Under the pieces are notes generated by a model. The model was not told the origin of the DNA, ran no database searches, and was given only the letters and a program-made list of their open reading frames with translations. DNA of 64,000 nucleotides. It comes from Promicromonosporaceae bacterium. GTDB taxonomy: Bacteria; Actinomycetota; Actinomycetes; Actinomycetales; Cellulomonadaceae. Location of the stretch: assembly GCA_009783295.1 (NCBI GenBank), contig WRHK01000011.1, positions 16,621-80,620 on the forward strand. Direction: 5' to 3'. This document shows, in pieces, positions 1-64,000 of the stretch. Numbering within the stretch: position 1 is the first letter of the stretch; every line of letters starts with the position of its first letter. A program made the position numbers and the translations under genes.

Positions 1-226
1 GCTCGCCGCGGCGGGCCTGGCCGGCCTCGAGGTGGACCACCGCGACCACGACGCGCCCACCCGGGCGCGGCTGCGCGACCTCGCGCGGGCTCTGGGCCTG
101 CTGGTCACGGGCTCGAGCGACTACCACGGGGCGGGCAAGCCCAACCGCATCGGCGAGAACACGACGGACCCGGCAGTGCTGGCGCAGATCGAGGAGCAGG
201 GTGAGCTGGCGGTGCTCCGCCCGTGA
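1..226 (+). CDS. PHP-domain phosphoesterase, C-terminal end (partial)
   Basis: The frame is open from base 2 and ends in TGA at 224-226, so only the last 74 or so residues are visible. The segment has 'GLEVDHRDHD' followed by a 'TGSSDYHG' stretch, which is typical of the C-terminal half of PHP-domain metal-dependent phosphoesterases of the YciV/TrpH (RNase AM) type; the His/Asp residues there bind catalytic metals. The stop overlaps the GTG start of marC by 4 nt, so the two are probably co-transcribed and translationally coupled. The family is fairly secure; the substrate (3',5'-nucleotide or RNA end) cannot be judged from this fragment. Confidence 0.8.
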   Translation, partial: LAAAGLAGLEVDHRDHDAPTRARLRDLARALGLLVTGSSDYHGAGKPNRIGENTTDPAVLAQIEEQGELAVLRP

Positions 227-858
227 GCGCCGTGATCGACGTGGCCCTCTTCACCGAGGTGTTCGTGACGCTGTTCGTGATCATGGACCCGCCCGGCACC
301 GTGCCGGTGTTCCTCGCGCTCACGTCACGCATGACGCCCCGGCAGCGCAACCGCGCCGCGCGTCAGGCGATCGTCGTCGCGTTCGGCGTGATCGTGGTGT
401 TCGCCGCGTTCGGGCAGCAGCTGCTCACCTACATGGGCATCTCGCTGCCGGCGCTCCAGGCGTCGGGCGGCCTGCTGCTGCTGTTCGTCGCGCTCGAGCT
501 GCTGACGGGCAAGGCCGAGTCGCCCGAGCCGGCCAAGGGCGGCGCCGTCAACGTGGCCCTGGTTCCGCTCGGGACGCCGCTGCTCGCGGGGCCGGGCGCC
601 ATCGTCGCCACCATGGTGTTCGTCCAGCGGGGCCTGACCCAGGGGGAGTCGCTCGTCTCGCACTGGGTGGCGATCGCCCTGGCCGTCATCGCCGTGCACG
701 TGTGCGTCTACCTGGCCATGCGGTTCGCGAACGTCATCCAGCGGCTCCTGAAGGAGTCCGGCGTCACGCTCGTGACCCGCATCGCCGGCCTGCTGCTCGC
801 GGCGATCGCCGTCCAGATGGTCGCGACGGCGGTCACGGAGTTCGTGCGCGCGGCCTGA
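223..858 (+). CDS. MarC family integral membrane protein
   Basis: This 211-aa protein is almost entirely hydrophobic, with about six membrane segments, and opens with the family-typical pattern 'FVIMDPPGTVPVFLALT' followed by a charged 'RQRNRAARQA' loop. Length and layout match the MarC/UPF0056 family of cytoplasmic-membrane proteins; the family was named after the marRAB locus, but its function remains unknown. The GTG start at 223 overlaps the stop of the upstream PHP gene (GTGA), which supports this start and an operon. The next gene is convergent and begins right after the stop. Confidence 0.88.
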   Translation: MSAVIDVALFTEVFVTLFVIMDPPGTVPVFLALTSRMTPRQRNRAARQAIVVAFGVIVVFAAFGQQLLTYMGISLPALQASGGLLLLFVALELLTGKAESPEPAKGGAVNVALVPLGTPLLAGPGAIVATMVFVQRGLTQGESLVSHWVAIALAVIAVHVCVYLAMRFANVIQRLLKESGVTLVTRIAGLLLAAIAVQMVATAVTEFVRAA

Positions 859-1152
859 TCACCGGACCGGTTCGAGGACGACGTCGATCGTGGCGCCGTC
901 CGCGATGCTCTCGGCCTTCCGCACCGCCTTCTTGACCGGGAGCACGTAGCCCTGCTGCTCGTCGCTGGGGAACACCGACGTCTCCCAGCGGGTGCGGCCG
1001 ACGGTCACGCGGACCTTGATCGAGCCGAACCCGCGCGGCGGCAGCGGGAGCTCGGCGAGCTCGTCGGAGAGCTCCGGCGGGACGGTCACGAACCACCACG
1101 AGTCGGTGCGCGCCTGCCACTGCCAGAGCCGTGCGGAGAAGGTCAGGCGCAT
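859..1152 (-). CDS. DUF1905 domain protein
   Basis: A 97-aa soluble protein matching the small beta-barrel DUF1905 family: an N-terminal 'WQWQARTDSWWFVTVP' strand pair, a central 'GFGSIKVRVTVG' and a 'QGYVLPVKKAVRKA' helix. The biochemical role of DUF1905 is unknown. The gene is convergent with marC and its stop lies immediately beside the marC stop. It lies downstream of the RNA helicase gene on the same strand but is separated from it by a strong hairpin. Confidence 0.85.
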   Translation of the reverse strand: MRLTFSARLWQWQARTDSWWFVTVPPELSDELAELPLPPRGFGSIKVRVTVGRTRWETSVFPSDEQQGYVLPVKKAVRKAESIADGATIDVVLEPVR

Positions 1153-1216
1153 GCGGGAAGGCTAACCGTTGCCCTCGTCGCCGCGACGGGCCCGCGGGAC
1201 GTGGTCTGACGCAGAA

Positions 1217-1260
1217 AACCCACAGCACACAGTGGTGGTAACTGCCGTGTGCTGTGGGTT
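1217..1260. terminator. 14-bp inverted repeat, probable terminator of the RNA helicase gene
   Basis: AACCCACAGCACAC (1217-1230) is the exact reverse complement of GTGTGCTGTGGGTT (1247-1260), around a 16-nt loop that can itself pair CAGT with ACTG. It lies 28 nt beyond the stop of the leftward helicase gene and before DUF1905. There is no T-tract, as is common for actinobacterial terminators. Confidence 0.75.
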
Positions 1261-1288
1261 CTCCGCGCGATGTCCGTCCCCGAGAGGG

Positions 1289-2968
1289 TCAGCCCTCCGA
1301 CGCCGGCTGCTGGGCGTCGCCCGCAGGCCGGCCGCCGCGCGTGCGGCGGCGGGTGCGCGAGCGGTTGCGGGACGCGCCGTCCGACGCCGTGCCCGGCGCC
1401 GTCGCCTCGCCCGCGGGTGCGCCCTCGGCGGGCTTGTGGTCGCCCGCCGGGCGGTCGCCCGAGCGGGTGCGCGTGCGGCCGCGGCCGCCGTCACGCGAGC
1501 CGCCGTCGCGGGAGCCGCTCTCGCGCGAGCCGCCGTCGCGACCGGAGCGGCCACCGTCGCGCGGACCCTGGCCGCGCGAGGACGACGACGTGCGCTTGCC
1601 CGTCTCGCCGAGGTCCTCGATCTTCTCGGCGTCGAGGCCCGCGAGCGTCCGCTTCTCCTGCGGCAGGCGGCCCTTGGTGCCCTCGGGGATGCCCAGGTCG
1701 CTGAACAGGTGCGGCGACGTCGAGTACGTCTCCACCGGCTCGGGCAGCCCCAGGCCGAGCGCCTTGTCGATGAGGCCCCAGCGCGGCAGGTCGTCCCAGT
1801 CGACGAAGGTGACGGCCGTGCCCTTGTTGCCCGCGCGGCCCGTGCGGCCGATGCGGTGCACGTACGTGCGCTCGTCCTCGGGGCACTGGTAGTTGACGAC
1901 GTGCGTGACGTCCTCGACGTCGATGCCGCGGGCGGCGACGTCGGTGGCGACCAGCACGTCGATGTTGCCGTGGCGCAGCGCGCGCAGCGCCTGCTCGCGG
2001 GCGCCCTGGCCGAGGTCGCCGTGGATGGCGCCCGCGGCGAACCCGCGCTCGCGCAGCTCGTCGCTCACCTTCGCGGCCGTGCGCTTGGTGCGCGCGAACA
2101 CGATGGTGCGGCCGCGGCCCTCGGCCTGCAGCAGGCGGGCGAGCACCTCGATCTTGTCGAGGGCATGCGCTCGGTAGGCCACCTGGGTGGTGTTCTTGAC
2201 GGTCGCGCTGTCGTCGTCCGGGTCGGCGGCGCGGATGTGGGTCGGCTGCGACATGTAGCGGCGGGCCATGGCCACGACCGGGCCGGGCATCGTCGCGGAG
2301 AACAGCATGGTGTGCCGCTTGGCGGGCAGGCGGGACAGGATCTTCTCGACGTCGGGCAGGAAGCCCAGGTCGAGCATCTCGTCTGCCTCGTCGAGCACGA
2401 TCGTCTCGGCGCGCAGCAGGTTCAGGTGGCCCTGGTTGAGCAGGTCGACCATGCGGCCCGGCGTGCCCACCACGACCTCCGCGCCCTGGCGCAGCTGCTC
2501 GATCTGCGGCTCGTAGGCGCGGCCGCCGTAGATCTGGATGACGCGCAGGCTGGGGCGGTTGGCGCTCGCGGTGGCGAGGTCGCCCGCGACCTGGACGGCC
2601 AGCTCGCGCGTCGGTGCGACGACGACGGCCTGCGGCTTGCCGGGCGCGACCAGGTCGTCCCAGCCGGGCTCGCCCGGCGCGACGACGCGGTTGAGCAGCG
2701 GCACGCCGAAGCCCAGCGTCTTGCCGGTACCGGTCTTGGCCTGGCCGATGATGTCGTGCCCCTGGAGCGCGACGGGCAGGGTCATCGCCTGGATGGGGAA
2801 CGGGTGGGTGATGCCCACGGCGGCGAGCGCGTCGACGATCTCGGTCTTGACGCCGAAGTCGGCGAACGAGACGTCCTGCCGCTGGATCGAGGAGGCCGCG
2901 TGGTGGGCCTTGGTGGCGTTGGGGGAGGCGAGCGCGGAGGCCGCGCTCGTGGTCTCAGGAATGGTCAC
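1289..2968 (-). CDS. rhlE: DEAD-box ATP-dependent RNA helicase (RhlE/DeaD type)
   Basis: The 559-aa protein has all canonical DEAD-box motifs in order: Q-motif around residues 36-60, Walker A 'AKTGTGKT' (77-84), 'PTREL' (120-124), 'GTPGR', DEAD (193-196), 'SAT' (224-226) and 'HRIGRTGRAG' near residue 370. The last ~110 residues are a disordered basic tail with Arg-Gly-Asp-Gly-Ser repeats, which in this family promotes RNA binding and phase separation. It probably remodels rRNA/mRNA, for example in ribosome assembly or cold adaptation. It is transcribed divergently from the MiaE_2-like gene, the same pairing as Rv3211/Rv3210c in Mycobacterium. Confidence 0.93.
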   Translation of the reverse strand: MTIPETTSAASALASPNATKAHHAASSIQRQDVSFADFGVKTEIVDALAAVGITHPFPIQAMTLPVALQGHDIIGQAKTGTGKTLGFGVPLLNRVVAPGEPGWDDLVAPGKPQAVVVAPTRELAVQVAGDLATASANRPSLRVIQIYGGRAYEPQIEQLRQGAEVVVGTPGRMVDLLNQGHLNLLRAETIVLDEADEMLDLGFLPDVEKILSRLPAKRHTMLFSATMPGPVVAMARRYMSQPTHIRAADPDDDSATVKNTTQVAYRAHALDKIEVLARLLQAEGRGRTIVFARTKRTAAKVSDELRERGFAAGAIHGDLGQGAREQALRALRHGNIDVLVATDVAARGIDVEDVTHVVNYQCPEDERTYVHRIGRTGRAGNKGTAVTFVDWDDLPRWGLIDKALGLGLPEPVETYSTSPHLFSDLGIPEGTKGRLPQEKRTLAGLDAEKIEDLGETGKRTSSSSRGQGPRDGGRSGRDGGSRESGSRDGGSRDGGRGRTRTRSGDRPAGDHKPAEGAPAGEATAPGTASDGASRNRSRTRRRTRGGRPAGDAQQPASEG

Positions 2969-3005
2969 AAGTGCCTTCGGTCAGTCGTCGGTGCGGCGCG
3001 CTGCC

Positions 3006-3031
3006 GGTGGGTCGAGCCTGTCGAGGCCACC
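3006..3031. repeat. Dispersed palindromic repeat (TCGAgcctgTCGA family)
   Basis: The segment reads GGTGG-GTCGAGCCTGTCGAGG-CCACC, an imperfect palindrome in the 5' region of the RNA helicase gene. Closely related copies occur at 6391, 10296 and 62141, so this is a dispersed repeat rather than a gene-specific operator. Confidence 0.6.
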
Positions 3032-3200
3032 GTGCGTCGGCGCGCACCGTATGGACGGCAGCCGATCGCGGAAGGACGCGCGAGGCCTTTGGATCGACGG
3101 GTAGGACCCGGATCCGCTGGCCGTCGCAGGAGAACTGCACGAGAACGACCGGGCAACCGTGGTACGGCGGCAGTCTACGCGACGGGCTGTTACCGGACCG

Positions 3201-3206
3201 TATCCT
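3201..3206 (+). promoter_or_regulatory. -10 box of a leaderless promoter
   Basis: TATCCT ends 6 nt before the ATG at 3213. That spacing puts the transcription start at or next to the start codon, and no ribosome-binding site is visible, so leaderless translation is likely. This also decides the start over the longer ORF beginning at 3159. Confidence 0.6.
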
Positions 3207-3212
3207 GGCCGC

Positions 3213-3884
3213 ATGAGCGATCAGCCCGGCGCGCCCGAGTCCTCCCTGCTGGAGGTCGCGGGGCTCGCGGCCTACGTGCGGCTCGGGCTGTTCGGCCTCA
3301 TCGGCGAGCACACGTGGGACGCACCCGACCTGGCCTCGGCGCAGCGCATGGTCGCGATCGCGCGGCGCGTCAGCGAGCAGCAGGACGTGCTGCTCGCGAT
3401 CGGCGCCTCGCACGGGCTCGACGCCGTGACCCTGATGCAGCCGTTCGACGGCGTGCTCGACGCCTTCGAGGCGCGCACCCCCGAGTCCAGCTGGTGGGAG
3501 GGGCTGCTCAAGGGGATCGTCGGGCACGGCGTGTCCTCCGACCTGTGCCGCCTGCTCGCGCGCGGCCTCACCGGCCCGCAGGCCGCCGAGGTCGCGGACG
3601 CGATGCGCTACTCCGACGACGACGACCGCGCCACGGCGATCGTGCGCGCCGGCGTCGACGCGGACGGCCGGCTGGGCTCGCGTCTCGCCCTGTGGGGGCG
3701 GCGCGTGGTCGGCGAGTCGCTGTCGCTCGCCCAGGAGCTCATGACCACGCGGCCCGCGTTCACCGCGCTGGCCCGGGCTGCGGCGTCGGGCGCCGGCGTC
3801 GAGGGCGACGCCGTCGCCTGGGTGCTCGGGGAGCTGACCGCCGAGCACACGCGGCGCATGGACCGCATGGGCCTGGCGGCCTGA
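3213..3884 (+). CDS. Ferritin-like-fold protein (MiaE_2 / PF13794 type)
   Basis: A 223-aa all-helical protein. It belongs to the actinobacterial ferritin-like family related to tRNA hydroxylase MiaE, with acidic and His residues such as 'GEHTWDAPDLA' and a C-terminal 'ELTAEHTRRMDRM' that could provide di-iron ligands. Whether it hydroxylates tRNA is unproven. The ATG at 3213 is chosen over the ORF-track start at 3159 because a -10 box lies 6 nt upstream and the extra residues are low-complexity. It is divergent from rhlE and convergent with DUF3107, as in Mycobacterium (Rv3210c). Confidence 0.85.
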   Translation: MSDQPGAPESSLLEVAGLAAYVRLGLFGLIGEHTWDAPDLASAQRMVAIARRVSEQQDVLLAIGASHGLDAVTLMQPFDGVLDAFEARTPESSWWEGLLKGIVGHGVSSDLCRLLARGLTGPQAAEVADAMRYSDDDDRATAIVRAGVDADGRLGSRLALWGRRVVGESLSLAQELMTTRPAFTALARAAASGAGVEGDAVAWVLGELTAEHTRRMDRMGLAA

Positions 3885-3888
3885 CGGC

Positions 3889-4119
3889 TCAGAGCGAGCC
3901 GAACCCCACCCGGCGCGTCTCCTCCGGGCCCACCTCGACGTAGCCGATGGTCGACGTCGGCACGTACACGCGGCGGCCGCGGGTGTCGGTGAGCTCGAGC
4001 ACGCCGCCGTCGGCGAGCGCCTTCCTGAGCGTCTCGGCGACCTGCTCAGCCGTCAGGTCCGTCTCGATGGCCAGCTCGCGCGGCAGGTTCTGCACACCGA
4101 TCGTGACTTCCACGTTCAC
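3889..4119 (-). CDS. DUF3107 small conserved protein
   Basis: A 76-aa protein matching the actinobacteria-specific DUF3107 family (Rv3208A/TB9.4 relatives): 'VEVTIGVQNLPRELAIET' then a 'VAETLRKAL' helix and a C-terminal 'STIGYVEVG' strand. The function is unknown. A good SD, AAGGAGTG, precedes the ATG at 4119. The stop is 4 nt from that of the convergent MiaE_2-like gene, and synteny with Mycobacterium is conserved. Confidence 0.88.
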   Translation of the reverse strand: MNVEVTIGVQNLPRELAIETDLTAEQVAETLRKALADGGVLELTDTRGRRVYVPTSTIGYVEVGPEETRRVGFGSL

Positions 4120-4278
4120 TCCTTTGGCGGCGCGCTGGTGCGCGCGAATGCTTGCGGACGCCCGGTGACCCGGGGCCTCCGTCGATCCTAAGCAGCGCGT
4201 ACGCGCTGCCGGGCCAGCGGGGACCGGGTTTCGCCGAGGGCCGATCCGGGCGGGCGGGGCGCGGCTCCGCCCGCCCGG

Positions 4279-4941
4279 TCAGTGCGCCTCGGGCGCGACG
4301 AGCTCGACCTTCGCGCCAGCCGGGAGGGCCTGCACCAGCCGCAGCCGGGCGAGGGCCGGGTGGTCGTCGAGCAGCCGCGCCCCGTTCGCCAGGGAGCGGA
4401 GCGCCGCCGTCTCGGCCCGGGCAGCCTCGAGCTGGGCGGCGCCGTGCAGCCGCGCCGTCGCGAGGGCCGCGTACGCCGAGCGCACGTCGGACGGCAGGAT
4501 CACGTCCTTGACGACGACGTCGCGCACCTCGATGCCGACGGTCGACGCCGCGGCGGCGGCCGGGGCGACCGCGGCCGCCGCGAGCAGCCGCCGGCCGCCG
4601 CGCACGACGGCCTCGACCTCGGCGTCGGCGAGCGCGTCGCGCAGCGCCACCTGCGCGGCGAGGTGCACGACGTCGAACGCGTCGGCCGCGGACTCGAGGA
4701 ACGTGCGCGGCTCCGCGACGCGCCACCGGACCGCGAGCGTGACCCGCACGGTGAGCCCGTCGGCGGTGGGCACCTCCTGCGGGGCGAGCGTGGTGACGCG
4801 GTCGAGCATCGGGACGCGCACGTGGCGCGTGCGGCGGCCGTACGGGTGGCGGCCGGGCGGGAGCACGCGGGCGAAGCGGCCGTCGACGTACTCGACGGCG
4901 TTCTCGGTGGCGTGCACGGTGATCTTGCGGAACAGGGACAT
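4279..4941 (-). CDS. SPFH/Band 7 domain protein
   Basis: The 220-aa product starting 'MSLFRKITV' has an SPFH (stomatin/prohibitin) core: 'RVLPPGRHPYGRRTRHV', a 'PTADGLTVRVTLAVRWRV' strand pair and a 'GIEVRDVVVKDVILP' segment, followed by an Ala/Glu-rich helix. Many SPFH proteins scaffold membrane microdomains; this one lacks an obvious N-terminal membrane segment and is short, as in cytosolic slipin relatives. The start at 4941 is preceded by GGGAGGAGG. The longer ORF-track start at 5178 reads through a tRNA-like 3' fragment and is rejected. Confidence 0.82.
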   Translation of the reverse strand: MSLFRKITVHATENAVEYVDGRFARVLPPGRHPYGRRTRHVRVPMLDRVTTLAPQEVPTADGLTVRVTLAVRWRVAEPRTFLESAADAFDVVHLAAQVALRDALADAEVEAVVRGGRRLLAAAAVAPAAAAASTVGIEVRDVVVKDVILPSDVRSAYAALATARLHGAAQLEAARAETAALRSLANGARLLDDHPALARLRLVQALPAGAKVELVAPEAH

Positions 4942-5281
4942 GGGTGGCCTCCTCCCGGCTGGCCGGGCGCTGCGTGGTGGGTGGTCGGTGGGGCGGGCGG
5001 CGTCGCGCCGGGGTGCGGGGCTGCGGCCGTCGTCCTGACCGGCCGGGCCGCTGGCACCCGCGGCGCCGGTGACGCCACCCGCCCGCACGCTGGAGAAGGG
5101 ATTCGAACCCCGGGCGCGGTACAGGCGCTGTGACCTGGAGTGCGCGAGGTACGACGCGCAGGACCGACGCCGGCACACCGGGTCGGCTGCTGATCTCGCG
5201 CGCCGTGGACGCTACGCGCGCGCAGCGCCGCAGGTCCACCGGTTTTGAGGCCGTGTCGGTGGCCCATGGTCTGATGCGGCC

Positions 5282-8200
5282 ATGACGTCACGCCCCGCGC
5301 CCCGGCTCGTGCCCCCCGCACCCGTCGCCGGGTCCGGGGTGGACCTCGACCCCACGCAGCGGGTCGCCCTGGAAGAGGCGCGTACGGCGCCGGCGCTGCT
5401 GGTCGCGGGCGCGCCCGGCACGGGCCGCACCACGGTCGCGGCTGCGGTCGCCGTCGAGGCCGTCACCGCCTGGGGCCTCGACCCCGCGCGCGTGCTGGTG
5501 ATCGCCGCGTCCCGCCGCTCCGCCGCGCGGCTGCGCGACCAGGTGGCCGCCGCGTCCGGGCGCACGCTCGGCGCGCCGATGGTGCGGACGGCGTCGTCGG
5601 CGGCGTTCGCGGTGCTGCGCACCCGCGCGGCGGCGCTGGGGGAGCCGACGCCCACGCTGGTCTCCGGTCCGGAGCAGGACCTCGTGCTCGCGGAGCTGCT
5701 CGCCGGCCACCTCGAGGGAGAAGGCGCCCCGCTGCTGCTGCCCGACGGCCTGCCGGAGGACGCCCTGGGCCTGCGCGGGCTGCGGCAGGAGCTGCGCGAC
5801 CTGCTCATGCGTGCCGCGGAGCGCGGCGTCGGGCCCGTCGACCTCGCCGACCTGGGCCGCCGCCACGCCCGCCCCGAGTGGCGCATGGCCGCGCAGCTCT
5901 ACGAGGAGTACCTCGACGTCACCGCGCTGCGGCTCGGCACGCCCGACGCCGGCCCGCGCTACGACCCGGCCGTCGTGGTCGACGAGGCGGCGCAGTCGAT
6001 CGCCGCGTGGGACGACGAGGTGCCCGGCGCACCCCGGCCCACGTGGGACCTCGTGGTGGTCGACGACTACCAGGAGGCGACCGTCGCCACCGCACGGCTG
6101 CTGCACGTGCTCGCCGACGACGGCGCGCGGCTCGTGCTGCTCGCCGACCCCGACTCGACCGTCCAGGGGTTCCGCGGGGCGGCGCCCGGGCTGGTGGGAC
6201 GGGCCGCGGCGCCCGGCCGTTCCCGCGGGGAGCGGTCCGTCGGGGCGTTCGGCGCCGACGTCGTGGTGCTCGGCACGGTGTGGCGCCAGACGCAGGAGCT
6301 GCGAGAGGTCACCCGGGCGGTGACCTCGCGGATCCCGACGGTCGGCGGCCCGTTCCAGCGCGCGGCGACGGCGGCGCCGACGCCGTCGGTGGTCGAGCCC
6401 GTCGAGACCAGGCCGGAGGCCTCGACGCACGAGACCATCGACGGCGCCGCCGTCGCCGTCCTGGCGGGCGCCGCCCAGGAGGCCGCGCACATCGCCCGCG
6501 AGCTGCGCGCCGAGCACCTGCTGCACGGCACCCCGTGGGAGCGCATGGCCGTGATCGCCCGCACCGGCGACCGGCTGGCCGCGCTGCGCCGGGACCTGGT
6601 CGCCGCGTCGGTGCCGGTCGCGTTGCTCGGCTCGGACGTGCCGCTGCGCGAGGAGCCCGCCGTCGCGCCGCTGCTCGCCGCCGTGCGGGTCTGCGCCGGC
6701 GCCGTGCCCGGCAGCCTGGACGCGCTGCTCGAGGACCTCGGCGAGGAGGCGTCGCCGTACCCCCTGCTCGACGCCGCGACGGCGGCCGCGCTGCTCACCT
6801 CCCCGGTGGGCGGCCTCGACGCCGTCGCGCTGCGGCGGCTGCGCCGAGCGCTGCGTGCGGAGGAGCTCGCCGGCGGGGGCGGCCGGTCGTCGGACGCGCT
6901 GCTGGTCGAGCTGCTGGGCGACCCGGCCCGCACGGCCACGCTCCCGGCGACGGTGAAGCGCGGCCCGACGACGGTCGCGCGCGTGCTCGCCGCCGGGCGC
7001 ACCGCCGCCGCGGAGCCGGGCGCGACGGCGCAGACCGTGCTGTGGGCCGTCTGGGACGCGACCGGCCTGGCCGCACGCTGGCGGGACGCGGCGCTCGCGG
7101 GCGGCCCCGCCGGCGTGCGCGCCGACCGCGACCTCGACGCGGTGCTCGCGCTCTTCCGGGCTGCCGAGACGTACGTCGACCGCATGCCGGGGGCGCCCGT
7201 CGCGGCGTTCGTCGACTACCTGGCCTCGCAGGACCTGCCCGCGGACTCGCTCGCGGCCTCCGCGTCGGGGGCGCACGCCGTCGAGGCGCTGACGCCCGCC
7301 GGGGCCGCGGGACGCGAGTGGGACGTGGTCGTGGTGGCGGGCGTGCAGGACGGCGTGTGGCCTGACCTGCGGCTTCGCGACTCGCTGCTCGGGTCGCAGG
7401 CGCTCGTCGAGCTGCTCGCCGGCCGCTCGCAGGACGCCTACGCGCTGGGTCCGGAGGCGCGCGCGCAGGTGCTCGCCGACGAGCTGCGGGCGTTCGCCGT
7501 CGCGACGTCCCGGGCCCGGCGTCGGCTGCTGGTGACGGCGGTCGAGGACGCGGAGGACGCCCCGAGCGTCTTCTGCGACCTCGTGGTGCCGCCGGGGGAG
7601 GACGACGGCGAGGGCGCCCGGGACCCGCGACGCGTCGACGCCGGCGCCCCGCTGGACCTGCGCGGCGTCGTGGCGACGGCCCGTGCGGTGCTGGTGCGCG
7701 CGGCGGTGGCCGAGTCGCCTGCGACGGACGAGAGCGCCGTCGCCGCGGCGCTGCTCGCCGACCTCGCCGCCGTGGACGTCCCCGAGGCCGACCCGCGCAC
7801 CTGGTACGGCGTCGCGGGCGCCTCGAGCGACGCCGCGCTGTGGGGCCCGGACGACGTCGTGCCGGTGTCGCCGTCCAAGGTCGAGACCGTGACCACGTGC
7901 GCGCTGCGCTGGTCGTTCGAGGCGGCGGGCGGCACGGCCGCCGACGACACGACCCAGACGCTCGGCACGCTCGTGCACGCGATCGCCGAGGCGCTGCCCG
8001 GCGGCTCGCTGCACGAGCTCAAGGCGGAGCTGGACCGGCGCTGGCCGCAGCTGGCGCTGCCGCCCGGCTGGCCCGCGCGGCAGCTGCGGGAGCGGGCGGA
8101 GCGCATGGTCGAGAAGCTCGCCGCCTACCTGGCCGACTCCGGGCAGGTGCTCGCGGTGGAGGCGTCGTTCGACCTGGAGGTGGGCCGGGCGCGGCTGCGC

Positions 8201-8605
8201 GGCACCATCGACCGCGTCGAGGACGCCGGAGAGGGCAAGGCCGTCGTCGCCGACCTCAAGACCGGCCGCAGCCAGCCGACCGTCGAGCAGGCGCTGCAGC
8301 ACCCGCAGCTCGGCGCCTACCAGCTCGCCGTCGAGGGCGGCGCCCTGGACCTGCCCGAGCGTACGCGCGCGGCGGGCGCCCGCCTGGTGTTCGTGGGCAC
8401 GGACGCGGTCAAGCCGTCGCTGCGCGTGCAGCCGGCGCTCGCCCCGGAGCCGGACGGCTCGAGCTGGGCGTCCGCCCTGGTGGAGCAGGCCGCGGACACG
8501 ATGGCGGCGGCGCGGTTCGGCGCGCACCGCAACGACCTGTGCACGGTCTGCCCGGTGCGCCGGTCGTGCCCCGTGCAGCCCGAGGGAAGGGGTGTGGTCG
8601 CGTGA
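5282..8605 (+). CDS. adnA: AdnA-like subunit of the AdnAB helicase-nuclease
   Basis: The 1107-aa protein has a UvrD-like N-terminal motor and a C-terminal RecB-like nuclease. Walker A is degenerate, 'GAPGTGRTT' (about residues 43-51) with Arg instead of the catalytic Lys, and Walker B is 'DDYQE' (261-265). The nuclease has 'GTIDRVED' and 'VADLKTG' (around 993) plus four Cys (one near 870 and 'CTVCPVRRSC' near 1086-1095) that fit a 4Fe-4S cluster. In mycobacteria AdnAB resects double-strand breaks, and AdnB is the main motor. The gene overlaps adnB by GTGA. A dispersed palindrome has added a 'VVEPVET' segment near residue 371. Confidence 0.88.
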   Translation: MTSRPAPRLVPPAPVAGSGVDLDPTQRVALEEARTAPALLVAGAPGTGRTTVAAAVAVEAVTAWGLDPARVLVIAASRRSAARLRDQVAAASGRTLGAPMVRTASSAAFAVLRTRAAALGEPTPTLVSGPEQDLVLAELLAGHLEGEGAPLLLPDGLPEDALGLRGLRQELRDLLMRAAERGVGPVDLADLGRRHARPEWRMAAQLYEEYLDVTALRLGTPDAGPRYDPAVVVDEAAQSIAAWDDEVPGAPRPTWDLVVVDDYQEATVATARLLHVLADDGARLVLLADPDSTVQGFRGAAPGLVGRAAAPGRSRGERSVGAFGADVVVLGTVWRQTQELREVTRAVTSRIPTVGGPFQRAATAAPTPSVVEPVETRPEASTHETIDGAAVAVLAGAAQEAAHIARELRAEHLLHGTPWERMAVIARTGDRLAALRRDLVAASVPVALLGSDVPLREEPAVAPLLAAVRVCAGAVPGSLDALLEDLGEEASPYPLLDAATAAALLTSPVGGLDAVALRRLRRALRAEELAGGGGRSSDALLVELLGDPARTATLPATVKRGPTTVARVLAAGRTAAAEPGATAQTVLWAVWDATGLAARWRDAALAGGPAGVRADRDLDAVLALFRAAETYVDRMPGAPVAAFVDYLASQDLPADSLAASASGAHAVEALTPAGAAGREWDVVVVAGVQDGVWPDLRLRDSLLGSQALVELLAGRSQDAYALGPEARAQVLADELRAFAVATSRARRRLLVTAVEDAEDAPSVFCDLVVPPGEDDGEGARDPRRVDAGAPLDLRGVVATARAVLVRAAVAESPATDESAVAAALLADLAAVDVPEADPRTWYGVAGASSDAALWGPDDVVPVSPSKVETVTTCALRWSFEAAGGTAADDTTQTLGTLVHAIAEALPGGSLHELKAELDRRWPQLALPPGWPARQLRERAERMVEKLAAYLADSGQVLAVEASFDLEVGRARLRGTIDRVEDAGEGKAVVADLKTGRSQPTVEQALQHPQLGAYQLAVEGGALDLPERTRAAGARLVFVGTDAVKPSLRVQPALAPEPDGSSWASALVEQAADTMAAARFGAHRNDLCTVCPVRRSCPVQPEGRGVVA
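6391..6409. repeat. Dispersed palindromic repeat inside adnA
   Basis: GGTCGAGCCCGTCGAGACC is a near-copy of the repeats at 3006, 10296 and 62141 and encodes part of 'VVEPVET' in a linker before the 2A-like motor region. Insertion in frame into a linker suggests that the repeat is tolerated there. Confidence 0.6.
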
Positions 8606-11600
8606 CCGCCGACGACGAGCAGCTCGGCTTCGAGCTGCACCTGGCCCCCGAGGCCCCGCTGGACGACTGGGCGGCGCTCGAGCCGGCGCCCCCCGCCCCG
8701 GAGCCGACCCTCTCCGCCCGCGAGATCGCCCGCCTCATCGGCCGCCACGAGCCCACCGACGAGCAGGTCGCCGTCATCGAGGCCCCGCTGGAGCCCACGC
8801 TCGTGGTGGCCGGCGCGGGGTCGGGCAAGACGGAGACGATGGCCGCCCGCGTCGTGTGGCTCATCGCCAACGGGCTGGTCGAGCCCGACCAGGTGCTGGG
8901 CCTGACGTTCACCCGCAAGGCGGCCGGCGAGCTCCAGACACGCGTGCAGTCGCGCCTCGCGCAGGTGGCGCGCGCCCGCGGCCGCACGACGTCGGGCGCC
9001 GACGCCGCGATGGACCTGCTCTCCCGACCCACGGTCGCCACGTACAACGCGTACGCGGCGTCGCTGGTCACCGACCACGGGCTGCGGCTCGGCGTCGAGC
9101 CGGGGTCGAGGCTGCTGGGCGAGGCGAACCAGTGGCAGCTCGCCGCCCAGCTGGTCGAGTCGTGGGACGGCGACCTCGGCACGGACCGGTCGGTGTCCGG
9201 CGTCGTCGGTGCGGTGATCGGGCTGTCGGGCGAGCTCGGGGAGCACCTGGTGGCCGTCGACGACGCGAAGCAGGCGCTCGACGCGATGCTCGAGCGCCTC
9301 GGCTCGCTGCCGCTCGGCAAGGGCAAGCGCACCCGCGGCGTCGACGTCGAGAAGCTGCTGCGCAGCCTGGGCGAGCGCCGCGCGCTGCTCGACCTCGTGG
9401 CCGCGTACCGGCGCAGCAAGCGCACCGCCGACGCGCTCGACTTCGGCGACCAGATCGCGTTCGCGGCCGACCTGGCCCGGACCGTGCCGCACGTCGGGGA
9501 GGTCGAGCGCGCGCGGTTCCGTGTGGTGCTGCTCGACGAGTACCAGGACACCTCGTACGCGCAGGTGGAGCTGCTGGCGGGGCTGTTCGGCGGCGGGCAC
9601 GCCGTCACGGCCGTGGGAGACCCGCACCAGTCGATCTACGGCTGGCGCGGCGCGTCGGCATCGGGCCTGGCCCGGTTCCCGGACCGGTTCCGTCACGTCG
9701 ACGGCGCCCCGGCCGGCGTGCGGTACCTGTCGACGTCGTGGCGCAACGACGCCGCGGTGCTCGCGGCGGCGAACGTGGCCTCGGCCCCGCTGCGCACGCC
9801 CGCTGCGCTGCCGGCCTCGGCGGCCGGGCCCAGCACCGCCGTCCACGTCCCCCCGCTCGACCTGCGCCCCGGCGCGGGCACCGGCACCGTCGCCGCGCAC
9901 GTGGCCACCACGCTCGAGGAGGAGGCCGAGGCCGTCGCCGAGTGGGTCGCCGCGCGCTGGCGCCCCGGCTCGCACCCGGAGGGCCGCACCACGGCGGCGG
10001 TGCTGTGCCGCGCCCGCTCGCAGTTCGCGGCCGTCGAGGTCGCGCTGCGCCGGCGCGGGCTGCCGGTCGAGGTGGTCGGCCTGGGTGGCCTGCTCTCGAC
10101 GCCGGAGGTGGTCGACGTCGTCGCGCTGCTCGAGGCCGTGCACGACCCGTCGCGCGGCGACTCGCTGCTGCGCCTGCTCACGGGACCGCGCGTGAACCTC
10201 GGCGCCGCCGACCTGCACGCCCTGGGCTCGTGGGCCCACGACCTGGCCCGCCTCGACGACCCGCGCCGCGCGGCCGAGGCGGCCCGTGCCTCGGCGGTCG
10301 AGTCTGTCGAGACCTTCGAAGACGCCGTCGTCGAGGGCGACGTCGTCGACCACCGTTCGCTGGTCGACGCGCTCGACGAGCTCCCTGCCCCGGGCCGCCC
10401 CGCGCGTGACGGCCGAACTCTCACGGGTGAAGGTCGCACCCGCCTCGCCGCCCTCTCGCGCGTGCTGCACGGCCTGCGCGGACTCACCTACCTGTCGCTG
10501 CCGGAACTCGTGGTGCAGGCGGAGCGCGCGCTCGGCCTGGACGTCGAGGTCGCCACGGCGGACGCCCTCGCGGCACTGATCCCGGGCGCGGGGGAGCGCG
10601 TCAGCCTGCGCGGCCGCGAGCACCTCGACGCGTTCCGCGACGTCGCGGCCACGTTCGCGCAGTCGGCGGACGTCGCGACCCTGGGCGCGTTCCTCGCGTG
10701 GCTGGGCGTCGCACAGTCCCAGGAGCGGGGTCTCGACCTGCCCGTGCGTGAGCCCGACCCGGACGCCGTGCAGGTCATCACCGCGCATGCCGCCAAGGGC
10801 CTGGAGTGGGACGTCGTCGCCGTCCCGGGGCTGGTGGACGGCGTGTTCCCGACGATCGAGGAGACCTCGGCCGGGCGCGTCGACAGCGGCTGGCTCACCG
10901 ACGTCTCCGCGCTGCCGTACCCGCTGCGCGGCGACGCCGCCGACCTGCCGCGCTTCCGCTGGGACGAGGCGGCGGACGTCAAGGAGCTCGACGAGCTGCG
11001 CAAGGCGTTCCGCAGCGCGTGCGGCGAGCACGCCCTGGCCGAGGAGCGGCGCCTCGCCTACGTCGCGTTCACGCGCGCCCGTCGTGAGCTTCTGCTCGCG
11101 GCGCACTGGTGGGGCACCGCGTCCAAGCCGCGCCGCCTGTCGCCGTTCCTGGTCGAGCTGGCCGAGGCGGGCCTGGTGCGCGCCGACAGCTGGACGGCCG
11201 CGCCCGCCCCCGGTGACACCAACCCGCGCGACGAGAACGAGGACACGGGCGTCTGGCCGGCCCCCGACGCCGACGAGGCCGGGTCCCCGCGGGACGTGCT
11301 GCGCGCGACGGCGGCGCAGGTCGACGCCGCGGTGCGGGCCCGCGCGGCAGCAACCGAGCAGGTGGCACCCGGCGAGCTCACCGCCGAGCCGGGCGTGCTG
11401 CGCGACGCCGCCGGCCACGACGTCGTCGAGCTCGCGCGCATGCTGCTCGCCGAGCGCGACGAACGCGTGGGCCACGAGGTCAGCCTCCCCGCGCACGTGA
11501 GCGCGTCGGGCCTGGTGCGGCTGGCGACGGACCGCGACGAGTTCGCCCTGCAGCTCCGCCGCCCGGTCCCGGCCCAGCCGACCGTCCACGCCCGCCGCGG

Positions 11601-12081
11601 CACCCGCTTCCACGAGTGGGTGGAGCGGTACTTCACGTCGTCGTCGCTGGTCGACGTCGACGACCTGCCCGGCGCCGACGACGTCGAGACCGACGAGGCG
11701 CTCGACGCCCTCCAGGAGCGGTTCCGGGCCAGCGAGTGGGCCGGCCGCACGCCGGTGGCCGTCGAGCAGGACGTCGAGACGCCGCTCGCCGGCGTCATGA
11801 CCCGCTCGCGCATGGACGCCGTGTTCCCCGACCCGGCGAACGGCCCGGACGCGGTGGTGGTCGTCGACTGGAAGACGGGCCGCCCGCCCGCCGACGCCGC
11901 CGCCCGCGCCGCCCGCGAGGTCCAGCTGGCCGTGTACCGGCTGGCGTGGTCGCGCTGGACGGGCCTGCCGCTCGAGCAGGTCAGCGCTGCGTTCTGCTAC
12001 GTCGCGACGGGGGAGACGGTGCGCCCGGAGCGGCTGCGCACGGAGGAGGAGCTGGAGGCGCTGATCCTGGGCCGGGAGTGA
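8602..12081 (+). CDS. adnB: AdnB-like lead motor and nuclease of AdnAB
   Basis: Starting at GTG 8602 (overlap with the adnA stop; SD-like GAAGGGG upstream) the product is 1159 aa. The motor is fully canonical: Walker A 'AGAGSGKTE' (72-79), 'LLDEYQD' (about 310), 'GDPHQSIYGWRGAS', 'TAHAAKGLEWD' and 'VAFTRARRE' (about 823). The C-terminal nuclease has 'GTRFHEWVERYF', 'RSRMDAVF' and 'VVDWKTGRPP' (about 1089), without the Fe-S cysteines of AdnA. It should be the translocating subunit that unwinds DNA ends for repair. The ORF-track start at 7840 is a read-through in a spurious frame upstream. Confidence 0.9.
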   Translation: MTADDEQLGFELHLAPEAPLDDWAALEPAPPAPEPTLSAREIARLIGRHEPTDEQVAVIEAPLEPTLVVAGAGSGKTETMAARVVWLIANGLVEPDQVLGLTFTRKAAGELQTRVQSRLAQVARARGRTTSGADAAMDLLSRPTVATYNAYAASLVTDHGLRLGVEPGSRLLGEANQWQLAAQLVESWDGDLGTDRSVSGVVGAVIGLSGELGEHLVAVDDAKQALDAMLERLGSLPLGKGKRTRGVDVEKLLRSLGERRALLDLVAAYRRSKRTADALDFGDQIAFAADLARTVPHVGEVERARFRVVLLDEYQDTSYAQVELLAGLFGGGHAVTAVGDPHQSIYGWRGASASGLARFPDRFRHVDGAPAGVRYLSTSWRNDAAVLAAANVASAPLRTPAALPASAAGPSTAVHVPPLDLRPGAGTGTVAAHVATTLEEEAEAVAEWVAARWRPGSHPEGRTTAAVLCRARSQFAAVEVALRRRGLPVEVVGLGGLLSTPEVVDVVALLEAVHDPSRGDSLLRLLTGPRVNLGAADLHALGSWAHDLARLDDPRRAAEAARASAVESVETFEDAVVEGDVVDHRSLVDALDELPAPGRPARDGRTLTGEGRTRLAALSRVLHGLRGLTYLSLPELVVQAERALGLDVEVATADALAALIPGAGERVSLRGREHLDAFRDVAATFAQSADVATLGAFLAWLGVAQSQERGLDLPVREPDPDAVQVITAHAAKGLEWDVVAVPGLVDGVFPTIEETSAGRVDSGWLTDVSALPYPLRGDAADLPRFRWDEAADVKELDELRKAFRSACGEHALAEERRLAYVAFTRARRELLLAAHWWGTASKPRRLSPFLVELAEAGLVRADSWTAAPAPGDTNPRDENEDTGVWPAPDADEAGSPRDVLRATAAQVDAAVRARAAATEQVAPGELTAEPGVLRDAAGHDVVELARMLLAERDERVGHEVSLPAHVSASGLVRLATDRDEFALQLRRPVPAQPTVHARRGTRFHEWVERYFTSSSLVDVDDLPGADDVETDEALDALQERFRASEWAGRTPVAVEQDVETPLAGVMTRSRMDAVFPDPANGPDAVVVVDWKTGRPPADAAARAAREVQLAVYRLAWSRWTGLPLEQVSAAFCYVATGETVRPERLRTEEELEALILGRE
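10296..10314. repeat. Dispersed palindromic repeat inside adnB
   Basis: GGTCGAGTCTGTCGAGACC matches the copies at 3006, 6391 and 62141 with one or two changes and encodes 'VESVET' in a low-complexity acidic linker between motor subdomains. Confidence 0.6.
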
Positions 12082-12084
12082 GCG

Positions 12085-12153
12085 TCAGGTCGGTGGTTCG
12101 GGATCGGATCGGCGGTTCCGGGCCGCCGACCTGATCCCGAACCACCGACCTGA
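12085..12153. terminator. Nested 21-bp palindrome between convergent adnB and phosphotransferase genes
   Basis: Arms 12085-12105 and 12133-12153 are perfect 21-bp complements (core AGGTCGGTGGTTCGGGATC), and the loop holds a second 7-bp stem, TCGGCGG/CCGCCGA. It begins 3 bp after the adnB stop and ends about 20 bp before the convergent gene, so it probably terminates both. The GGTCGGTG/GGTCGGCGG words recur in the element at 58278. Confidence 0.8.
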
Positions 12154-12173
12154 TCCCCGGGACCAACCCCACG

Positions 12174-13097
12174 TCAGGACGCGTCGTCCTCGCGCGTCGC
12201 CTCGTCCAGGTCGGCCAGCATCGCCTCGGCGTCGGCCACGATCTCGGGCAGGTGCTGCCGCACGCCGTGCAGCAGCCAGCGCGCGAGCGCGAGCTCGCCC
12301 ACCAGCAGCGCCCGGTCGACCAGGCGCGGGTCCTGGAGCTCGGTGCGGCGCAGCTGGTAGGCCTCCATGATCGAGTCGACCGCCTCGGGCGGGGCCGCCA
12401 CCAGCAGCCAGGCGAGGTCGTCGGCGGGGTCGGCGACGCGGGCGTCCGACCAGCCGGTGATGGCGGCGACGCGGCCGCCGGCCACGAGCACCTGCTCGGC
12501 GGCGAGGTCGCCGTGCACCACCACGGGCCGGAACCGCCACAGGGCGACGTCCTCGAGCGCGGCCTCCCAGCGGCGCAGCAGCGCCGTGGGCACGCGCCCG
12601 GTGGCGGCGGCCTCGTCGAGCTCGACCAGGCGGCGGTCGCGGTACACCTCGGCGGTGTACGACGGCAGCCCGCACGCCTCGACCACCGACGCCGGCAGCT
12701 CGTGCACGGCGGCGAGGGTGCGGCCCAGGTCGGCGGCGAGCCCCGGCCCGGGGTGCAGGGCCTCGATGTCCAGGGGCGTGCCGACGATGTGCTTGTGGAC
12801 GACGGCACGCCCGCCCTCGGGCAGCAGCGCGGACCCGGCGATGCGCGGCACCGCGAACGGCAGCACTCCCGCCTCCTGGTACAGCGCGAGCGACTCGAGC
12901 AGCTCCATCTCGGCCTCGAGCGCGGCCCCCGCCATGGTGGTCTGGGGGGCCCGCACCTCCCACTGCGTGCCGTCGGCGGCGGTCACGACGGCGACGTCGT
13001 ACTCGCCCACGGCGTCCTCCGCGCGGACCGACCGGGCGTCGAGGCCCGGCACGGCCGCCGTCGTGAGGGCGGCGAGGGCAAGGGGAGAACGGGGCAC
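12174..13097 (-). CDS. Aminoglycoside-phosphotransferase-fold kinase (APH family)
   Basis: A 307-aa APH/protein-kinase-like protein. The catalytic loop reads 'VVHGDLAAEQVLV' near residue 190 and the metal loop 'GWSDARVADPADDLAWLL', which keeps the family shape although the usual DFxx/DWxx start is GW here. Mycobacterial macrolide 2'-phosphotransferases and uncharacterised small-molecule kinases share this profile. The substrate cannot be inferred. It lies between adnB (convergent) and nudC (divergent, 67 bp). Confidence 0.82.
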   Translation of the reverse strand: MPRSPLALAALTTAAVPGLDARSVRAEDAVGEYDVAVVTAADGTQWEVRAPQTTMAGAALEAEMELLESLALYQEAGVLPFAVPRIAGSALLPEGGRAVVHKHIVGTPLDIEALHPGPGLAADLGRTLAAVHELPASVVEACGLPSYTAEVYRDRRLVELDEAAATGRVPTALLRRWEAALEDVALWRFRPVVVHGDLAAEQVLVAGGRVAAITGWSDARVADPADDLAWLLVAAPPEAVDSIMEAYQLRRTELQDPRLVDRALLVGELALARWLLHGVRQHLPEIVADAEAMLADLDEATREDDAS

Positions 13098-13164
13098 GTG
13101 ACCACCGTAACGGCGCCCTGCTCGGGCCCGGCGCTGCGGCGCGCGTGTCGGGTACGTTCGGGAG

Positions 13165-14184
13165 GTGCTGAACCCGCTCCCGCCGCTGGACCTCCCGCTC
13201 GCCCGCGCCCTGCACGACCGCGCCGCCGAGCGCCGCGACGACCCCGGCCTGCTCGCCGCGCTCTACAAGGACCCCGCCACGCGGGTGCTGGTGCTGCACG
13301 GAGACCGCCTCGCCGTCGGCGGCGAGGGCCGCGGCGCGCACCTGGCGCTGCTGGCGCCGGCCGGCCTGCCGGCCCCCGCGGAGGCCGGCCCGACGCCGCC
13401 CCCGCACTACGACGCCGCCGACGACCCTGTGGACGTGCGGCACGACGTACCCGTCCCCCCGCCGCCCCTGTGGTTCTGGCTCGGGGAGCACGACGGCGTC
13501 CATTACGTCGCGCTCGCAGGTGCGGCCGGCGACGAGCGGCCCACCGCTGCCGGCGCCTGGGCCACCCTGCGCGAGCTCGACGCCCTGGACCACCTGGAGC
13601 AGGGGCTGGCCACGCAGGCCGTCGCGCTGGCGGGCTGGCACGCCGTCCACGGCTTCTGCCCCCGCTGCGGCGCGCCGACGCAGGTGCGCAAGGCGGGCTG
13701 GGTGCGCTGGTGCCCCGTCGAGGACCGCGAGCTCTACCCGCGCACGGACCCCGCGGTGATCATGACGGTCGTGGACGACGACGACCGCCTGCTGCTGGGC
13801 CACGCCGCCCACTGGCCCGAGGGCCGGTTCTCGACCCTCGCGGGGTTCGTCGAGCCGGGGGAGAGCCTCGAGCAGGCGGTGCGCCGCGAGGTCGCCGAGG
13901 AGGTCCACGTGCACGTGGCCGACGGCCTCGCCGACGTCGTGTACCGCGGCTCGCAGGCGTGGCCGTTCCCGGCGTCGCTCATGGTGGGCTTCCGCGCGCA
14001 CGTGACGGGGCACGGGATCGAGGCCAGGACGGACGGCGTCGAGCTGACGGACGCCCGCTGGTTCACGCGCGAGGAGCTGCTCAAGGCCGTCGAGACCGGC
14101 GAGGTCAGGCTGCCGACGCGCCTCAGCATCGCCCGCGCACTCATCGAGGAGTGGTACGGAGGCCGGCTGCCCGGCGAGTGGTGA
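13165..14184 (+). CDS. nudC: NAD(+) diphosphatase NudC
   Basis: The 339-aa protein has the NudC layout: N-terminal domain, zinc ribbon, Nudix domain and the NADH-specific 'SQAWPFPAS' signature. The Nudix box is 'GFVEPGESLEQAVRREVAEE'. The enzyme hydrolyses NAD(H) to NMN(H) and AMP, and in bacteria it can decap NAD-RNA. Only three zinc-ribbon cysteines are visible ('FCPRC', 'RWC'); the fourth position reads 'VEDRE'. The GTG start at 13165 has a TACGTT box 6 nt upstream and looks leaderless. It lies next to mrx1 as in Mycobacterium. Confidence 0.9.
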   Translation: MLNPLPPLDLPLARALHDRAAERRDDPGLLAALYKDPATRVLVLHGDRLAVGGEGRGAHLALLAPAGLPAPAEAGPTPPPHYDAADDPVDVRHDVPVPPPPLWFWLGEHDGVHYVALAGAAGDERPTAAGAWATLRELDALDHLEQGLATQAVALAGWHAVHGFCPRCGAPTQVRKAGWVRWCPVEDRELYPRTDPAVIMTVVDDDDRLLLGHAAHWPEGRFSTLAGFVEPGESLEQAVRREVAEEVHVHVADGLADVVYRGSQAWPFPASLMVGFRAHVTGHGIEARTDGVELTDARWFTREELLKAVETGEVRLPTRLSIARALIEEWYGGRLPGEW

Positions 14185-14202
14185 GGCCCGCGGGTGTCAG
14201 GC

Positions 14203-14448
14203 TCAGGCCGCGAGCGCCCGCTTGACGTCGGCCAGGCTCGGGTTGGTCGCCGCCGACCCGTCGGGGTAGACGACGGTGGGGACCGTCCGGTTGCCGCCGT
14301 TGACGCTCTCCACGAAGGCGGCGGCCTCCGGGTCCTGCTCGACGTCGATCTCGGTCCACGCGATCCCGTTGGCCTTGAGGGCCGTCTTCAGGCTGCGGCA
14401 GTAGCCGCACCAGGTCGTCGTGTACATCGTCAGCGTCTCGGCTGCCAT
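14203..14448 (-). CDS. mrx1: Mycoredoxin Mrx1
   Basis: An 81-aa glutaredoxin-fold protein with the mycoredoxin active site 'TWCGYCR' (Cys14/Cys17), the cis-Pro 'TVPTVVYPDGS' and the C-terminal 'ATNPSLADVKRAL' helix. Mycoredoxins reduce mycothiol mixed disulfides in actinobacteria. The start at 14448 has SD CGAGAGG; the longer ORF-track start reads through the 5' UTR. A SigR/SigH-type promoter lies 38 nt upstream, which fits thiol-oxidative-stress control. It is convergent with nudC. Confidence 0.92.
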   Translation of the reverse strand: MAAETLTMYTTTWCGYCRSLKTALKANGIAWTEIDVEQDPEAAAFVESVNGGNRTVPTVVYPDGSAATNPSLADVKRALAA

Positions 14449-14485
14449 CGGGACCTCTCGTTCCGCTCGGGGTGTTCGTTGGGGC

Positions 14486-14511
14486 AACGGGTGTGGCGAC
14501 GGGCTTGTTCC
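14486..14511 (-). promoter_or_regulatory. SigR/SigH-type promoter of mrx1
   Basis: On the minus strand GGAAC (14511-14507) is followed after exactly 18 nt by GTTG (GTT at 14488-14486). This matches the GGAAY-N18/19-GTT consensus of the thiol-stress ECF sigma factors SigR (Streptomyces) and SigH (Mycobacterium). Mycoredoxin genes are known members of those regulons. Confidence 0.72.
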
Positions 14512-14521
14512 GCGCCGGCGC

Positions 14522-14881
14522 TCAGGCGTCAGCGGGGACGACGGCACCGGCCAGGAACCCGCGCAGCGTCTCACGGCTCGCGGACAGGCAGGCAATCCGT
14601 TCGTCGAGGGCGGCCAGCTCCTTGCCGAGCATCTGGGCGAGCTCGGCCGTGCACTCGCGGGTCCAGGTGGGCTTCTCCATGTCGAGCACCGCGCGGATCA
14701 GCCGGGTGGGCACGCCCGCGGTGACGTGGTTGCGGATGCGGCGCACGCGGTCGACGTCGGCCTCGTCGTACACGCGGTAGCCGTTGGTGCCGCGCGTGGG
14801 CTCGAGCAGCCCCTGGGACTCGTAGTAGCGGATCATCCGGGTGGCCACCCCGGTGCGCTCCGCGACGTCGCCGATCTTCAC
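14522..14881 (-). CDS. MerR family transcriptional regulator
   Basis: A 119-aa MerR regulator starting GTG at 14881: N-terminal winged helix 'VKIGDVAERTGVATRMIRYY' (1-20), the usual 'GYRVYDEADVDRVRRI' second half, then a dimerisation helix and short effector region containing Cys76 and Cys98. Effector and metal preference are not evident. It is divergent from an MFS exporter with a perfect 24-bp palindrome between them, so it very likely controls that exporter and itself. Confidence 0.88.
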   Translation of the reverse strand: MKIGDVAERTGVATRMIRYYESQGLLEPTRGTNGYRVYDEADVDRVRRIRNHVTAGVPTRLIRAVLDMEKPTWTRECTAELAQMLGKELAALDERIACLSASRETLRGFLAGAVVPADA

Positions 14882-14894
14882 ATCTCCACCGTCC

Positions 14895-14926
14895 TTGACA
14901 TTGACATCAATGTCAATGTCTACGGT
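14895..14926 (+). promoter_or_regulatory. MerR-type promoter with operator between -35 and -10
   Basis: TTGACA (14895-14900) and TACGGT (14921-14926) are separated by 20 bp, longer than the normal 17. The spacer region holds a perfect palindrome, GACATTGACAT-CA-ATGTCAATGTC (14897-14920). Overlong spacers with a central dyad are the hallmark of promoters activated by MerR regulators through DNA untwisting. The MFS ATG lies 7 nt after the -10, so the mRNA is probably leaderless. Confidence 0.82.
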
Positions 14927-14933
14927 CGGGACC

Positions 14934-16118
14934 ATGACCATCTCGACCCCGCGAGCCGCCTGGGTGCCCGTGATCGCCCTGGCCGCCGGGACGCTCTGGA
15001 CCGTCACCGCCGAGCTGCTCCCCGCGGCGCTGCTGCTGCGCATCTCCGCCGGCACGGGCGCCCCCCCGGGCGCCGTCGGCGTGCTCGTCACGGCCTGGGG
15101 CGTGACCATCGCGGCGCTGAGCCTGCCCCTGGCGCGCGCCACGCGACGGGTCGACCGGCGCACCCTGCTGGTCGCCTCCCTGGTCGCGACCGGGGTGGCC
15201 ACGGTGCTCACCGCGCTCGCGCCGTCCTACACGGCGCTCCTGGTGGCCCGGACGCTCGCCGCGGTGGGGCACGGGCTCTTCTGGGCGCTCGTGGTGGTGG
15301 CCGCCGGGTCCCTGGTGCCCGAGAAGGACGTGCCGCGGGCGGTTGCCGTGGTCGTCGCAGGGCCGGCCGTCGCCACCGTCGCCGCCGTCCCGGCCGCGAC
15401 CGCGCTCGGCGAGGCCGCCGGCTGGCGCCTCGCGTTCGGGGCCGTGGGCGCGCTGACGGTCGCGACGGGCCTCGCGCTGCTGCCGCTGCTGCCGCGCATG
15501 GCGCCGCCGCCCATGGTGCGCGGGCGGCGCGACCCCAGCGCGGTCCCGGTCGTGCGCGTCGCGGTGCTGGGCGGGGTGGTGCTGGTCGCCCACTTCGCCG
15601 TGTTCACGTACCTGGGGCCCGCCCTGGCGGCGGCGGGCGCGCTCGCGCGTGGCCGCCTGAGCGTCGTGCTGCTGGTATTCGGGGTCGCAGGGCTGCTCGG
15701 GCTGGCCGTCGCCCCCGCCGCGGCGCGCCGCCTGCCCACGCTGGCACTGCCGGTCACGGCGGCGGTCGTCGCCGTCGCGCTGCTCGCCCTGGGTGCCGCC
15801 GGGGGCAGCCACCCGGCGGTGCTCGCCGTGGTGGCGGTGTGGGGCGTCGCGCTCGGCGCCCTGCCCGTGGTGTTCCAGACGCGCCTGCTGGCCCTGGCCT
15901 CCGCGGCGTTCCGTCCGACGGCGGGGGCCGTCATGGTGGTGGCGCTGAACCTCGGGATCGCTGTCGGCGCTGCCGCGGGCGCCGTGGCCGGGGGCGGGGA
16001 CGGGCCGCTCCCGCTCCCGGTCCTGGGCGCCGCCGTGGCCGCGGTCGCGGCGGTCGGCCTCACGACGGCGGCGCTCCGCCGCACGGACGCCGGGCTGGTC
16101 GCCGCCGCACGGCCATGA
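14934..16118 (+). CDS. MFS exporter (DHA1/AraJ-like), MerR-controlled
   Basis: A 394-aa protein with about 12 hydrophobic helices. The loop between TM2 and TM3 is 'RATRRVDRRTLLVAS', a form of the MFS 'G-x3-D-x2-GRR' signature. Profile and length suit DHA1 drug or sugar efflux pumps of the chloramphenicol/arabinose-efflux type. The start at ATG 14934 is set by the promoter geometry; the ORF-track start at 14841 would put the operator inside the gene. With the divergent MerR gene it forms a stress-inducible efflux unit inserted into the conserved mrx1-uvrD2 interval. Confidence 0.85.
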   Translation: MTISTPRAAWVPVIALAAGTLWTVTAELLPAALLLRISAGTGAPPGAVGVLVTAWGVTIAALSLPLARATRRVDRRTLLVASLVATGVATVLTALAPSYTALLVARTLAAVGHGLFWALVVVAAGSLVPEKDVPRAVAVVVAGPAVATVAAVPAATALGEAAGWRLAFGAVGALTVATGLALLPLLPRMAPPPMVRGRRDPSAVPVVRVAVLGGVVLVAHFAVFTYLGPALAAAGALARGRLSVVLLVFGVAGLLGLAVAPAAARRLPTLALPVTAAVVAVALLALGAAGGSHPAVLAVVAVWGVALGALPVVFQTRLLALASAAFRPTAGAVMVVALNLGIAVGAAAGAVAGGGDGPLPLPVLGAAVAAVAAVGLTTAALRRTDAGLVAAARP

Positions 16119-16170
16119 CCCTGGGGACGACGGGCCCCGGCTGTCGGCCGCGGCTGCAAGAATCGCGGCG

Positions 16171-18222
16171 ATGCCCAGCCACACCACCCCCGACGCGATC
16201 CTCGCCGCCCTCGACCCCGAGCAGCGCGAGGTCGCCTCCGCGCTGCGCGGCCCCGTCGTGGTGCTGGCCGGCGCGGGGACGGGCAAGACGCGCGCGATCA
16301 CGCACCGCATCGCCTACGGCGTGCGCACGGGCGTCTACGCGCCCACCACGGTGCTCGCCGTGACCTTCACCGCGCGCGCCGCAGGGGAGATGCGCACGCG
16401 CCTGCGCGAGCTCGGCGTGGCCGGCGTCCAGGCCCGCACCTTCCACGCGGCGGCCCTGCGGCAGCTCGGCTACTTCTGGCCGCGCGTCATCGGCGGCGCC
16501 CCGAACCGCATCCTCGAGCACAAGGCCCCGCTGGTCGCGGAGGCCGCCCGCCTGGTCGGTGTGAACGTCGACCGCGTCGCGGTGCGCGACCTCGCGAGCG
16601 AGATCGAGTGGGCCAAGGTCAGCCTGGTGGCCCCCGACGACTACGAGCGCCGGGCCGCCACGGCGGGCCGCCCCGCCCCGGCCGGTTTCGACCATCAGCA
16701 GGTGGCCCGCCTGGCCACCGCGTACGAGGACGTCAAGAGCGAGCGCGGCGTCATCGACTTCGAGGACGTGCTGCAGATCCTCGCGGGGATCCTCGCGGAG
16801 AACCGCGCCGTCGCGGACGAGGTGCGGTCGCAGTACCGGCACTTCGTGGTCGACGAGTACCAGGACGTCTCGCCGCTCCAGCAGTTCCTGCTCGACCAAT
16901 GGCTCGGCGACCGCAGCGAGCTGTGCGTCGTCGGCGACCCGTCCCAGACCATCTACTCCTTCACCGGCGCGACGCCCGGCTACCTGCTCCAGTTCCGCAA
17001 GCGGTTCCCGCAGGCCCACGAGGTGCGGCTCGAGCGCGACTACCGCTCCACGCCCCAGGTGGTGCACCTGGCCAACGAGGTGCTGCGCCACGGCCGCGTG
17101 GCAGGCGCGCTCGAGCTGCGCGCCCAGCGCAAGCCTGGCCCCCCGGTCGGCTTCACCGCGTACGACGACGACGAGGCCGAGGCCGCCGGGATCGCCGCTC
17201 GCGCCAAGCGCCTCGTCGCCGCGGGCACCCGGCCCAGCGAGATCGCCGTGCTCTACCGCACCAACGCCCAGTCGGAGGCCTTCGAGGCGGCGCTCGCCGA
17301 GGCAGGGGTCGGCTACCAGGTGCGCGGCGGCGAGCGGTTCTTCCAGCGCAAGGAGGTGCGCGACGCCGTCGTGCTGCTGCGCGGCGCCGCCCGGTCCGCC
17401 GACCCGGACCAGCCGATGCCCGAGCAGGTGCGCGACGTGCTGACCACGGCCGGCTGGCAGGAGAAGGCCCCCGCGGCGCGCGGAGCGACGCGCGAGCGGT
17501 GGGACGCGCTGCAGGCGCTGGTCGCGCTCGCCGACCAGCTCGCCGCGACCGCGCCCGACGGGACGGCGCCCACCATCGCCACGCTCGTCGCCGAGCTCGA
17601 GGAGCGCGCCGCCGCCCAGCACGCCCCCACGGTCGAGGGCGTGACGCTCGCGTCGCTGCACGCGGCCAAGGGCCTGGAGTGGGACGCCGTCTTCCTCGCC
17701 GGGATGAGCGAGGGCCTCATGCCGATCTCGCTCGCGGAGACGGACGACGCCGTCGCCGAGGAGCGCCGCCTGCTCTATGTCGGCGTCACGCGCGCCCGCG
17801 AGCACCTCGAGGTGTCGTTCGCACGTGCCCGGCCCGGGGGGCGTCCCAGCCGCAAGCGCACGCGGTTCCTCGACGGCCTGTGGCCCGAGCCCGACGGCGC
17901 CCGCCGGTCGACCGCGCGCGCCCGCACGGTCGGCAACGGCCGGTCGCACGCCCTGCTGACGGGCGAGCCCGACCCCGCCCTGTTCGAGGCGCTCCGCGAG
18001 TGGCGCCGCCTCACGGCCGCCGCGCTCGACAAGCCCGCCTACACGGTGCTCACCGACCAGGTGCTCGCCGCCGTCGCCGAGATCCGCCCCACCTCGACCA
18101 TGCAGCTCGCGCGGATCCACGGCATCGGGCCCGCCAAGATCGACCGGTTCGGGGCCCAGGTGCTGGCGGTCGTGGCCGCCGCGGGCGGCCCGGAAAAAAC
18201 TTCTCGGACATATCCCGAATAA
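16171..18222 (+). CDS. uvrD2: SF1 DNA helicase UvrD2 with HRDC domain
   Basis: A 683-aa SF1A helicase with Walker A 'AGAGTGKT' (33-40), 'VDEYQDVSPLQ' (about 229), 'GDPSQTIYSFTGA', 'LHAAKGLEWD' and 'VGVTRAREHLEV'. The last ~75 residues form an HRDC domain ending in a helix-hairpin-helix-like 'ARIHGIGPAKIDRFG'. UvrD2 is an essential helicase in mycobacteria and also has the HRDC tail; here the four-Cys linker region is replaced by an Arg-rich stretch without cysteines. The end of the gene carries the whiB7 promoter. Confidence 0.93.
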   Translation: MPSHTTPDAILAALDPEQREVASALRGPVVVLAGAGTGKTRAITHRIAYGVRTGVYAPTTVLAVTFTARAAGEMRTRLRELGVAGVQARTFHAAALRQLGYFWPRVIGGAPNRILEHKAPLVAEAARLVGVNVDRVAVRDLASEIEWAKVSLVAPDDYERRAATAGRPAPAGFDHQQVARLATAYEDVKSERGVIDFEDVLQILAGILAENRAVADEVRSQYRHFVVDEYQDVSPLQQFLLDQWLGDRSELCVVGDPSQTIYSFTGATPGYLLQFRKRFPQAHEVRLERDYRSTPQVVHLANEVLRHGRVAGALELRAQRKPGPPVGFTAYDDDEAEAAGIAARAKRLVAAGTRPSEIAVLYRTNAQSEAFEAALAEAGVGYQVRGGERFFQRKEVRDAVVLLRGAARSADPDQPMPEQVRDVLTTAGWQEKAPAARGATRERWDALQALVALADQLAATAPDGTAPTIATLVAELEERAAAQHAPTVEGVTLASLHAAKGLEWDAVFLAGMSEGLMPISLAETDDAVAEERRLLYVGVTRAREHLEVSFARARPGGRPSRKRTRFLDGLWPEPDGARRSTARARTVGNGRSHALLTGEPDPALFEALREWRRLTAAALDKPAYTVLTDQVLAAVAEIRPTSTMQLARIHGIGPAKIDRFGAQVLAVVAAAGGPEKTSRTYPE

Positions 18223-18256
18223 AAGGTGTGGCGCCCGGGGGTGGTCGGTCTATCCT
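18218..18256 (+). promoter_or_regulatory. Probable whiB7 promoter (WhiB7-autoregulated type)
   Basis: An AT block, AATAAAA (18218-18224), sits just upstream of a weak -35 region around 18228-18233, and TATCCT (18251-18256) is the -10. WhiB7 activates SigA promoters that carry an AT-rich motif immediately upstream of the -35, bound by its RGRPRK AT-hook, so this fits autoregulation. The AT block overlaps the uvrD2 stop codon. Confidence 0.6.
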
Positions 18257-18326
18257 CGGAGAGTCCCTGCTGGAGGAGGCGCGCGCCGCGAGGCGTGGGC
18301 CCGAGCGTTCGAAGGAGGTGGAACCC

Positions 18327-18509
18327 GTGGAGAGCATCAACACGACGACGGTCTTTATCGAGCCGACGTATGCCCTGACGCATGCGCTGGTCATTGATAT
18401 GCCGTCCCGTCTGCGTGGGCACAAGTCCGTCGTCGCACAGCCTCGTTGGCTCCGTGGCGACCGCCTCGCTCTCGCCCCAGACTCCGCTCCCCGGAACCAT
18501 CCGGCGTAA
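18327..18509 (+). CDS. whiB7 leader peptide (uORF)
   Basis: A 60-aa ORF starting GTG at 18327 with a near-perfect SD, GAAGGAGGTGG. It begins 'VESINTTTVFIEPTYALTHA' and ends in a basic, Pro-rich tail. Codon use is less GC-extreme than in neighbouring genes (TTT, TAT, ATT, CAT). whiB7 genes in actinobacteria are induced by ribosome-targeting antibiotics through ribosome stalling on an upstream ORF. Its TAA is 16 nt before the attenuator hairpin. The peptide is not expected to function outside regulation. Confidence 0.72.
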   Translation: MESINTTTVFIEPTYALTHALVIDMPSRLRGHKSVVAQPRWLRGDRLALAPDSAPRNHPA

Positions 18510-18525
18510 CACACGCCAGATCTCC

Positions 18526-18557
18526 AGGCCGCGGAGTCCTCCCAGGACCCGCGGCCT
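18526..18557 (+). terminator. Intrinsic attenuator in the whiB7 leader
   Basis: AGGCCGCGG (18526-18534) pairs with CCGCGGCCT (18549-18557), enclosing a second stem GTCCT/AGGAC with a CCC loop, and is followed by TCGTTTCTCT. This is a 14-bp terminator with a U-rich tail located between the uORF and whiB7. Confidence 0.85.
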
Positions 18558-18637
18558 TCGTTTCTCTCCGATGAGAACCGTAGGAACCGCAGGTCCTGAA
18601 AGAACGAAGACGACTTTCAGAACCTGACGGAGGACCT
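18543..18637 (+). promoter_or_regulatory. Antiterminator and RBS-sequestering helices of the whiB7 leader
   Basis: CAGGACCCGCGG (18543-18554, the 3' half of the terminator) can pair with CCGCAGGTCCTG (18587-18598), 11 of 12 bp, which would abolish the terminator. The same AGGTCCT (18591-18597) can instead pair with AGGACCT (18631-18637) covering the whiB7 SD, GGAGG, helped by CTGAAAG/CTTTCAG (18596-18602 with 18614-18620). One segment thus has two alternative partners. Confidence 0.6.
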
Positions 18638-18638
18638 C

Positions 18639-19061
18639 GTGCGACTCGCGCACCTGCTGGACGAGCGTTACCTGGAGATGGCTCCGGGCAACGCCGCCTG
18701 GACCCCCCACCAACCCATCACCGCTGACGCGACGGTCGACCAGATCGACAGCGCCTTCGAGACGTTGCTCAGCGGAGTCCTTCCTTGCCGCACCCACGAC
18801 CCGGAGCTCTGGTTCGCCGAGCACACCGCCCAGGTCGAGGAGGCCAAGGCCCTCTGCCGCACCTGCCCTCTGATCGAGGGCTGCCTGGCCGGCGCGATCG
18901 ATCGCGCCGAGCCGTGGGGCGTCTGGGGCGGCGAGGTGTTCGTGGACGGCGTCGTCGTGGCCCGCAAGCGTGGCCGCGGCCGTCCCCGCAAGAACGAGCC
19001 TGCGCTCGCGGAGCAGGCTCCTTCCGCTGCGGCGGTGCGTTCGCGCACCGCCGCAGCGTGA
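18639..19061 (+). CDS. whiB7: WhiB7 redox-sensing transcription factor
   Basis: A 140-aa Wbl protein with Cys50, Cys73, Cys76 and Cys82 (C-x22-C-x2-C-x5-C) for a [4Fe-4S] cluster, the signature 'EPWGVWGGEVF' (91-101) and the AT-hook 'RGRGRPRK' (111-118) that distinguishes WhiB7. It partners SigA to activate intrinsic antibiotic-resistance genes. The N-terminus is about 30 residues longer than in Mycobacterium. The GTG start has SD GGAGG at 5 nt. Expression is probably controlled at initiation, attenuation and translation (see leader). Its stop lies within the following terminator stem. Confidence 0.95.
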   Translation: MRLAHLLDERYLEMAPGNAAWTPHQPITADATVDQIDSAFETLLSGVLPCRTHDPELWFAEHTAQVEEAKALCRTCPLIEGCLAGAIDRAEPWGVWGGEVFVDGVVVARKRGRGRPRKNEPALAEQAPSAAAVRSRTAAA

Positions 19062-19103
19062 CCCTCACGCGGCCCCGGCCGCGCCCGGCCGCGTGAGGGT
19101 CAC
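19058..19103. terminator. 17-bp hairpin shared by convergent whiB7 and ThiF-like genes
   Basis: GTGACCCTCACGCGGCC (19058-19074) is perfectly complementary to 19087-19103 around a 12-nt loop. The whiB7 stop (19059-19061) and the ThiF-gene stop (19065-19067) both lie inside the left arm, so the terminator overlaps both coding ends. Confidence 0.85.
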
Positions 19104-20168
19104 GCAGCCGCACCTCGGGTGCGGCGCCAGCTCGCGCACGCGCGGCAACGCGTGCGGCAGCGCGAGCTCCACCACGGCCCCCGCCGCAGCGGGCCGCATC
19201 CCGTCGAGGTGCGCCAGCACCTGAGCGCCGGCGAACGCCGCCGCGCTCGCCACCAGCGTCGTCTCCTGAGGCAGGTGCACCGCGTCCGCCCGCAGCTGGG
19301 CAGCCATCGCCGGCCAGGCCGGGTCGTCGTCCGCCAGCGTCAGGTCCGCGCACCGCGCGCACGCCGTGCGCCCCGGGAGCACGAACGGGCCGACCACGAC
19401 GTCGGCCTCCCGCACTGTCACCGACAGGTGCGCCACGCCCTGCCCCATGAGCCGGGCGCAGCGCCCTGGCCGCCTGGCGTGCGTCTCGACCAGCACCACC
19501 ACGTCGACGGTCCCGTCGGCCTGCACGCGCACGCCCGGCGCCGCCCGTCGCAGCACGTCCGCCATCGCCCCGGCCCGCGGCCGCCCGACGTCGGCGCGCG
19601 CGAACGCACCGAGCCCCACGTCGGTGGTCTGCACGGGGGAGGTGTCGGCGAGCACCAACGTGCCGACGCCGGCCGTCGCCAGGTGGAGCGCGACCTGCGC
19701 CCCGAGCCGCCCCAGCCCGTCGACCGCGACGGCCGCGCGCGCCCGCGCGGCGAGCGTCGCCCGGCCCGCGCCGTCCGGCCGCAGGGCGCCCAGCGCGGGT
19801 GCGTCGGCGGCGCCGTCGGCCGCGGCCACCACGGCACCGGCTCGCACCGCGGGGCCGGGCTGCAGGAACCCTCCGAGCCGTAGCACCCGGACGATCTCGT
19901 CCTGCCGCGCCGCCCCGACCCCGTGCCGCGCGGCGGCCGCCGCCGGCGAGGTGTGCCGCCGCAGCGCGAGCTCGCGCAGCCAGGCCACCTCGCCCGCATC
20001 CAGGCCGGCAAGGCGCAGCGCCCAGCGCGGGTCGGTGCCGAGCTGCAGCTCGCCGTCCCCGCGGTCGAGCACCGGCATGCCGGCGCGCATCCGCAGCCGG
20101 TCGACGTCGTGGTCCGTCACGGCCGTCAGCGTGCCAGGGCGGCGCCGACGGCGTCGGGCGTCGTCCAC
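19065..20168 (-). CDS. ThiF/E1-like adenylyltransferase-fold protein
   Basis: A 367-aa protein with an N-terminal ~110-residue helical domain, a Rossmann segment 'GLGRLGAQVALHLATAG' with GxGxxG, a 'LADTSPVQTTDVG' acidic strand end, and the zinc-site cysteine pairs 'TACARC' and 'PRCGC' of E1-like enzymes. ThiF-family proteins adenylate carboxyl termini or act as RiPP-precursor binding E1-like partners; the catalytic Arg/Asp set is not clear here, so the reaction is uncertain. The start may be GTG at 20120 rather than 20168, since the first 16 residues are Arg-rich low complexity. It is convergent with whiB7. Confidence 0.7.
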   Translation of the reverse strand: MDDARRRRRRPGTLTAVTDHDVDRLRMRAGMPVLDRGDGELQLGTDPRWALRLAGLDAGEVAWLRELALRRHTSPAAAAARHGVGAARQDEIVRVLRLGGFLQPGPAVRAGAVVAAADGAADAPALGALRPDGAGRATLAARARAAVAVDGLGRLGAQVALHLATAGVGTLVLADTSPVQTTDVGLGAFARADVGRPRAGAMADVLRRAAPGVRVQADGTVDVVVLVETHARRPGRCARLMGQGVAHLSVTVREADVVVGPFVLPGRTACARCADLTLADDDPAWPAMAAQLRADAVHLPQETTLVASAAAFAGAQVLAHLDGMRPAAAGAVVELALPHALPRVRELAPHPRCGCVTLTRPGAAGAA

Positions 20169-20238
20169 AGGCTGCCGGACGGGCGCGGAACGGTGTGTGG
20201 GGGACGTCTCAGTGTGAAGTGTTCGGTACCGTCATCTC

Positions 20239-20760
20239 GTGGCCCATGACGCGCTGACGTCCGTCGAGGTCCGTCGCAGCCGACGACGGACTGCCACGGT
20301 GAGCGCCTACCGCGACGGCGATCGCACGATCGTCGCCATCCCGGCACGGTTCTCGCGTGCCCAGGAGCGCGAGTGGGTCGCCAAGATGCTGGAGCGCCTG
20401 GAGGACAAGGAGCGGCGCCGCCGCCCGTCCGACGACGAGCTCATGGCGCGGTGCCGCGACCTGTCCGAGCGGTACCTCGACGGCCGGGCCGTGCCCTCCA
20501 GCGTGCGCTGGTCCACGAACCAGGGGCGGCGCTGGGGGTCCTGCACGCTGGGCGACGCCTCGATCCGCGTCTCCACCCGGCTGCAGGGCATGCCCGCCTG
20601 GGTGCTCGACTACGTGCTGCTGCACGAGCTCGCCCATCTGCTGCACGCCGGGCACGGCCCCGAGTTCTGGCGCCTGCTCGAGGCCTACCCGCGCACGGAG
20701 CGCGCGAAAGGGTTCCTGGAGGGCGTCTCGTTCACCACGGACGACACGGCCGCGGACTGA
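20239..20760 (+). CDS. YgjP-like zinc metalloprotease (M48/DUF45)
   Basis: A 173-aa protein with the zinc motif 'LLHELAHLLHAGHGPEFW', containing HExxH and a downstream His, typical of the YgjP/WrbA-associated DUF45 family. 'SVRWSTNQGRRWGSCT' is the usual strand before the catalytic helix. The proposed substrate is unknown. The GTG start at 20239 follows a TACCGT box by 7 nt, suggesting a leaderless mRNA. It is divergent from the ThiF-like gene and convergent with the DUF2342 gene. Confidence 0.87.
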   Translation: MAHDALTSVEVRRSRRRTATVSAYRDGDRTIVAIPARFSRAQEREWVAKMLERLEDKERRRRPSDDELMARCRDLSERYLDGRAVPSSVRWSTNQGRRWGSCTLGDASIRVSTRLQGMPAWVLDYVLLHELAHLLHAGHGPEFWRLLEAYPRTERAKGFLEGVSFTTDDTAAD

Positions 20761-20770
20761 GACCCCCGCC

Positions 20771-22192
20771 CTACTGCTGGTCGTTGAGGAAGTCCGTCAG
20801 CGCCGCGTCGAACGCCTCGTCGGCGACCTTCTGCAGCTCGCGGCGGGCCAGGTAGCCGGCCGGGTCGTCGAGGTCGGCGGCCGTGGGCAGCAGGTCGGGG
20901 TGGTCCCAGACTGCGTCGCGCCCGTCGACGCCCCCGGCCGTGTACACGTGCGCGAAGAGCGCCGCGGCGTCGCGCGAGCGGCGGGGCCGCAGCTCCAGGC
21001 CCACGAGCGACGCGAACGTCTGCTCCGCAGGCCCGCCCGCGGCCCGGCGGCGCCGCAGCATCTCCCGCAGCGGCACGGCGTGCGGCAGGTGCGGCAGCGA
21101 CGCCTGGGCGCTCACCTCGTCCACCCAGCCCTCGACCAGCGCCAGCGCCGTCTCCAGCCGCAGCAGCGTGGCCTTCTGCTCCTCGGTGGGCTGCACGCCG
21201 AACACGCCGCCGCCCGAGAGCGCCTGCCGGAGCTGGTCCGGGTCGGACGGGTCGACGTCGCGCACCTGCTCCTCGAGCGTGTTGAGGTCGATGGTGATGC
21301 CGCGCGCGTACTGGTCCACGAGCGAGAGCAGGTGGGCGCGCACCCACGGCACGTGCGTGAACAGGCGCGCGTGGGCGGCCTCGCGCACGGCCAGGTAGAG
21401 CCGCACCTCGTCCAGCGGGGCGTCGAGCCCCTCGGCGAACGCCTGCACGTTGGTGGGCAGCAGCGCGGTGCCCGGCCCGGGCAGCAGCGGCAGCCCGACG
21501 TCGGTGGCGCCGAACACCTCGCGCGAGAGCGTCCCCGCAGCCTGGCCCACCTGCATGCCGAACGCCGCGGCCCCCAGGCGGCGCAGCAGCTGCGCGGGCT
21601 CCAGCCCGCCCAGGCCCAGCTTGTCGAGGTCCAGCGCGGCCGGCGTGCCGGGCAGCTGCAGGCTCACCTCGGCGCCGTCGGGCATCTGGTCGCCCAGCAC
21701 CGTGGCCAGCGCGTCCGCCATCGACGCCGCCACCGGCGCCACGAGCTTGTTCCACGCCGGCAGCGTGGCCTCGACCCATTCCGACCGGCTCCAGGCGTGC
21801 GCCTGCCCGCCCGACGGCGGCAGCGTCGTCGCGGCGTCGAGCCACAGCTCGGCCACGCTCAGCGCGTCGGTCGCGGCCTTCGACTGTGCACCCGTGAGCG
21901 ACGGGTCTCCCTCGGCCACGGCCACCTGGCGCGCGAGGTCGTGCGCCACGGACGTGTTCACCGGGCCGTCGCCAGGCGTCGAGAGTAGGCGCTGCACCTG
22001 GGCGAGCGCGTGCTGCAGCGTCGCCGGGTCGGGCAGTCCGCCCTCGCCGAGCATCGCCGACGGGTCCATGCCCTGCGCGCGCATCTGCGCCAGGACCTCG
22101 TCCGCGCGGTCACCGAACAGCTGGCCCAGCAGCTCGCGCACCTGGCGCTCGCGGTCGTCGTCCGGGCGGGAGATGTCGTCTGGGTTGGCCAT
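20771..22192 (-). CDS. Zincin-like metallohydrolase (DUF2342, zincin_2)
   Basis: A 473-aa protein of the actinobacterial DUF2342 family (Rv3195-type): N-terminal acidic region, 'GLEPAQLLRRLGAAAFGMQ', 'LLPTNVQAFAEGLD' and the metal-binding-like helix 'VREAAHARLFTHVPW', with a long C-terminal helical part. It is annotated in databases as a putative hydrolase and sometimes linked by name only to F420 biosynthesis. The ATG at 22192 is preceded by GAGGAGCG. Its adjacency to the YlbL-type protease gene (divergent) is conserved in Mycobacterium. Confidence 0.85.
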   Translation of the reverse strand: MANPDDISRPDDDRERQVRELLGQLFGDRADEVLAQMRAQGMDPSAMLGEGGLPDPATLQHALAQVQRLLSTPGDGPVNTSVAHDLARQVAVAEGDPSLTGAQSKAATDALSVAELWLDAATTLPPSGGQAHAWSRSEWVEATLPAWNKLVAPVAASMADALATVLGDQMPDGAEVSLQLPGTPAALDLDKLGLGGLEPAQLLRRLGAAAFGMQVGQAAGTLSREVFGATDVGLPLLPGPGTALLPTNVQAFAEGLDAPLDEVRLYLAVREAAHARLFTHVPWVRAHLLSLVDQYARGITIDLNTLEEQVRDVDPSDPDQLRQALSGGGVFGVQPTEEQKATLLRLETALALVEGWVDEVSAQASLPHLPHAVPLREMLRRRRAAGGPAEQTFASLVGLELRPRRSRDAAALFAHVYTAGGVDGRDAVWDHPDLLPTAADLDDPAGYLARRELQKVADEAFDAALTDFLNDQQ

Positions 22193-22311
22193 GGGAGCGC
22201 TCCTCGGGGGTCGGGTTCACCGTAACCACGACGACGAGACTGAGGGGGTCGGCGGTTCCGCCTTTCGCCCACAGCGCAGACGGCGGTCACGACGCGCCAG
22301 ACCGACCACCC

Positions 22312-23394
22312 ATGGCCAGCAGGGATGATGGGACGGTGACGATCACGCGCCCCCGGCTGCTGTCCGGCTCCCTGCTCGCGACAGCGGTGCTCGCCGCCGC
22401 CACGCTCGTGCTGCCCACCGGGTTCGCGGTGCGCGGCCCGGGGCCGACGGAGGACACGCTGGGCGCCGTCAACGACGTCCCCCTCGTGACGATCAAGGGC
22501 GCCACCACGTACCCGACCACCGGCCAGCTGCGCCTGACGACGGTGTCGGCGGGCGGCGGCCCGGTCAGCGACGTGTTCGCGCTCGACGTGCTCCAGGCGT
22601 GGGTGTCGCCGTCGCGCGCGGTGACGCCGTCGGAGGCGGTGTTCCCCGTGGGCGTCACGCGCGAGCAGCAGCAGCAGCAGGGCGAGCAGCAGATGACCTC
22701 GTCGCAGCAGACGGCGACGGCGGCCGCCCTCACCGCGCTCGGCTACACGGTGCCGGCCACCCTGACCATCGCCGGGTCCCCGGCCGGCTCGCCGGCGCAC
22801 GGCATCGTCAAGGACGGCGACGTCATCCGCACCCTCGACGGCAAGACCATCACCACGTACACCGACCTGCTCACCGAGCTCTCGGCGATCACGCCGGGCT
22901 CGAAGACCGTTCTCGGCGTCGAGCGCGGCGGCGCGCGCCAGGACCTGACCATCACTACGGGCACGGCGACGACGTCGAGCGGCGCCAAGCGCGCGGCGCT
23001 CGGGGTGCTGGTGAGCACCAAGTACGACTTCCCGATCGACGTGTCGATCCGCATCGAGGACATCGGCGGCCCGAGCGCCGGGATGATGTTCGCCCTGGCG
23101 ATCATCGACAAGCTCACGCCGGCCGACGAGCTCCACGGCCAGGTGGTGGCGGGCACCGGCACGATCGACGTCGACGGCGCCGTCGGCCCCATCGGCGGCA
23201 TCGAGCAGAAGATGCACGGCGCGGTGCGCGACGGCGCGACGTGGTTCCTGGCACCGGCGAGCAACTGCGACGAGGTCGTGGGGAACGTCCCGGCGGGGCT
23301 GCGCGTGGTCAAGGTGTCGACGCTCGACGAGGCCCGCACGGCGATCACGGCGATCGGGGCGGGCACCGCCAAGGACCTGCCGACCTGCTCCTAG
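22312..23394 (+). CDS. YlbL-type membrane-anchored PDZ/Lon-like protease
   Basis: About 360 aa: an N-terminal signal anchor (residues ~17-40), a Gln-rich stretch, a PDZ domain ('GIVKDGDVIRTLDGK') and a C-terminal S16 Lon-like protease domain with catalytic Ser in 'GGPSAGMMFAL' and Lys in 'GGIEQKMHGA'. Homologues (YlbL in Bacillus, Rv3194c) are ATPase-less Lon-like proteases facing the extracytoplasmic side. GTG at 22336 is an alternative start. It belongs to the same conserved cluster as UPF0182. Confidence 0.88.
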   Translation: MASRDDGTVTITRPRLLSGSLLATAVLAAATLVLPTGFAVRGPGPTEDTLGAVNDVPLVTIKGATTYPTTGQLRLTTVSAGGGPVSDVFALDVLQAWVSPSRAVTPSEAVFPVGVTREQQQQQGEQQMTSSQQTATAAALTALGYTVPATLTIAGSPAGSPAHGIVKDGDVIRTLDGKTITTYTDLLTELSAITPGSKTVLGVERGGARQDLTITTGTATTSSGAKRAALGVLVSTKYDFPIDVSIRIEDIGGPSAGMMFALAIIDKLTPADELHGQVVAGTGTIDVDGAVGPIGGIEQKMHGAVRDGATWFLAPASNCDEVVGNVPAGLRVVKVSTLDEARTAITAIGAGTAKDLPTCS

Positions 23395-23435
23395 CGCCAC
23401 GGGCGGCCCCGTGCTGCCACGTACGCGACGGGGGT

Positions 23436-23464
23436 GGGAACCTGGGGTAGACAAGGGACGTTAG
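23436..23464 (+). promoter_or_regulatory. ECF-type promoter (GGGAAC-N18-GTT) of the UPF0182 gene
   Basis: GGGAAC (23436-23441) is followed after 18 nt by GTTAG (23460-23464), the SigR/SigH (or SigE) consensus, 53 nt before the GTG at 23518. The same geometry is present at mrx1. Confidence 0.6.
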
Positions 23465-23517
23465 CCCAGATGGTTGCGCGGCCGCGTGGCCCGGATCACC
23501 CCCCCAGCGAGGTACTC

Positions 23518-26500
23518 GTGTCGTTCAGTCCACCCCGCCGTTCCGACTCGCCGGCGCGCCGGCGCCTGAGCCCGATCCTCATCACCGTGATCGTGCTCGT
23601 CGCGCTCGTGGTCGCGGTGCTGGTGCTGGCCCAGCTCGGGACGGAGGTGATGTGGTTCCAGGCGATCGGGTTCGGCCGGGTGGTGTGGACGCAGTGGATC
23701 GCGCGCACCGTGCTGTTCCTGGCCGGGTTCCTGGTGATGGGCACCGCCGTCTACCTGACGTTCCGGATCGCCTACCGGGCGCGGCCGGTGTACGCGCCGT
23801 CGACGCCGGAGCAGGCCACGCTCGACCAGTACCGCGAGGCCGTCGAGCCCCTGCGGCGCGTGGTGATGGTGGCCGCGCCGATCGTGATCGGGTTCTTCGC
23901 GGGCATCGCGGCGTCCTCGCAGTGGCGCACCGTGCTGCTGGCGATGAACTCCGTGCCCTTCGGCACCACGGACCCGCAGTTCCACCTCGACGAGGGCTTC
24001 TACGTCTTCCAGCTCCCCGCGTGGCGGTTCCTGCTGAGCTTCCTGGTGGCCGTGCTCATCGTGTGCGCGATCGCGGCGCTCGTGACGCACTACCTGTACG
24101 GGGGGCTGCGGGTGGGGCCGGTGCCGGAGGGCACCGCGCGCACCACGCAGGCGGCCCGCGTCCAGCTCGCCGTCACCGGCGCGCTGCTCATGCTGCTCAT
24201 CGCGGCGAACTACTGGTTCGACCGGTACTCGATGCTCACGTCGTCGGGCGACAAGTTCGACGGCGCCACCTACTCCGACGTGCACGCCGTGATCCCGTCC
24301 AAGGCGATCCTCGCGGGGGTGGCGGTGCTGGTGGCGATCGCGTTCGCCATCGCCGCGGTGCGCGGCAACTGGCGGGTGCCGGCCATCGGCGTCGGGCTCA
24401 TGGTGGTCTCGGCCATCGCCATCGGCGGGATCTACCCGTGGGTGGTGCAGCGGTTCCAGGTGAACCCGAACGCGCAGGAGCTCGAGACCCCGTACATCCA
24501 GCGCAACATCACCGCGACGCTCCAGGCGTTCGGCCTGGAGCACCTGCAGACGCAGCAGTACCCGGCCAAGACGACGGCGGAGGCCGGTGCGCTGCGGCAG
24601 GACGCCGAGACGACGGCGTCGATCCGCCTGCTCGACCCGCAGATCGTCAGCCCGTCGTTCCGCCAGCTGCAGCAGAACAAGCAGTACTACGACTTCCAGA
24701 ACCAGCTCTCGGTGGACCGCTACACGGTGGACGGCCAGTCCCGCGACACCGTCATCGCCGTGCGCGAGCTCAACCTTGACGGCCTGGGCGCCCAGCAGCG
24801 CAACTGGGTCAACGACCACACCGTGTTCACGCACGGCTACGGCGTCGTCGCCGCCTACGGCAACCAGACCGGGCCCGACGGCCGGCCGGCGTTCTTCGAG
24901 GGCGGCATCCCGACGCAGGGCGCCCTCACGGACTCCCAGAAGTACGAGCCGCGCATCTACTTCAGCCCCAAGACCACCGACTACTCGATCGTCGGCGCGC
25001 CCAAGGGCACGACGTCGTGGGAGCTCGACTACCAGGCCGACGACGCCGCCGGCGGCGGGCAGGTCAACACGACGTTCCCGACGCAGACCGTCACGGCCGG
25101 ACCGAGCATCGGCAACTTCTTCTCGAAGCTGCTGTACGCGGTGAAGTTCGGGTCGCAGGAGATCCTGTTCTCCGACCGCGTCACCAGCGACTCGCAGATC
25201 CTCTACGACCGCGACCCGCAGCAGCGCGTGGCCAAGGTGGCCCCGTGGCTGACCCTCGACAACCGCGTGTACCCGGCCGTGGTCGACGGGCACGTCAAGT
25301 GGATCATCGACGGGTACACGACGTCGAACGCCTACCCGTACTCGACGTCGACGCCGATGAGCGAGTCCATCGCCGACTCCCTGACGGCCCAGCAGGCGCA
25401 GGGCCTGCCGCTCACGCTGCCGCAGAACGTCAACTACATCCGCAACTCGGTCAAGGCGACGGTCGACGCGTACTCCGGCGAGGTCACGCTGTACGCGTGG
25501 GACCCGACGGACCCCCTGCTCAAGGCGTGGGAGAAGGTATTCCCGGGCGCCGTGCACCCGATGTCGGAGATCTCCGGCGACCTCATGAGCCACCTGCGCT
25601 ACCCGGAGGACCTGTTCAAGGTGCAGCGCGCGCTGCTGCAGCGGTACCACGTGACCGACCCGGCGCAGTTCTTCACCAGCCAGGACCTGTGGCAGAGCCC
25701 CCAGGACCCCACGGTCACGACGACGACGGGCACCGGCCCGCTGCAGCCCCCGTACTACCTGACGCTGCAGATGCCCGGGCAGAAGACCCCGGCGTTCTCC
25801 CTGACCAGCCTGTTCATCCCGGGCGGTAACTCCGACCGCGAGATCCTCACGGGCTTCCTGGCGGTCGACGCCGAGGCGGGGGACAAGGCCGGCGTCAGAT
25901 CACCCGACTACGGCCAGCTCCGGCTCCTGGCGATGCCACGCGACAACACGGTGCCCGGACCGGGGCAGGTGCAGAACAACTTCAACACCAACACCACCAT
26001 CTCCCAGCAGCTCAACGTGCTCGAGATCGGTTCGTCGGTGATCAAGCGCGGCAACCAGCTCACGCTGCCCGTGGGTGGCGGGCTGCTGTACGTGCAGCCC
26101 GTGTACGTGCAGTCGGCGACGGGCACGCAGTTCCCGCTGCTGCGCAAGGTGCTGGTGTCGTTCGGCAACTCGATCGGGTTCGCCGACACGCTCGACCAGG
26201 CGCTCGACCAGGTGTTCCAGGGCGACTCCGGCGCCAACGCCGGCGACGCCAACGGCACCGCCCCCGACCAGGCGCCCATCGCCCCGCCGACGGGCGGCAC
26301 CGCGCCGCCCGAGACGTCGACGCCCACGCCCACCACGTCGCCCTCGCCCGCCCCGACGGGCAGCGCCCGCGCCCAGCTCAACCAGGCGCTCCAGGATGCG
26401 AACAAGGCGATCGCGGACAGCCAGACGGCGCTCGAGCAGGGCGACTTCGCCGCCTACGGTGCGGCGCAGCAGCGGCTCAAGGAGGCGATCGCCCGCGCGG

Positions 26501-26526
26501 TCGCCGCGGACGGCGCGCTGGGGTAG
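23518..26526 (+). CDS. UPF0182 family large membrane protein
   Basis: A 1002-aa protein with seven hydrophobic helices in the first ~320 residues, a large extracytoplasmic domain rich in Tyr/Gln/Asn, and a disordered Pro/Thr linker before a C-terminal coiled coil ('ADSQTALEQGDFAAYGAAQQ'). Length and order match UPF0182 (Rv3193c), conserved in actinobacteria and cyanobacteria but of unknown function. The GTG at 23518 (SD AGCGAGG) is chosen; the ORF-track start at 23434 would overlap the promoter. Confidence 0.9.
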   Translation: MSFSPPRRSDSPARRRLSPILITVIVLVALVVAVLVLAQLGTEVMWFQAIGFGRVVWTQWIARTVLFLAGFLVMGTAVYLTFRIAYRARPVYAPSTPEQATLDQYREAVEPLRRVVMVAAPIVIGFFAGIAASSQWRTVLLAMNSVPFGTTDPQFHLDEGFYVFQLPAWRFLLSFLVAVLIVCAIAALVTHYLYGGLRVGPVPEGTARTTQAARVQLAVTGALLMLLIAANYWFDRYSMLTSSGDKFDGATYSDVHAVIPSKAILAGVAVLVAIAFAIAAVRGNWRVPAIGVGLMVVSAIAIGGIYPWVVQRFQVNPNAQELETPYIQRNITATLQAFGLEHLQTQQYPAKTTAEAGALRQDAETTASIRLLDPQIVSPSFRQLQQNKQYYDFQNQLSVDRYTVDGQSRDTVIAVRELNLDGLGAQQRNWVNDHTVFTHGYGVVAAYGNQTGPDGRPAFFEGGIPTQGALTDSQKYEPRIYFSPKTTDYSIVGAPKGTTSWELDYQADDAAGGGQVNTTFPTQTVTAGPSIGNFFSKLLYAVKFGSQEILFSDRVTSDSQILYDRDPQQRVAKVAPWLTLDNRVYPAVVDGHVKWIIDGYTTSNAYPYSTSTPMSESIADSLTAQQAQGLPLTLPQNVNYIRNSVKATVDAYSGEVTLYAWDPTDPLLKAWEKVFPGAVHPMSEISGDLMSHLRYPEDLFKVQRALLQRYHVTDPAQFFTSQDLWQSPQDPTVTTTTGTGPLQPPYYLTLQMPGQKTPAFSLTSLFIPGGNSDREILTGFLAVDAEAGDKAGVRSPDYGQLRLLAMPRDNTVPGPGQVQNNFNTNTTISQQLNVLEIGSSVIKRGNQLTLPVGGGLLYVQPVYVQSATGTQFPLLRKVLVSFGNSIGFADTLDQALDQVFQGDSGANAGDANGTAPDQAPIAPPTGGTAPPETSTPTPTTSPSPAPTGSARAQLNQALQDANKAIADSQTALEQGDFAAYGAAQQRLKEAIARAVAADGALG

Positions 26527-26554
26527 CGCCAGGCGCCGGCGACGAGACCTGCGT

Positions 26555-26594
26555 CACGATCCCGGGAGGCGATTTGGTCGTTCCCGGGATCGTG
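26555..26594 (+). terminator. 13-bp hairpin after the UPF0182 gene
   Basis: CACGATCCCGGGA (26555-26567) and TCCCGGGATCGTG (26582-26594) are perfect complements with a 14-nt loop, located 28 nt after the stop. The loop and right arm overlap the likely tRNA promoter (TTGGTC at 26574, TAATGT at 26598). Confidence 0.75.
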
Positions 26595-26597
26595 GCG

Positions 26598-26603
26598 TAA
26601 TGT
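26598..26603 (+). promoter_or_regulatory. -10 box of the tRNA promoter
   Basis: TAATGT lies 12 nt before the tRNA 5' end, with TTGGTC 18 nt upstream as a plausible -35. Confidence 0.55.
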
Positions 26604-26615
26604 TCACGGAGTCGA

Positions 26616-26692
26616 CGCGGGGTGGAGCAGCTCGGTAGCTCGCTGGGCTCATAACCCAGAGGTCGCAGGTTCAAATCCTGTCCCCGCTACCA
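26616..26692 (+). tRNA. Initiator tRNA-fMet (CAT)
   Basis: A complete 77-nt cloverleaf including an encoded CCA end. The anticodon CAT is at 26650-26652. The acceptor stem begins with an unpaired C1 opposite T72, and the anticodon stem has three consecutive G-C pairs (GGG/CCC); both features identify the initiator species. The T-arm is GCAGGTTCAAATCCTGT. It has its own promoter and a strong terminator, so it is a single-gene transcription unit. Confidence 0.96.
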
Positions 26693-26694
26693 CG

Positions 26695-26735
26695 CAGGCC
26701 CGGGATTCTTCGGAATCCCGGGCCTGATTTGTTTC
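26695..26735 (+). terminator. Strong intrinsic terminator of the tRNA
   Basis: CAGGCCCGGGATTC (26695-26708) pairs perfectly with 26713-26726 around a UUCG tetraloop closed by C-G, followed by ATTTGTTTCT. It is the most canonical terminator in the window. Confidence 0.93.
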
Positions 26736-26769
26736 TGGGGGCGCAACGCACCAGTCGACCGCGTCGGCG

Positions 26770-27447
26770 CTAGACCACCGCGCGCTCGGGGACCTCGAGG
26801 GCGAGGACCACGGTCACGGTCCCGAGCAGCGTCCCGGTCAGGCGACGCTGCCATGACGTCCACCGTGGCCGCGCGACGAGGAACGTGGCGATCGCTCCCG
26901 CACAGACGACCAGGATCCCGTTCACGGTCAGGCTCACCGCGATCTGGATGGCGCCCAGAGTGAAGCCCTGCGCGGTGGTGTGGCCCGCGGACGGGTCGAC
27001 GAGCTGCGGGATGAGCGCGAGGTACATCACCGCGGCCTAGGGGTTGAGCAGGTTGGTGACCAGCCCGGTCCGGAACAGCGTGGGCCGTGAGTCGCGCCGC
27101 AGCGGCCGGGCCTCGAAGACCCCGTGGCCGCCCGGCCGCAGCGTCTGCCACGCGAGGTAGCCGAGGTACGCGACGCCAGCGGCCTCGAGACCGACGTAGA
27201 GCCAGGGGACGACGACGAAGACCGCTGCCAGCCCGAGGTTCGCCATCACCAGGTAGACGAGCCACCCCACGCCCGTCCCGGCGAGCGACACCAGGCCCGC
27301 GGCGCGCCCCTGTCCGATGCTCCGTGAGGTGAGGTAGAGCATGTTCGGGCCGGGCGTCAGCACCATCCCGAGGGCGGCGAGCGTCATGCCGGTTGCCGCG
27401 CCGGCGGTCACGCCCGTGGCGTCGGTGAGCTCCTGCAGCAGGTTCAT
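26770..27447 (-). pseudogene. LysE/RhtB amino-acid exporter, interrupted by an in-frame amber codon
   Basis: Two same-frame ORFs together make a normal ~225-aa LysE-family transporter: 27447-27037 encodes the N-terminal half ('LTPGPNMLYLTSRS', 'GLVTNLLNP') and 27036-26770 the C-terminal half ('AAVMYLALIPQLVDP'). They are separated by a single TAG at 27039-27037 exactly where the family has Lys in 'NPK(A/V)'. A single A-to-T change (AAG to TAG) would explain it. Everything else, including the frame, is intact, so this is a recent inactivation or a sequencing error. It is divergent from the CGNR gene. Confidence 0.85.
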
Positions 27448-27472
27448 GCCGTCACTATGGTGTCATGGCCTT

Positions 27473-28018
27473 GTGCATCTCAACCCTTACGGCGAGTACG
27501 CGGTGCTGCTCGCCGGCTCGCTCGCCGACGACTGGCCCGCCGACCGCGCGGGGATCGTCGCGCGCACCCGCGAGCACGGCATGACGCTGGTCTTCGCGGA
27601 GGCGGCCGACGACCACGCCCGCACCCGCGAGGTCGTCGACGCGTGGCTCGCCGTCGTCGACGAGCCCGACCCGGGCCGCCGTGCGGCGCTGCTCAACGAC
27701 CAGATGGCCGCGGCCGCCGCCTACCCACGGCTCACCGACCACGACGACGAGGGCTGGCACCTGCACTACCGCGACGCCGACGCGTCGCTGCCGCACGTGC
27801 TGCGCGCGGTGATCAGCGTCGGCACCGCCCTGCACCTCACCACCCGCGGCATGGACCGGCTCGCCCGGTGCGCCGCCGGCGCGGACCCCGGGGACCCCTG
27901 CCGCAACGTCGTCGTCGACGTCACGCGCAACGGGCGGCAACGGTACTGCTCGGTCCGGTGCGCCAACCGTGCGGCGGTACGCCGGCACCGGGCGCGGGCG
28001 GCGGGACGCGTCACGTAG
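27473..28018 (+). CDS. CGNR zinc-finger regulator
   Basis: A 181-aa protein with an N-terminal all-helical domain (former ABATE domain, 'HLNPYGEYAVLLAGSLA') and a C-terminal CGNR zinc finger: 'RCAAGADPGDPCRN' then 'QRYCSVRCANRAAVRRHR'. The Cys-Cys-Cys-Cys set and the 'ANRAAVRRHR' helix fit DNA binding. CGNR proteins are predicted stress-related transcription factors. The GTG at 27473 is used because the ORF-track start lies inside the divergent LysE gene. It may have regulated that transporter. Confidence 0.82.
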   Translation: MHLNPYGEYAVLLAGSLADDWPADRAGIVARTREHGMTLVFAEAADDHARTREVVDAWLAVVDEPDPGRRAALLNDQMAAAAAYPRLTDHDDEGWHLHYRDADASLPHVLRAVISVGTALHLTTRGMDRLARCAAGADPGDPCRNVVVDVTRNGRQRYCSVRCANRAAVRRHRARAAGRVT

Positions 28019-28027
28019 GACGCGCGA

Positions 28028-28057
28028 AGGGCGCCCCGGCCGGAGCCGGGACGCCCT
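28028..28057. terminator. Bidirectional hairpin between CGNR gene and prfB
   Basis: AGGGCG/CGCCCT plus CCCGGC/GCCGGG around a CGGA loop form an almost continuous 13-bp stem ten bases after the CGNR stop, between convergent genes. Confidence 0.75.
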
Positions 28058-28074
28058 GCTAGCTCGCGGGCGGG

Positions 28075-28088
28075 GGCTCTATCTCGCG
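28075..28088. repeat. Copy of the GGCTCTATCTCGCG dispersed repeat
   Basis: This 14-mer is identical to the left arm of the palindromic repeat cluster at 56144-56157, and lies likewise at a convergent gene end (downstream of prfB). Confidence 0.6.
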
Positions 28089-28105
28089 AAGGAGGTTCGT
28101 GCGGG

Positions 28106-29230
28106 TCAGGACTCCGCGAGCTGCGACGAGCGGCGCCAGCGGATGCCCGCCTCGATGAAGTCGTCGATCGCGCCGTCGAACACGGCCGCCGTGTTGCCCG
28201 ACTCGTGCTCGGTGCGCAGGTCCTTGACCATCTGGTACGGCTGCAGCACGTACGAGCGCATCTGGTCGCCCCAGCTCGCCTTGATGTCGCCAGCGAGCTC
28301 CTTCTTCTTCGCGGCCTCCTCCTGCTGGCGCACCAGCAGCAGGCGCGACTGGAGCACGCGCAGGGCGGCGGCGCGGTTCTGGATCTGCGACTTCTCGTTC
28401 TGCATCGACACGACGATGCCCGTCGGGATGTGCGTCATGCGCACCGCGGAGTCCGTCGTGTTGACGGACTGGCCGCCCGGGCCGCTGGAGCGGAAGACGT
28501 CGACCTTGATCTCCGACTCGGGGATCTCGACACTGTCGGTCTGCTCGATGAGGGGCACCACCTCGACGGCGGCGAACGACGTCTGACGGCGGCCCTGGTT
28601 GTCGAAGGGCGAGATGCGGACCAGGCGGTGCGTGCCCGCCTCGACCGACATGTTGCCGAACGCGTACGGGGCGTTGACCTCGAACGTCGCCGACTTCAGG
28701 CCCGCCTCCTCCGCGTAGGAGGTGTCCATGACCTTGGTCGGGTAGCCGTGGCGCTCGGCCCAGCGCAGGTACATACGCAGCAGCATCTCGGCGAAGTCCG
28801 CGGCGTCGACGCCGCCGGCCCCGGCGCGGATGGTGATGACGGCCTCGCGGGCGTCGTACTCGCCGCTGAGCAGCGTGCGCACCTCGAGCGCGTCGAGGTC
28901 CTTGCGGATGCCCCCGATCTCGCCCTCCGCCTCGGCGAGCGAGTCGGCGTCCTCCATCTCGTTGCCCAGCTCCACGAGCGTCTCGACGTCGTCGATGCGG
29001 CGCGAGAGGTCCTTGACGCGGTTGAGCTCGGCCTGCGTGGCCGACAGCGCCGAGGTGACCTTCTGGGCCGCGTCGGGGTCGTCCCACAGGTCGGGGGCGC
29101 TGGCCTGCTCGGAGAGCACGGCGATCTTCTGCTGCAGCGCCTCCGGGTCGCTCACGGCCTCGATGGACTCGAGGGTGGAGCGCAACGCGCGGATCTCTGC
29201 AGGGAAGTCGATGGATGCCACGAGGGTCAA
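28106..29230 (-). CDS. prfB: Peptide chain release factor 2
   Basis: A 374-aa class I release factor. The stop-codon recognition motif is 'SPF' in '[11 protein letters not shown]' (RF2, UGA/UAA) and the catalytic 'GPGGQSVN' loop carries GGQ. The N-terminal coiled-coil domain is complete. The reading frame is continuous, so the programmed +1 frameshift seen in many bacterial prfB genes is absent. It is divergent from the Tad locus. Confidence 0.96.
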
Positions 29231-29304
29231 GGCTACCCGCGCGCCGCGGCCCGGGCGGCCCCGCGGCGGTGGCCGACGGGCCCGGTGGTTTGTCCACAGG
29301 CAGT

Positions 29305-29334
29305 TTTCACGGTTCTCTCTGCTTGCTCTACTCT
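29305..29334 (+). promoter_or_regulatory. Candidate tad operon promoter
   Basis: TTTCAC (29305-29310) and TACTCT (29329-29334) with 18-bp spacing lie in the prfB-tadA intergenic region, about 80 nt before the tadA ATG. The match to consensus is modest. Confidence 0.4.
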
Positions 29335-29415
29335 GACGCCCGACTTGGCCGCTCTGCGGCTGTCCCAGAGGCCGACGACGGCCCCGGGACCGTGTGTTTC
29401 CAGGGGGGAGACCGC

Positions 29416-30129
29416 ATGACTGTCGTCATCGACGATGCCGCAGCCATCCTCGAGAACGAGGTGCGCGAGCTGGTGCGCCGCCGCGGGATCGACCCGTCGC
29501 GCGAGCGCGCGGCGCTCGACCGCCTGGTGGGCGAGGCCGTCGCCGACTACACCGAGCGCACCGCCCGCGGCCTGGTGCCGCCCCTGGCCGACACCGCCGA
29601 GGTGGCGCGCGGCGTCGTCGACGCGCTCGCCGGTCTGGGCCCCCTCCAGCAGTACCTGGACGACCCCACGGTCGAGGAGATCTGGCTCAACGGTCCCGCC
29701 CAGGTCTTCGTCGCGCGGGGCGGCGTGCCCGAGCTCACCACCACCCTCCTCACCGGCCAGCAGGTGCGCGACCTGGTCGAACGCATGCTCAAGTCGACCG
29801 GGCGGCGCCTGGACCTGAGCTCGCCCTTCGTCGACGCGTCGCTGCCGGACGGGTCGCGCCTGCACGTCGTGATCCCCGACGTGACCCGGTCCGAGTACGC
29901 CGTCAACATCCGCAAGCACGTGGTGCGCGCGAGCCGTCTGGACCACCTGGTGCGGCTCGGGTCGCTGACGCCGCACGCGGCCGCATTCCTCGACGCCGCC
30001 GTGCGGGCCGGGCTGAACATCCTCGTGGCCGGGGCGACGCAGTCGGGCAAGACGACCATGCTCAACGCCCTCGCCGGCTCCATCCCCGCGTCGCAGCGCG
30101 TCATCACGTGCGAGGAGGTGTTCGAGCTG
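29416..30129 (+). pseudogene. tadA: tadA (CpaF-type pilus ATPase), 5' part, split by element 1
   Basis: Codons 1-238 of a TadA/CpaF secretion ATPase: N-terminal helical domain, 'LGPLQQYLDDPTVEEIWLN' and Walker A 'GATQSGKTTMLNAL' (about 206-219), ending at 'CEEVFEL'. The frame then enters mobile DNA and runs on with unrelated residues to 30372. The rest, with Walker B, resumes at 37842. Joined at CTG the two parts give an uninterrupted 418-aa protein, the normal length. As integrated, the ATPase cannot work because Walker A and Walker B are on separate fragments. SD GGGGGGAG precedes the ATG. Confidence 0.92.
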
Positions 30130-30140
30130 ACAGTAGCGGA

Positions 30141-30146
30141 TAGAAT
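30141..30146 (+). promoter_or_regulatory. -10 box of the element 1 integrase gene
   Basis: TAGAAT ends 6 nt before the integrase ATG, indicating a leaderless mRNA. The matching -35 position (about 30118-30123) falls in the tadA flank rather than in the element, so promoter strength may differ between attL and the excised circle. Confidence 0.55.
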
Positions 30147-30152
30147 ACCTAC

Positions 30153-31520
30153 ATGCGAGCGATCCTCTACACCCGCGTGTCCCTCGACCGAACCGGCGAG
30201 GGCGCCGCTGTCGCACGTCAGCTCGAAGATGCACGCGACCTCGCGAACCGGCGCGGCTGGACCATCGTCGCCGAGCACTCCGACAACGACACGAGCGCAT
30301 CGGGCACGAAGAAGCGCCCCGGCTTCGATGCGGTGCTCGCTGACGTCGCCTCGGGCCGCGCAGACGTCGTAATCGCCTGGGCGCTGGACCGCCTGACCCG
30401 CAACCGCCGCGACACGGTTCGGCTGATCGAGGCCTGCCAGGATGCCGGCGTATCCATCGCACTGGTGCGTGGCTCTGACATCGACATGACCTCGCCGTCC
30501 GGGCGCCTGGTGGCCGACGTGCTCGCGAGCGTCGCCCGCGCCGAGATCGAGACGAAGGGCGACCGCCAGAAGCGCGCCAACGACCAGCGCGCGGCACAGG
30601 GCAGGCCGATCGCTGGCGGCGCGCGTCCGTTCGGGTACGAGTCCGGCGGCATGAAGACCCGCGAGTCCGAGGCGGTGCTCGTGCGCGAGGCCTATGCGAG
30701 CATCCTGGCTGGCGGCGCCCTGCGGTCGATCGCCCGCACGTGGAACGACGCAGGCGCCCGCACGAGCCGGGGGAACACGTGGGACGGCCCGACTGTCCGC
30801 CTTCGCCTGCTGTCCCCGCGCTACGCCGCCCTGCGCATGCACCGCGGCGAGATTGTCGGCGCCGCCGCGTGGGAGCCGATCGTGAGCGAGGCGACGTGGC
30901 GCGCTGCCATGCACGTGCTGTCGGACCCGCAGCGCTCGACGGTCAAGGAGCGCAGCATCAAGTACATGCTGACGGGCATCCTGACGTGCGGACGCTGCGG
31001 CGAGTACATGGCGACGGCGCACACTGCCCGCGGATCGCGGCTCTACAAGTGCAAGAACAGCGACACGGCACGCAACGCCGAGCAGCTCGACGACCTCGTG
31101 ACGGCAGTCGTGCTCGAGCGCCTGCGACGTCCCGATGCTGCCGACCTTGCTGCACCGTCGCAGGGCGTCGACGTCGGCTCTCTGCGCACCGATGCCCAGG
31201 CGCTGCGCACGCAGCTCGACGAGGCTGCGGCCCTGTTCGCCGCGGGCAGCATCCGGGCATCGCAGCTGGCGACGATCACGACCCGCATCGAGGACCGTCT
31301 GCGCGTGATCGAGAGCGAGCTCGAGGCCGCAGGGCGTGCCGATGCCGTGACGTCCGTCCTGGGCGAGCGCGACGTGCAGGCGACGTGGGACGACCTCGAC
31401 GTCATGCGCCGGCGTGCGGTCATCAAGGCGCTGTTCTCGCGCGTCACCGTACTTCCCGTCGCGAAGGGCACGCGGACGCTGCAGCCCGAGCACGTCACGA
31501 TCGAGTGGAGGACAGCGTGA
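30153..31520 (+). CDS. Large serine integrase of element 1
   Basis: A 455-aa serine recombinase. The N-terminal resolvase domain has the catalytic 'YTRVSLD' (Ser10), 'ALDRLTRNRRD' and 'RGSDIDMTSPSGRL'; then comes a recombinase domain ('RPIAGGARPFGYE', 'SPRYAALRMHRGE'), a zinc ribbon with 'CGRCGEYM' but only one later Cys ('YKCKN'), and a C-terminal coiled coil. It should integrate and, with a directionality factor, excise the element. It starts 23 bp inside the left end and reads inward. No obvious excision factor is next to it. Confidence 0.93.
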   Translation: MRAILYTRVSLDRTGEGAAVARQLEDARDLANRRGWTIVAEHSDNDTSASGTKKRPGFDAVLADVASGRADVVIAWALDRLTRNRRDTVRLIEACQDAGVSIALVRGSDIDMTSPSGRLVADVLASVARAEIETKGDRQKRANDQRAAQGRPIAGGARPFGYESGGMKTRESEAVLVREAYASILAGGALRSIARTWNDAGARTSRGNTWDGPTVRLRLLSPRYAALRMHRGEIVGAAAWEPIVSEATWRAAMHVLSDPQRSTVKERSIKYMLTGILTCGRCGEYMATAHTARGSRLYKCKNSDTARNAEQLDDLVTAVVLERLRRPDAADLAAPSQGVDVGSLRTDAQALRTQLDEAAALFAAGSIRASQLATITTRIEDRLRVIESELEAAGRADAVTSVLGERDVQATWDDLDVMRRRAVIKALFSRVTVLPVAKGTRTLQPEHVTIEWRTA

Positions 31521-31840
31521 CTGCTCAGGTACGGATTCGCTGCGGCGAGTGCCGGCGCATCCTCGCGACCATCGACCCCGGCCCTGTGGTCCACATGCGG
31601 CACCCGGAGACGTTCGAGCTCCACCAGATCAACGGATGGTTCGCCGATTGGCTCGACGTCGAGGCATGCCGCTGCGACATTCCCGCCACGGACGCCGGAC
31701 TTTGGCGCCTGCTCGACAGTAAGCGTCCCGGAGGCACACTCCGAGCGAATCACGAGGTTCCGTGGTCGCGGATCAATGCCGCTCTCAACGACTCCCGGCG
31801 CGCCGGGAAGCCGCGGGACATCACTTTGGCGCGCAACTGA
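31517..31840 (+). CDS. Hypothetical protein with cysteine pairs
   Basis: A 107-aa ORF starting GTG at 31517, overlapping the integrase stop (GTGA), hence co-expressed with it. 'RCGECRR' and 'EACRCD' could form one zinc site; a His-rich stretch 'VHMRHPETFELHQ' lies between. No family is recognised. Its position directly after the integrase makes it a candidate accessory or directionality factor, but this is only positional reasoning. Confidence 0.65.
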   Translation: MTAQVRIRCGECRRILATIDPGPVVHMRHPETFELHQINGWFADWLDVEACRCDIPATDAGLWRLLDSKRPGGTLRANHEVPWSRINAALNDSRRAGKPRDITLARN

Positions 31841-31897
31841 GATAACCTAATCCCGAAGTACTGGTAGCCCCTCGGTCGTTCCGTAGAGTTAGCGCCT

Positions 31898-31930
31898 GGG
31901 CACGCGCAGACCTTGGAGTCTGCCGTGCCC
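31898..31930 (+). promoter_or_regulatory. Hairpin overlapping the start of the conserved small gene
   Basis: GGGCACG-C-GCAGAC (31898-31911) pairs with GTCTGCCGTGCCC (31918-31930), 13 bp with one bulge and a 6-nt loop. The likely GTG start (31925) is inside the right arm. A comparable long hairpin precedes the homologous gene in element 2 (45908-45950). Confidence 0.55.
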
Positions 31931-32128
31931 TCTTCTGTGTTTGAGGCCCGTTCACGCCTGGGAGTCGCATCCCGGCGTCGGGATCACGAGGCAGTCCGCG
32001 AAGCCCGTCGAGACCTCGCAGCTGCGAAGCTCGAAACCTACGTCGCGTCCGTCGTCGACGCCGCTCCCCCGCTTACGCCTGAGCAGCGCGACCGCATTGC
32101 TGCCCTTCTGGCCGGCGGTGCAAAGTGA
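31925..32128 (+). CDS. Small protein shared by both elements (homologue of 45681-45896)
   Basis: A 67-aa (GTG 31925) or 71-aa (TTG 31913) basic helical protein ending 'APPLTPEQRDRIAALLAGGAK'. It aligns along its length with the 71-aa protein of element 2: both contain 'ARRDL', 'Y(V/I)', 'APPLT.EQ..R.A.LL.GGA'. The conservation across otherwise different elements, and the location at the head of the early gene cluster in both, suggests a core function such as DNA binding. No known domain is recognised. Overlaps the next gene by GTGA. Confidence 0.75.
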   Translation: MPSSVFEARSRLGVASRRRDHEAVREARRDLAAAKLETYVASVVDAAPPLTPEQRDRIAALLAGGAK

Positions 32129-32352
32129 AGCGCCCCGGCGTGCAGACCGGGGCGCTGGAGACGTTTGGCGGCGTCTCCACGATGGTACGGCCGACCACTG
32201 ACGCCGGAGAGCTCGAGGGCGCCGAGATGCTCTGGCGCGCGCTCAAGGCTGCGCCGAAGCTCGACACGTCGCCGCGGCGCCCGTTCGCCGACATCGACCA
32301 GCACCGCAAGCACATGCGAGACCTGGACCGGTTCCTGGCGGCGATCGCATGA
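32125..32352 (+). CDS. Hypothetical element 1 protein, 75 aa
   Basis: A charged helical protein ('ELEGAEMLWRALKAAPKLD', 'DIDQHRKHMRDLDRFL'). Its GTG start overlaps the upstream stop and its stop overlaps the next ATG (ATGA), so it sits in a tightly coupled operon between the shared small protein and the rep-like gene. No family is recognised. Confidence 0.65.
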   Translation: MKRPGVQTGALETFGGVSTMVRPTTDAGELEGAEMLWRALKAAPKLDTSPRRPFADIDQHRKHMRDLDRFLAAIA

Positions 32353-32909
32353 CGCGGCCGGACTGGGTGATGGTGCCCACCTGGTGGCTCGAGGCGCGCG
32401 GCGGCATGCCCGACGACGGCGACTACCTGCTGCCCGCCTGGCAGCGCGCGGCGTTCCTGTCAATGGCCCGCATGCGCCGTGACGGTCACGCGCACTTCGC
32501 CGGCGGCGAGATCGCGCAGCTGCTGGGTGCCGACGCCCGCAACGCCCGGCGTGCCGTGCAGGAGGCAGTCCAGCGCCGCTGGCTCGACCCGTCGTCGCTG
32601 TCGTCACGCATGCGCTGCATGGTCGTGCCGCTCGGCTTCTCCCACGGACTCGGACGCTTCCCCGCTCCGTGCAGCCTCCACAGCGGCGAGAAGTCGCGGA
32701 ACAGGGGGTCAGATTCTGACCCCCACGCTGGCGGAAATCCGCGGAACAGGGGGTCAAATCTTGACCCCCTAGGGGGTCAGAATCTGACCCCCACAGTGGC
32801 GGAATCTGGCGGCTCTCAGGGCGTGCTCTCTCTGATTCTTCCCAGCCCTCACCCCCTGAACCGCACCAGTGGTTTCGGACCCATCGCCGATCGGCGGTGC
32901 GTCGCATGA
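32349..32909 (+). CDS. Winged-helix, rep-like protein carrying iterons in its own gene
   Basis: A 186-aa protein. Residues ~1-90 look like a winged helix ('AWQRAAFLSMARMRRDG', 'EIAQLLGADARNARRAVQEA'), similar in style to phage and plasmid replication initiators. The C-terminal half is low complexity because the DNA carries three 21-bp palindromes. Origin iterons inside the initiator gene are known from lambda O. A replication role is therefore inferred, not shown; no helicase or primase motifs are present. Confidence 0.6.
   Translation: MTRPDWVMVPTWWLEARGGMPDDGDYLLPAWQRAAFLSMARMRRDGHAHFAGGEIAQLLGADARNARRAVQEAVQRRWLDPSSLSSRMRCMVVPLGFSHGLGRFPAPCSLHSGEKSRNRGSDSDPHAGGNPRNRGSNLDPLGGQNLTPTVAESGGSQGVLSLILPSPHPLNRTSGFGPIADRRCVA
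32704..32792. repeat. Three palindromic iterons GGGGGTC-N7-GACCCCC
   Basis: Copies occupy 32704-32724, 32749-32769 and 32772-32792; the central 7 nt differ (AGATTCT, AAATCTT, AGAATCT) but stay palindromic. Copies 1 and 2 are preceded by CGGAACA, and copies 1 and 3 are followed by AC-N3-TGGCGGAA. They lie within the 3' half of the rep-like gene. Origin or operator function is the likely reason. Confidence 0.8.
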
Positions 32910-33190
32910 CCGCCGCAACCACCACCCGCCGTCGTCGTCGGCGGCCCGACCTGTTCGCTGCCGCGGCCGCCGGCGAGCGGGACCTGTTCTCGGCATCGAT
33001 CGATGACGTCGAGCGCGAGGCCGGGAAGGTCTACCGCCAGATCGTGGCAGCAGGCGGCACCTGCCAGTGCGGCGCTCACGTCGCCTCGTGGCCCTGGGCA
33101 GACCGCATCGCCGGAGTGCCCGCTCCCGTGCCGCGCTTCGTGCCGCACGCCAAGGACTGCCCCGCCTGGATCGAACCGGAGGACTCATGA
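32906..33190 (+). CDS. Hypothetical element 1 protein with Cys/His cluster
   Basis: A 94-aa ORF starting ATG 32906 in ATGA overlap with the rep-like gene. A basic N-terminus ('TTRRRRRRPDLF') precedes a helical part and a possible metal site 'TCQCGAHVASWPW' with a later 'HAKDCPAW'. No family is recognised. The Arg run suggests nucleic-acid contact. Confidence 0.65.
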   Translation: MTAATTTRRRRRRPDLFAAAAAGERDLFSASIDDVEREAGKVYRQIVAAGGTCQCGAHVASWPWADRIAGVPAPVPRFVPHAKDCPAWIEPEDS

Positions 33191-33417
33191 GCAACAGGAC
33201 CGACTCCATCAGCGACGCCGTGCTGCTCGTGCGGCTCGTGGCGCGTGAGCAGTGGGCGGACGCGACCGCGCTGATCGAGAACTTCTCGCCTGCCGACTGC
33301 GCGTCCGTCGCCGGGACGCTCGCGGGTGCCTTCGCTCACTTCGTGCCCGATGTCGACGCGGTGCTCGACCAGATGCTGCTTGCGGTGGAGCACGAGACGA
33401 AGGGTGACGACCGATGA
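33187..33417 (+). CDS. Hypothetical element 1 protein, 76 aa
   Basis: An acidic helical protein ('VRLVAREQWADATALIENF', 'VLDQMLLAVEHE'). Its ATG 33187 overlaps the preceding stop and its own stop overlaps the next ATG. No family is recognised. The ORF-track version starting 33067 is an extension into the upstream gene. Confidence 0.65.
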   Translation: MSNRTDSISDAVLLVRLVAREQWADATALIENFSPADCASVAGTLAGAFAHFVPDVDAVLDQMLLAVEHETKGDDR

Positions 33418-33572
33418 CCGAGCGTGACCGCGGCAAGACGAAGCGCGCGCAGCAGACCGAGTGGCTCGAGACGAGGGACGACGGACTCGTGCACCCCGGC
33501 GTGCGATCGCGTCGACGAGTGCGCGATCAGCCGAGCGAGGACGAGCTGCATGACGTCGACGATCCGCGGTGA
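33414..33572 (+). CDS. Hypothetical basic 52-aa protein
   Basis: Below the ORF-track length cut-off. ATG 33414 overlaps the preceding stop (ATGA) and the frame runs to TGA at 33570-33572: 'MTERDRGKTKRAQQTEWLE' and a charged tail 'SRRRVRDQPSEDELHDVDD'. Coupling to the upstream gene is the main evidence that it is real. It closes the early gene string; a 180-bp gene-free stretch follows. Confidence 0.55.
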   Translation: MTERDRGKTKRAQQTEWLETRDDGLVHPGVRSRRRVRDQPSEDELHDVDDPR

Positions 33573-33642
33573 CCGACTGCGGGAGAGAGAAGTTGTTGAG
33601 GGCGGGGTCTTGGCCCCATCGCTGGCGCCCCGTCCGGCACCT

Positions 33643-33704
33643 ACCCCCCGGGGGGTGGGTCCGCAACGGGTCACGACATCGTGTCCCAGACCCCGCCCTA
33701 AGGA
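33643..33704 (+). repeat. Direct repeat copy A (about 62 bp)
   Basis: Nearly identical to copy B at 35911-35971: shared words GGGGGGTGGGTC, GCAACGGG, CCCAGACCCC and CGCCCTAAGGA. Copy A begins with a perfect 14-bp palindrome, ACCCCCCGGGGGGT, and is followed by CTTTTTT. Each copy lies 49-62 nt before the start of a structural-type gene. Confidence 0.75.
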
Positions 33705-33752
33705 CTTTTTTGGAAGCCCTCACCTGCACGAACACCCGAAGGAGAACCGACC

Positions 33753-34034
33753 ATGACCGAGAACCAGAACACGCGCAGCCCGTTCGATGCCGTCCAGCGA
33801 GGCAAGTTCGATCGCGCGCTGTCGTCGAGCGTGGACCTGCTGTTCGCATCGCCCGACGCCGCCTCGCTGCTCGACGAGTTCCTCGCCGGCGACCGCGTGA
33901 TGGTGATCGCCCGCGACGCGCTGGCGTGCGTGACGCCGCAGGAGGCCGTCGAGCTGTTCACCGGCAAGACCGCGGCGACGACCCCGACGCCGCAGACCGA
34001 CGCGGACGCGTTCCGCCCTGGCTTCTACGTGTGA
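33753..34034 (+). CDS. Hypothetical protein preceding the capsid gene
   Basis: A 93-aa acidic helical protein ('SSVDLLFASPDAASLLDEFL', 'TPQEAVELFTGK') with a disordered Thr/Pro tail. SD GAAGGAGA precedes the ATG. It lies between repeat copy A and the capsid leader RNA. The position just upstream of the capsid would fit a scaffold or capsid accessory protein, but no family is recognised. Confidence 0.65.
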   Translation: MTENQNTRSPFDAVQRGKFDRALSSSVDLLFASPDAASLLDEFLAGDRVMVIARDALACVTPQEAVELFTGKTAATTPTPQTDADAFRPGFYV

Positions 34035-34053
34035 CGGTGGCGCCCGGTAGACT

Positions 34054-34120
34054 GGCGATCGTTCCTGGTCCGGCAACTGCCGCAGGGACGCAAGGCCCCC
34101 GGCAGGGCCAGGCAATCGCC
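34054..34120 (+). ncRNA. Structured leader upstream of the element 1 capsid gene
   Basis: Nested complementarity: GGCGAT/ATCGCC (34054-34059, 34115-34120) encloses CCTGGTCC/GGGCCAGG (34064-34071, 34105-34112, with G-T), which encloses TGCC/GGCA. The word CCTGGTCCGG...GGGCCAGG also occurs on the sense strand just upstream of the element 2 capsid gene, although the proteins differ. A TAGACT box at 34048 may start transcription nearby. Confidence 0.5.
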
Positions 34121-34210
34121 GCCGCCGGGCGTACACCGCGCGACCGCGCACCAAGGGGTGCCAGCGGACGCAGCCCTCTTCCAGTACGCCCGCCCTTGGA
34201 GGCGATCCCC

Positions 34211-35725
34211 ATGAGTTTCACGTTCACCCGCGGCGGTCGGACCGTCAACATCAACCTGACGGCTGACCAGATTCGCGAGCGCATCGCGCAGATCGAGCGC
34301 AGCAAGAACCCGAGCATCAACGACCGCCAGGCCCTCGAGGACTTCGAGTTCGCGCTGTCCCTCGCTGGCGTGCCGGACCACATCCCCACGCTCGACGAGC
34401 GACGAGCGCGCGTCGCCGAGCTCGAGCGCTTCGAGCGGCGCTCGAACGCCCAGAACGACGAGCTGGCCGAGCACCGCGCCGCCGTCGCCGCCGATGACCA
34501 GAAGCGAGCCGCCCTGCTGCGTGCCGCCGGAAACCTCAACGCCCAGGAGGCCGCTGTGCCTGAGACCACCGCTCCGACGTCGTCTACGCGGAACATGAAC
34601 CCCATCGCCGCCAGCGCCTCGCGCTCCGTGCAGCTCGCCCGCGGCACGCTCGACACCCTGCACCGCTCGAACCACCTCGGCTCCGAGACCGCCGAGCGCA
34701 TCGAGCGGATGCTCGCCGGCACGCTCGACGACCCGACCGGCTCGGACGCCGCCCTGTGGGTGCGCACCGCGGGCAGCCCGGACTACCTGTCCGCGTTCGC
34801 CAAGCGCCTGCGCGACCCCGTGTCGGGGCACACCGAGTTCACCGCCGCCGAGGCCGAGGCGCACCGCACGGCGCAGTACTTCGGGCGTTCGGCGCTCGGT
34901 CTGTCGGGCGGCGCGTCGATGATCCCGCTCACCCTGGACCCGACGATCAACCTGACCAGCGCGGGCAGCAACGGCGGCATCCGCGGCCTGGCGCGGGTCG
35001 AGCAGATCACCACGAACTCGTGGAACGGCGTGACGTCCGGCGGCACGACGGCGGAGTGGAAGGTCGAGCACGCCGAGGCGTCGGACAAGACGCCGTCGGT
35101 CGGTCAGAAGACGATCCCGGTCTACACGCTCACGTGCAACGCCACGGTGTCGTGGGAGCTGCAGCAGGACGCGATGAACTTCAGCACCGAGCTGTCGCGC
35201 GTGCTCTTCGACGCGGCCGCCGTCTCGGTCGACGCCGCGCTCGCCACGGGCACCGGGTCAGGCCAGCCGACGGGCATCATCACCGCGGCCACGACGTCGC
35301 CCGTCTCGACCGGTGGCGCGTTCTCCTCGGCCAACGTGGTCGCGCTCCAGAACGCGATGCCGGCCCGGTTCAGCCAGAACGCCTCGTTCGTCGCCCCGCT
35401 GCCCGTCATCAACGCCGTTGGGTCGTTCGAGACCGCGAACGGTGCTCTGCGCTTCCCCGAGGTCTCCGACGGGCGCCTGCTGCACCGAGGTCTGACCGAG
35501 GACTCGAACCTGTCCGCCGACATGACGACGACCGGCTCGAAGTTCATGGTCTACGGCGACTTCCGCCAGTACCTCGTGGCCACGCGCGTCGGTGCGTCGA
35601 TCGTGGTCCTGCCGAGCTTCGGCGCGAACGGGCGCCCGACGGCGGACAACAACTTCTTCGTGGCCCTGCGGGTCGGCGCCGACGCGCTGATCCCGGGCGC
35701 CTTCCGGGTGCTGACCAAGAGCTAG
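34211..35725 (+). CDS. HK97-fold phage major capsid protein with N-terminal helical extension
   Basis: A 504-aa protein. Residues 1-~165 are helical and charged (scaffold/delta-like domain, 'RRARVAELERFERRSNAQN'); the rest has HK97-type capsid features: 'SMIPLTLDPTINLTSAG', 'TAEWKVEHAEASDKTP', a 'LSRVLFDAAAVSVDAALATG' helix and a C-terminal 'FRQYLVATRVGASIVVLPSF'. The ATG at 34211 is used; the ORF-track start at 33569 reads through two other genes. No protease or portal gene is adjacent. It should form the element's procapsid shell or redirect a helper's assembly. Confidence 0.87.
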   Translation: MSFTFTRGGRTVNINLTADQIRERIAQIERSKNPSINDRQALEDFEFALSLAGVPDHIPTLDERRARVAELERFERRSNAQNDELAEHRAAVAADDQKRAALLRAAGNLNAQEAAVPETTAPTSSTRNMNPIAASASRSVQLARGTLDTLHRSNHLGSETAERIERMLAGTLDDPTGSDAALWVRTAGSPDYLSAFAKRLRDPVSGHTEFTAAEAEAHRTAQYFGRSALGLSGGASMIPLTLDPTINLTSAGSNGGIRGLARVEQITTNSWNGVTSGGTTAEWKVEHAEASDKTPSVGQKTIPVYTLTCNATVSWELQQDAMNFSTELSRVLFDAAAVSVDAALATGTGSGQPTGIITAATTSPVSTGGAFSSANVVALQNAMPARFSQNASFVAPLPVINAVGSFETANGALRFPEVSDGRLLHRGLTEDSNLSADMTTTGSKFMVYGDFRQYLVATRVGASIVVLPSFGANGRPTADNNFFVALRVGADALIPGAFRVLTKS

Positions 35726-36032
35726 CGCGTCAACGTCACCCGCCGGGCCGGTTCCTCACCTTCGGGTGCGGCCTGGCGGGAGCGATGGACCGGGTTCCCG
35801 TTCTCCTCGCCCGTCCAGCGCGCTCGGCCCGGGGCACCGCAACGGGGGTTGCGGTCGCGGGCCTGCCGCCCGGGGGTGCGCCGTTGTGGGCTCACCCCCG
35901 GGCCTGCAAGACCCCGGGGGGTGGGTCAGCAACGGGGCACGGACCGAGGCCCCAGACCCCCGCCCTAAGGAAAAACACACACGCCGAATGTGGGGGGATC
36001 GACCCTCGCTGACCTGCGGAAAGAGGACAACC
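35726..36032. other. Gene-free 307-bp interval between capsid and tape-measure-like genes
   Basis: No credible ORF on either strand. It holds GC-rich inverted segments (CACCCCCGGG / CCCGGGGGGTG) and repeat copy B, and ends with the SD AAGAGGA of the next gene. Confidence 0.6.
35911..35971 (+). repeat. Direct repeat copy B (about 61 bp)
   Basis: Second copy of the repeat at 33643-33704; the CCCTAAGGA end is followed by an A-run. It lies about 60 nt before the tape-measure-like ATG, matching the position of copy A before the 33753 gene. Confidence 0.75.
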
Positions 36033-37085
36033 ATGGCCACAACGCTCGAGTTCAACGTCATCGGCGTCGACAAGGCATCGTCCACGTTCTCAGCGGTCGG
36101 CGACTCGGCGAAGGCGTCGTCTCAGAAGATCGTCGAGGCGTCAAAGGAGGCCGGTGGCGGCCTCGACTCGATCGCCGAGGGGTCCGACAACGTGGCGTCC
36201 AAGGGCGCGCAGGCTGCGGGCGCTCTGTCGGGTCTCGGGTCTGTCGTCGGTGGTCCGATCGGTGGGGCGATGGTCGGCGTCGGGTCGGCGATGCAGATCG
36301 CGGCGGATGCCGGTGACCTGCTCAACGCCGCCGTAGAGGGCGGACGGCTCGCGCTAGAGGCATTCAAGAACAGCACCATCGTGACGACCGTCGTCGAGAA
36401 GGCCGCCACGGCGGGAAAGATCGCGTCCGCTGCCGCTGCCGGTGCCGTCGCCGCTGCCTCGGGGGTCGCGACGGCGGCGCAGTGGGCGTGGAACGCGGCA
36501 ATGACAGCGAATCCCATTGGTCTGATCGTGGCGGGCATCGCCCTGCTGATTGCGGGCATCGTCCTACTCGTGAAGCACTGGTCCAGCGTCAAGAGCGCCG
36601 CCGTCGACGCCTGGGACGGCATCAAGGGCGCATGGAACGGCGCCGTGAGCTTCTTCGAGGGCATCGGCAACAGCATCAAGGGCGCGTTCAAGGGTGCGTT
36701 CAACGCCGTTGCTGGCTGGTGGAACCACGGCCCGGGGTCGCTGTCCTGGACGGTGCCCTCGTGGCTGCCTGGCATCGGCGGGCACACGCTGAGCGTCCCG
36801 AACATCCCCATGCTCGCGACAGGCGGCACGATCGCTCAGCCTGGCTGGGCCGTCGTCGGAGAGCGTGGCCCAGAGTGGGCCTGGATGCCTCAGGGTGCCG
36901 GTGTGCTGCCCCACGGGGTGCAGCCGCCTGCCGCTGGATCATCCGACAGTGGTGCGGTCGTGGCCGAGCTCCAGGCGCTGCGTGAGGCGATCGTGCAGCA
37001 CGGTGTCCAGGTTGCCTCTGGTGTGCTGGCCGTGAGCGACCGGGCGGCGGCGGGAATGAGACGCACGCAGGGTCGCTGGGCGTAG
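36033..37085 (+). CDS. Short tape-measure-like phage protein
   Basis: A 350-aa protein with tape-measure character: Ala/Gly/Ser-rich helices, a hydrophobic 'NPIGLIVAGIALLIAGIVLL' segment followed by 'HWSSVKSAAVDAWDGIKGAW' amphipathic repeats, and a C-terminal 'AVVGERGPEWAWMP' found in many tape-measure proteins. Normal ones are 2-5 times longer and specify tail length. No other tail gene is recognised. It may be a remnant, or a factor acting on a helper tail. SD AAGAGGA supports the ATG at 36033. Confidence 0.75.
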   Translation: MATTLEFNVIGVDKASSTFSAVGDSAKASSQKIVEASKEAGGGLDSIAEGSDNVASKGAQAAGALSGLGSVVGGPIGGAMVGVGSAMQIAADAGDLLNAAVEGGRLALEAFKNSTIVTTVVEKAATAGKIASAAAAGAVAAASGVATAAQWAWNAAMTANPIGLIVAGIALLIAGIVLLVKHWSSVKSAAVDAWDGIKGAWNGAVSFFEGIGNSIKGAFKGAFNAVAGWWNHGPGSLSWTVPSWLPGIGGHTLSVPNIPMLATGGTIAQPGWAVVGERGPEWAWMPQGAGVLPHGVQPPAAGSSDSGAVVAELQALREAIVQHGVQVASGVLAVSDRAAAGMRRTQGRWA

Positions 37086-37095
37086 GCACACGCAG

Positions 37096-37137
37096 AGGGC
37101 CGCCGTGGTTGTCCGATCGGACGCCTACGGCGGCCCT
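37096..37137. terminator. Hairpin after the tape-measure-like gene
   Basis: AGGGCCGCCGT (37096-37106) pairs perfectly with 37127-37137, and the loop holds a 12-bp palindrome, GTCCGATCGGAC. It lies 10 bp after the stop. Confidence 0.8.
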
Positions 37138-37421
37138 TGCTCTGTCCCCCACCCCGAACAACCCACGAACCATCGCCCGATATCGCGTCTCGGATCACGA
37201 CCAGTGGCGCACCCCCGGATCGGGAGCGCGCTGAGCGTGAACACCCGGCGTCGTCGTGCACTACGTCGTCGAGCGGCCCCCGACCGTCAACGGGGGACGA
37301 AGCATGTACGGCGGTCGCTGATTGCGGCTCAGGACCGTGAAGGAGGAAGCCGAGAACAGGCCCAGGAGGCTCGCTCAGAGCGCCGGACGGACGATCGCCC
37401 GCCCGGCACCCTCAACGAGCC
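37138..37421. other. Gene-free interval of element 1
   Basis: Several overlapping ORFs run through here on both strands, but none has an SD or protein-like composition. I see no gene. A 16-codon GTG ORF continues the minus-strand overlap chain at about 37375-37425 but is too short to trust. Confidence 0.5.
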
Positions 37422-37535
37422 TCACAGGGCGTTCTGGGCCTCGTACTGGCGCATCGCTTCCACGAGCTCAAGCGCTCCGTCTGCCCAGGCGTCGGCGATC
37501 TGGCCCACGGTCATGTCGTCGTCGACGGCGCTCAC
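37422..37535 (-). CDS. Small 37-aa protein coupled to the membrane-protein gene
   Basis: GTG 37535 overlaps the TGA of the upstream gene (GTGA). The product is acidic and helical ('MTVGQIADAWADGALELVEA'). It is too short for the ORF track. Tight coupling is the main support; the role is unknown. Confidence 0.5.
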   Translation of the reverse strand: MSAVDDDMTVGQIADAWADGALELVEAMRQYEAQNAL

Positions 37536-37741
37536 AGGTTCACGCTCACGAAGGCGTGCCCGGCGTAGTTACCCTGCTGCTCAGCGCGCCACACGCACAC
37601 CGAGGCGCCGGAGCCGTCGTCGGACGTGCACGCGGGAGCGAACACCACGGCCAGGACGACGGCGAGAGCAGCGGCGAGCGCGGCGATGGAAGCCCAGAAG
37701 GCCACCTCGAACGCGACGTCGCCGACGGTAAGGTTCTTCAT
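37532..37741 (-). CDS. Small membrane/lipoprotein-like protein near the right end of element 1
   Basis: 69 aa from ATG 37741 (SD GGAAGAGG 8 nt upstream). A hydrophobic helix, 'LAAALAVVLAVVFAPAC', ends at a Cys that could be a lipobox cysteine, followed by a Ser/Gly/Asp-rich exposed tail with a second Cys. It is transcribed against the structural genes, away from the attachment site. Its location suggests a lysogenic-conversion gene (for example surface exclusion), which is inference. Confidence 0.65.
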   Translation of the reverse strand: MKNLTVGDVAFEVAFWASIAALAAALAVVLAVVFAPACTSDDGSGASVCVWRAEQQGNYAGHAFVSVNL

Positions 37742-37841
37742 GACAGGCACCTCTTCCTAGGTGGTTGTCAGCCCGTCCGGAGTTGCACCTCCGAGGCGGG
37801 CGTTCTTGTCTCAGGTAGGCGAGTCATCCGCCCACGCACTG

Positions 37842-38384
37842 CGGCTCGACGTGCGGGACAGCGTCGCGATGCAGTGCCGCCAGCCCTCGCTCGAAGGCAC
37901 CGGCGAGATCCCGCTGCGCCGCCTGGTCAAGGAGGCGCTGCGCATGCGGCCCGACCGGATCGTGGTCGGGGAGGTGCGCGAGGCGGAGAGCTTCGACCTG
38001 CTCGTCGCGCTCAACAGCGGCGTTCCGGGGATGTGCACGCTCCACGCGAACAGCGCGCGCGAGGCCGTCACCAAGCTCTGCACGCTCCCCCTCCTGGCGG
38101 GCGAGAACGTGACGCATCACTTCGTGGTGCCGACGGTCGCGAACGCCGTCGACGTCGTCGTGCACCTGGGCGTCACGCCCGACGGCGTGCGGCAGGTCCG
38201 CGAGATCGTCGCCGTGACGGGGCGGGTCGAGGAGGGGCGCGTCGAGTGCGCCGGGCTCTTCCACCGCCAGCCCGCGGCCCTCGGCGGGCGGCTGGTGCGC
38301 GGCGACGGGTACCCGTCCGGCGAGGAGCGGTTCGCGCGCGCCGGGATCGACGTGCGGGCGCTGCTCGCGTCGGAGGTCCTCTGA
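37842..38384 (+). pseudogene. tadA: tadA, 3' part, beyond element 1
   Basis: Codons 239-418 of the same TadA: 'MQCRQPSLEGTGEIPLR', 'ALRMRPDRIVVGEVREAE' (Walker B and the Asp/Glu box), 'TLHANSAREAVTKLCTLPLL' (His box) and a C-terminal dimerisation part. It has no start of its own; an ORF from 37761 supplies phage-derived residues. It begins precisely where the 5' fragment left off in sequence and frame. One base separates its stop from the tadB ATG. Confidence 0.92.
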
Positions 38385-38385
38385 C

Positions 38386-39243
38386 ATGGGCGTGCTCGCC
38401 GGGCTGGGCCTGGGGCTCGGGTTGTTCGTGGTCTGGTGGTCCTTCTGGGTCCCGAGCGGGCAGCCGCGCCGGGTGTCCGCGCGGCGTGCGCGCACCCAGG
38501 ACCTGCTGGTCCAGGCGGGCGTCGCGTCGGTGACCCCGGGCGGCCTGTACGCGGCGAGCGCTGCGCTCGGGGCCGTCGTGCTGCTCGTGGTGCTCGCCAC
38601 GACGCGGTCGCCCGCGATCGGCCTGTGCTTCGCCGTGATGGCCGCGGCGGCGCCGTCGGCCCTGGTCACGGCACGCGCCCGACGACGACGCCGCGACCTG
38701 CGCGAGGTGTGGCCCGAGGTGGTCGACCACCTCGCCTCCGGGGTGCGCGCCGGGCTGTCGCTGCCCGAGGCGGTCGGGCAGCTCGGCGAGCGCGGCCCCG
38801 TGGAGCTGCGCGAGCCGTTCGCCCGGTTCGCGGCCGACTACCGCGCGACCGGGCAGTTCACGCCCTGCCTCGACGGGCTCAAGGCCCGCCTCGCCGACCC
38901 CGTGGCCGACCGGATCATCGAGGCGCTGCGACTGACGCGCGAGGTGGGCGGGTCCGACCTGGGGCGGCTGCTCCGGACGCTCTCGACGTTCCTGCGGGAG
39001 GACGCCCGCACTCGCGGGGAGCTCGAAGCCCGTCAGAGCTGGACCGTCGCCGGTGCTCGCCTCGCCGCGACCGGCCCCTGGGTGGTGCTCGCCTTCCTCG
39101 CGACCCGGCCCGAGACGGCCCGGGCGTACGACTCCGCGGCGGGCGTGCTGGTGCTCGCGGGCGGGGCCGCCTGCTCCGTGGTGGCATACCGGCTGATGCG
39201 CCGGATCGGGCGGCTGCCCGAGGAAGGCCGGGTGCTGCGATGA
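38386..39243 (+). CDS. tadB: TadB-type pilus assembly membrane protein
   Basis: A 285-aa T2SSF-domain protein: N-terminal membrane helix, a second pair of helices near residues 55-90, a cytoplasmic T2SSF region ('EVVDHLASGVRAGLSLPEAV', 'GGSDLGRLLRTLSTFLRED') and two C-terminal membrane helices. It should form the inner-membrane platform with TadC on which the TadA ATPase acts. Its stop overlaps the tadC start (ATGA). It is intact, but its partners on both sides are broken. Confidence 0.88.
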   Translation: MGVLAGLGLGLGLFVVWWSFWVPSGQPRRVSARRARTQDLLVQAGVASVTPGGLYAASAALGAVVLLVVLATTRSPAIGLCFAVMAAAAPSALVTARARRRRRDLREVWPEVVDHLASGVRAGLSLPEAVGQLGERGPVELREPFARFAADYRATGQFTPCLDGLKARLADPVADRIIEALRLTREVGGSDLGRLLRTLSTFLREDARTRGELEARQSWTVAGARLAATGPWVVLAFLATRPETARAYDSAAGVLVLAGGAACSVVAYRLMRRIGRLPEEGRVLR

Positions 39244-40118
39244 CCGCCGGGTTCTCCGCGACCGGCGCGCTCCTCGGGCTCGCGTTCGGGCTGGGGCTGC
39301 TGGTCGCGATCGCCGGGCTGCGCGAGCGCCGGATGACGCTGGCCCGCCGCCTGGCCCCCGCGCTGCGGCAGCGCGATGCGACCAGCGGCCTGCTGCGCGA
39401 GCAGCCCGCGCGCTCGCCGTTCCCCGTGGTGGAGCGCCTCCTGGCGCCGTGGGTGGCGGACATCGCCGGCTGGTTCGAGCGGCTCGGGTCGACGCGCGCG
39501 GACGTGCGGCGGCGGCTCGACCGGGCCGGGTCGGCCGAGACGGTCGACCAGTTCCGCGCCCGGCAGGTGGTGTGGACCGTCTCCGGGCTGGGCGCCGGCC
39601 TGGCGCTCGCGCTGCTCATCGGCGCGGCCCGCGGCTTCGCCCCGCTGCCCCTCGCGCTGCTGGTGCTGCTCTGCGCCGCGTGCGGCTTCGCCGGCTGCGA
39701 CCAGATGCTCGCCCGTCAGATCACCCAGCGCGAGGAGCGCATGGTCGCGGAGTTCCCGACCATCGCCGAGCTGCTCGCCCTGGCCGTCACGGCCGGCGAG
39801 GCGCCCGTCGCGGCGCTCGAGCGCGTCGCGACGACCGCGCACGGCGAGCTCTCGGCCGAGATCCGCCGGATGCTCGGCGACGTCCGCGCCGGAGCGCCCG
39901 TGGGGCAGGCCCTCACGGACATGGCCGACCGGACCGGGCTCCCCTCCCTCGCGAGGTTCGCGGAGGGCGTGGCCGTCGCGCTCGAACGAGGCACGCCTCT
40001 GGCCGACGTGCTCCGCGCCCAGGCCCAGGACGTCCGCGAGTCGGGGCGCCGCGCCCTGATGGAGCTCGGCGGCAAGCGCGAGGTCGTGATGCTCGTGCCG
40101 GTCATCATCGACCTGTAA
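39240..40118 (+). pseudogene. tadC: tadC, truncated at its 3' end by element 2
   Basis: Codons 1-284 are TadC: N-terminal helix, helices at ~115-150, and the T2SSF domain ('EFPTIAELLALAVTAGEAP', 'GDVRAGAPVGQALTDMAD', 'GKREVVML'). After GATGCT at 40088-40093 the frame enters element 2, reads eight foreign codons and stops at 40118. The lost 28 codons, which form the last membrane helix and the tail, are found in frame at 47747-47831. Precise joining gives 312 aa. A TadC without its C-terminal helix is unlikely to insert properly. Confidence 0.9.
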
Positions 40119-40131
40119 CCCTTCGTTCACC

Positions 40132-40944
40132 TCAGGTCAGGCTGTCCCGCTCCGCAGACTCCCGCTCCCCCGGGTGGATCGCCGCCCGGAGCGCCAAGAG
40201 CAATGCGCCGCAGGTAGCCTTCACGGCCTCCTGGCATTCCCGAAGCGCCTCGCCCGTCGGCGGGTGCCCCGGTATCTGGTCGAACCGGCCCACCAGAACG
40301 TCGACCATAACCAGCATCCGCAGCGACGTGTCGGCGACTGCCTGCCCAGCCCTCGCGACCTCAACCGCGCCGAGCAGCATGACCTCGTCGAGTGCCCGGT
40401 CGAACTCGTCGTGAGCCGCCTCTAGGTCGTCTTGATACGCCTTGCCGCGGAGCTTCCACTGCTCGACGCTGTAGTGCGCGACGCTGCTCGACGACGCGAC
40501 CCTGCGCAATGCCCTTCGCGCGCGTTCTAGGTCGACGTACGCCTCGCGGGTCGCGTCGAGCATGTGGGCGTGGGTGGCCTGACTAAGAGCGTTCTCGTGA
40601 CGCATGTTCTCGGCGTCGATCGCGGCCCTCACGCGCGCATCCTCTGCTGTGCGCGCCTCGTAGCGGCGGCGATCCTCCGCTTCGCGCTCCGCCTTCGCGC
40701 GGCGGTCCTCCGCCGCGAGCGTCGCAACCGCCTGACGGCCCTCGGCCTCACGTGCGGCCGCTGCCCGTCGGTTCTCGGCGTCGAGCACGTTGGCCGCTCG
40801 GACGTTCTCCGCATCGATGGTGTTCGCGGCGCGCAGGTTCTCCGCCTTGATCATGCTGTGACTCGACCAGATGCTCGCGAACACCACACCGAACAGCGCA
40901 ACGCCCGCAACGACCAGGGGCACCCAGACGCTTGGATCTTTCAT
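40132..40944 (-). CDS. Membrane-anchored protein with eight 11-residue repeats
   Basis: A 270-aa protein: one N-terminal membrane helix (residues ~7-27), then eight consecutive 11-residue units each starting AE ('AENLRAANTID', 'AENVRAANVLD' ... 'AENMRHENALS', about residues 34-121), predicted to form a hendecad coiled coil, then a helical C-terminal domain. No family is recognised. It lies just inside the left end of element 2, where satellites and prophages usually carry accessory or defence genes. TAGCGT 6 nt upstream suggests a leaderless mRNA and its own promoter. Confidence 0.8.
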   Translation of the reverse strand: MKDPSVWVPLVVAGVALFGVVFASIWSSHSMIKAENLRAANTIDAENVRAANVLDAENRRAAAAREAEGRQAVATLAAEDRRAKAEREAEDRRRYEARTAEDARVRAAIDAENMRHENALSQATHAHMLDATREAYVDLERARRALRRVASSSSVAHYSVEQWKLRGKAYQDDLEAAHDEFDRALDEVMLLGAVEVARAGQAVADTSLRMLVMVDVLVGRFDQIPGHPPTGEALRECQEAVKATCGALLLALRAAIHPGERESAERDSLT

Positions 40945-41028
40945 GCCGCGACGCTATCGGCGCAGGCGTCGGGTTGAATCGCACCGACACACCGCGACGA
41001 CGCCTGCATGCGCGCCCACACTGTCGGA

Positions 41029-41295
41029 ATGACGACGACACCCCTGCCCGCCTGGGCCACCGAGCGACACAGCACATTCGACGACGGATCCGCCCTCGTC
41101 GCCCGCGCCGCATCGACCAGCCTCGGCACCGTGGTGCTGCTCGGATCACAGGCCGCCGACGGCACCACGGACGTTGCCGCCGGGTTCGTCCTTGAACTGC
41201 CACCGGCAGACGTGATGGTCCGGGACGCCGCACAGATACGCGAGCTCGCGAACGCTCTAGCGGATCTCGCCGACGCCCTGGACGCGGGAGTCTGA
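41029..41295 (+). CDS. Hypothetical element 2 protein, 88 aa
   Basis: Starts ATG 41029, divergent from the coiled-coil gene with 84 bp between. The small acidic product begins 'MTTTPLPAWATERHSTFDDG' and ends in a helix 'IRELANALADLADALDAG'. No family is recognised. It is the only plus-strand gene found in element 2, so it could be a regulator or a partner of the divergent gene; this is speculation. Confidence 0.55.
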   Translation: MTTTPLPAWATERHSTFDDGSALVARAASTSLGTVVLLGSQAADGTTDVAAGFVLELPPADVMVRDAAQIRELANALADLADALDAGV

Positions 41296-41658
41296 CCCCG
41301 GGGGCATGGCCCTCGACCTGCGGAAATGTCTCATTCCCCCTAAGGTTAGCGATCTCTCCCCAAGCAACCCCCCGGGTACCGCTAACAAGGCGATTAGGTG
41401 GCATTCTGTGGGGTCTGACCTGGGCGTTTGAGTGCCGGACGTGAGTACCGCAATGGGTGTCACACGTGCCGTTAGCGCTATGCCTTCGGGCACGAAAAGG
41501 CGGCCCCGTCCCTACCCGCGGAAAAACGGAGCCGCCCTCGTCGGCACCTTCGTCTGGTCGCTCCATCACCCATGAATTGAAAGGACGACCCGGCGCGCGT
41601 GCCTACGGCCAGCCTGCCATTCCCGCGTCGGGCACCGACGGATAAGGCGACAAAGCGA
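41296..41658. other. Gene-free, less GC-rich interval of element 2
   Basis: No convincing ORF. It contains GTTAGCG (41345-41351), its inverse CGCTAAC (41380-41386) and GTTAGCGC (41471); the same word occurs at 31888 in element 1. It may hold regulatory sites between the convergent 41029 and capsid transcription units. Confidence 0.5.
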
Positions 41659-41690
41659 CGCCCGGCCGTCGTGTTTACGACGGCCGGGCG
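41659..41690. terminator. Terminator after the element 2 capsid gene
   Basis: CGCCCGGCCGTCG (41659-41671) pairs perfectly with 41678-41690 around TGTTTA. On the minus strand it is followed by CTTTGTC and on the plus strand by TTGTTCT, so it can act in both directions. Confidence 0.88.
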
Positions 41691-41702
41691 TTGTTCTGCG
41701 AA

Positions 41703-42553
41703 CTACGCCGCCGAGTCGGCAACCGTGAACTTCGCCAGGCGCTCCGGGAACGTGACCTTTGCACCAATACGCCAGGTCGCGCGCAGCACGGTCGCGTCGC
41801 GTTGAACAGCGCGTGCTCGCTCACGGCGACGCGGACGTCGCCGATCGCGGACACAATGGCGCTCTTGTCGAGAACCATGAGGGTCGACCCCGTGATGAAC
41901 GGCGAGACCAGCACGGGCAGGCCCAGCAGCACGCGCGCGGCGTCCTCGGTGCCCGCGCCGAGCAAGGTCGCGTTGTAATCGGTGCCGACGCGCAGCTGGC
42001 GCAGGCGGCCCCACGCCTCGGGCGACGCGACGATGTGAGTCGGCTGCGCAAGGTTGCCCTCGACCTCGGCAATACCGGCGACCAGCGCGTCGAGATTCCC
42101 GTCGATCACGCCGCCGTCGACAATGCCGGAGGCGTTAAGCAGCCCGCCGGGCGGCGTCAGGGCCGGGGCGGCCGGGTTCGGGGCCGCGATGTATGCGGCG
42201 TCGGCGGCGGCGGTCAGCGACCGGCCGAACGACCGCGCGATCATCGGGGCCGTGGCGCTCTGGTGGTACTGCTCGTTGCTCAGCCGGGCGAGCTTTGCGA
42301 CCTTGCCCGTCGCGATGACGACCTCGTCGAGCTCGGGGTTGTCAATCTCGATCTCGTCGCCCTCGGGAACGAACCCGGCGACGCCGTCGCGAATGAACGC
42401 GGCGCGCACGAACTGAGAATCGCCGTCGACCTGCGCGACTCGCGTCGAGGTCTGGGTGATAAGAGCCTCGGGAACGATCGTGTCCGGGGCGAACGTGTTG
42501 ACGTCCGGCGACCAGGATGCCGCGCTATTTCCGGTGGTAATCAGGGAAGACAT
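41703..42553 (-). pseudogene. Phage major capsid protein, frameshifted near the C-terminus
   Basis: From ATG 42553 the first ~250 residues are an HK97-like capsid protein of the shorter type: 'IVPEALITQTSTRVAQVDGD', 'GDEIEIDNPELDEVVIATGK', 'DAAYIAAPNPAAPALTPPGG', 'GLPVLVSPFITG'. After 'SEHALFNA' the frame becomes Arg/Ser junk to 41675. The normal ending 'DATVLRATWRIGAKVTF' lies in the next frame and stops at 41703, at the terminator. One missing base near 41795-41803 explains both. Either the gene is recently broken or there is a sequencing error. Confidence 0.82.
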
Positions 42554-42666
42554 TTGGTCTGCCCCTTTCCGGCGGCCTCTATGCCGCCAACGTGACGAAT
42601 GGATTTCGTCCGTCGGCCGCAGGCCGTCCGGCGTGCCCCACGGGGGCCGCTAGAACAAAAGGGTGG

Positions 42667-42717
42667 GCACCTGGCCCGGCATCCTTCGCTCAATGCAAAG
42701 AATACCGGACCAGGCCC
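42667..42717 (-). ncRNA. Structured leader upstream of the element 2 capsid gene
   Basis: On the minus strand CCTGGTCCGG (42714-42705) pairs with CCGGGCCAGG (ending 42670), and the inner TATTCTTTGC/GCGAAGGATG continues it to a 20-bp hairpin with G-U pairs and an ATTGA loop. The element 1 capsid leader shares CCTGGTCCGG...GGGCCAGG. It lies directly after the stop of the scaffold-like gene; a T-rich CCTTTTGTTC follows, so attenuation is possible. Confidence 0.5.
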
Positions 42718-42719
42718 TT

Positions 42720-43205
42720 TCACCAGGAATACGAACTGTCGTGGTGGCGCTTGGACGGCGGGCGGAATGCGTCCACGAGGCGGTTCGGCACGTCGTCCGG
42801 AGCCGGGCGGCCCGGAGGCACGTGTCTGCGGTTCCCGAGCGGCGGCCCGGCCAGGCCAAGCGCGTCGGCCGCACTCGTGATCGCCGCGTGAGCCTTGTCG
42901 GCGTCGACGCGCCCGTCGTCGGCGAGCAGGTCGGCGAGGTTTACTCCGGCGGCCCACACGGCCGACGGCTGCGCGACGACCTTTGCCGCCATGTTCTCGA
43001 CGACCTCGCGGCGGACGGCGTCGAGCTGCGCGACCAGCGCGTCGCGCTCGGCCTCGACCTCCCGCAGCGCGGTGCGGTAGCGGGCGGCGTCGCGGCCCGC
43101 TCGGCTGCCCTCGGGCGCCTCGGGGGTCGTGTCGGTGGTAGGGGTGCCCTCGACCGGCGTCGGGTCGGTCTCGGTGCCCTCGACGGGCGTGGTGTTCTCG
43201 GTCAC
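42720..43205 (-). CDS. Probable capsid scaffold-like protein
   Basis: A 161-aa acidic protein with a Thr/Pro-rich disordered N-terminus, a coiled coil ('RTALREVEAERDALVAQLDA') and a C-terminal basic tail. Composition and position one gene before the capsid are typical of phage scaffolding proteins, which guide capsid assembly. No direct family signature is visible. Its ATG overlaps the stop of the 43777 gene (ATGA). Confidence 0.6.
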   Translation of the reverse strand: MTENTTPVEGTETDPTPVEGTPTTDTTPEAPEGSRAGRDAARYRTALREVEAERDALVAQLDAVRREVVENMAAKVVAQPSAVWAAGVNLADLLADDGRVDADKAHAAITSAADALGLAGPPLGNRRHVPPGRPAPDDVPNRLVDAFRPPSKRHHDSSYSW

Positions 43206-43777
43206 GATGCGTCCCCAACCAGGCGGGCCAGGGCAGGGCGGCCGGACGGCAGGTAGGCGCGTCCGACCATGAGCTGCTCGGTGACCTCGCGGGTCACGGG
43301 GCCGTCAGGGGTGTCGAACGTCTCCAGGTGCGTGACGTCGACCGTCTGCCCCTCCATTTCGGCGAGGGCTTCGAATGCGGCGATCAGGTCGGCCTTGGTG
43401 GTGTCCACGGGATGGATCTCCTTCGGGGTGGTGGTTGCGGTGGTCGTGTCGTCGAACGCGTCGAGCGCGTCGGTGACGGCCGCCAGGCGGGCGCGCACGT
43501 CCTCGCCACCGGTCGCGGCGATGTGGTCGAGCGCGGGCGCCACGACGAGCTCGGCGAGGTAGACGAGGGCGTCGACGGCGACGTCGCGCCACACGTCTCC
43601 ACCGACGGCGCGGCGCCACGTGGTGATGACGTGGTCAACGACGAATGCGGAGTCACCGGCCGCGACGGCGACGTCGACGGCCAGCCGCAGGCCGCGCCGT
43701 CCTCGCGTGTTGAGCAGCCGGGCGAAGCGGGCCGGGGCGTCGGGGTCGCGGAACAGGTCGTGCACGGGGTCGGTCAT
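43202..43777 (-). CDS. Hypothetical element 2 protein with a possible internal start
   Basis: A 191-aa protein: a helical N-terminal domain (~1-110), a Thr-rich linker and a C-terminal domain of 68 residues beginning 'VDTTKADLIAAFEALAEMEG'. Inside the linker, GAAGGAGAT lies 7 nt before an in-frame GTG (43408), so the C-terminal domain may also be made separately. Nested in-frame products are known for phage protease/scaffold genes. No family is recognised for either part. Confidence 0.65.
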   Translation of the reverse strand: MTDPVHDLFRDPDAPARFARLLNTRGRRGLRLAVDVAVAAGDSAFVVDHVITTWRRAVGGDVWRDVAVDALVYLAELVVAPALDHIAATGGEDVRARLAAVTDALDAFDDTTTATTTPKEIHPVDTTKADLIAAFEALAEMEGQTVDVTHLETFDTPDGPVTREVTEQLMVGRAYLPSGRPALARLVGDAS

Positions 43778-43818
43778 GGGCAGCCTTTCGGGGTTGTGTG
43801 TCGGGGTTGGCGTCCGAA

Positions 43819-43965
43819 CCGTCCGACCCGTCCGAACGCCAGCGTTTTCAACGGCTCGGGCGGACGGGTCACGGACGGGTCGGACGGTTCGGCGGACGGA
43901 ACGGACGGGTTACGGACGGATGCCCGAACGCCCGATTTCCGTTGGGAACATTGGGCTTCGGACGG
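43819..43965. repeat. CGGACGG iteron array
   Basis: CGGACGG occurs at 43861, 43872, 43881, 43893, 43902, 43913 and 43959, and in inverse form (CCGTCCG) at 43819 and 43828. The six central copies are 9-12 bp apart, about one helical turn, so bound proteins would lie on one face. It fills the 225-bp gap beside the DUF3631 replication gene and is a good origin candidate. Confidence 0.78.
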
Positions 43966-44002
43966 TTCCGGACGCTTGGGACGCATGCCCGGCAGGCACG
44001 CG

Positions 44003-45175
44003 TCATGACGCGGCCTCGACGTCGCCGTCGGCAGGTGCCAGGTATCTGTCGAACGCGTCCGTGAACCGGGGGACCTTGTACCCGCGAGCCGTTTTCGTCG
44101 TGTTGTGGGTCGGCTCGATCGCGTACGGCTTCAACATCGCGGCCAGGCGTCGGCCGGTCAGCGCGTCCTCCACCCACCGCGACTCCGGCAGCGACTTCAA
44201 GTGGACCAGCAGCGTCTCGGTGGCCACGAATGCGTTGCCCGAGAGCGTGCTGGTCAGCACCTGGCGGCAGTCGCCCAAGAGCTCGTGGCCGTCGGAATGG
44301 TCGGCGTCGGCCTTGGCAGCCTCCCGGGACAGCGCGACGGCCGCGTCGCGGGCCAGGCGCGGCCACGCCCCACCGGCGAGATCGGCCACCGCGAGGAGCG
44401 GCTCCCACAGGTCGGCCGCACGGTCCTCTAGCGGCGTCTCGGGGTGCGCGAACCGCAGCCGCTCGACGTGCTCGCCGATCCACGCCCCGAGCTCGTCGCG
44501 CAGCACAAGCAGGTCGTCAAGATTGCGCGACTGCCGAAACGGCGAGACGCGCTCCGTGGGCTTACGACGCCGGAGCCGGATGTTCACGGCGCGATCCGTG
44601 ATGGTGTCCGGGAGTCGGCCAATTGCTGCCATGACCACGGGCGCGAAAACGTGGAATTCCGTCGGCACGTGGTTCGGGCCGACGGTGCGCAGCACGGGCG
44701 TGCCGCGTTGAAATCCGGCATTGATGAGACCGCGCAAGTCCTCGTTCTGCTCGGCCTTGACCTTGGTGCCGAAAATGGTGTCGGCCTCGTCGAACAGCAC
44801 CGTGCGTGGGGTGTCGAGCGACCGGAACAGGGCGGGCACGGTCGCGTTCGCCGCGAACAGCGGGCCGTGGCAAAGGTGCCCGACGACCTCCATCGTCCGG
44901 GTCTTTCCGGAGCGCTTTTCCGGGGACGTGAGCAGCAGGCGCGGCGCGAAGTCGAACGCGGACGCCGCGTGCGTGTACGCCGCGTACAGGGCGAGCGCGG
45001 TATAGGCGTGCTCCGACGGTTGGACGGTGTAGCGCCGGATCGTGTCGAGCACCCGGCCCAGCAGCCGCTCGCCGACGTCGCTCGGGGCCGACGTGTCGGG
45101 GTTGTTGCGCATGAACGTGGCGAGAGCCGCCTGGCGGGCAGCGTCGTCGCGCGCGTCGTCGTCGTGGTCCGTCAC
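44003..45175 (-). CDS. DUF3631 P-loop replication protein
   Basis: A 390-aa protein with a P-loop 'TSPEKRSGKTRTMEVV' (about residues 78-93), Walker B-like 'VLFDEADTIFG', 'FAPVVMAAIGRLPDTITDRA' and the family-typical 'NIRLRRRKP', followed by a C-terminal winged-helix-like domain with 'PYAIEPTHNTTKTARGYK'. DUF3631 proteins are found in plasmids, ICEs and phage-like elements such as the mycobacterial phiRv elements, usually with primase-polymerase modules, and are presumed helicase-like replication factors. The GTG start at 45175 overlaps the upstream stop (GTGA). Confidence 0.85.
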   Translation of the reverse strand: MTDHDDDARDDAARQAALATFMRNNPDTSAPSDVGERLLGRVLDTIRRYTVQPSEHAYTALALYAAYTHAASAFDFAPRLLLTSPEKRSGKTRTMEVVGHLCHGPLFAANATVPALFRSLDTPRTVLFDEADTIFGTKVKAEQNEDLRGLINAGFQRGTPVLRTVGPNHVPTEFHVFAPVVMAAIGRLPDTITDRAVNIRLRRRKPTERVSPFRQSRNLDDLLVLRDELGAWIGEHVERLRFAHPETPLEDRAADLWEPLLAVADLAGGAWPRLARDAAVALSREAAKADADHSDGHELLGDCRQVLTSTLSGNAFVATETLLVHLKSLPESRWVEDALTGRRLAAMLKPYAIEPTHNTTKTARGYKVPRFTDAFDRYLAPADGDVEAAS

Positions 45176-45684
45176 GCCGCCGCCCTCCCGGCCCGTCGCC
45201 GCTCGGCGTCGGCTGCAGCTTCGATCTCCCACGCGTCGACGTCGTTGCGAATCCAAGTGAGGGCGACGCGCAGCCGCTCGGCGGCGGCGTCCCACACGGG
45301 CCACACGGGGGCGTTCGCGGCCTCACGAGCGCGCCGTGCCGCAGCGTCCACCGCGCCCTCGGCACGCGGCCCCAGCTGCGCCCAGAGGGCCGCGTGGGCG
45401 TCGGCGATCTCGGCCGCGCGGGCGTCGTACCCGGCGCGGAACCCGTCGGCGTGCCCGGCGTCGTACCCGTGGGCGAACGTCCCGTGCAAGGTGGTCACGG
45501 TGTGCTCGGCGGCCTCGTGCCCGGCGAGCCAGGCGGCGGCCTCGACCAGCGTCGGAGCACCACGTTCGGGTGCGACGACGGGCGGCGGCATGTCAGTGGC
45601 GGCACGTACCGTGGTTGTGAGCGCGGTAGTGGGTACGGCGGCCCGAGAGGGGCGCCGTTCTCGCGTGGTGGGGCCGTGAGTCAC
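45172..45684 (-). CDS. Hypothetical element 2 protein, 170 aa
   Basis: Starts GTG 45684 in overlap with the upstream small gene and ends in overlap with the DUF3631 gene. It is Ala-rich, with a disordered N-terminus, a His/Gly/Asp segment 'HGYDAGHADGFRAGYDARAA' and a C-terminal helix. No family is recognised. Its place in the early operon suggests a replication accessory protein. Confidence 0.62.
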   Translation of the reverse strand: MTHGPTTRERRPSRAAVPTTALTTTVRAATDMPPPVVAPERGAPTLVEAAAWLAGHEAAEHTVTTLHGTFAHGYDAGHADGFRAGYDARAAEIADAHAALWAQLGPRAEGAVDAAARRAREAANAPVWPVWDAAAERLRVALTWIRNDVDAWEIEAAADAERRRAGRAAA

Positions 45685-45896
45685 GGGGCACCACCGCCCA
45701 GCAGGGACGCGAGGCGCGTGGACTGCTCGGCCGTCAGTGGCGGCGCCTGCGCCAGAACCTCTTCGATGTACGCGGCTAGGCGCTCGGCGCGCAGGTCTCG
45801 GCGGGCGTCGGCCAGCTCGGGGTCGTCGGCGGTACGCGAGCGGGTCAGCGACGCGACGCGCGCCCGGTGGTGGGTCCAAGGTTTGGTTTCGGCCAT
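45681..45896 (-). CDS. Small protein shared by both elements (homologue of 31925-32128)
   Basis: A 71-aa protein ending 'QAPPLTAEQSTRLASLLGGG', clearly related to the element 1 protein through 'ADARRDLRAERLAAYI' and the C-terminal motif. It is the first gene of the leftward operon leading to the DUF3631 gene. The shared motif places it among the few genes common to both elements. Function unknown; basic helices would suit nucleic-acid binding. Confidence 0.78.
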   Translation of the reverse strand: MAETKPWTHHRARVASLTRSRTADDPELADARRDLRAERLAAYIEEVLAQAPPLTAEQSTRLASLLGGGAP

Positions 45897-45907
45897 GTTG
45901 GTGGCTC

Positions 45908-45950
45908 CCGGAAAGGGACAGCGCGCAGGCGCGTTGTCTTTGCTTTCCGG
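45908..45950. promoter_or_regulatory. Large inverted repeat upstream of the shared small gene
   Basis: CCGGAAAG (45908-45915) and CTTTCCGG (45943-45950) flank GACAGCGCGC-AGG-CGCGTTGTC, itself palindromic with one or two mismatches, 12 nt before the start codon at 45896. It may be an operator or an RNA hairpin controlling the early operon. Confidence 0.55.
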
Positions 45951-46289
45951 TCACCCACGGCTCGCGAACCTCAAGGCGCTTCGTGGTGTTCCGTCGGGCT
46001 GGTGCCCTAGGGGTGTTGAGCCCCTTCCCGGATGTGCGGCAGTCTCCATTCTGCCCACCGGGGATTCAAGCCGAATCCGTATTCGTTTGCCAGGAATGAG
46101 GTCATTCCCTGCCCCTTTCGGGGATGCCGTTGTTTCTCGGCACGGGGGCTTTTCCCTGCCCTCTCGGGTTGCCGCCTTGCCGGGCAGCACGTCGCGGTCT
46201 TAGCCGCTCTTTGTGCTCGACCGTACTAGGTGCTTACCGGCGAAGCGCAACCGGGGCCGTGACGGCGTCGCGTCCTGCACTATCTATTG
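45951..46289. other. Gene-free interval between integrase and early operon
   Basis: Visible ORFs (for example 46032-46229) lack SDs and have biased composition. Base composition is less GC-rich and there are short hairpins such as GGATTC-AAGCC-GAATCC. It probably contains the promoter of the leftward operon; no specific site is clear. Confidence 0.5.
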
Positions 46290-47720
46290 TCACGACCCGC
46301 TCGGCCGCACCCATTCGATGCGCACCGAGCGCTCGTCGAATCCACCGCCCGACCCGGTCGGGAGGATCGTCACAACCATGAGCGTTTCGACGACCGCGCG
46401 CTGTACCTCCAGCGGCGCCGCTGCCCAGCGCTCGGCAGCGTCCGGCCCAGCGAGGTCGAGCACCCCAGGATGCGGGGCGCACGTCGCCAGCTCGGCCCGC
46501 CACGCGTCCACCTGCGGAATCAACTTCGCATTGATCCGGCGCACCTGGTCGGCGGTCATCGTTCCGTCGGCAAACCCGTCGGCCGCCAGGTCGAGCCGCG
46601 CCTGTGCCCCGGCGACCAGGTCGTGCAGTTCCACCGCACGCTCGGGGCGCCCGGCTGCCAGCGCCGCGATGCCGTCGGGCATCGTCAAGCGCTCGACCAC
46701 GAGCGGCACCACGACGCCCTCGACGGCGTCCTTCTGCCGCCCGACCCGGTAGCACCCCGTGCACTGATACTTCGGCTTGACGACCTTGCCCTTATACGTC
46801 GAGCCGGGAACAACGCGCATGGTGTGCCCACAGCGCCCACAGCGCGCGATGCCCGACAGCAGATGCTTACGGGTCGCGCCCTTGTTGCTCGCGCCCGTCG
46901 TGCGCGCCGGATCGGTCAGCAGCGCCACCACCCGGGCGTGCGTGTCCTCGTCATAGATCGGCTCCCACGCGGCCTTGCCGACGACCTTGCCCCGGTGACG
47001 GCGCAACCCTGCGTTGCGGTCGCGGAGCATGACTTGCCGCAACGTGGTCGATGACCACGGCACGCCCTTCGGCGACGCCATGCCGCGCTCGTTCAACGCC
47101 TTGACGACGCTCCGCATCGACTCACCGGCCAGCACCCGGCGGGCCGTCTCGCGGATCACCTCGGCCTCTTCGGGAACGATCTCGTCGTGCGACCCGATGT
47201 GACGGCCGCGCTCGTCCTCGTCGCGCACGCGCCGGTACCCGTAGGCGACCTGCCCGTGCGGGCGCCCCTCGACGGCCCTCTTGTCGGAGTCGCGGCGGCT
47301 GCGAAGCGACGTCTTCTCGGATTCGTACGCGGAGTCGGTGCCGTCCTCGACGAGCGTCTTCCAATCGCGGGCGATGCGGCAGTCGTACAGCCGCTCAGCG
47401 GTGACCACGTAGATGCGAATGCCCCGCTCGCGGCACTCCGCGAGCATCGTCACCCACGACGGCAGGTCGCGGTCGCCGCGCGACGGCTCCCACAGGATCA
47501 GGATGCCGAAGCGGTCAGCGCGTAGGTCGCCAAGCAGGCGGTCCCAATCGGCGCGGCCCTTCTTGGCGAATCGCGACGCGCTGCTGCCGTCGCTGTAGAC
47601 CTCGCCCAGCGTCCAAGCGTTCTCGGCGGCGACACGCGATCCGAGCTCGATCTGCTGCTCGATCGACGTCTTCTTGTCCTTGCTCTGCCTGCCGTAGATG
47701 ACGGCGATCTCGGGTGCCAT
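46290..47720 (-). CDS. Large serine integrase of element 2
   Basis: A 476-aa serine recombinase from ATG 47720: catalytic 'VIYGRQSKDKKTS' (Ser13), 'ILILWEPSRGDRDLPSW', recombinase domain ('GRPHGQVAYGYRRVRDED'), a complete zinc ribbon ('CGRCGHTMRVV', 'YQCTGCYRVG') and a C-terminal coiled coil. It is only distantly related to the element 1 integrase, consistent with a different target. It starts 20 bp from the right core and reads inward; TACCCT 7 nt upstream suggests a leaderless mRNA. Confidence 0.93.
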   Translation of the reverse strand: MAPEIAVIYGRQSKDKKTSIEQQIELGSRVAAENAWTLGEVYSDGSSASRFAKKGRADWDRLLGDLRADRFGILILWEPSRGDRDLPSWVTMLAECRERGIRIYVVTAERLYDCRIARDWKTLVEDGTDSAYESEKTSLRSRRDSDKRAVEGRPHGQVAYGYRRVRDEDERGRHIGSHDEIVPEEAEVIRETARRVLAGESMRSVVKALNERGMASPKGVPWSSTTLRQVMLRDRNAGLRRHRGKVVGKAAWEPIYDEDTHARVVALLTDPARTTGASNKGATRKHLLSGIARCGRCGHTMRVVPGSTYKGKVVKPKYQCTGCYRVGRQKDAVEGVVVPLVVERLTMPDGIAALAAGRPERAVELHDLVAGAQARLDLAADGFADGTMTADQVRRINAKLIPQVDAWRAELATCAPHPGVLDLAGPDAAERWAAAPLEVQRAVVETLMVVTILPTGSGGGFDERSVRIEWVRPSGS

Positions 47721-47746
47721 GCTCAAAAGGGTACTAGATCGATGCT

Positions 47747-47831
47747 GACTCCCGTCGTGTTCCTGATCCTTCCCGTCACGGTCGTCTTCGCCGTCTTCCC
47801 GTCGCTGGCCACGCTCCGCGTCGGCCTGTAA
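47747..47831 (+). pseudogene. tadC: tadC, 3' remnant beyond element 2
   Basis: 85 bp encode the missing TadC end, 'PVVFLILPVTVVFAVFPSLA' plus a short tail to TAA at 47829-47831, a hydrophobic helix typical of the TadC C-terminus. It has no start of its own. It continues the frame of the 5' part exactly after GATGCT. Confidence 0.9.
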
Positions 47832-47855
47832 CCCGCACCACCGAGAGGAACCACC

Positions 47856-48035
47856 ATGTCCGACCACCTGGAGCCCACGCTCCCCGAGGCCACCGACCCC
47901 GAGCGGGGCGACGTGCCCGGCTGGGTTCTCGTGACGCTCATGACCGCCGGGCTCGTCGTCGCCCTGTGGGCGATCGCCGGGCCGATGCTCGAGGACGCCT
48001 TCACGCAGGCCATCGCGAGCGTCACGGGCCGGTGA
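47856..48035 (+). CDS. Small pilin-like protein of the Tad locus
   Basis: 59 aa from ATG 47856 (SD AGAGGAA), too short for the ORF track. An acidic N-terminus ending 'GDVPG' is followed by one hydrophobic helix, 'WVLVTLMTAGLVVALWAIAG', and a short amphipathic tail. In Mycobacterium this position is held by the Flp-like/DUF4244 pilin Rv3656c. The stop overlaps the next start (GTGA). It is the likely major pilin, though Flp processing sites are not obvious. Confidence 0.72.
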   Translation: MSDHLEPTLPEATDPERGDVPGWVLVTLMTAGLVVALWAIAGPMLEDAFTQAIASVTGR

Positions 48036-48427
48036 CCTCGAACGAGGCCCTGCGCGACGCCGAGCGGGGCTCGGCGGTGGCCGAGTTCACGATGGTCGCC
48101 GCCCTGCTGCTCGCGCTGTTCCTCGGGGTGGTCCAGGTGGCGCTCGCCCAGCACGTGCGCGCGCTCGTCATCGACGCCGCCGCGGAGGGCGCCCGCGTGG
48201 CGGCTCGCGCCGACCGCGGGCCCGACGACGGTGTCGCGCGCACTCGCGCCCTGATCGACGAGTCGCTGTCGTCCGCGTACTCCCGCGACGTGCACGCGAC
48301 CACGGTCAGACGCGACGGCGTGCCCGTGATCGAGGTGACGGTGCGGACGCCGCTCCCCGTCGTCGGGCTGCTGGGGCCGTCCGGCACCATGACGTTCTCG
48401 GGCCACGCCCTCGAGGAGGGACGATGA
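48032..48427 (+). CDS. TadE-like minor pilin
   Basis: 131 aa from GTG 48032: the TadE signature 'ERGSAVAEFTMVAALLLALF' with Glu at position 5 of the helix, then an extracytoplasmic domain ending 'SGHALEEGR'. TadE-like pseudopilins are processed by a prepilin peptidase and exported by the Tad machine. Start and stop both overlap neighbours, so translation is coupled. Confidence 0.85.
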   Translation: MTSNEALRDAERGSAVAEFTMVAALLLALFLGVVQVALAQHVRALVIDAAAEGARVAARADRGPDDGVARTRALIDESLSSAYSRDVHATTVRRDGVPVIEVTVRTPLPVVGLLGPSGTMTFSGHALEEGR

Positions 48428-48882
48428 CCGCCGCCCCGGAGGCGTCGCCGGACGGCGAGCGCGGGGCGGCAGTCATCGAGTTCATCGGCACCGCCGTGCT
48501 GCTGCTGATCCCGCTCGTCTACCTGGTGCTCACAGTCGGGCGCCTGCAGGCGGGCGCCTTCGCCGTCGACGGCGCCGCCCGGGAGGCGGCTCGCGCCGTC
48601 GTCATGGCCACCGGCTCCGACGACGCCGCCGCCCGCGCCCGGCTCGCCGTCGAGATCGCGCTCGAGGACCAGGGGTTCGACGACGCGCTCCCCGACGACG
48701 CGATCCGCGTGACCTGCTCGGACGACCCGTGCCTGAGCCCGGGCGGCACCGTCACGGCGACGGTGCGCACCGTCGTCCCGCTCCCCTTCGTCCCCGGCCT
48801 GCTCCGTTCGTGGGTGCCGCTCGAGGTGCCGGTCGAGTCCCGGTACCGCGCGACGGTCGACCAGTTCGCGGTGACGCGATGA
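48424..48882 (+). CDS. TadE-like pseudopilin
   Basis: 152 aa: 'ERGAAVIEFIGTAVLLLIPL' processing region and helix, then an exposed domain with a Cys pair ('TCSDDPC') that may form a disulfide. It is the second TadE-type gene of the cluster and overlaps both neighbours. Confidence 0.85.
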   Translation: MTAAPEASPDGERGAAVIEFIGTAVLLLIPLVYLVLTVGRLQAGAFAVDGAAREAARAVVMATGSDDAAARARLAVEIALEDQGFDDALPDDAIRVTCSDDPCLSPGGTVTATVRTVVPLPFVPGLLRSWVPLEVPVESRYRATVDQFAVTR

Positions 48883-49340
48883 GCGCCCGCGACGCCGACA
48901 GCCCAGATCCCGAGTCCGGGCGCATCATGCTGCTCTCGCTCGGCTTCGTGGTGCTGGGCCTCATGCTCGTCGGGGTGATCGCCTCGGCCGGAGCGGTCCA
49001 CCTCGACCACAAGCGCCTCGACAACCTCGCGGACCTGCTGGCCGCGAGCGCCGCGGGCGCCCCGTCGGGAGCGGCTCTGGTGGCGGACGGCGGCCTGCTG
49101 CTCACCGACGCCGACGTCGCGTCGGGGTTGCGCGACGACCTCGCGGACTACCCGTTCCCCACCGACCTCCCGGCGGACCTGCGGGTCGCGGTGGCCGACT
49201 CGCCCGACGGCCGCAGCGCGCGCGTCGTCCTGACGGCGACGTCGCACCCACCGCTGGTGCGGTGGTTCACGCGCCGGTTCGGGGGCGGGTTCGCGCTCAC
49301 GGCGACAGCGACGGCCCGTGCCGTCGTTGCGGGGCCGTGA
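48879..49340 (+). CDS. TadG-like / Rv3654c-type pilus-locus protein
   Basis: 153 aa from ATG 48879, in overlap with the upstream stop. 'ESGRIMLLSLGFVVLGLMLV' is a TadG-type membrane helix with an N-terminal Glu; the remainder is an extracytoplasmic domain ('DHKRLDNLADLLAASAAGAP'). It closes the Tad operon. In this gene order it corresponds to Rv3654c. Confidence 0.8.
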   Translation: MSARDADSPDPESGRIMLLSLGFVVLGLMLVGVIASAGAVHLDHKRLDNLADLLAASAAGAPSGAALVADGGLLLTDADVASGLRDDLADYPFPTDLPADLRVAVADSPDGRSARVVLTATSHPPLVRWFTRRFGGGFALTATATARAVVAGP

Positions 49341-49388
49341 GCCGCGGGCGAGGTGCCCGAGCCGCCGGCCAAGCGCCGGTGTCCGGCC

Positions 49389-49664
49389 TCAGCGACCGAC
49401 GGCCTCCGCGGTGCGGCTGAGCAGGATCACCGCGACGACGGTCACGACGAGCGCGATCGCACCGTTGCGCGCGAGCACCCACCAGTGGCCCCACTTCTTC
49501 TTCCGCAGGCCGGGCACCCGCGCCTTGGTGTCGCGGTAGTCCGATCGCGCCCGGACCCACCGTGCTCTCGCATGCCCGAGGAGGTATCCGACGGTGAGCC
49601 CCGCGAAGGTGCCGAGGTTGAGCAGCGTATGGACGACGTCGTGGTGGGGCGGGGCGGTCGGCAC
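49389..49664 (-). CDS. Hypothetical small membrane protein
   Basis: 91 aa with two hydrophobic helices ('LLNLGTFAGLTVGYLLGHAR', 'NGAIALVVTVVAVILL') joined by a basic cytoplasmic loop 'RVPGLRKKKWGHWW'. The positive-inside pattern is clear, which supports a real membrane protein. No family is recognised. It is convergent with the Tad operon. Confidence 0.6.
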   Translation of the reverse strand: MPTAPPHHDVVHTLLNLGTFAGLTVGYLLGHARARWVRARSDYRDTKARVPGLRKKKWGHWWVLARNGAIALVVTVVAVILLSRTAEAVGR

Positions 49665-49729
49665 GAGCGCAGTCTTGCGTTCCGCGCGGGCCCAGCACCA
49701 GGCCGTTCACCTGTGCTCCGGGCGAGCTG

Positions 49730-50185
49730 CTACTCCGCCGGCGGGTTGGTGACCATCACGACGTTCCCGTCGGGGTCCTCGACCATCGTCGAGTAGGGCC
49801 CGACGAGGTGCCCGGGCGCCGTGACTCCCCGGTGGCCGGCGGCGGTGAGGCGCCCCCACACGGCGTCGACGGCGGCGTCGGACTCGACGAAGTACTCGAC
49901 GACCTGCTGGTAGCCGCCGCGCTCCGGGCGGGCCCAGCCGGCGTCGAGGTGCCGCGCGACCGGGTCGGTGGCGATGATCATGCGCGTGGCGTCGCCCTCT
50001 TTGGCGGCGGCGACCGGGCGGCGGGGGTCGGGGTCGGACACGTCGAGCCCGAGCAGGCGGTAGAAGTCGATCGAGCGCTGGAGGTCGCGCACGTAGAGCA
50101 CGACCATGCCGAGATGCGCGCGGCCGGTCGTGGTTTCGTGTTCGATGACGTCGGGGGCGGCCTCGGCCGCTGATTCGTTTGTCAT
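49730..50185 (-). CDS. VOC (glyoxalase/bleomycin-resistance) family protein
   Basis: 151 aa with two vicinal-oxygen-chelate repeats: 'LGMVVLYVRDLQRSIDFYRL' and 'VVEYFVESDAAVDAVWGRL', ending 'MVEDPDGNVVMVTNPPAE'. VOC proteins bind metals or drugs; the substrate is unknown. ATG 50185 is chosen because a palindromic operator and -10 lie directly upstream. It is divergent from a MarR gene that probably represses it. Confidence 0.88.
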   Translation of the reverse strand: MTNESAAEAAPDVIEHETTTGRAHLGMVVLYVRDLQRSIDFYRLLGLDVSDPDPRRPVAAAKEGDATRMIIATDPVARHLDAGWARPERGGYQQVVEYFVESDAAVDAVWGRLTAAGHRGVTAPGHLVGPYSTMVEDPDGNVVMVTNPPAE

Positions 50186-50186
50186 G

Positions 50187-50199
50187 GTAGATAATCTAC
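50187..50199. promoter_or_regulatory. Palindromic MarR operator between VOC and marR-like genes
   Basis: GTAGAT-A-ATCTAC is a perfect 13-bp palindrome located 1 bp before the VOC start and overlapping GATTAT/GATAAT boxes on both strands. A bound MarR dimer would block both promoters. Confidence 0.75.
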
Positions 50200-50211
50200 G
50201 AAGGTGTACGG

Positions 50212-50673
50212 ATGATCGCAAGGGATGACGACGGCGAGGACCTCGGCGCGCTGCTCAGCCAGCTGCTGGGCGTCGTCGTCGAGCGCGAGACCCCGATCCT
50301 CGGGGCCCACGGCGTCACGATGTGGGAGTACGTGATCCTGAGCCGCCTCCTGGCCGAGCCGGGGCTGACGCAGAAGGAGCTCGCCCGGCGCAGCCGACGC
50401 GACCCCACCCGCCTGATCGGGCACCTCGACGCGCTCGGCGACCGGGGCCTGGTCGCGCGCGAGGTCGACGAGGTGGACCGCCGACGTCGTACGGTGCGGC
50501 TCACCGACGCGGGCACCGACCTGGTGCGCGCCGTCCGCCACGACATCCGGCACATGGAGACCGAGCTGCTCGGCGACGGCACCGGAGGCGTGCAGCACCA
50601 CCTGCGGGACGCCCTCGCGGCCGTCCTGAGCCGTTCCGGCCTCCCGGACCCGTCGCCCGACTACGCGGGCTGA
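50212..50673 (+). CDS. MarR family transcriptional regulator
   Basis: 153 aa with a winged helix: 'MWEYVILSRLLAEPGLTQKE' leading to the recognition helix 'RRSRRDPTRLIGHLDALGDR', then the wing 'DEVDRRRRTVRLTDAG'. MarR repressors respond to small phenolic or oxidant ligands. ATG 50212 has SD GAAGGTG. The divergent layout with the palindrome argues for control of the VOC gene and autorepression. Confidence 0.9.
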   Translation: MIARDDDGEDLGALLSQLLGVVVERETPILGAHGVTMWEYVILSRLLAEPGLTQKELARRSRRDPTRLIGHLDALGDRGLVAREVDEVDRRRRTVRLTDAGTDLVRAVRHDIRHMETELLGDGTGGVQHHLRDALAAVLSRSGLPDPSPDYAG

Positions 50674-50679
50674 GCAGGC

Positions 50680-51222
50680 TCAGGCCCCGCCGCTGGCCGC
50701 AGGCTCTCCGCGGCGGAACACCAGGTGCCCGCCCAGGTACGCGCTCGCGCCCACGATCGTGGCGCCGACGAGCGACGTCATGACGCCGGCGCGGTGCCGC
50801 CCGCTGCGGCGCAGGCACCACGAGAGCCCGAACACGGCCGCGCCGAACCCGTTGAGCCCGGCGTGCAGCGCACCGACCCGGCTGGACTCGACGCTCCGCA
50901 GGGCGCTCCAGTCGGCGAGCCCGCTCGCCGCCGTCGGCGCGGCCGCGAGGAACCCGGCACCGACCAGCCGCCGCGCGGCGTCGGGGTCGCCCCCGGTGAG
51001 GTCGAGCACGACGGCCGCGGTCCACATGCCGAGCGGCATCGCCGTGAGCGCCGGGTGGAGCGGGTGGCCCAGGGACTGCCCGCGCAGCTCGTCCAGGGCC
51101 CGCCCGGAAGGGAGCACCCCGGCGAGGCGCCGGTACCAGGAGCGCAGCCCGTCCAGCCGGCTGTCGTTCTCGAGCCCCTCGGCCAGCTTCGCCAGGGCGC
51201 TCTGCGGTTCTCCGTCCGTCAT
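50680..51222 (-). CDS. DUF2231 membrane protein
   Basis: 180 aa with four hydrophobic helices and the DUF2231 signature 'SLGHPLHPALTAMPLGMW'. The function of the family is unknown; some members are found with Rieske or haem proteins. The start at 51222 has SD GGGAGGAC. It is convergent with the MarR gene. Confidence 0.85.
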   Translation of the reverse strand: MTDGEPQSALAKLAEGLENDSRLDGLRSWYRRLAGVLPSGRALDELRGQSLGHPLHPALTAMPLGMWTAAVVLDLTGGDPDAARRLVGAGFLAAAPTAASGLADWSALRSVESSRVGALHAGLNGFGAAVFGLSWCLRRSGRHRAGVMTSLVGATIVGASAYLGGHLVFRRGEPAASGGA

Positions 51223-51416
51223 GGTCGTCCTCCCGCTGACATCGGCCCGCGGCTGCGGGCCGCACGGCCAGCGTAGGTCGGGTGCCCGTGGCCCGCAGGG
51301 GCGCACCACCACGCTTCATCACGATCGGTGATCGACCCATCGCAGATCGCGCTTGGACGCCAGGTGAGGGGGCGTCCGATGCTGGAGGTGTCGATCTGAC
51401 GAGGGAGGTCATCACC

Positions 51417-51761
51417 ATGCGAACCCCGAGTGATACCGGGTCGGTGGAGGTCGTGCGCGAGACGGTCGTCTCGTACGTCGTGCGGCCCGAGTCCCTCCAG
51501 ACCCGACCCGCCACGGACGTCCCTGCCGGGTGCTATGTCGCGCGCTTCGACGGCGGCAGCGTCGGCAACCCGGCTTTCGCGGTGCTGCCGTACGCGGACG
51601 GGGAGCCCGCGACGGTGGTCACGGTCGCGAGCGAGGGCGAGGCGACGGACCGCGCACCGCGGTACGTGCGCGTCGCGGCCCGCGCGGGCGCCGCCGACTA
51701 CGAGCTCCACGTGCCCGCCACGTTCGGCGGCTGGGTCCCGTCGCCCGAGGAGCTCGCCTGA
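51417..51761 (+). CDS. Hypothetical beta-rich protein, 114 aa
   Basis: ATG 51417 has SD GAGGGAGG. The product alternates short strands ('RETVVSYVVRPESL', 'GCYVARFDGGSVGNPAFAVL', 'RYVRVAARAGAADYELHVPA') and has no signal peptide. No family is recognised; good SD and codon bias support expression. It is separated by about 100 bp from the downstream LysR gene. Confidence 0.6.
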   Translation: MRTPSDTGSVEVVRETVVSYVVRPESLQTRPATDVPAGCYVARFDGGSVGNPAFAVLPYADGEPATVVTVASEGEATDRAPRYVRVAARAGAADYELHVPATFGGWVPSPEELA

Positions 51762-51862
51762 CCCCACGGACGCGCGCGGCGATACGATCTCGTGGTGGAG
51801 ATCGAGTCGCCGCGCGCACCACTGCCGAGCCTGCGCCGGAGCGCCTGAACCACGCCAGGGCG

Positions 51863-52789
51863 ATGCAGCTCCGACAGCTCGAGTACTTCGTCGCCGTCGC
51901 GGACGAGCGTCACTTCGCGCGCGCTGCCGAACGGTGCTTCGTCACCCAGCCCGCCCTCTCCGCCGGGATTGCCAAGCTCGAGTCGGAGCTCGGCGTCGTG
52001 CTCATCAACCGCGTGCACACCTACGAGGGCCTGACGCCCGAGGGTGAGCGCCTGATCGGCTGGGCCCGCCGCATCCTCACGGAGCACGACGCCCTCAAGG
52101 CCGAGGTCAGCGCCATGCAGCAGGGCGTGGGCGGCACGCTGCGGCTGGGCGTGGGCCCGACGACGGCGGTCACCGCCGTCGACCTGATCCGCGAGCTCTG
52201 CTCCCGCCACCCGCTGGTGCGCGTCCAGCTCACCGAGCACCTCAGCGCGTCCGCGATGCACCAGCGGCTGCGCGACTTCGAGCTCGACGCCGGGATCGCA
52301 TACCTGTCCCCCGACGACCAGGCGGGCCTGGCCGTGCAGCCCCTCTACGAGGAGCGGTACGTACTGGTCGGCTCCCCCGCCCTGCTGCCCGACGACGGCG
52401 ACACCTGCACCTGGGCGGACGCCGCCCGCCTCCCCCTGGTGCTGCTGAACGAGCACACGCGGGTGCGCCAGCTCATCGACGACGCGTTCACCGCCCACGC
52501 GATCGACGTCGACCCGCAGGTGGTGGCCGAGTCCGTGTCGTCGCTCATGGGCAACGTGCGCGACGGCCAGTGGGCCACCATCGCCCCGCACACCCTGCTG
52601 GCCCAGGAGCCGGAGACGACGGGCCTGCAGATGCGGGCCCTGGTCGACCCGGAGATCACGATCGGCGTGGTGCTCGCCATGAACGCCGCGGCCCGTGACG
52701 CGTCGGCGGTGCGCGCGCTGGGGGCCGCGGCGGCGTCGCTGAACCTGCACGCCCGGCTGAGCTACGGCGCCGCCCCGGCGACGTCGTAG
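51863..52789 (+). CDS. LysR family transcriptional regulator
   Basis: 308 aa: N-terminal winged helix 'LRQLEYFVAVADERHFARAA' with recognition helix 'QPALSAGIAKLESELG', then a periplasmic-binding-like effector domain ('GTLRLGVGPTTAVTAVDLIR', 'SVSSLMGNVRDGQWATIAPH'). It resembles CynR/formate-dehydrogenase-type LysR regulators, but no matching catabolic genes are adjacent, so the regulon is unknown. Confidence 0.88.
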   Translation: MQLRQLEYFVAVADERHFARAAERCFVTQPALSAGIAKLESELGVVLINRVHTYEGLTPEGERLIGWARRILTEHDALKAEVSAMQQGVGGTLRLGVGPTTAVTAVDLIRELCSRHPLVRVQLTEHLSASAMHQRLRDFELDAGIAYLSPDDQAGLAVQPLYEERYVLVGSPALLPDDGDTCTWADAARLPLVLLNEHTRVRQLIDDAFTAHAIDVDPQVVAESVSSLMGNVRDGQWATIAPHTLLAQEPETTGLQMRALVDPEITIGVVLAMNAAARDASAVRALGAAAASLNLHARLSYGAAPATS

Positions 52790-52870
52790 CCGGCGCCGGG
52801 CGTTCATCGAATCCTCACCCGCCCGCGTCATCGTCACCTGTATGGCACGTCGCCCCGCCCGAGCACACCG

Positions 52871-53986
52871 ATGACCCTCACCGGCGCCCCGCTCGTCGTC
52901 ATCCTGGCCGTGGTCGCGGTGGGGTGCTTCGCGCTCGTGGTCGCCGGGTGGCCCCGCCCTTCACGGCGCGGGGCGGCCATGGGCGTGCGCGCGGCCCAGG
53001 TGCTGGTGCTCAACGTGCTGGTGGTCGCCCTGTTCGGCACCCTGCTCAACGACCAGTACCTCTTCTACGCCAGCTGGTCGGACCTGCTCGGGGCGCGCTC
53101 CACCCAGGTGCAGGAGCACCACGGCGGCTCGCAGCAGGACGTCGCGGGGGCCACGGTCGCCGGTCCCGGGCTCGCCGACATCGTCGAGCCCGTCACCCTC
53201 CCCGCGCTGCCCGACCCCGGAGTCCGCCTGCAGACCTACACGGTGCGCGACCGCGCCTCCGGCAGCACGGGCCAGGTGCTCGTCTACCTCCCGGTCGGGT
53301 ACGACCCGACGTCGCGCCGCACCTACCCCGTGATCGAGGGCCTGCACGGGTTCCCGGGGCACCCCAGGTCGTTCGTGAACCTCAACTTCCTCAGCGCGGC
53401 CGACCAGCTCACGGCCGAGCACCGGCTGGCGCCGTCGATCTTCGTCATGCCGATGATCGACACCCCGCCCAGCCTCGACACCGAGTGCGTCGACGGCCCC
53501 CCGGGGCAGCCGCAGACCGACACCTGGCTCTCGACCGTGGTCCCCGACTGGGTGGTGCGGCACTTCCGGGCGCAGACGGCGCGCACCTCGTGGGCGGCCG
53601 TCGGCTACTCGTACGGCGCGTGGTGCGCGGCGTCGCTGGCCATGCGGCACACGGACGTGTTCGGCGGGGCGATCGTGCTGCAGGGCTACTTCCGGCCCGA
53701 CTTCAGCACCGCGTACGACCCGCTCACGCCCGAGTCGAAGGCCGGCTACGACCTGGTGCACCTCGCCCGGACCGCCCCGCCGCCCACCGCGATGTGGGTG
53801 CTGACCTCGCACGAGGACCCGCTGTCGTACGCCACCACGTCGCAGTTCCTCGCGGCGGCCCGCAAGCCCCTCGACGTGACCGCCGTGGTGCTCGCCCACG
53901 GCGGGCACCGCACCGCCGTGTTCACGCCCTACGTCCCGACCGCGCTCGGGTGGCTCGGGCGGACGCTCCCGGGGTTCCATGCCTGA
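52871..53986 (+). CDS. Membrane-anchored alpha/beta-hydrolase (esterase D / antigen 85 type)
   Basis: 371 aa: two N-terminal membrane helices, a linker, then an esterase domain with strand 'RTYPVIEGLHGFPG', nucleophile elbow 'AVGYSYGAWC' (GxSxG) and a late 'VLAHGGHRTAVF' His. This architecture is common in actinobacterial cell-envelope esterases related to antigen 85. It overlaps the SGNH hydrolase gene by 8 nt, so the two probably act together outside the membrane. Confidence 0.83.
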   Translation: MTLTGAPLVVILAVVAVGCFALVVAGWPRPSRRGAAMGVRAAQVLVLNVLVVALFGTLLNDQYLFYASWSDLLGARSTQVQEHHGGSQQDVAGATVAGPGLADIVEPVTLPALPDPGVRLQTYTVRDRASGSTGQVLVYLPVGYDPTSRRTYPVIEGLHGFPGHPRSFVNLNFLSAADQLTAEHRLAPSIFVMPMIDTPPSLDTECVDGPPGQPQTDTWLSTVVPDWVVRHFRAQTARTSWAAVGYSYGAWCAASLAMRHTDVFGGAIVLQGYFRPDFSTAYDPLTPESKAGYDLVHLARTAPPPTAMWVLTSHEDPLSYATTSQFLAAARKPLDVTAVVLAHGGHRTAVFTPYVPTALGWLGRTLPGFHA

Positions 53987-54833
53987 GCGCCGAGCCCTGG
54001 CAGCCCGCCACGCGGAGATCCTCGCGGCGGCGTTCGCCGTGCTGGTCGTCGTCGCCTCGTTCGTGGCCGGCACCGGCCCGACGCGGCCCGCGGCACCACC
54101 CGCGGGCGCCACGCCGCTCACCGTCGTCGCGCTGGGCGACTCCGTGCCGTCCGCCACGACCTGCGGGTGCATCGGCTACGTGGACCTGCTGGCCGGCCGG
54201 CTCGGCGCGCTGACCCGCCGCACGCCCGTCGTGCACAACGACGCCACCGGCGGCTGGACCACCGCCGACGTCGTGGAGGACCTCGGCTCGGGCGCCACCC
54301 GGTCGGACCTGCGGCACGCCGACCTGGTGGTGGTCGAGATCGGCGCCAACGACTTCGACCTCCACCGGATCGAGGACCCGTCCTGCTACCCGGCGCCGAC
54401 CTCCGGGTGCTGGGACACGACGCTCGCGGGACTCACGAGCGGGCTGACCCGGATCGTGCGCACCGTGCGGTCCGTCGACGTCGAGCCCCACGCGCGCGTC
54501 GCCGTGATCGGGTACTGGAACATCACCGTCGACGGCGCCGTCGGGCGCTCGCGCGGCCAGGCGTTCGTGGCCGGCAGCGACGCCCTGACCCGCACCGTCA
54601 ACGCCTCCATCCAGAGCGTCGCCACGGCCACCGGGGCCACCTACGTCGACGCGTACACGCCGCTCAAGGGCATCACGGGCACGCGCGACCCCACCGACGA
54701 CCTGCTCGGCGACGGCGACCACCCCAACCAGGCGGGGCACCGGCTGATCGCGCAGGCCGTGCTCTCGGTGCTGGTCCGGGAGGGCGCCGTCGCCGCGTGG
54801 CAGGCCGACGGGGAGCCGCCCGCTCTGCGATGA
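53979..54833 (+). CDS. Secreted SGNH/GDSL hydrolase
   Basis: 284 aa with an N-terminal signal anchor (residues ~12-32), 'VVALGDSVPSAT' (Ser of block I), 'EIGANDFDL' (Gly/Asn of block III) and 'GDGDHPNQAGHRL' (Asp/His of block V). It is a complete SGNH esterase facing outside. The start overlaps the upstream hydrolase by 8 nt. The substrate may be a cell-wall acyl group or an exogenous ester; not determinable. Confidence 0.86.
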   Translation: MPERRALAARHAEILAAAFAVLVVVASFVAGTGPTRPAAPPAGATPLTVVALGDSVPSATTCGCIGYVDLLAGRLGALTRRTPVVHNDATGGWTTADVVEDLGSGATRSDLRHADLVVVEIGANDFDLHRIEDPSCYPAPTSGCWDTTLAGLTSGLTRIVRTVRSVDVEPHARVAVIGYWNITVDGAVGRSRGQAFVAGSDALTRTVNASIQSVATATGATYVDAYTPLKGITGTRDPTDDLLGDGDHPNQAGHRLIAQAVLSVLVREGAVAAWQADGEPPALR

Positions 54834-54907
54834 CGTCGCGGCCGGGCCGCACGACGTGGGGCGTGAACACGATCGAGGCCCACTGCAGGGACGCTACCCT
54901 CGCGACC

Positions 54908-56134
54908 ATGACGGCCCTCCCCCGCGGCGCCTGGCAGGGCGTCGCCCGCGCCACCGGCCTGCTGTCCCCCGACGGCGAGGTCGCGTCGACGATCTTCGCC
55001 GAGATGTCGGCCCTCGCCGCCCGCACGGGCGCCATCAACCTGGGCCAGGGGTTCCCCGACGCCGACGGGCCCGAGTCGATCAAGGCCGCCGCGATCCGCG
55101 CCATCGAGGACGGCCACAACCAGTACCCGCCCGGCCCGGGCGTCCCCGAGCTGCGCCACGCCGTCGCCGACCACCAGCGCCGGCGCTACGGCCTGGCCGT
55201 CGACCCGGACACCGAGGTGCTGATCACCACGGGCGCCACCGAGGCGCTCGCGGCCGCGGTGCTCGCACTGGCCGGCCCGGGCGACGAGGTGATCACGCTC
55301 GAGCCCTTCTACGACTCGCACGCCGCCGTGATCGCGCTGGCCGGGGCCACGCACGTCCCCGTCGCGCTGACGCCGTCGGCCACCGGGTTCCGCCTCGACG
55401 TCGACGCGCTGCGCGCTGCCGCGAGCGAGCGCACGCGGATCCTGCTCATCAACACGCCGCACAACCCGACGGGCGCCGTGCTGACGCGCGACGAGCTCGA
55501 GGCGGTCGCGGCCGTGGCCCGCGAGCGCGACGCGATCGTCGTCACCGACGAGGTCTACGAGCACCTCACGTTCGACGGCGCCGCGCACGTCCCGCTGGCG
55601 ACGCTGCCCGACATGGCCGAGCGCACCCTCACCATCTCCTCCAGCGGCAAGACGTTCAGCCTGACCGGCTGGAAGATCGGCTGGGTGCACGGGCCGTCCG
55701 CGCTGGTCACGGCCGTGCGCACCGTCAAGCAGTTCCTCACCTACGTGTCGGGGGCCCCGTTCCAGCCCGCGATCGCGGACGCGCTGTACGACGACGACGC
55801 CCCGCGCGAGCTGCCGGAGTCGCTCGCCGAGCGGCGGGACCTGCTCTGCGACGGGCTGCGCGCGGCGGGGTTCGACGTCGTCGTGCCGCAGGGCACCTAC
55901 TTCGTGGTGGCGGACGCGACCCGCATCGTCGAACGGCTGGGTCTGGCCGACGGCGCCGAGCTGTGCCGGCGTCTGCCGGAGCTGGCCGGCGTCGTCGCCA
56001 TCCCGATGACGGCGTTCTGCCGGGAGGGAAGCCCGGCGCACGCGCGGCTCCGGAGCTCGCTGCGCTTCACGTTCGTGAAGCAGGAGCAGACGCTGCGCGA
56101 CGCGGTCACGCGGCTCGCCGCGCTGGCGGGCTGA
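54908..56134 (+). CDS. Class I PLP aminotransferase (DapC/KAT-like)
   Basis: 408 aa with a fold-type I core: 'INLGQGFPDADGPESIKAAA', 'ITTGATEALAAAV', 'NTPHNPTGAV', 'VTDEVYEHLTFDG' and PLP-binding Lys in 'SSSGKTFSLTGWKIGW'. Relatives include N-succinyldiaminopimelate aminotransferase DapC and kynurenine/methionine aminotransferases; the neighbours do not decide the pathway. ATG 54908 follows TACCCT by 7 nt (leaderless). The ORF-track start at 54167 is spurious. Confidence 0.88.
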   Translation: MTALPRGAWQGVARATGLLSPDGEVASTIFAEMSALAARTGAINLGQGFPDADGPESIKAAAIRAIEDGHNQYPPGPGVPELRHAVADHQRRRYGLAVDPDTEVLITTGATEALAAAVLALAGPGDEVITLEPFYDSHAAVIALAGATHVPVALTPSATGFRLDVDALRAAASERTRILLINTPHNPTGAVLTRDELEAVAAVARERDAIVVTDEVYEHLTFDGAAHVPLATLPDMAERTLTISSSGKTFSLTGWKIGWVHGPSALVTAVRTVKQFLTYVSGAPFQPAIADALYDDDAPRELPESLAERRDLLCDGLRAAGFDVVVPQGTYFVVADATRIVERLGLADGAELCRRLPELAGVVAIPMTAFCREGSPAHARLRSSLRFTFVKQEQTLRDAVTRLAALAG

Positions 56135-56143
56135 GCGCGCCCA

Positions 56144-56227
56144 GGCTCTATCTCGCGGACCAGCGTTCTATCTCGCAGACCAGCGCTCTATCTCGCGAGA
56201 TAGAACGGTGGATCGCGAGATAGAGCC
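56144..56227. repeat. Tandem and inverted CTATCTCGCG repeat cluster
   Basis: A ~20-bp unit starting YTCTATCTCGC, with RGACCAGCG in the first two copies, recurs three times (56147, 56167, 56187). GGCTCTATCTCGCG (56144-56157) pairs with 56214-56227, and TTCTATCTCGC (56166-56176) with 56195-56205, with a central CTATCTCGCGAGATAG palindrome. It fills the gap between convergent aminotransferase and LCP genes and should terminate both. One identical arm occurs alone at 28075. Confidence 0.8.
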
Positions 56228-56232
56228 GTGGG

Positions 56233-57432
56233 TCACGAGCGAGCGGCCGCCTCGTAGATCTCCCCCGCCGGCTCCTCCGGCACGAGCGACGTCGGCGGCT
56301 GGTCGGAGCGCAGACGCTCCCAGACCGGGTCAGTCTGCGACCGCACCCACACCACCCGGTTGGGGTCGCTCGGCGCCGCCGCGACCGGGAGCGGCGTGAA
56401 CACGATGCTGTCCGGGTCGAGGCCGCGCAGGCTCCAGCCCAGCCCCGCGACCGCCGTCACACCGGCCAGGTTGCGGCTCGTGGACATCGACGACAGCACG
56501 GCGTCCACGGTGCGGAGCAGACGGGGCGTGTTGGCGATGACGTTCTGCGACAGCACCTCGCGCATCATGGCGTCGACGAAGAACTGCTGCCGCTCGATGC
56601 GCTGGAGGTCACTGCCCATCTCGAGTCCCATGCCGCGGCCTCCGCGCGCCCGCAGGAAGTTGAGCGCCTGGTCGCCGTCGAGCCTCTGCGGTCCCGCCGG
56701 CAGGTCGAGGCTGACGTGGTGGTCGCCGCGCACGGCCTCGGGCAGGTCGACGCCCACGCCGCCGAGCGCGTCCACGACGCCGATCAGCCCGTCCATCTTG
56801 ACGATGACGTGCTCGTTGATGCGCAGGCCGGTGGCAGCCTCGACGGTCAGGATGGTGCACGCCGCCGCGCCGGTGAGGTCGCGCGTCGGGCCGCCGCCGA
56901 TCGCGAACGCGGTGTTGAACATGGCGTTGCGCCGAGGCCTGGTCTCGCCGCCGTCGGGCAGCGGGCACGCGGGGATGTCCACCAGCAGGTCGCGCGCGAT
57001 CGACACGACCTCGACGAACGACCGGTCGCCCGACACGTGCACGAGCAGCGTGCTGTCCGAGTGGAACTCGTTGCCCGCTCCCGCCAGGTCGGCGTTGGCG
57101 CCGCCGCGGTAGTCGGTGCCCATGACCAGCAGGGTCAGCGGGTGGTCGCTGAAGGGGTCGCCCGGCGGCTCCGGTGGCCGGTCGTCCCGCCCGGCCAGCA
57201 GCGCGTCGACGTCGGACACCGAGAGCGCGGAGCGCAGGTCCAGGAAGACGGTACCGCCCGCCGTGACGGCGAACGTCATGACGGCGGTGAGCACCATGCC
57301 GACCGCGCGGGCCGCGCGGCGGGTGCGCAGCCGGGCGGCGTGCCGGGGCCCGCGCGTCTGCTGCGGGGGCCGCCCGGCGAGCACCTTGCGGCGCGTGCGA
57401 GGGGCCGCGTGGCGCGGCGAGCGGGTGGGCAT
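56233..57432 (-). CDS. LytR-CpsA-Psr (LCP) family cell-wall ligase
   Basis: 399 aa: basic cytoplasmic N-terminus, one membrane helix (about 43-65), then the LCP domain with 'LLVMGTDYRGG', 'DSTLLVHVSGDRSFVEVVSI', 'ARDLLVDIP', 'INEHVIVKMDGLIGVVDALG' and 'ALNFLRARGGRGMGLEMGSD'. The conserved Asp and Arg residues bind polyprenyl pyrophosphate. LCP enzymes attach glycopolymers to peptidoglycan. It is divergent from the HMCES gene. Confidence 0.9.
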   Translation of the reverse strand: MPTRSPRHAAPRTRRKVLAGRPPQQTRGPRHAARLRTRRAARAVGMVLTAVMTFAVTAGGTVFLDLRSALSVSDVDALLAGRDDRPPEPPGDPFSDHPLTLLVMGTDYRGGANADLAGAGNEFHSDSTLLVHVSGDRSFVEVVSIARDLLVDIPACPLPDGGETRPRRNAMFNTAFAIGGGPTRDLTGAAACTILTVEAATGLRINEHVIVKMDGLIGVVDALGGVGVDLPEAVRGDHHVSLDLPAGPQRLDGDQALNFLRARGGRGMGLEMGSDLQRIERQQFFVDAMMREVLSQNVIANTPRLLRTVDAVLSSMSTSRNLAGVTAVAGLGWSLRGLDPDSIVFTPLPVAAAPSDPNRVVWVRSQTDPVWERLRSDQPPTSLVPEEPAGEIYEAAARS

Positions 57433-57530
57433 CCTGGGACCGTAGCGGCGCGATCCGCGCCTGCAGCGGGTGTGGCCCGCTGGGCCCGCGCCGGCGGCGC
57501 GATGTCATACCCCTGGGCCAAGATGGCCGC

Positions 57531-58289
57531 ATGTGCGGCCGATTCGCCTCCTTCCGCAGCGCCCAGGACGTCGCCGACGACGTCGCCATCGCCGAGCTCG
57601 CCGACGACGCCCGGATGCTGCCGCCGTCGTGGAACGTGGCCCCCACGGACGACGTGCGCATCGTCGTCGAACGGCCCGAACGGGTGGCCGGCGGCCCGGG
57701 CACGGGCGCCATCACGCGGTCGCTCCAGGTGGCGCGCTGGGGGCTGGTGCCGTCGTGGTCCAAGGACCCGAGCGGCGGGGCACGCATGATCAACGCCCGC
57801 GTGGAGACGCTCCTCGACAAGCCGGCGTTCGCCAAGCCGCTCGCCGTGCGGCGGTGCCTGGTGCCCGCCGACGGGTACTTCGAATGGCGCAAGCTCGAGC
57901 CGGTGACCGGCTCCAAGGTGCCCAAGCAGGCGTACTGGATCCACCGCGAGGGCGAGCCGGTGCTGTTCGCGGGGCTCTACGAGTTCTGGCGCGACCGCAC
58001 GCGCGCGGACGACGACCCCGCCCGCTGGCTGGTGTCCACCACGATCATCACCACCGCCGCGAGCGCCCCCATGGCGCACGTCCACGACCGGATGCCCGTC
58101 GCGTTGCCGACGTCGGCGTGGGACGCCTGGCTGGACCCGGCGGTGGGCGCGGAGCAGGCGTCGGGGCTGCTGGACGCGCACCTGGACGAGTTCGCGCTGC
58201 GCCCGGTGCGCGCGCTGGTGGGCTCGGTGCAGAACAACTTCCCGGAGCTGCTGGAGGAGGACCCGGAGCCGCTCGCGTCAGGTCGGTGA
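57531..58289 (+). CDS. SRAP/HMCES (YedK) abasic-site protein
   Basis: 252 aa beginning 'MCGRFA'; after Met removal, Cys2 forms the thiazolidine cross-link with abasic sites in single-stranded DNA. Other active-site elements are 'WNVAPTDD', 'MINARVET', 'YFEWRK' and 'MAHVHDRMP'. It protects abasic sites during replication. The stop codon (58287-58289) lies inside the first copy of the downstream tandem repeat. Confidence 0.93.
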   Translation: MCGRFASFRSAQDVADDVAIAELADDARMLPPSWNVAPTDDVRIVVERPERVAGGPGTGAITRSLQVARWGLVPSWSKDPSGGARMINARVETLLDKPAFAKPLAVRRCLVPADGYFEWRKLEPVTGSKVPKQAYWIHREGEPVLFAGLYEFWRDRTRADDDPARWLVSTTIITTAASAPMAHVHDRMPVALPTSAWDAWLDPAVGAEQASGLLDAHLDEFALRPVRALVGSVQNNFPELLEEDPEPLASGR

Positions 58290-58349
58290 GACGGGATCAG
58301 GTCGGTGAGACGGGATCAGGTCGGCGGTTCGCGAGCGCCGACCTGATCC
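58278..58349. repeat. Tandem 19-bp repeats with terminal hairpin
   Basis: TCAGGTCGGTGAGACGGGA occurs twice in exact tandem (58278-58296, 58297-58315), followed by a diverged third copy that forms a perfect 14-bp stem with 58336-58349. The first copy supplies the last codons and stop of the HMCES gene. AGGTCGGTG/AGGTCGGCGG words link it to the palindrome at 12085. Confidence 0.8.
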
Positions 58350-58370
58350 GCGACCACCGACCAGAACGCG

Positions 58371-59444
58371 TCAGCCCCCCGGCGCGTCCGTGACCGTGTA
58401 CGCGCGCTGCACCCGCACCGGGCGCACGGCACCCAGGCCCTGGAGCTCCGCCTCCGGCTGCTCCGTCAGCGCGTACCTCGGCGACGTCGCCAGCAGGGCG
58501 GCGGTCGTCGGGTCGACCAGCACCTCGCCCGGCTGCGACGCCTCCGTGAGGCGCGACGCCAGGTTGACCGAAGGCCCGAACACGTCGCCGAACCGCGCCA
58601 GCACGCGCCCCCACACGAACCCGACGCGCACGGGGATCTCCGGCCCGTCGGGGTGCGGCGACGCGAGGCCGAGGGCGATCTCGGCACCGGTCTGCACGTC
58701 GTCGGCGATGAACAGCACGGCGTCGCCGACGGTCTTGACCACGCGGCCGCCTGCCTCGGACACGATGTCGCGGGCGCGGTTCTCGAAGAGCTGCACGAAC
58801 TCGGCGAGCTCGTCCGAGCCGAGCCCCGCGGTGCGCTTGGTGAACGCGACGATGTCGACGAACCCGACGGCGCGGCGCAGCGGCAGCTTGTGCTCGTCGC
58901 GCTCCTCGCCGCGCGCCCCGGCGAACTCGATGGCGTAGCGCCCGGTCACGGCGGCGAGCTGGCGGCGCCACGCGTGCTCGAGCTGGTGGGCCAGCACGTC
59001 GGCCAGGTGGGGGATGTTGTCCAGCACGGTGAGGCGGGCGCTGATGTCGTCCAGGCCGTGCTCGCGGGCGGCGTGCTCGACGAACGCCTCCGTCTGCCAG
59101 AACGAGAGCCGCTCCGTCGTGTGCCCCATCGACCGCACCAGGGTGCGCAGCGCCTGCTCGTCGAGGTGCTCGCTCTCGGCGAGCCGGGCGAACTCGCGCA
59201 GCGAGTCCATGTCGGACTCCGTGAACCACTGCTCCGTGGGGTGCTGCACGGGCAGGCCCAGCCAGCGCCAGTAGTTCTCCACCAGCTCCCGGTCCAGGCC
59301 CGTGCCCTCCACCAGGTCGGCGAGGGTGTACTGCCGCGGGCCGCCCAGGATCTCCAGGTCGATGCGGGCCGCGGTGTCGGAGGTGGCCCCGGGCGCCGGG
59401 TTCGGCTCCGGGAGGGGCGTCACGGAGTGGGTGTCGCTCGTCAC
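58371..59444 (-). CDS. Class III adenylate/guanylate cyclase with N-terminal regulatory domain
   Basis: 357 aa. The N-terminal ~185 residues are helical ('YTLADLVEGTGLDRELVENY'), as in the autoinhibited mycobacterial cyclase Rv2212. The catalytic domain has metal-binding Asp in 'VGFVDIVAFTKRT' and 'KTVGDAVLFIADD', and 'FGPSVNLASRLTE' carries the transition-state Asn/Arg region. It should produce cAMP; the signal sensed is unknown. Soluble; divergent neighbours absent, as birA is on the same strand 4 bp upstream. Confidence 0.9.
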   Translation of the reverse strand: MTSDTHSVTPLPEPNPAPGATSDTAARIDLEILGGPRQYTLADLVEGTGLDRELVENYWRWLGLPVQHPTEQWFTESDMDSLREFARLAESEHLDEQALRTLVRSMGHTTERLSFWQTEAFVEHAAREHGLDDISARLTVLDNIPHLADVLAHQLEHAWRRQLAAVTGRYAIEFAGARGEERDEHKLPLRRAVGFVDIVAFTKRTAGLGSDELAEFVQLFENRARDIVSEAGGRVVKTVGDAVLFIADDVQTGAEIALGLASPHPDGPEIPVRVGFVWGRVLARFGDVFGPSVNLASRLTEASQPGEVLVDPTTAALLATSPRYALTEQPEAELQGLGAVRPVRVQRAYTVTDAPGG

Positions 59445-59448
59445 GCGG

Positions 59449-60372
59449 TCAGTCTAGGTGGGGGCCGACGTCGGCACGGCGGAGGTGGTGCACGTCGCCT
59501 GCCGCGACGATGCGCACGCTCCCGTCGGCCCGCACGACGGCCAGGGCGCCGTCGGCGGCGAGGCGCGAGGCCACGCCCTCGACCACCCCCGCGCCGCCCG
59601 CGAGGTCGGCCCGCACGTCCTGGCCGAGCGTGGCGCACATGCCCGCGTACTCGTCGGCGAGGGAGCGGGCGCCGCCGGGGCCGGGGGCCTGCGCGTCGCC
59701 CTCGTCGTCGGTCCAGCGGCCGACGACGTCGGCGAGCTCGCGCAGCAGCGCCGTCATCAGGGCGGTGCGGTCGAGCGCGGCGTCGGGCGTGCCGGCCAGC
59801 GCCAGCGAGGTGGCGGTGGGCACGGGCAGCTCGTCGTGCGTCTGCGTGACGTTGAGGCCCACGCCGACGACCACCTGCTGGTCGAGCAGCTCCTGGGGGT
59901 CGAGGTGCCGGTGGCCGGCCCCGTCGAGGCCCGGGACGGTCTGCGCGAGGATCCCCGCGACCTTGCGCCACGGCCCGAACCCGTCGATCGCCTCGGCGGC
60001 GGGCAGCAGCACGTCGTTGGGCCACTTGAGCGCGGCGGGCACGCCGGCGTCGCGCAGCACGCGCACGGTGGCGAGCCCGGCCAGCAGCGGCAGCCAGCCC
60101 AGCGCGGACGGCGGCACCACGGGCCGCAGCAGCGCGGACACGGTGAGCGCGGCGCGCGGCGGGGTGGTCCAGGTGCGCCCGGCGCGGCCGAGGCCGGCGC
60201 TCTGGTTCTCGGCGGCGAGCGCGGCGGGCGCGGCCGCCCCGGCGTGGGCCCGGGCCACGAGCTCGGTGTTCGTGGAGGGGCAGTCCTCCACGACGTCGAC
60301 GCTCGCCCACGCCCCCGCGGGGGCGACGACGGCTGCCCTGACCTGCTCGACATCGATGCTGGCGCGTTCCAC
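59449..60372 (-). CDS. birA: Biotin-[acetyl-CoA-carboxylase] ligase (monofunctional)
   Basis: 307 aa: '[13 protein letters not shown]', biotin-binding '[15 protein letters not shown]' (GRGRxG variant GLGRAGR), '[10 protein letters not shown]' and '[12 protein letters not shown]', then the C-terminal SH3-like domain. It lacks the N-terminal DNA-binding domain, so it is class I and not a repressor. GTG 60372 is used because AAGGA lies 7 nt upstream. It is divergent from accD, whose carboxylase partner it biotinylates; the same layout exists in Mycobacterium. Confidence 0.9.
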
Positions 60373-60531
60373 CGGCACATCCTTGCCGACGCGGGGGCCT
60401 CTGCGGAATCCCCCTCGGCGCGTCGCCCGTCGGCGTTTCCCGGCGTTGTGGGGTTCCACCAAGGAACGGCCCGCATCCGCGTCGAGGGGGCGCATCGAGG
60501 TGTGGCGAGCCGCCAACTAGGCTCGACGCTC

Positions 60532-62127
60532 GTGAACGCCCCCATCGAGATCGTCTCCGGGACCGCCGCCAAGCTGGCCGACCTGGAGCGCCGCCGCGCC
60601 GCCGCGGTCGACGCCCCCGAGGCCTCAGCGCGCGAGAAGCAGCACGCGCGCGGCAAGAAGTCCGCCCGCGAGCGCATCGAGGCCCTGCTGGACGAGGGCT
60701 CGTTCGTGGAGCTCGACGCGCTGGCCGCGCACCGCTCCCGCAACTTCGGGCTGGACAAGAAGCGCATCCCCGGCGACGGCGTCGTCACCGGGTACGGCAC
60801 GATCGACGGCCGCCAGGTGTGCGTGTTCTCGCAGGACTTCACGGTGTTCGGCGGCTCGCTGGGCGAGGTGCACGGCGAGAAGATCGCCAAGGTGCAGGAC
60901 CTGGCGCTGCGCACGGGCGTGCCGATCATCGGCATCTCGGACGGCGGCGGCGCGCGCATCCAGGAGGGCGTCGCGGCCCTCACGCAGTTCGCGGAGATGT
61001 TCCGCCGCAACGTGGCGGCGTCGGGCGTGATCCCGCAGATCTCGCTGATCCTGGGCCCCTCGGCCGGCGGCGCGGTGTACTCCCCCGCGCTGACCGACTT
61101 CATCGTCATGGCCGACGGCACGTCGAACATGTTCATCACCGGCCCGGACGTGATCCGCTCCGTCACGGGCGAGGACGTCGACTTCGAGACGCTGGGCGGC
61201 GGCCGCACCCACAACCAGAAGTCGGGCGTGGCGCACTACCTGGGCGCCGACGAGGACGACGCGATCGAGTACGTGCGCCAGCTCGTGGGCTACCTGCCGC
61301 AGAACAACCTCTCGGACCCGCCGAGCTTCGCGCCGGAGGAGCCCGACCTGGAGGTGGGCCCGCTCGACGAGGCGCTCGACACGCTCATCCCGGACTCGGA
61401 CAACCAGCCGTACGACATGCGCACGGTGGTCGAGACGGTGCTCGACGAGGACTCGTTCCTCGAGGTGCAGCCGCTGTTCGCGCCCAACGTGCTGGTCGGG
61501 TTCGGGCACGTCGAGGGCCAGGCCGTGGGCATCATCGCCAACCAGCCGATGGCCATGGCGGGCACGCTCGACATCGACGCGGCCGAGAAGGCCGCCCGGT
61601 TCGTGCGCACGTGCGACGCGTTCAACCTGCCCGTGCTGACGTTCGTGGACGTGCCGGGCTTCCTGCCCGGCGTCGGGCAGGAGCACCAGGGCATCATCCG
61701 CCGCGGCGCCAAGCTCATCTACGCGTACGCCGAGGCCACCGTCCCGCTGGTCACCGTCATCACGCGCAAGGCGTACGGCGGCGCGTACATCGTCATGGGC
61801 TCCAAGCAGCTCGGCGCCGACATCAACCTCGCGTGGCCGACGGCGCAGGTCGCCGTCATGGGCGCGGGCGGCGCGGTCAACATCCTGCAGCGCCGCGCGC
61901 TGTCGGAGGCGGCGGCGAACGGGCTCGACGTCGAGACGGAGCGCAAGCGCCTGACTGCGGAGTACGAGGAGGCGATCGTCAACCCGTGGGACGCCGCCGA
62001 GCGCGGGTACGTCGACGCCGTGATCAAGCCGTCGGAGACGCGCCTGCAGGTGGTGCGGGCGCTGCGCGCGCTGCGCACCAAGCGCGCGTCGCTGCCTCCC
62101 AAGAAGCACGGAAACATCCCGCTCTGA
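60532..62127 (+). CDS. accD: Acyl-CoA carboxylase beta subunit (carboxyltransferase)
   Basis: 531 aa, typical of propionyl/acetyl-CoA carboxylase beta subunits (AccD5/PccB). Oxyanion-hole segments are '[17 protein letters not shown]' and '[20 protein letters not shown]', with '[10 protein letters not shown]' near the C-terminus. It transfers CO2 from biotin on the AccA subunit to acyl-CoA, feeding malonyl- or methylmalonyl-CoA synthesis. GTG 60532 follows TAGGCT by 8 nt, so the mRNA may be leaderless. It heads an operon with accE. Confidence 0.94.
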
Positions 62128-62140
62128 GTGCCACCGCCGC

Positions 62141-62162
62141 TGGTTGAGCCTGTCGATTCCAG
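62141..62162. repeat. Dispersed palindromic repeat copy after accD
   Basis: TGGTTGAGCCTGTCGATTCCAG is a diverged copy of the repeat at 3006, 6391 and 10296, located between accD and the next gene. Confidence 0.5.
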
Positions 62163-62184
62163 CCCTGTCGGAGAGAATCCCAAG

Positions 62185-62724
62185 ATGAGCCACGAGGACA
62201 CCACCCACGGCCCCGCGCCGCTGCCCGCCGTCGACCCCACCGCGATGCACGCGGCGGTGGACGCGCTGGCCGCGGCGCTCCACGAGTACGTGAGCACCGC
62301 CGTCGGTGTGCGCGCGGAGTTCGGCGCCGCGGAGTCCGACGACGACCCGCGCATCCTCGCCCTGGAGAACCGCGTGGGCCAGCTCAACGCGAGCCTGTTC
62401 GACTCCCTGCACGACGCCCTCGGCATGCACCCCGACCTCACCAGCTCGGTGTGGGAGCCGGAGGACGACGAGCACGAGCACGAGCACGCCCACGACCTGC
62501 CCGAGGGCGCCGAGCAGGCCGAGGTGTTCTACCTCGGCTTCGTGGTCAGCGCCCCGCCGGACGGCGCAGACATGACGCTCGACGGCGTGATCGACGTGCT
62601 CGACCAGGCCGGCGAGGACGCCACCAACACGTTCGCCGACGCCGGCTACGAGGTGGTCGAGTGGGCCGCCTCCCGCGGTGCGGCGCCGGGCTTCGGCGAC
62701 GACGAGGACGAGGACGACGAGTGA
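62185..62724 (+). CDS. Hypothetical acidic/His-rich protein between accD and accE
   Basis: 179 aa from ATG 62185. Two helical regions flank 'EDDEHEHEHAHD', which looks like a metal-binding stretch, and the C-terminus is a run of Asp/Glu. No family is recognised. It sits inside the accD-accE operon (57 bp after accD, GTGA overlap with accE), a position where Mycobacterium has no gene, so a role in carboxylase function or metal handling is only a positional guess. Confidence 0.7.
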   Translation: MSHEDTTHGPAPLPAVDPTAMHAAVDALAAALHEYVSTAVGVRAEFGAAESDDDPRILALENRVGQLNASLFDSLHDALGMHPDLTSSVWEPEDDEHEHEHAHDLPEGAEQAEVFYLGFVVSAPPDGADMTLDGVIDVLDQAGEDATNTFADAGYEVVEWAASRGAAPGFGDDEDEDDE

Positions 62725-62963
62725 CCCCTGCAGTCAGGATCGTCCGCGGCGAGCCCGACGAGGTCGAGGTCGCCGCACTGGTGGCCGGCCTCGCGGCCGT
62801 GACCGCCGACGCCGGCCTGCCCGACGACGCCGCACCCCTCGACGAGTGGACCAACCGCTCCCGCTCGGTGCGCGGCAACGGGGCGGGGGCGACGGCGAGG
62901 TCGTTCGGAGGGCGCGCCGGGCGGCACAACGCCGACGCGTGGCGCTGGAGCCTGCGGAGCTGA
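62721..62963 (+). CDS. accE: Acyl-CoA carboxylase epsilon subunit
   Basis: 80 aa with the AccE pattern: 'VRIVRGEPDEVEVAALVAGL' then 'EWTNRSRS' and a basic C-terminus ending 'HNADAWRWSL'. The epsilon subunit stabilises actinobacterial AccA-AccD complexes. GTG 62721 overlaps the upstream stop. Confidence 0.88.
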   Translation: MTPAVRIVRGEPDEVEVAALVAGLAAVTADAGLPDDAAPLDEWTNRSRSVRGNGAGATARSFGGRAGRHNADAWRWSLRS

Positions 62964-63051
62964 CGCGCCCCTTTCCACCCGTGATCAGCGTCTTCACAGC
63001 GCTGGTTCCGCCTGGCTAGGATGCGGCCGCCCCTCTCGAGATGGAGTCCCG

Positions 63052-63900
63052 TTGCCGCTCCGGCTTCCCGCCCGTTCGCTCGCCCGCACCACCCACCGCG
63101 TGTGGGCGGCCTCCGTCGCCGGGGCCGCACTGGCGGCGAGCCTCGCGACACCCCAGGCATCCGCGTCCGACGGTGCGTCGGCGACGTCGCCGCCCACGAC
63201 CTCGCACTTCGTCCAAGCGGGAACGCCCGGTCCGCTGCGCGGCCAGGTGGTGCCCTGGGGTGACGGGAAGGGGCACCAGGAGGACCCGGACGCCCTTCCC
63301 GCCGGCGTCTACGCGGTCGCGGTCTCCTCGAGCTCGGACACGCTTCTCGTGCTCCGGAGCGACGGGCAGGCCGACTTCTATGGGAGCCAAACCGGGAAGG
63401 TGCCGGCGCTCCCCGACGGGGTTCGCTACGTCGCGGTGTCCGCGTACTTCCGGGGCGGGTACTTGCTCAGGTCCGACGGAGTCATCGTCTCTACCGACGG
63501 CTGGCCGACGACGGCGACCGTCACCTTCACGGCCGTCTCGGGATCGGTCGCGCTCACGAGCAGCGGCACGATCGCGAGACCCGACAATGGCGCCACCGCC
63601 GACTGCTCGGCAGGCGCCGTGCCCGCCACGGGGACCGTCTACACGGCTGTCTCCGGCCGCTCGACCAACCAGAGCTGGTCGGCGGTGCGGTCCGACGGCG
63701 CCGTCGTCTCGTGCGACGAGCTTCACCCCGGAACGGCCACGACCACGCTGCCACCCGCGGGGACGAAGTTCGTCGGCGTGGAGACGCGTCGCGGGCCCGC
63801 GCTCGCCGTCACCGCCGACGACCGCATCGTCTCGCTGGACGGCAGCGCCACGCCGACCGTGCCGGCGGGGCCCCTCCTGCCGTGCCCTCCGGCCTCCTGA
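63052..63900 (+). CDS. Secreted RCC1-like repeat protein
   Basis: 282 aa from TTG 63052: a twin-charged N-terminus, signal peptide ('VWAASVAGAALAASLATPQA', cleavage near ASA), then repeated blades of the type 'YAVAVSSSSDTLLVLRSDGQ', 'YVAVSAYFRGGYLLRSDGVI' and 'WSAVRSDGAVVSCDE'. The spacing is RCC1-like but gives only 4-5 blades, fewer than a closed seven-bladed propeller. Two Cys may form a disulfide. The function is probably extracellular binding. Confidence 0.75.
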   Translation: MPLRLPARSLARTTHRVWAASVAGAALAASLATPQASASDGASATSPPTTSHFVQAGTPGPLRGQVVPWGDGKGHQEDPDALPAGVYAVAVSSSSDTLLVLRSDGQADFYGSQTGKVPALPDGVRYVAVSAYFRGGYLLRSDGVIVSTDGWPTTATVTFTAVSGSVALTSSGTIARPDNGATADCSAGAVPATGTVYTAVSGRSTNQSWSAVRSDGAVVSCDELHPGTATTTLPPAGTKFVGVETRRGPALAVTADDRIVSLDGSATPTVPAGPLLPCPPAS

Positions 63901-63968
63901 CCTCGCGTGGGGGGCGCCTCCCCCGGCCACAATCGGCCGCCTGGCTCGGTGCTTCCCGCCGCGCACTC

Positions 63969-64000
63969 CCCCCCCCCTCTCCCCCCCACCCCCCCCCCCC
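63969..64000. other. Poly-C contig end
   Basis: The last ~32 bases are almost pure C with single T and A interruptions, unlike the rest of the window; this is most likely a low-quality sequence end rather than biology. Confidence 0.7.

Follow-up and report, generated by a model that had tools for sequence, protein, structure and literature searches.

A gene for a membrane-anchored 11-residue-repeat protein at the edge of a small integrated element in an actinobacterial tad locus

The gene and the element that carries it

The window analysed here, i.e. the whole stretch of 64,000 nucleotides from a Promicromonosporaceae bacterium, contains a gene (40132–40944, minus strand) for a membrane-anchored 11-residue-repeat protein of 270 amino acids with an ATG start, recognised from the open reading frame listing, its homologues and an AlphaFold2 model; the translation starts with MKDPSVWVPLVVAGVALFGVVFASIW. 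This 11-mer gene belongs to element 2, an insertion of about 7.65 kb in tadC at a site that is uninterrupted in the sister species. Comparison with the uninterrupted tadC places the left attachment core, CCGGTC, at 40098–40103 and the right core, CCCGTC, at 47751–47756. The interrupted 5′ part of tadC (39240–40103, plus strand) matches tadC of relatives, which is continued straight after it by the 3′ part (47757–47831, plus strand).

The remaining recognised genes of element 2 lie mostly on the minus strand. They encode a large serine recombinase acting as integrase (46290–47720, with the start set at an internal ATG within the element; NCBIfam XisF, E=3.8e-15; CcrB, E=1.7e-6), a DUF3631 protein (44003–45304; Pfam PF12307, E=1.7e-49) and an HK97-type major capsid protein (41675–42553; Pfam PF05065, E=4.4e-8; PHROG 10, E=2e-12). 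A putative scaffold gene (42720–43205) is so named from being kept beside the capsid gene in the related loci L061–L064. No terminase, portal or tail genes were recognised among the open reading frames of element 2 scanned against Pfam and PHROG, and a complete phage or prophage was therefore rejected as an identity for the element. As the serine recombinase and the HK97 capsid gene both lie inside 40098–47756, element 2 is classed, from its gene content, as a PICI-like satellite by the loose criterion of an integrase plus a capsid gene (PMC10654092). This criterion was used to define candidate PICIs in mycobacteria, where those of slow growers correspond to phiRv1 and phiRv2 (PMC10654092). 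Element 2 differs from these mycobacterial satellites (PMC10654092) in host family, in its insertion in tadC and in its cargo, which is the 11-mer membrane protein rather than a toxin cassette, phiRv1 having been compared by description.

The end of the 11-mer gene lies 28 bp inward of the left core (attL), and the integrase gene occupies the opposite end of the element, so that both would flank attP in the excised circle. The preliminary description had placed the gene alone at the inner edge; its position in a cargo slot at the edge of the integrated element holds, but a small open reading frame of 95 codons (41008–41295, plus strand; other possible start at 41029), with a weak relative in the satellite L062 (E=1.9e-4), diverges beside it. 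Related capsid or scaffold genes occur at five loci (L061–L065), which diverge beyond the capsid gene. In this region L062 carries a PIN-like pair (read from translations) and a Schlafen-type SLFN_AlbA_2 protein, L063 a 150-aa membrane protein and the remaining loci unknown genes, while in the window the corresponding region is filled by the 11-mer gene. Judging from these five loci, cargo at the slot past the capsid gene is probably replaceable.

The presence of the gene in a satellite, adjoining the capsid and scaffold genes, could also be explained by a role in the life cycle of the element, in which the protein would act on helper-phage morphogenesis or on assembly of the element's own particles. 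Such a role is considered very improbable, since homologues also occur in islands, in complete prophages and in an element with a relaxase, no 11-mer gene was seen in four of the five capsid-bearing relatives, and the gene has a predicted promoter of its own and encodes a membrane anchor.

Architecture of the encoded protein

A single transmembrane helix is predicted at residues ~7–25 (40870–40926, minus strand), in accordance with the membrane anchor described previously, and hydropathy and charge bias in 14 homologues indicate an N-out/C-in orientation. Basic residues are commoner on the C-side of this helix in nearly all homologues. Under the well-established positive-inside rule, this bias implies that the stalk and the bundle that follow should be cytoplasmic.

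The stalk is formed by eight 11-residue units at residues 34–121 (40582–40845, minus strand), identified by a periodicity test and the AlphaFold2 model. Units 1–4 read AENLRAANTID, AENVRAANVLD, AENRRAAAARE and AEGRQAVATLA, and units 5–8 AEDRRAKAERE, AEDRRRYEART, AEDARVRAAID and AENMRHENALS. The previously described gapless array of AExxRxxxxxx units over 88 residues was borne out by the periodicity test and by shuffling: identity at lag 11 amounted to 39 matches against 11.6 expected, all of 20,000 shuffles stayed below this value, and the longest period-11 AE run among 50,000 shuffles was four. The term 'perfect', applied earlier to these repeats, is nevertheless slightly overstated, as AE opens all eight gapless units but arginine occupies position 5 in seven of them (Q in unit 4). 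At the DNA level the units are only 36–70 % identical, which accounts for the array being unreported by TRF and marks the repeat as old; a recent DNA-level expansion in the window gene was rejected on account of this divergence.

In the AlphaFold2 model, obtained with a four-sequence alignment as input, one unbroken helix (residues 4–152) spans the membrane segment, the stalk and the first helix of the C-terminal domain, and is followed by helices at 160–191, 194–223 and 230–256. The mean pLDDT is 85.7, and the stalk blocks mostly score 93–98. The C-terminal region (residues 122–256; 40177–40581, minus strand) is thus predicted, from the model and a homologue profile, to comprise the end of the long helix and three further helices packed as a four-helix bundle, which agrees with the helical domain proposed earlier to follow the repeats. 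The G072 relative was modelled with the same plan and a shorter long helix (23–133).

Whether the stalk forms the hendecad coiled coil that was initially predicted is less clear. The gapless 11-residue period agrees with such a structure, but the hydrophobic moment at 98 degrees per residue is not above that of shuffles (p=0.86), and each unit offers only one large hydrophobe able to form a core (position 10), where three of the eight units have arginine. The stalk is also rich in alanine (29.5 %) and contains eight acid-to-base pairs at i+3 and six at i+4. Because a coiled coil would be expected to have a stronger hydrophobic core, a rigid single-helix stalk and a weak coil with an Ala/Ile core appear equally possible. 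A lipid-binding 11-mer amphipathic helix of the synuclein or apolipoprotein type was rejected, the 11/3 hydrophobic moment being absent.

Variation in stalk length

Repeats were found in nine homologues, in all of which the first AE (SD in G023) lies 14 residues past a conserved GV motif in the membrane helix. They have 2, 2, 3, 3, 3, 4, 4, 4 and 8 units, and the distance from GV to a conserved tyrosine of the C-terminal domain is either 5 mod 11 (115, 71, 71, 49 and 49 residues) or 4 mod 11 (59, 59 and 70 residues), a pattern with a probability of about 1e-5 if homologues were independent, which relatives are not. Since 11 residues correspond to three helical turns, the domain may keep nearly the same azimuth as the stalk lengthens or shortens. 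The phase may be needed for function, although duplication of units would by itself yield the same mod-11 pattern, and the last two units of G223 are identical, which points to a likely recent duplication.

A speculative and rather improbable extension of these observations is that the protein stands for a new, element-borne class of phage-exclusion proteins and works as a molecular ruler, with the number of units setting, in three-turn steps of ~1.65 nm, the depth at which a four-helix sensor or effector is held in constant orientation, tuned to a target such as phage ejection or the pilus machinery. The natural series of 2, 3, 4 and 8 units offers a ready-made experiment on membrane-to-domain distance and function.

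A predicted leaderless promoter

A TANNNT motif located ~12 bp upstream of the start codon is a mark of actinobacterial leaderless genes (PMC3160421), and leaderless genes make up 26 % of those with a primary start site in M. tuberculosis, where leaderless transcripts predominate among toxin–antitoxin pairs (PMC3898074). The 11-mer gene of the window corresponds to this description (PMC3160421), as it is preceded by TAGCGT (40951–40956, minus strand), a TANNNT-type −10 box whose first T is placed at −12 relative to the ATG, and has no Shine–Dalgarno sequence. Among homologues with starts picked beforehand (neighbours excluded), 9 of 12 lack a Shine–Dalgarno sequence and show a TANNNT box whose first T falls at −12 to −14; if the start may be selected from those in frame, G023, G037 and G285 join them, so that the position is kept in 12 of 15. 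The homologues lacking the box include those of G397 and G118, both close behind an upstream gene. The background frequency of the motif is 1.2 % at all ATGs of the window and 12.5–17.6 % at likely gene starts in the same loci, which gives enrichment probabilities of about 1e-6 and 2e-7 with relatedness ignored.

A scan for the sigma70 consensus was uninformative, with no site found against 0.1 expected; the earlier proposal that the gene has its own promoter is supported by the leaderless-type −10 box and not by a sigma70 consensus. Given the conservation of the box, the 11-mer gene most likely travels with its own promoter and would be expressed outside the lytic programme of the element.

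Distribution and genomic contexts of homologues

Homologues were found at about 15 loci, mostly in Cellulomonadaceae. Matching genomes, including that of the window, account for 16 of 222 in this family (some matches being weak), 4 of 396 in a sample of the order and 3 of 395 in a sample of the class, and none of 10 other genomes of the genus carries a homologue. The loci lie largely in prophages, islands or conjugative elements. The G072 prophage is bounded on one side by a serine integrase gene, and the homologue is close to its opposite end; G213 carries the homologue in a prophage with a terminase, inserted in tadA, and in G292 it accompanies prophage genes that adjoin a truncated tadA. 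Further homologues are located near a phage-type DUF7341 gene (G037), in a tRNA-Gly island with a tyrosine integrase (G113), in an element with a TrwC relaxase (G206) and at integrase-flanked loci (G023 and G118, with an nSTAND-like gene adjacent in G118). No obvious mobile genes were seen near the G111 homologue or the second G213 copy.

Scans of IMG/VR recovered one relative, that of the G072 prophage, and tblastn of the window protein and three relatives against 50,697 phage records gave no match, which speaks against a routine structural or holin–spanin gene of tailed phages, the finding that the preliminary description had regarded as adverse to its proposal. A lysis function, as a holin, antiholin or spanin-like protein, might be considered in view of the single membrane helix followed by a charged helix, the weak PHROG matches of some relatives to holins and spanins (E 0.02–0.04) and the location of the G072 homologue at the end of the tail cluster, where it adjoins a gene for a small membrane protein. 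This function is, however, disfavoured and scarcely credible: the G072 homologue is on the strand opposite to the late operon, and the large cytoplasmic four-helix domain, the occurrence outside phages and the empty phage-record search all argue against it.

Searches of Pfam, PHROGs, NCBIfam and PADLOC gave no significant domain-covering match for the protein, and PADLOC none for four relatives. The earlier statement that no known defence family is recognisable stands, as PADLOC returned only a 45-residue match of a Cmr1 model over the membrane helix (E=0.0019). Neither the window protein nor the G072 relative matched any plasmid record. A structure search retrieved only generic four-helix bundles and helical proteins, with nothing at E<=0.001, and the sole sequence match among solved structures, the SPFH protein QmcA (PDB 8z5g; residues 26–95, E=3.4e-4), is confined to the membrane end and stalk and was judged compositional.

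The protein resembles Streptomyces-type hypothetical proteins with a VxLxGPxEV motif (L097/L098), which have a membrane helix and a short linker. Their C-domain can be aligned with that of the 11-mer protein by profile (two proteins; hhalign probability 76.9 %, E=2.1e-5), whereas the members seen have no AExxR 11-mer stalk. The main alternative to a conflict role follows from this similarity: the protein could belong to a broad superfamily of helical, membrane-anchored proteins of actinobacteria and have a housekeeping or stress role, its gene being passively carried by mobile elements. Similar neighbouring proteins in G019, G111 and L097 and the annotation of plasmid copies only as 'hypothetical protein' are consistent with such an origin, which is nevertheless thought unlikely in view of the very patchy distribution of the subfamily and its mostly mobile contexts.

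Association with tad pilus genes

Six of the 15 loci (G000, G213, G292, G397, G019 and G223) are in or beside tad clusters, G019 being counted through the resemblance of its neighbour to the gene after tadE in L048; under a crude model, the probability of this association by chance is ~5e-9. In G223 (L043, 9676–10344), the homologue stands alone, without an integrase, in a second flp/tad cluster, where the spacer is shorter in sister genomes. These loci raise the possibility that the protein is a Tad/Flp-pilus factor that acts on the pilus machine at the inner membrane, and that its carriage by elements in tad loci serves to modify a pilus with a possible function as phage receptor. This possibility appears quite improbable, because at least six homologues are located elsewhere and tad genes are insertion hotspots for unrelated elements lacking the 11-mer gene, such as element 1 in tadA and a G008 element in tadB, so that the hotspot may alone explain most of the association. 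Small actinobacterial elements appear to insert recurrently in the tad pilus genes.

Element 1 (window 30129–37838) is the second small element of the same tad operon, and its site in tadA is likewise uninterrupted in the sister species. It encodes a serine integrase (30153–31520, plus strand) and a tape-measure-like protein (35766–37085, plus strand), and its integrase-distal edge bears a small single-membrane-helix gene of unknown function (37532–37750, minus strand; phrog_19904, E=2.4e-8). At 32703–32804, a 22-bp palindromic motif, AGGGGGTCAGATTCTGACCCCC, occurs in three nearly identical copies that resemble operators or iterons. The third element, in tadB of the sister species G008 (L083, about 850–18600), contains a serine recombinase gene and genes that resemble type III restriction–modification (named by reading translations); tadA, tadB and tadC have each been struck once within one genus. 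In G397 (L048, 8344–11094), two fragments of tadA flank the homologue and a full tadA follows downstream, an arrangement that looks like the outcome of successive integrations in tadA.

Possible role in phage exclusion

Among the readings considered, the most likely one for the 11-mer protein is that its helical domain, tethered to the membrane and lying in the cytoplasm, excludes competing phages or defends the cell against them, a reading regarded as possible though short of probable. It is suggested by the position of the gene at the edge of the element, the mobile contexts and patchy distribution of its homologues, the predicted leaderless promoter and the kind of alternative cargo found in related elements. 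Several observations point the other way: no significant match to a defence or exclusion family or fold was obtained, the G111 homologue and the second G213 copy lack obvious mobile neighbours, and the wider circle of relatives in Streptomyces-type genomes may consist of ordinary chromosomal genes.

In the proposed mechanism, the 11-mer gene would be an accessory ('moron' or cargo) gene of mobile elements, transcribed from its own leaderless promoter during dormancy of the element. The protein would be inserted in the membrane by its one N-out/C-in helix, and the charge-balanced, unbroken alpha-helical stalk of 11-residue units would reach about 13–14 nm into the cytoplasm and present the four-helix-bundle domain, which whole-unit differences in length among relatives would leave unrotated relative to the anchor. 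The tethered bundle might then engage the DNA of an incoming phage, the machinery of ejection or a membrane target of the host; in this way it could protect the host cell of the element from competing phages.

Partial parallels exist among known systems. The RexB-like Butters gp31 and its counterparts in Sbash and CarolAnn are exclusion or abortive proteins of actinophage prophages with four membrane passes and a cytoplasmic partner (PMC7542560). The likeness lies in the expression of membrane proteins from mobile elements outside the lytic programme, whereas the 11-mer protein, compared by description, unites a single pass with a long stalk and a bundle in the same chain. The Zorya protein ZorA is likewise a phage-defence membrane protein with a long cytoplasmic helical tail. 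The window protein, however, gave no PADLOC match to it, has a single pass and lacks a ZorB-type partner gene.

Element-borne membrane accessory proteins are a known kind; what appears to be new here, as judged from sequence comparison, is the graded 11-mer stalk, with whole-unit steps across the family, and the conserved predicted leaderless promoter across homologues. If confirmed, the proteins would constitute a family of mobile-element cargo absent from the defence, phage and protein-family libraries searched, with AExxR 11-mers that begin exactly 14 residues past the GV motif and a TANNNT box at −12 as diagnostic marks.

Other repeats in the window

Two further regions of the window contain short repeats. 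At 56141–56239, two arrays of 20-bp repeats abut in opposite sense (CCAGCGCTCTATCTCGCGGA / TCGCGAGATAGAACCGTGGA), and at 58278–58324 an exact 19-bp tandem repeat, TCAGGTCGGTGAGACGGGA, is present in 2.5 copies.
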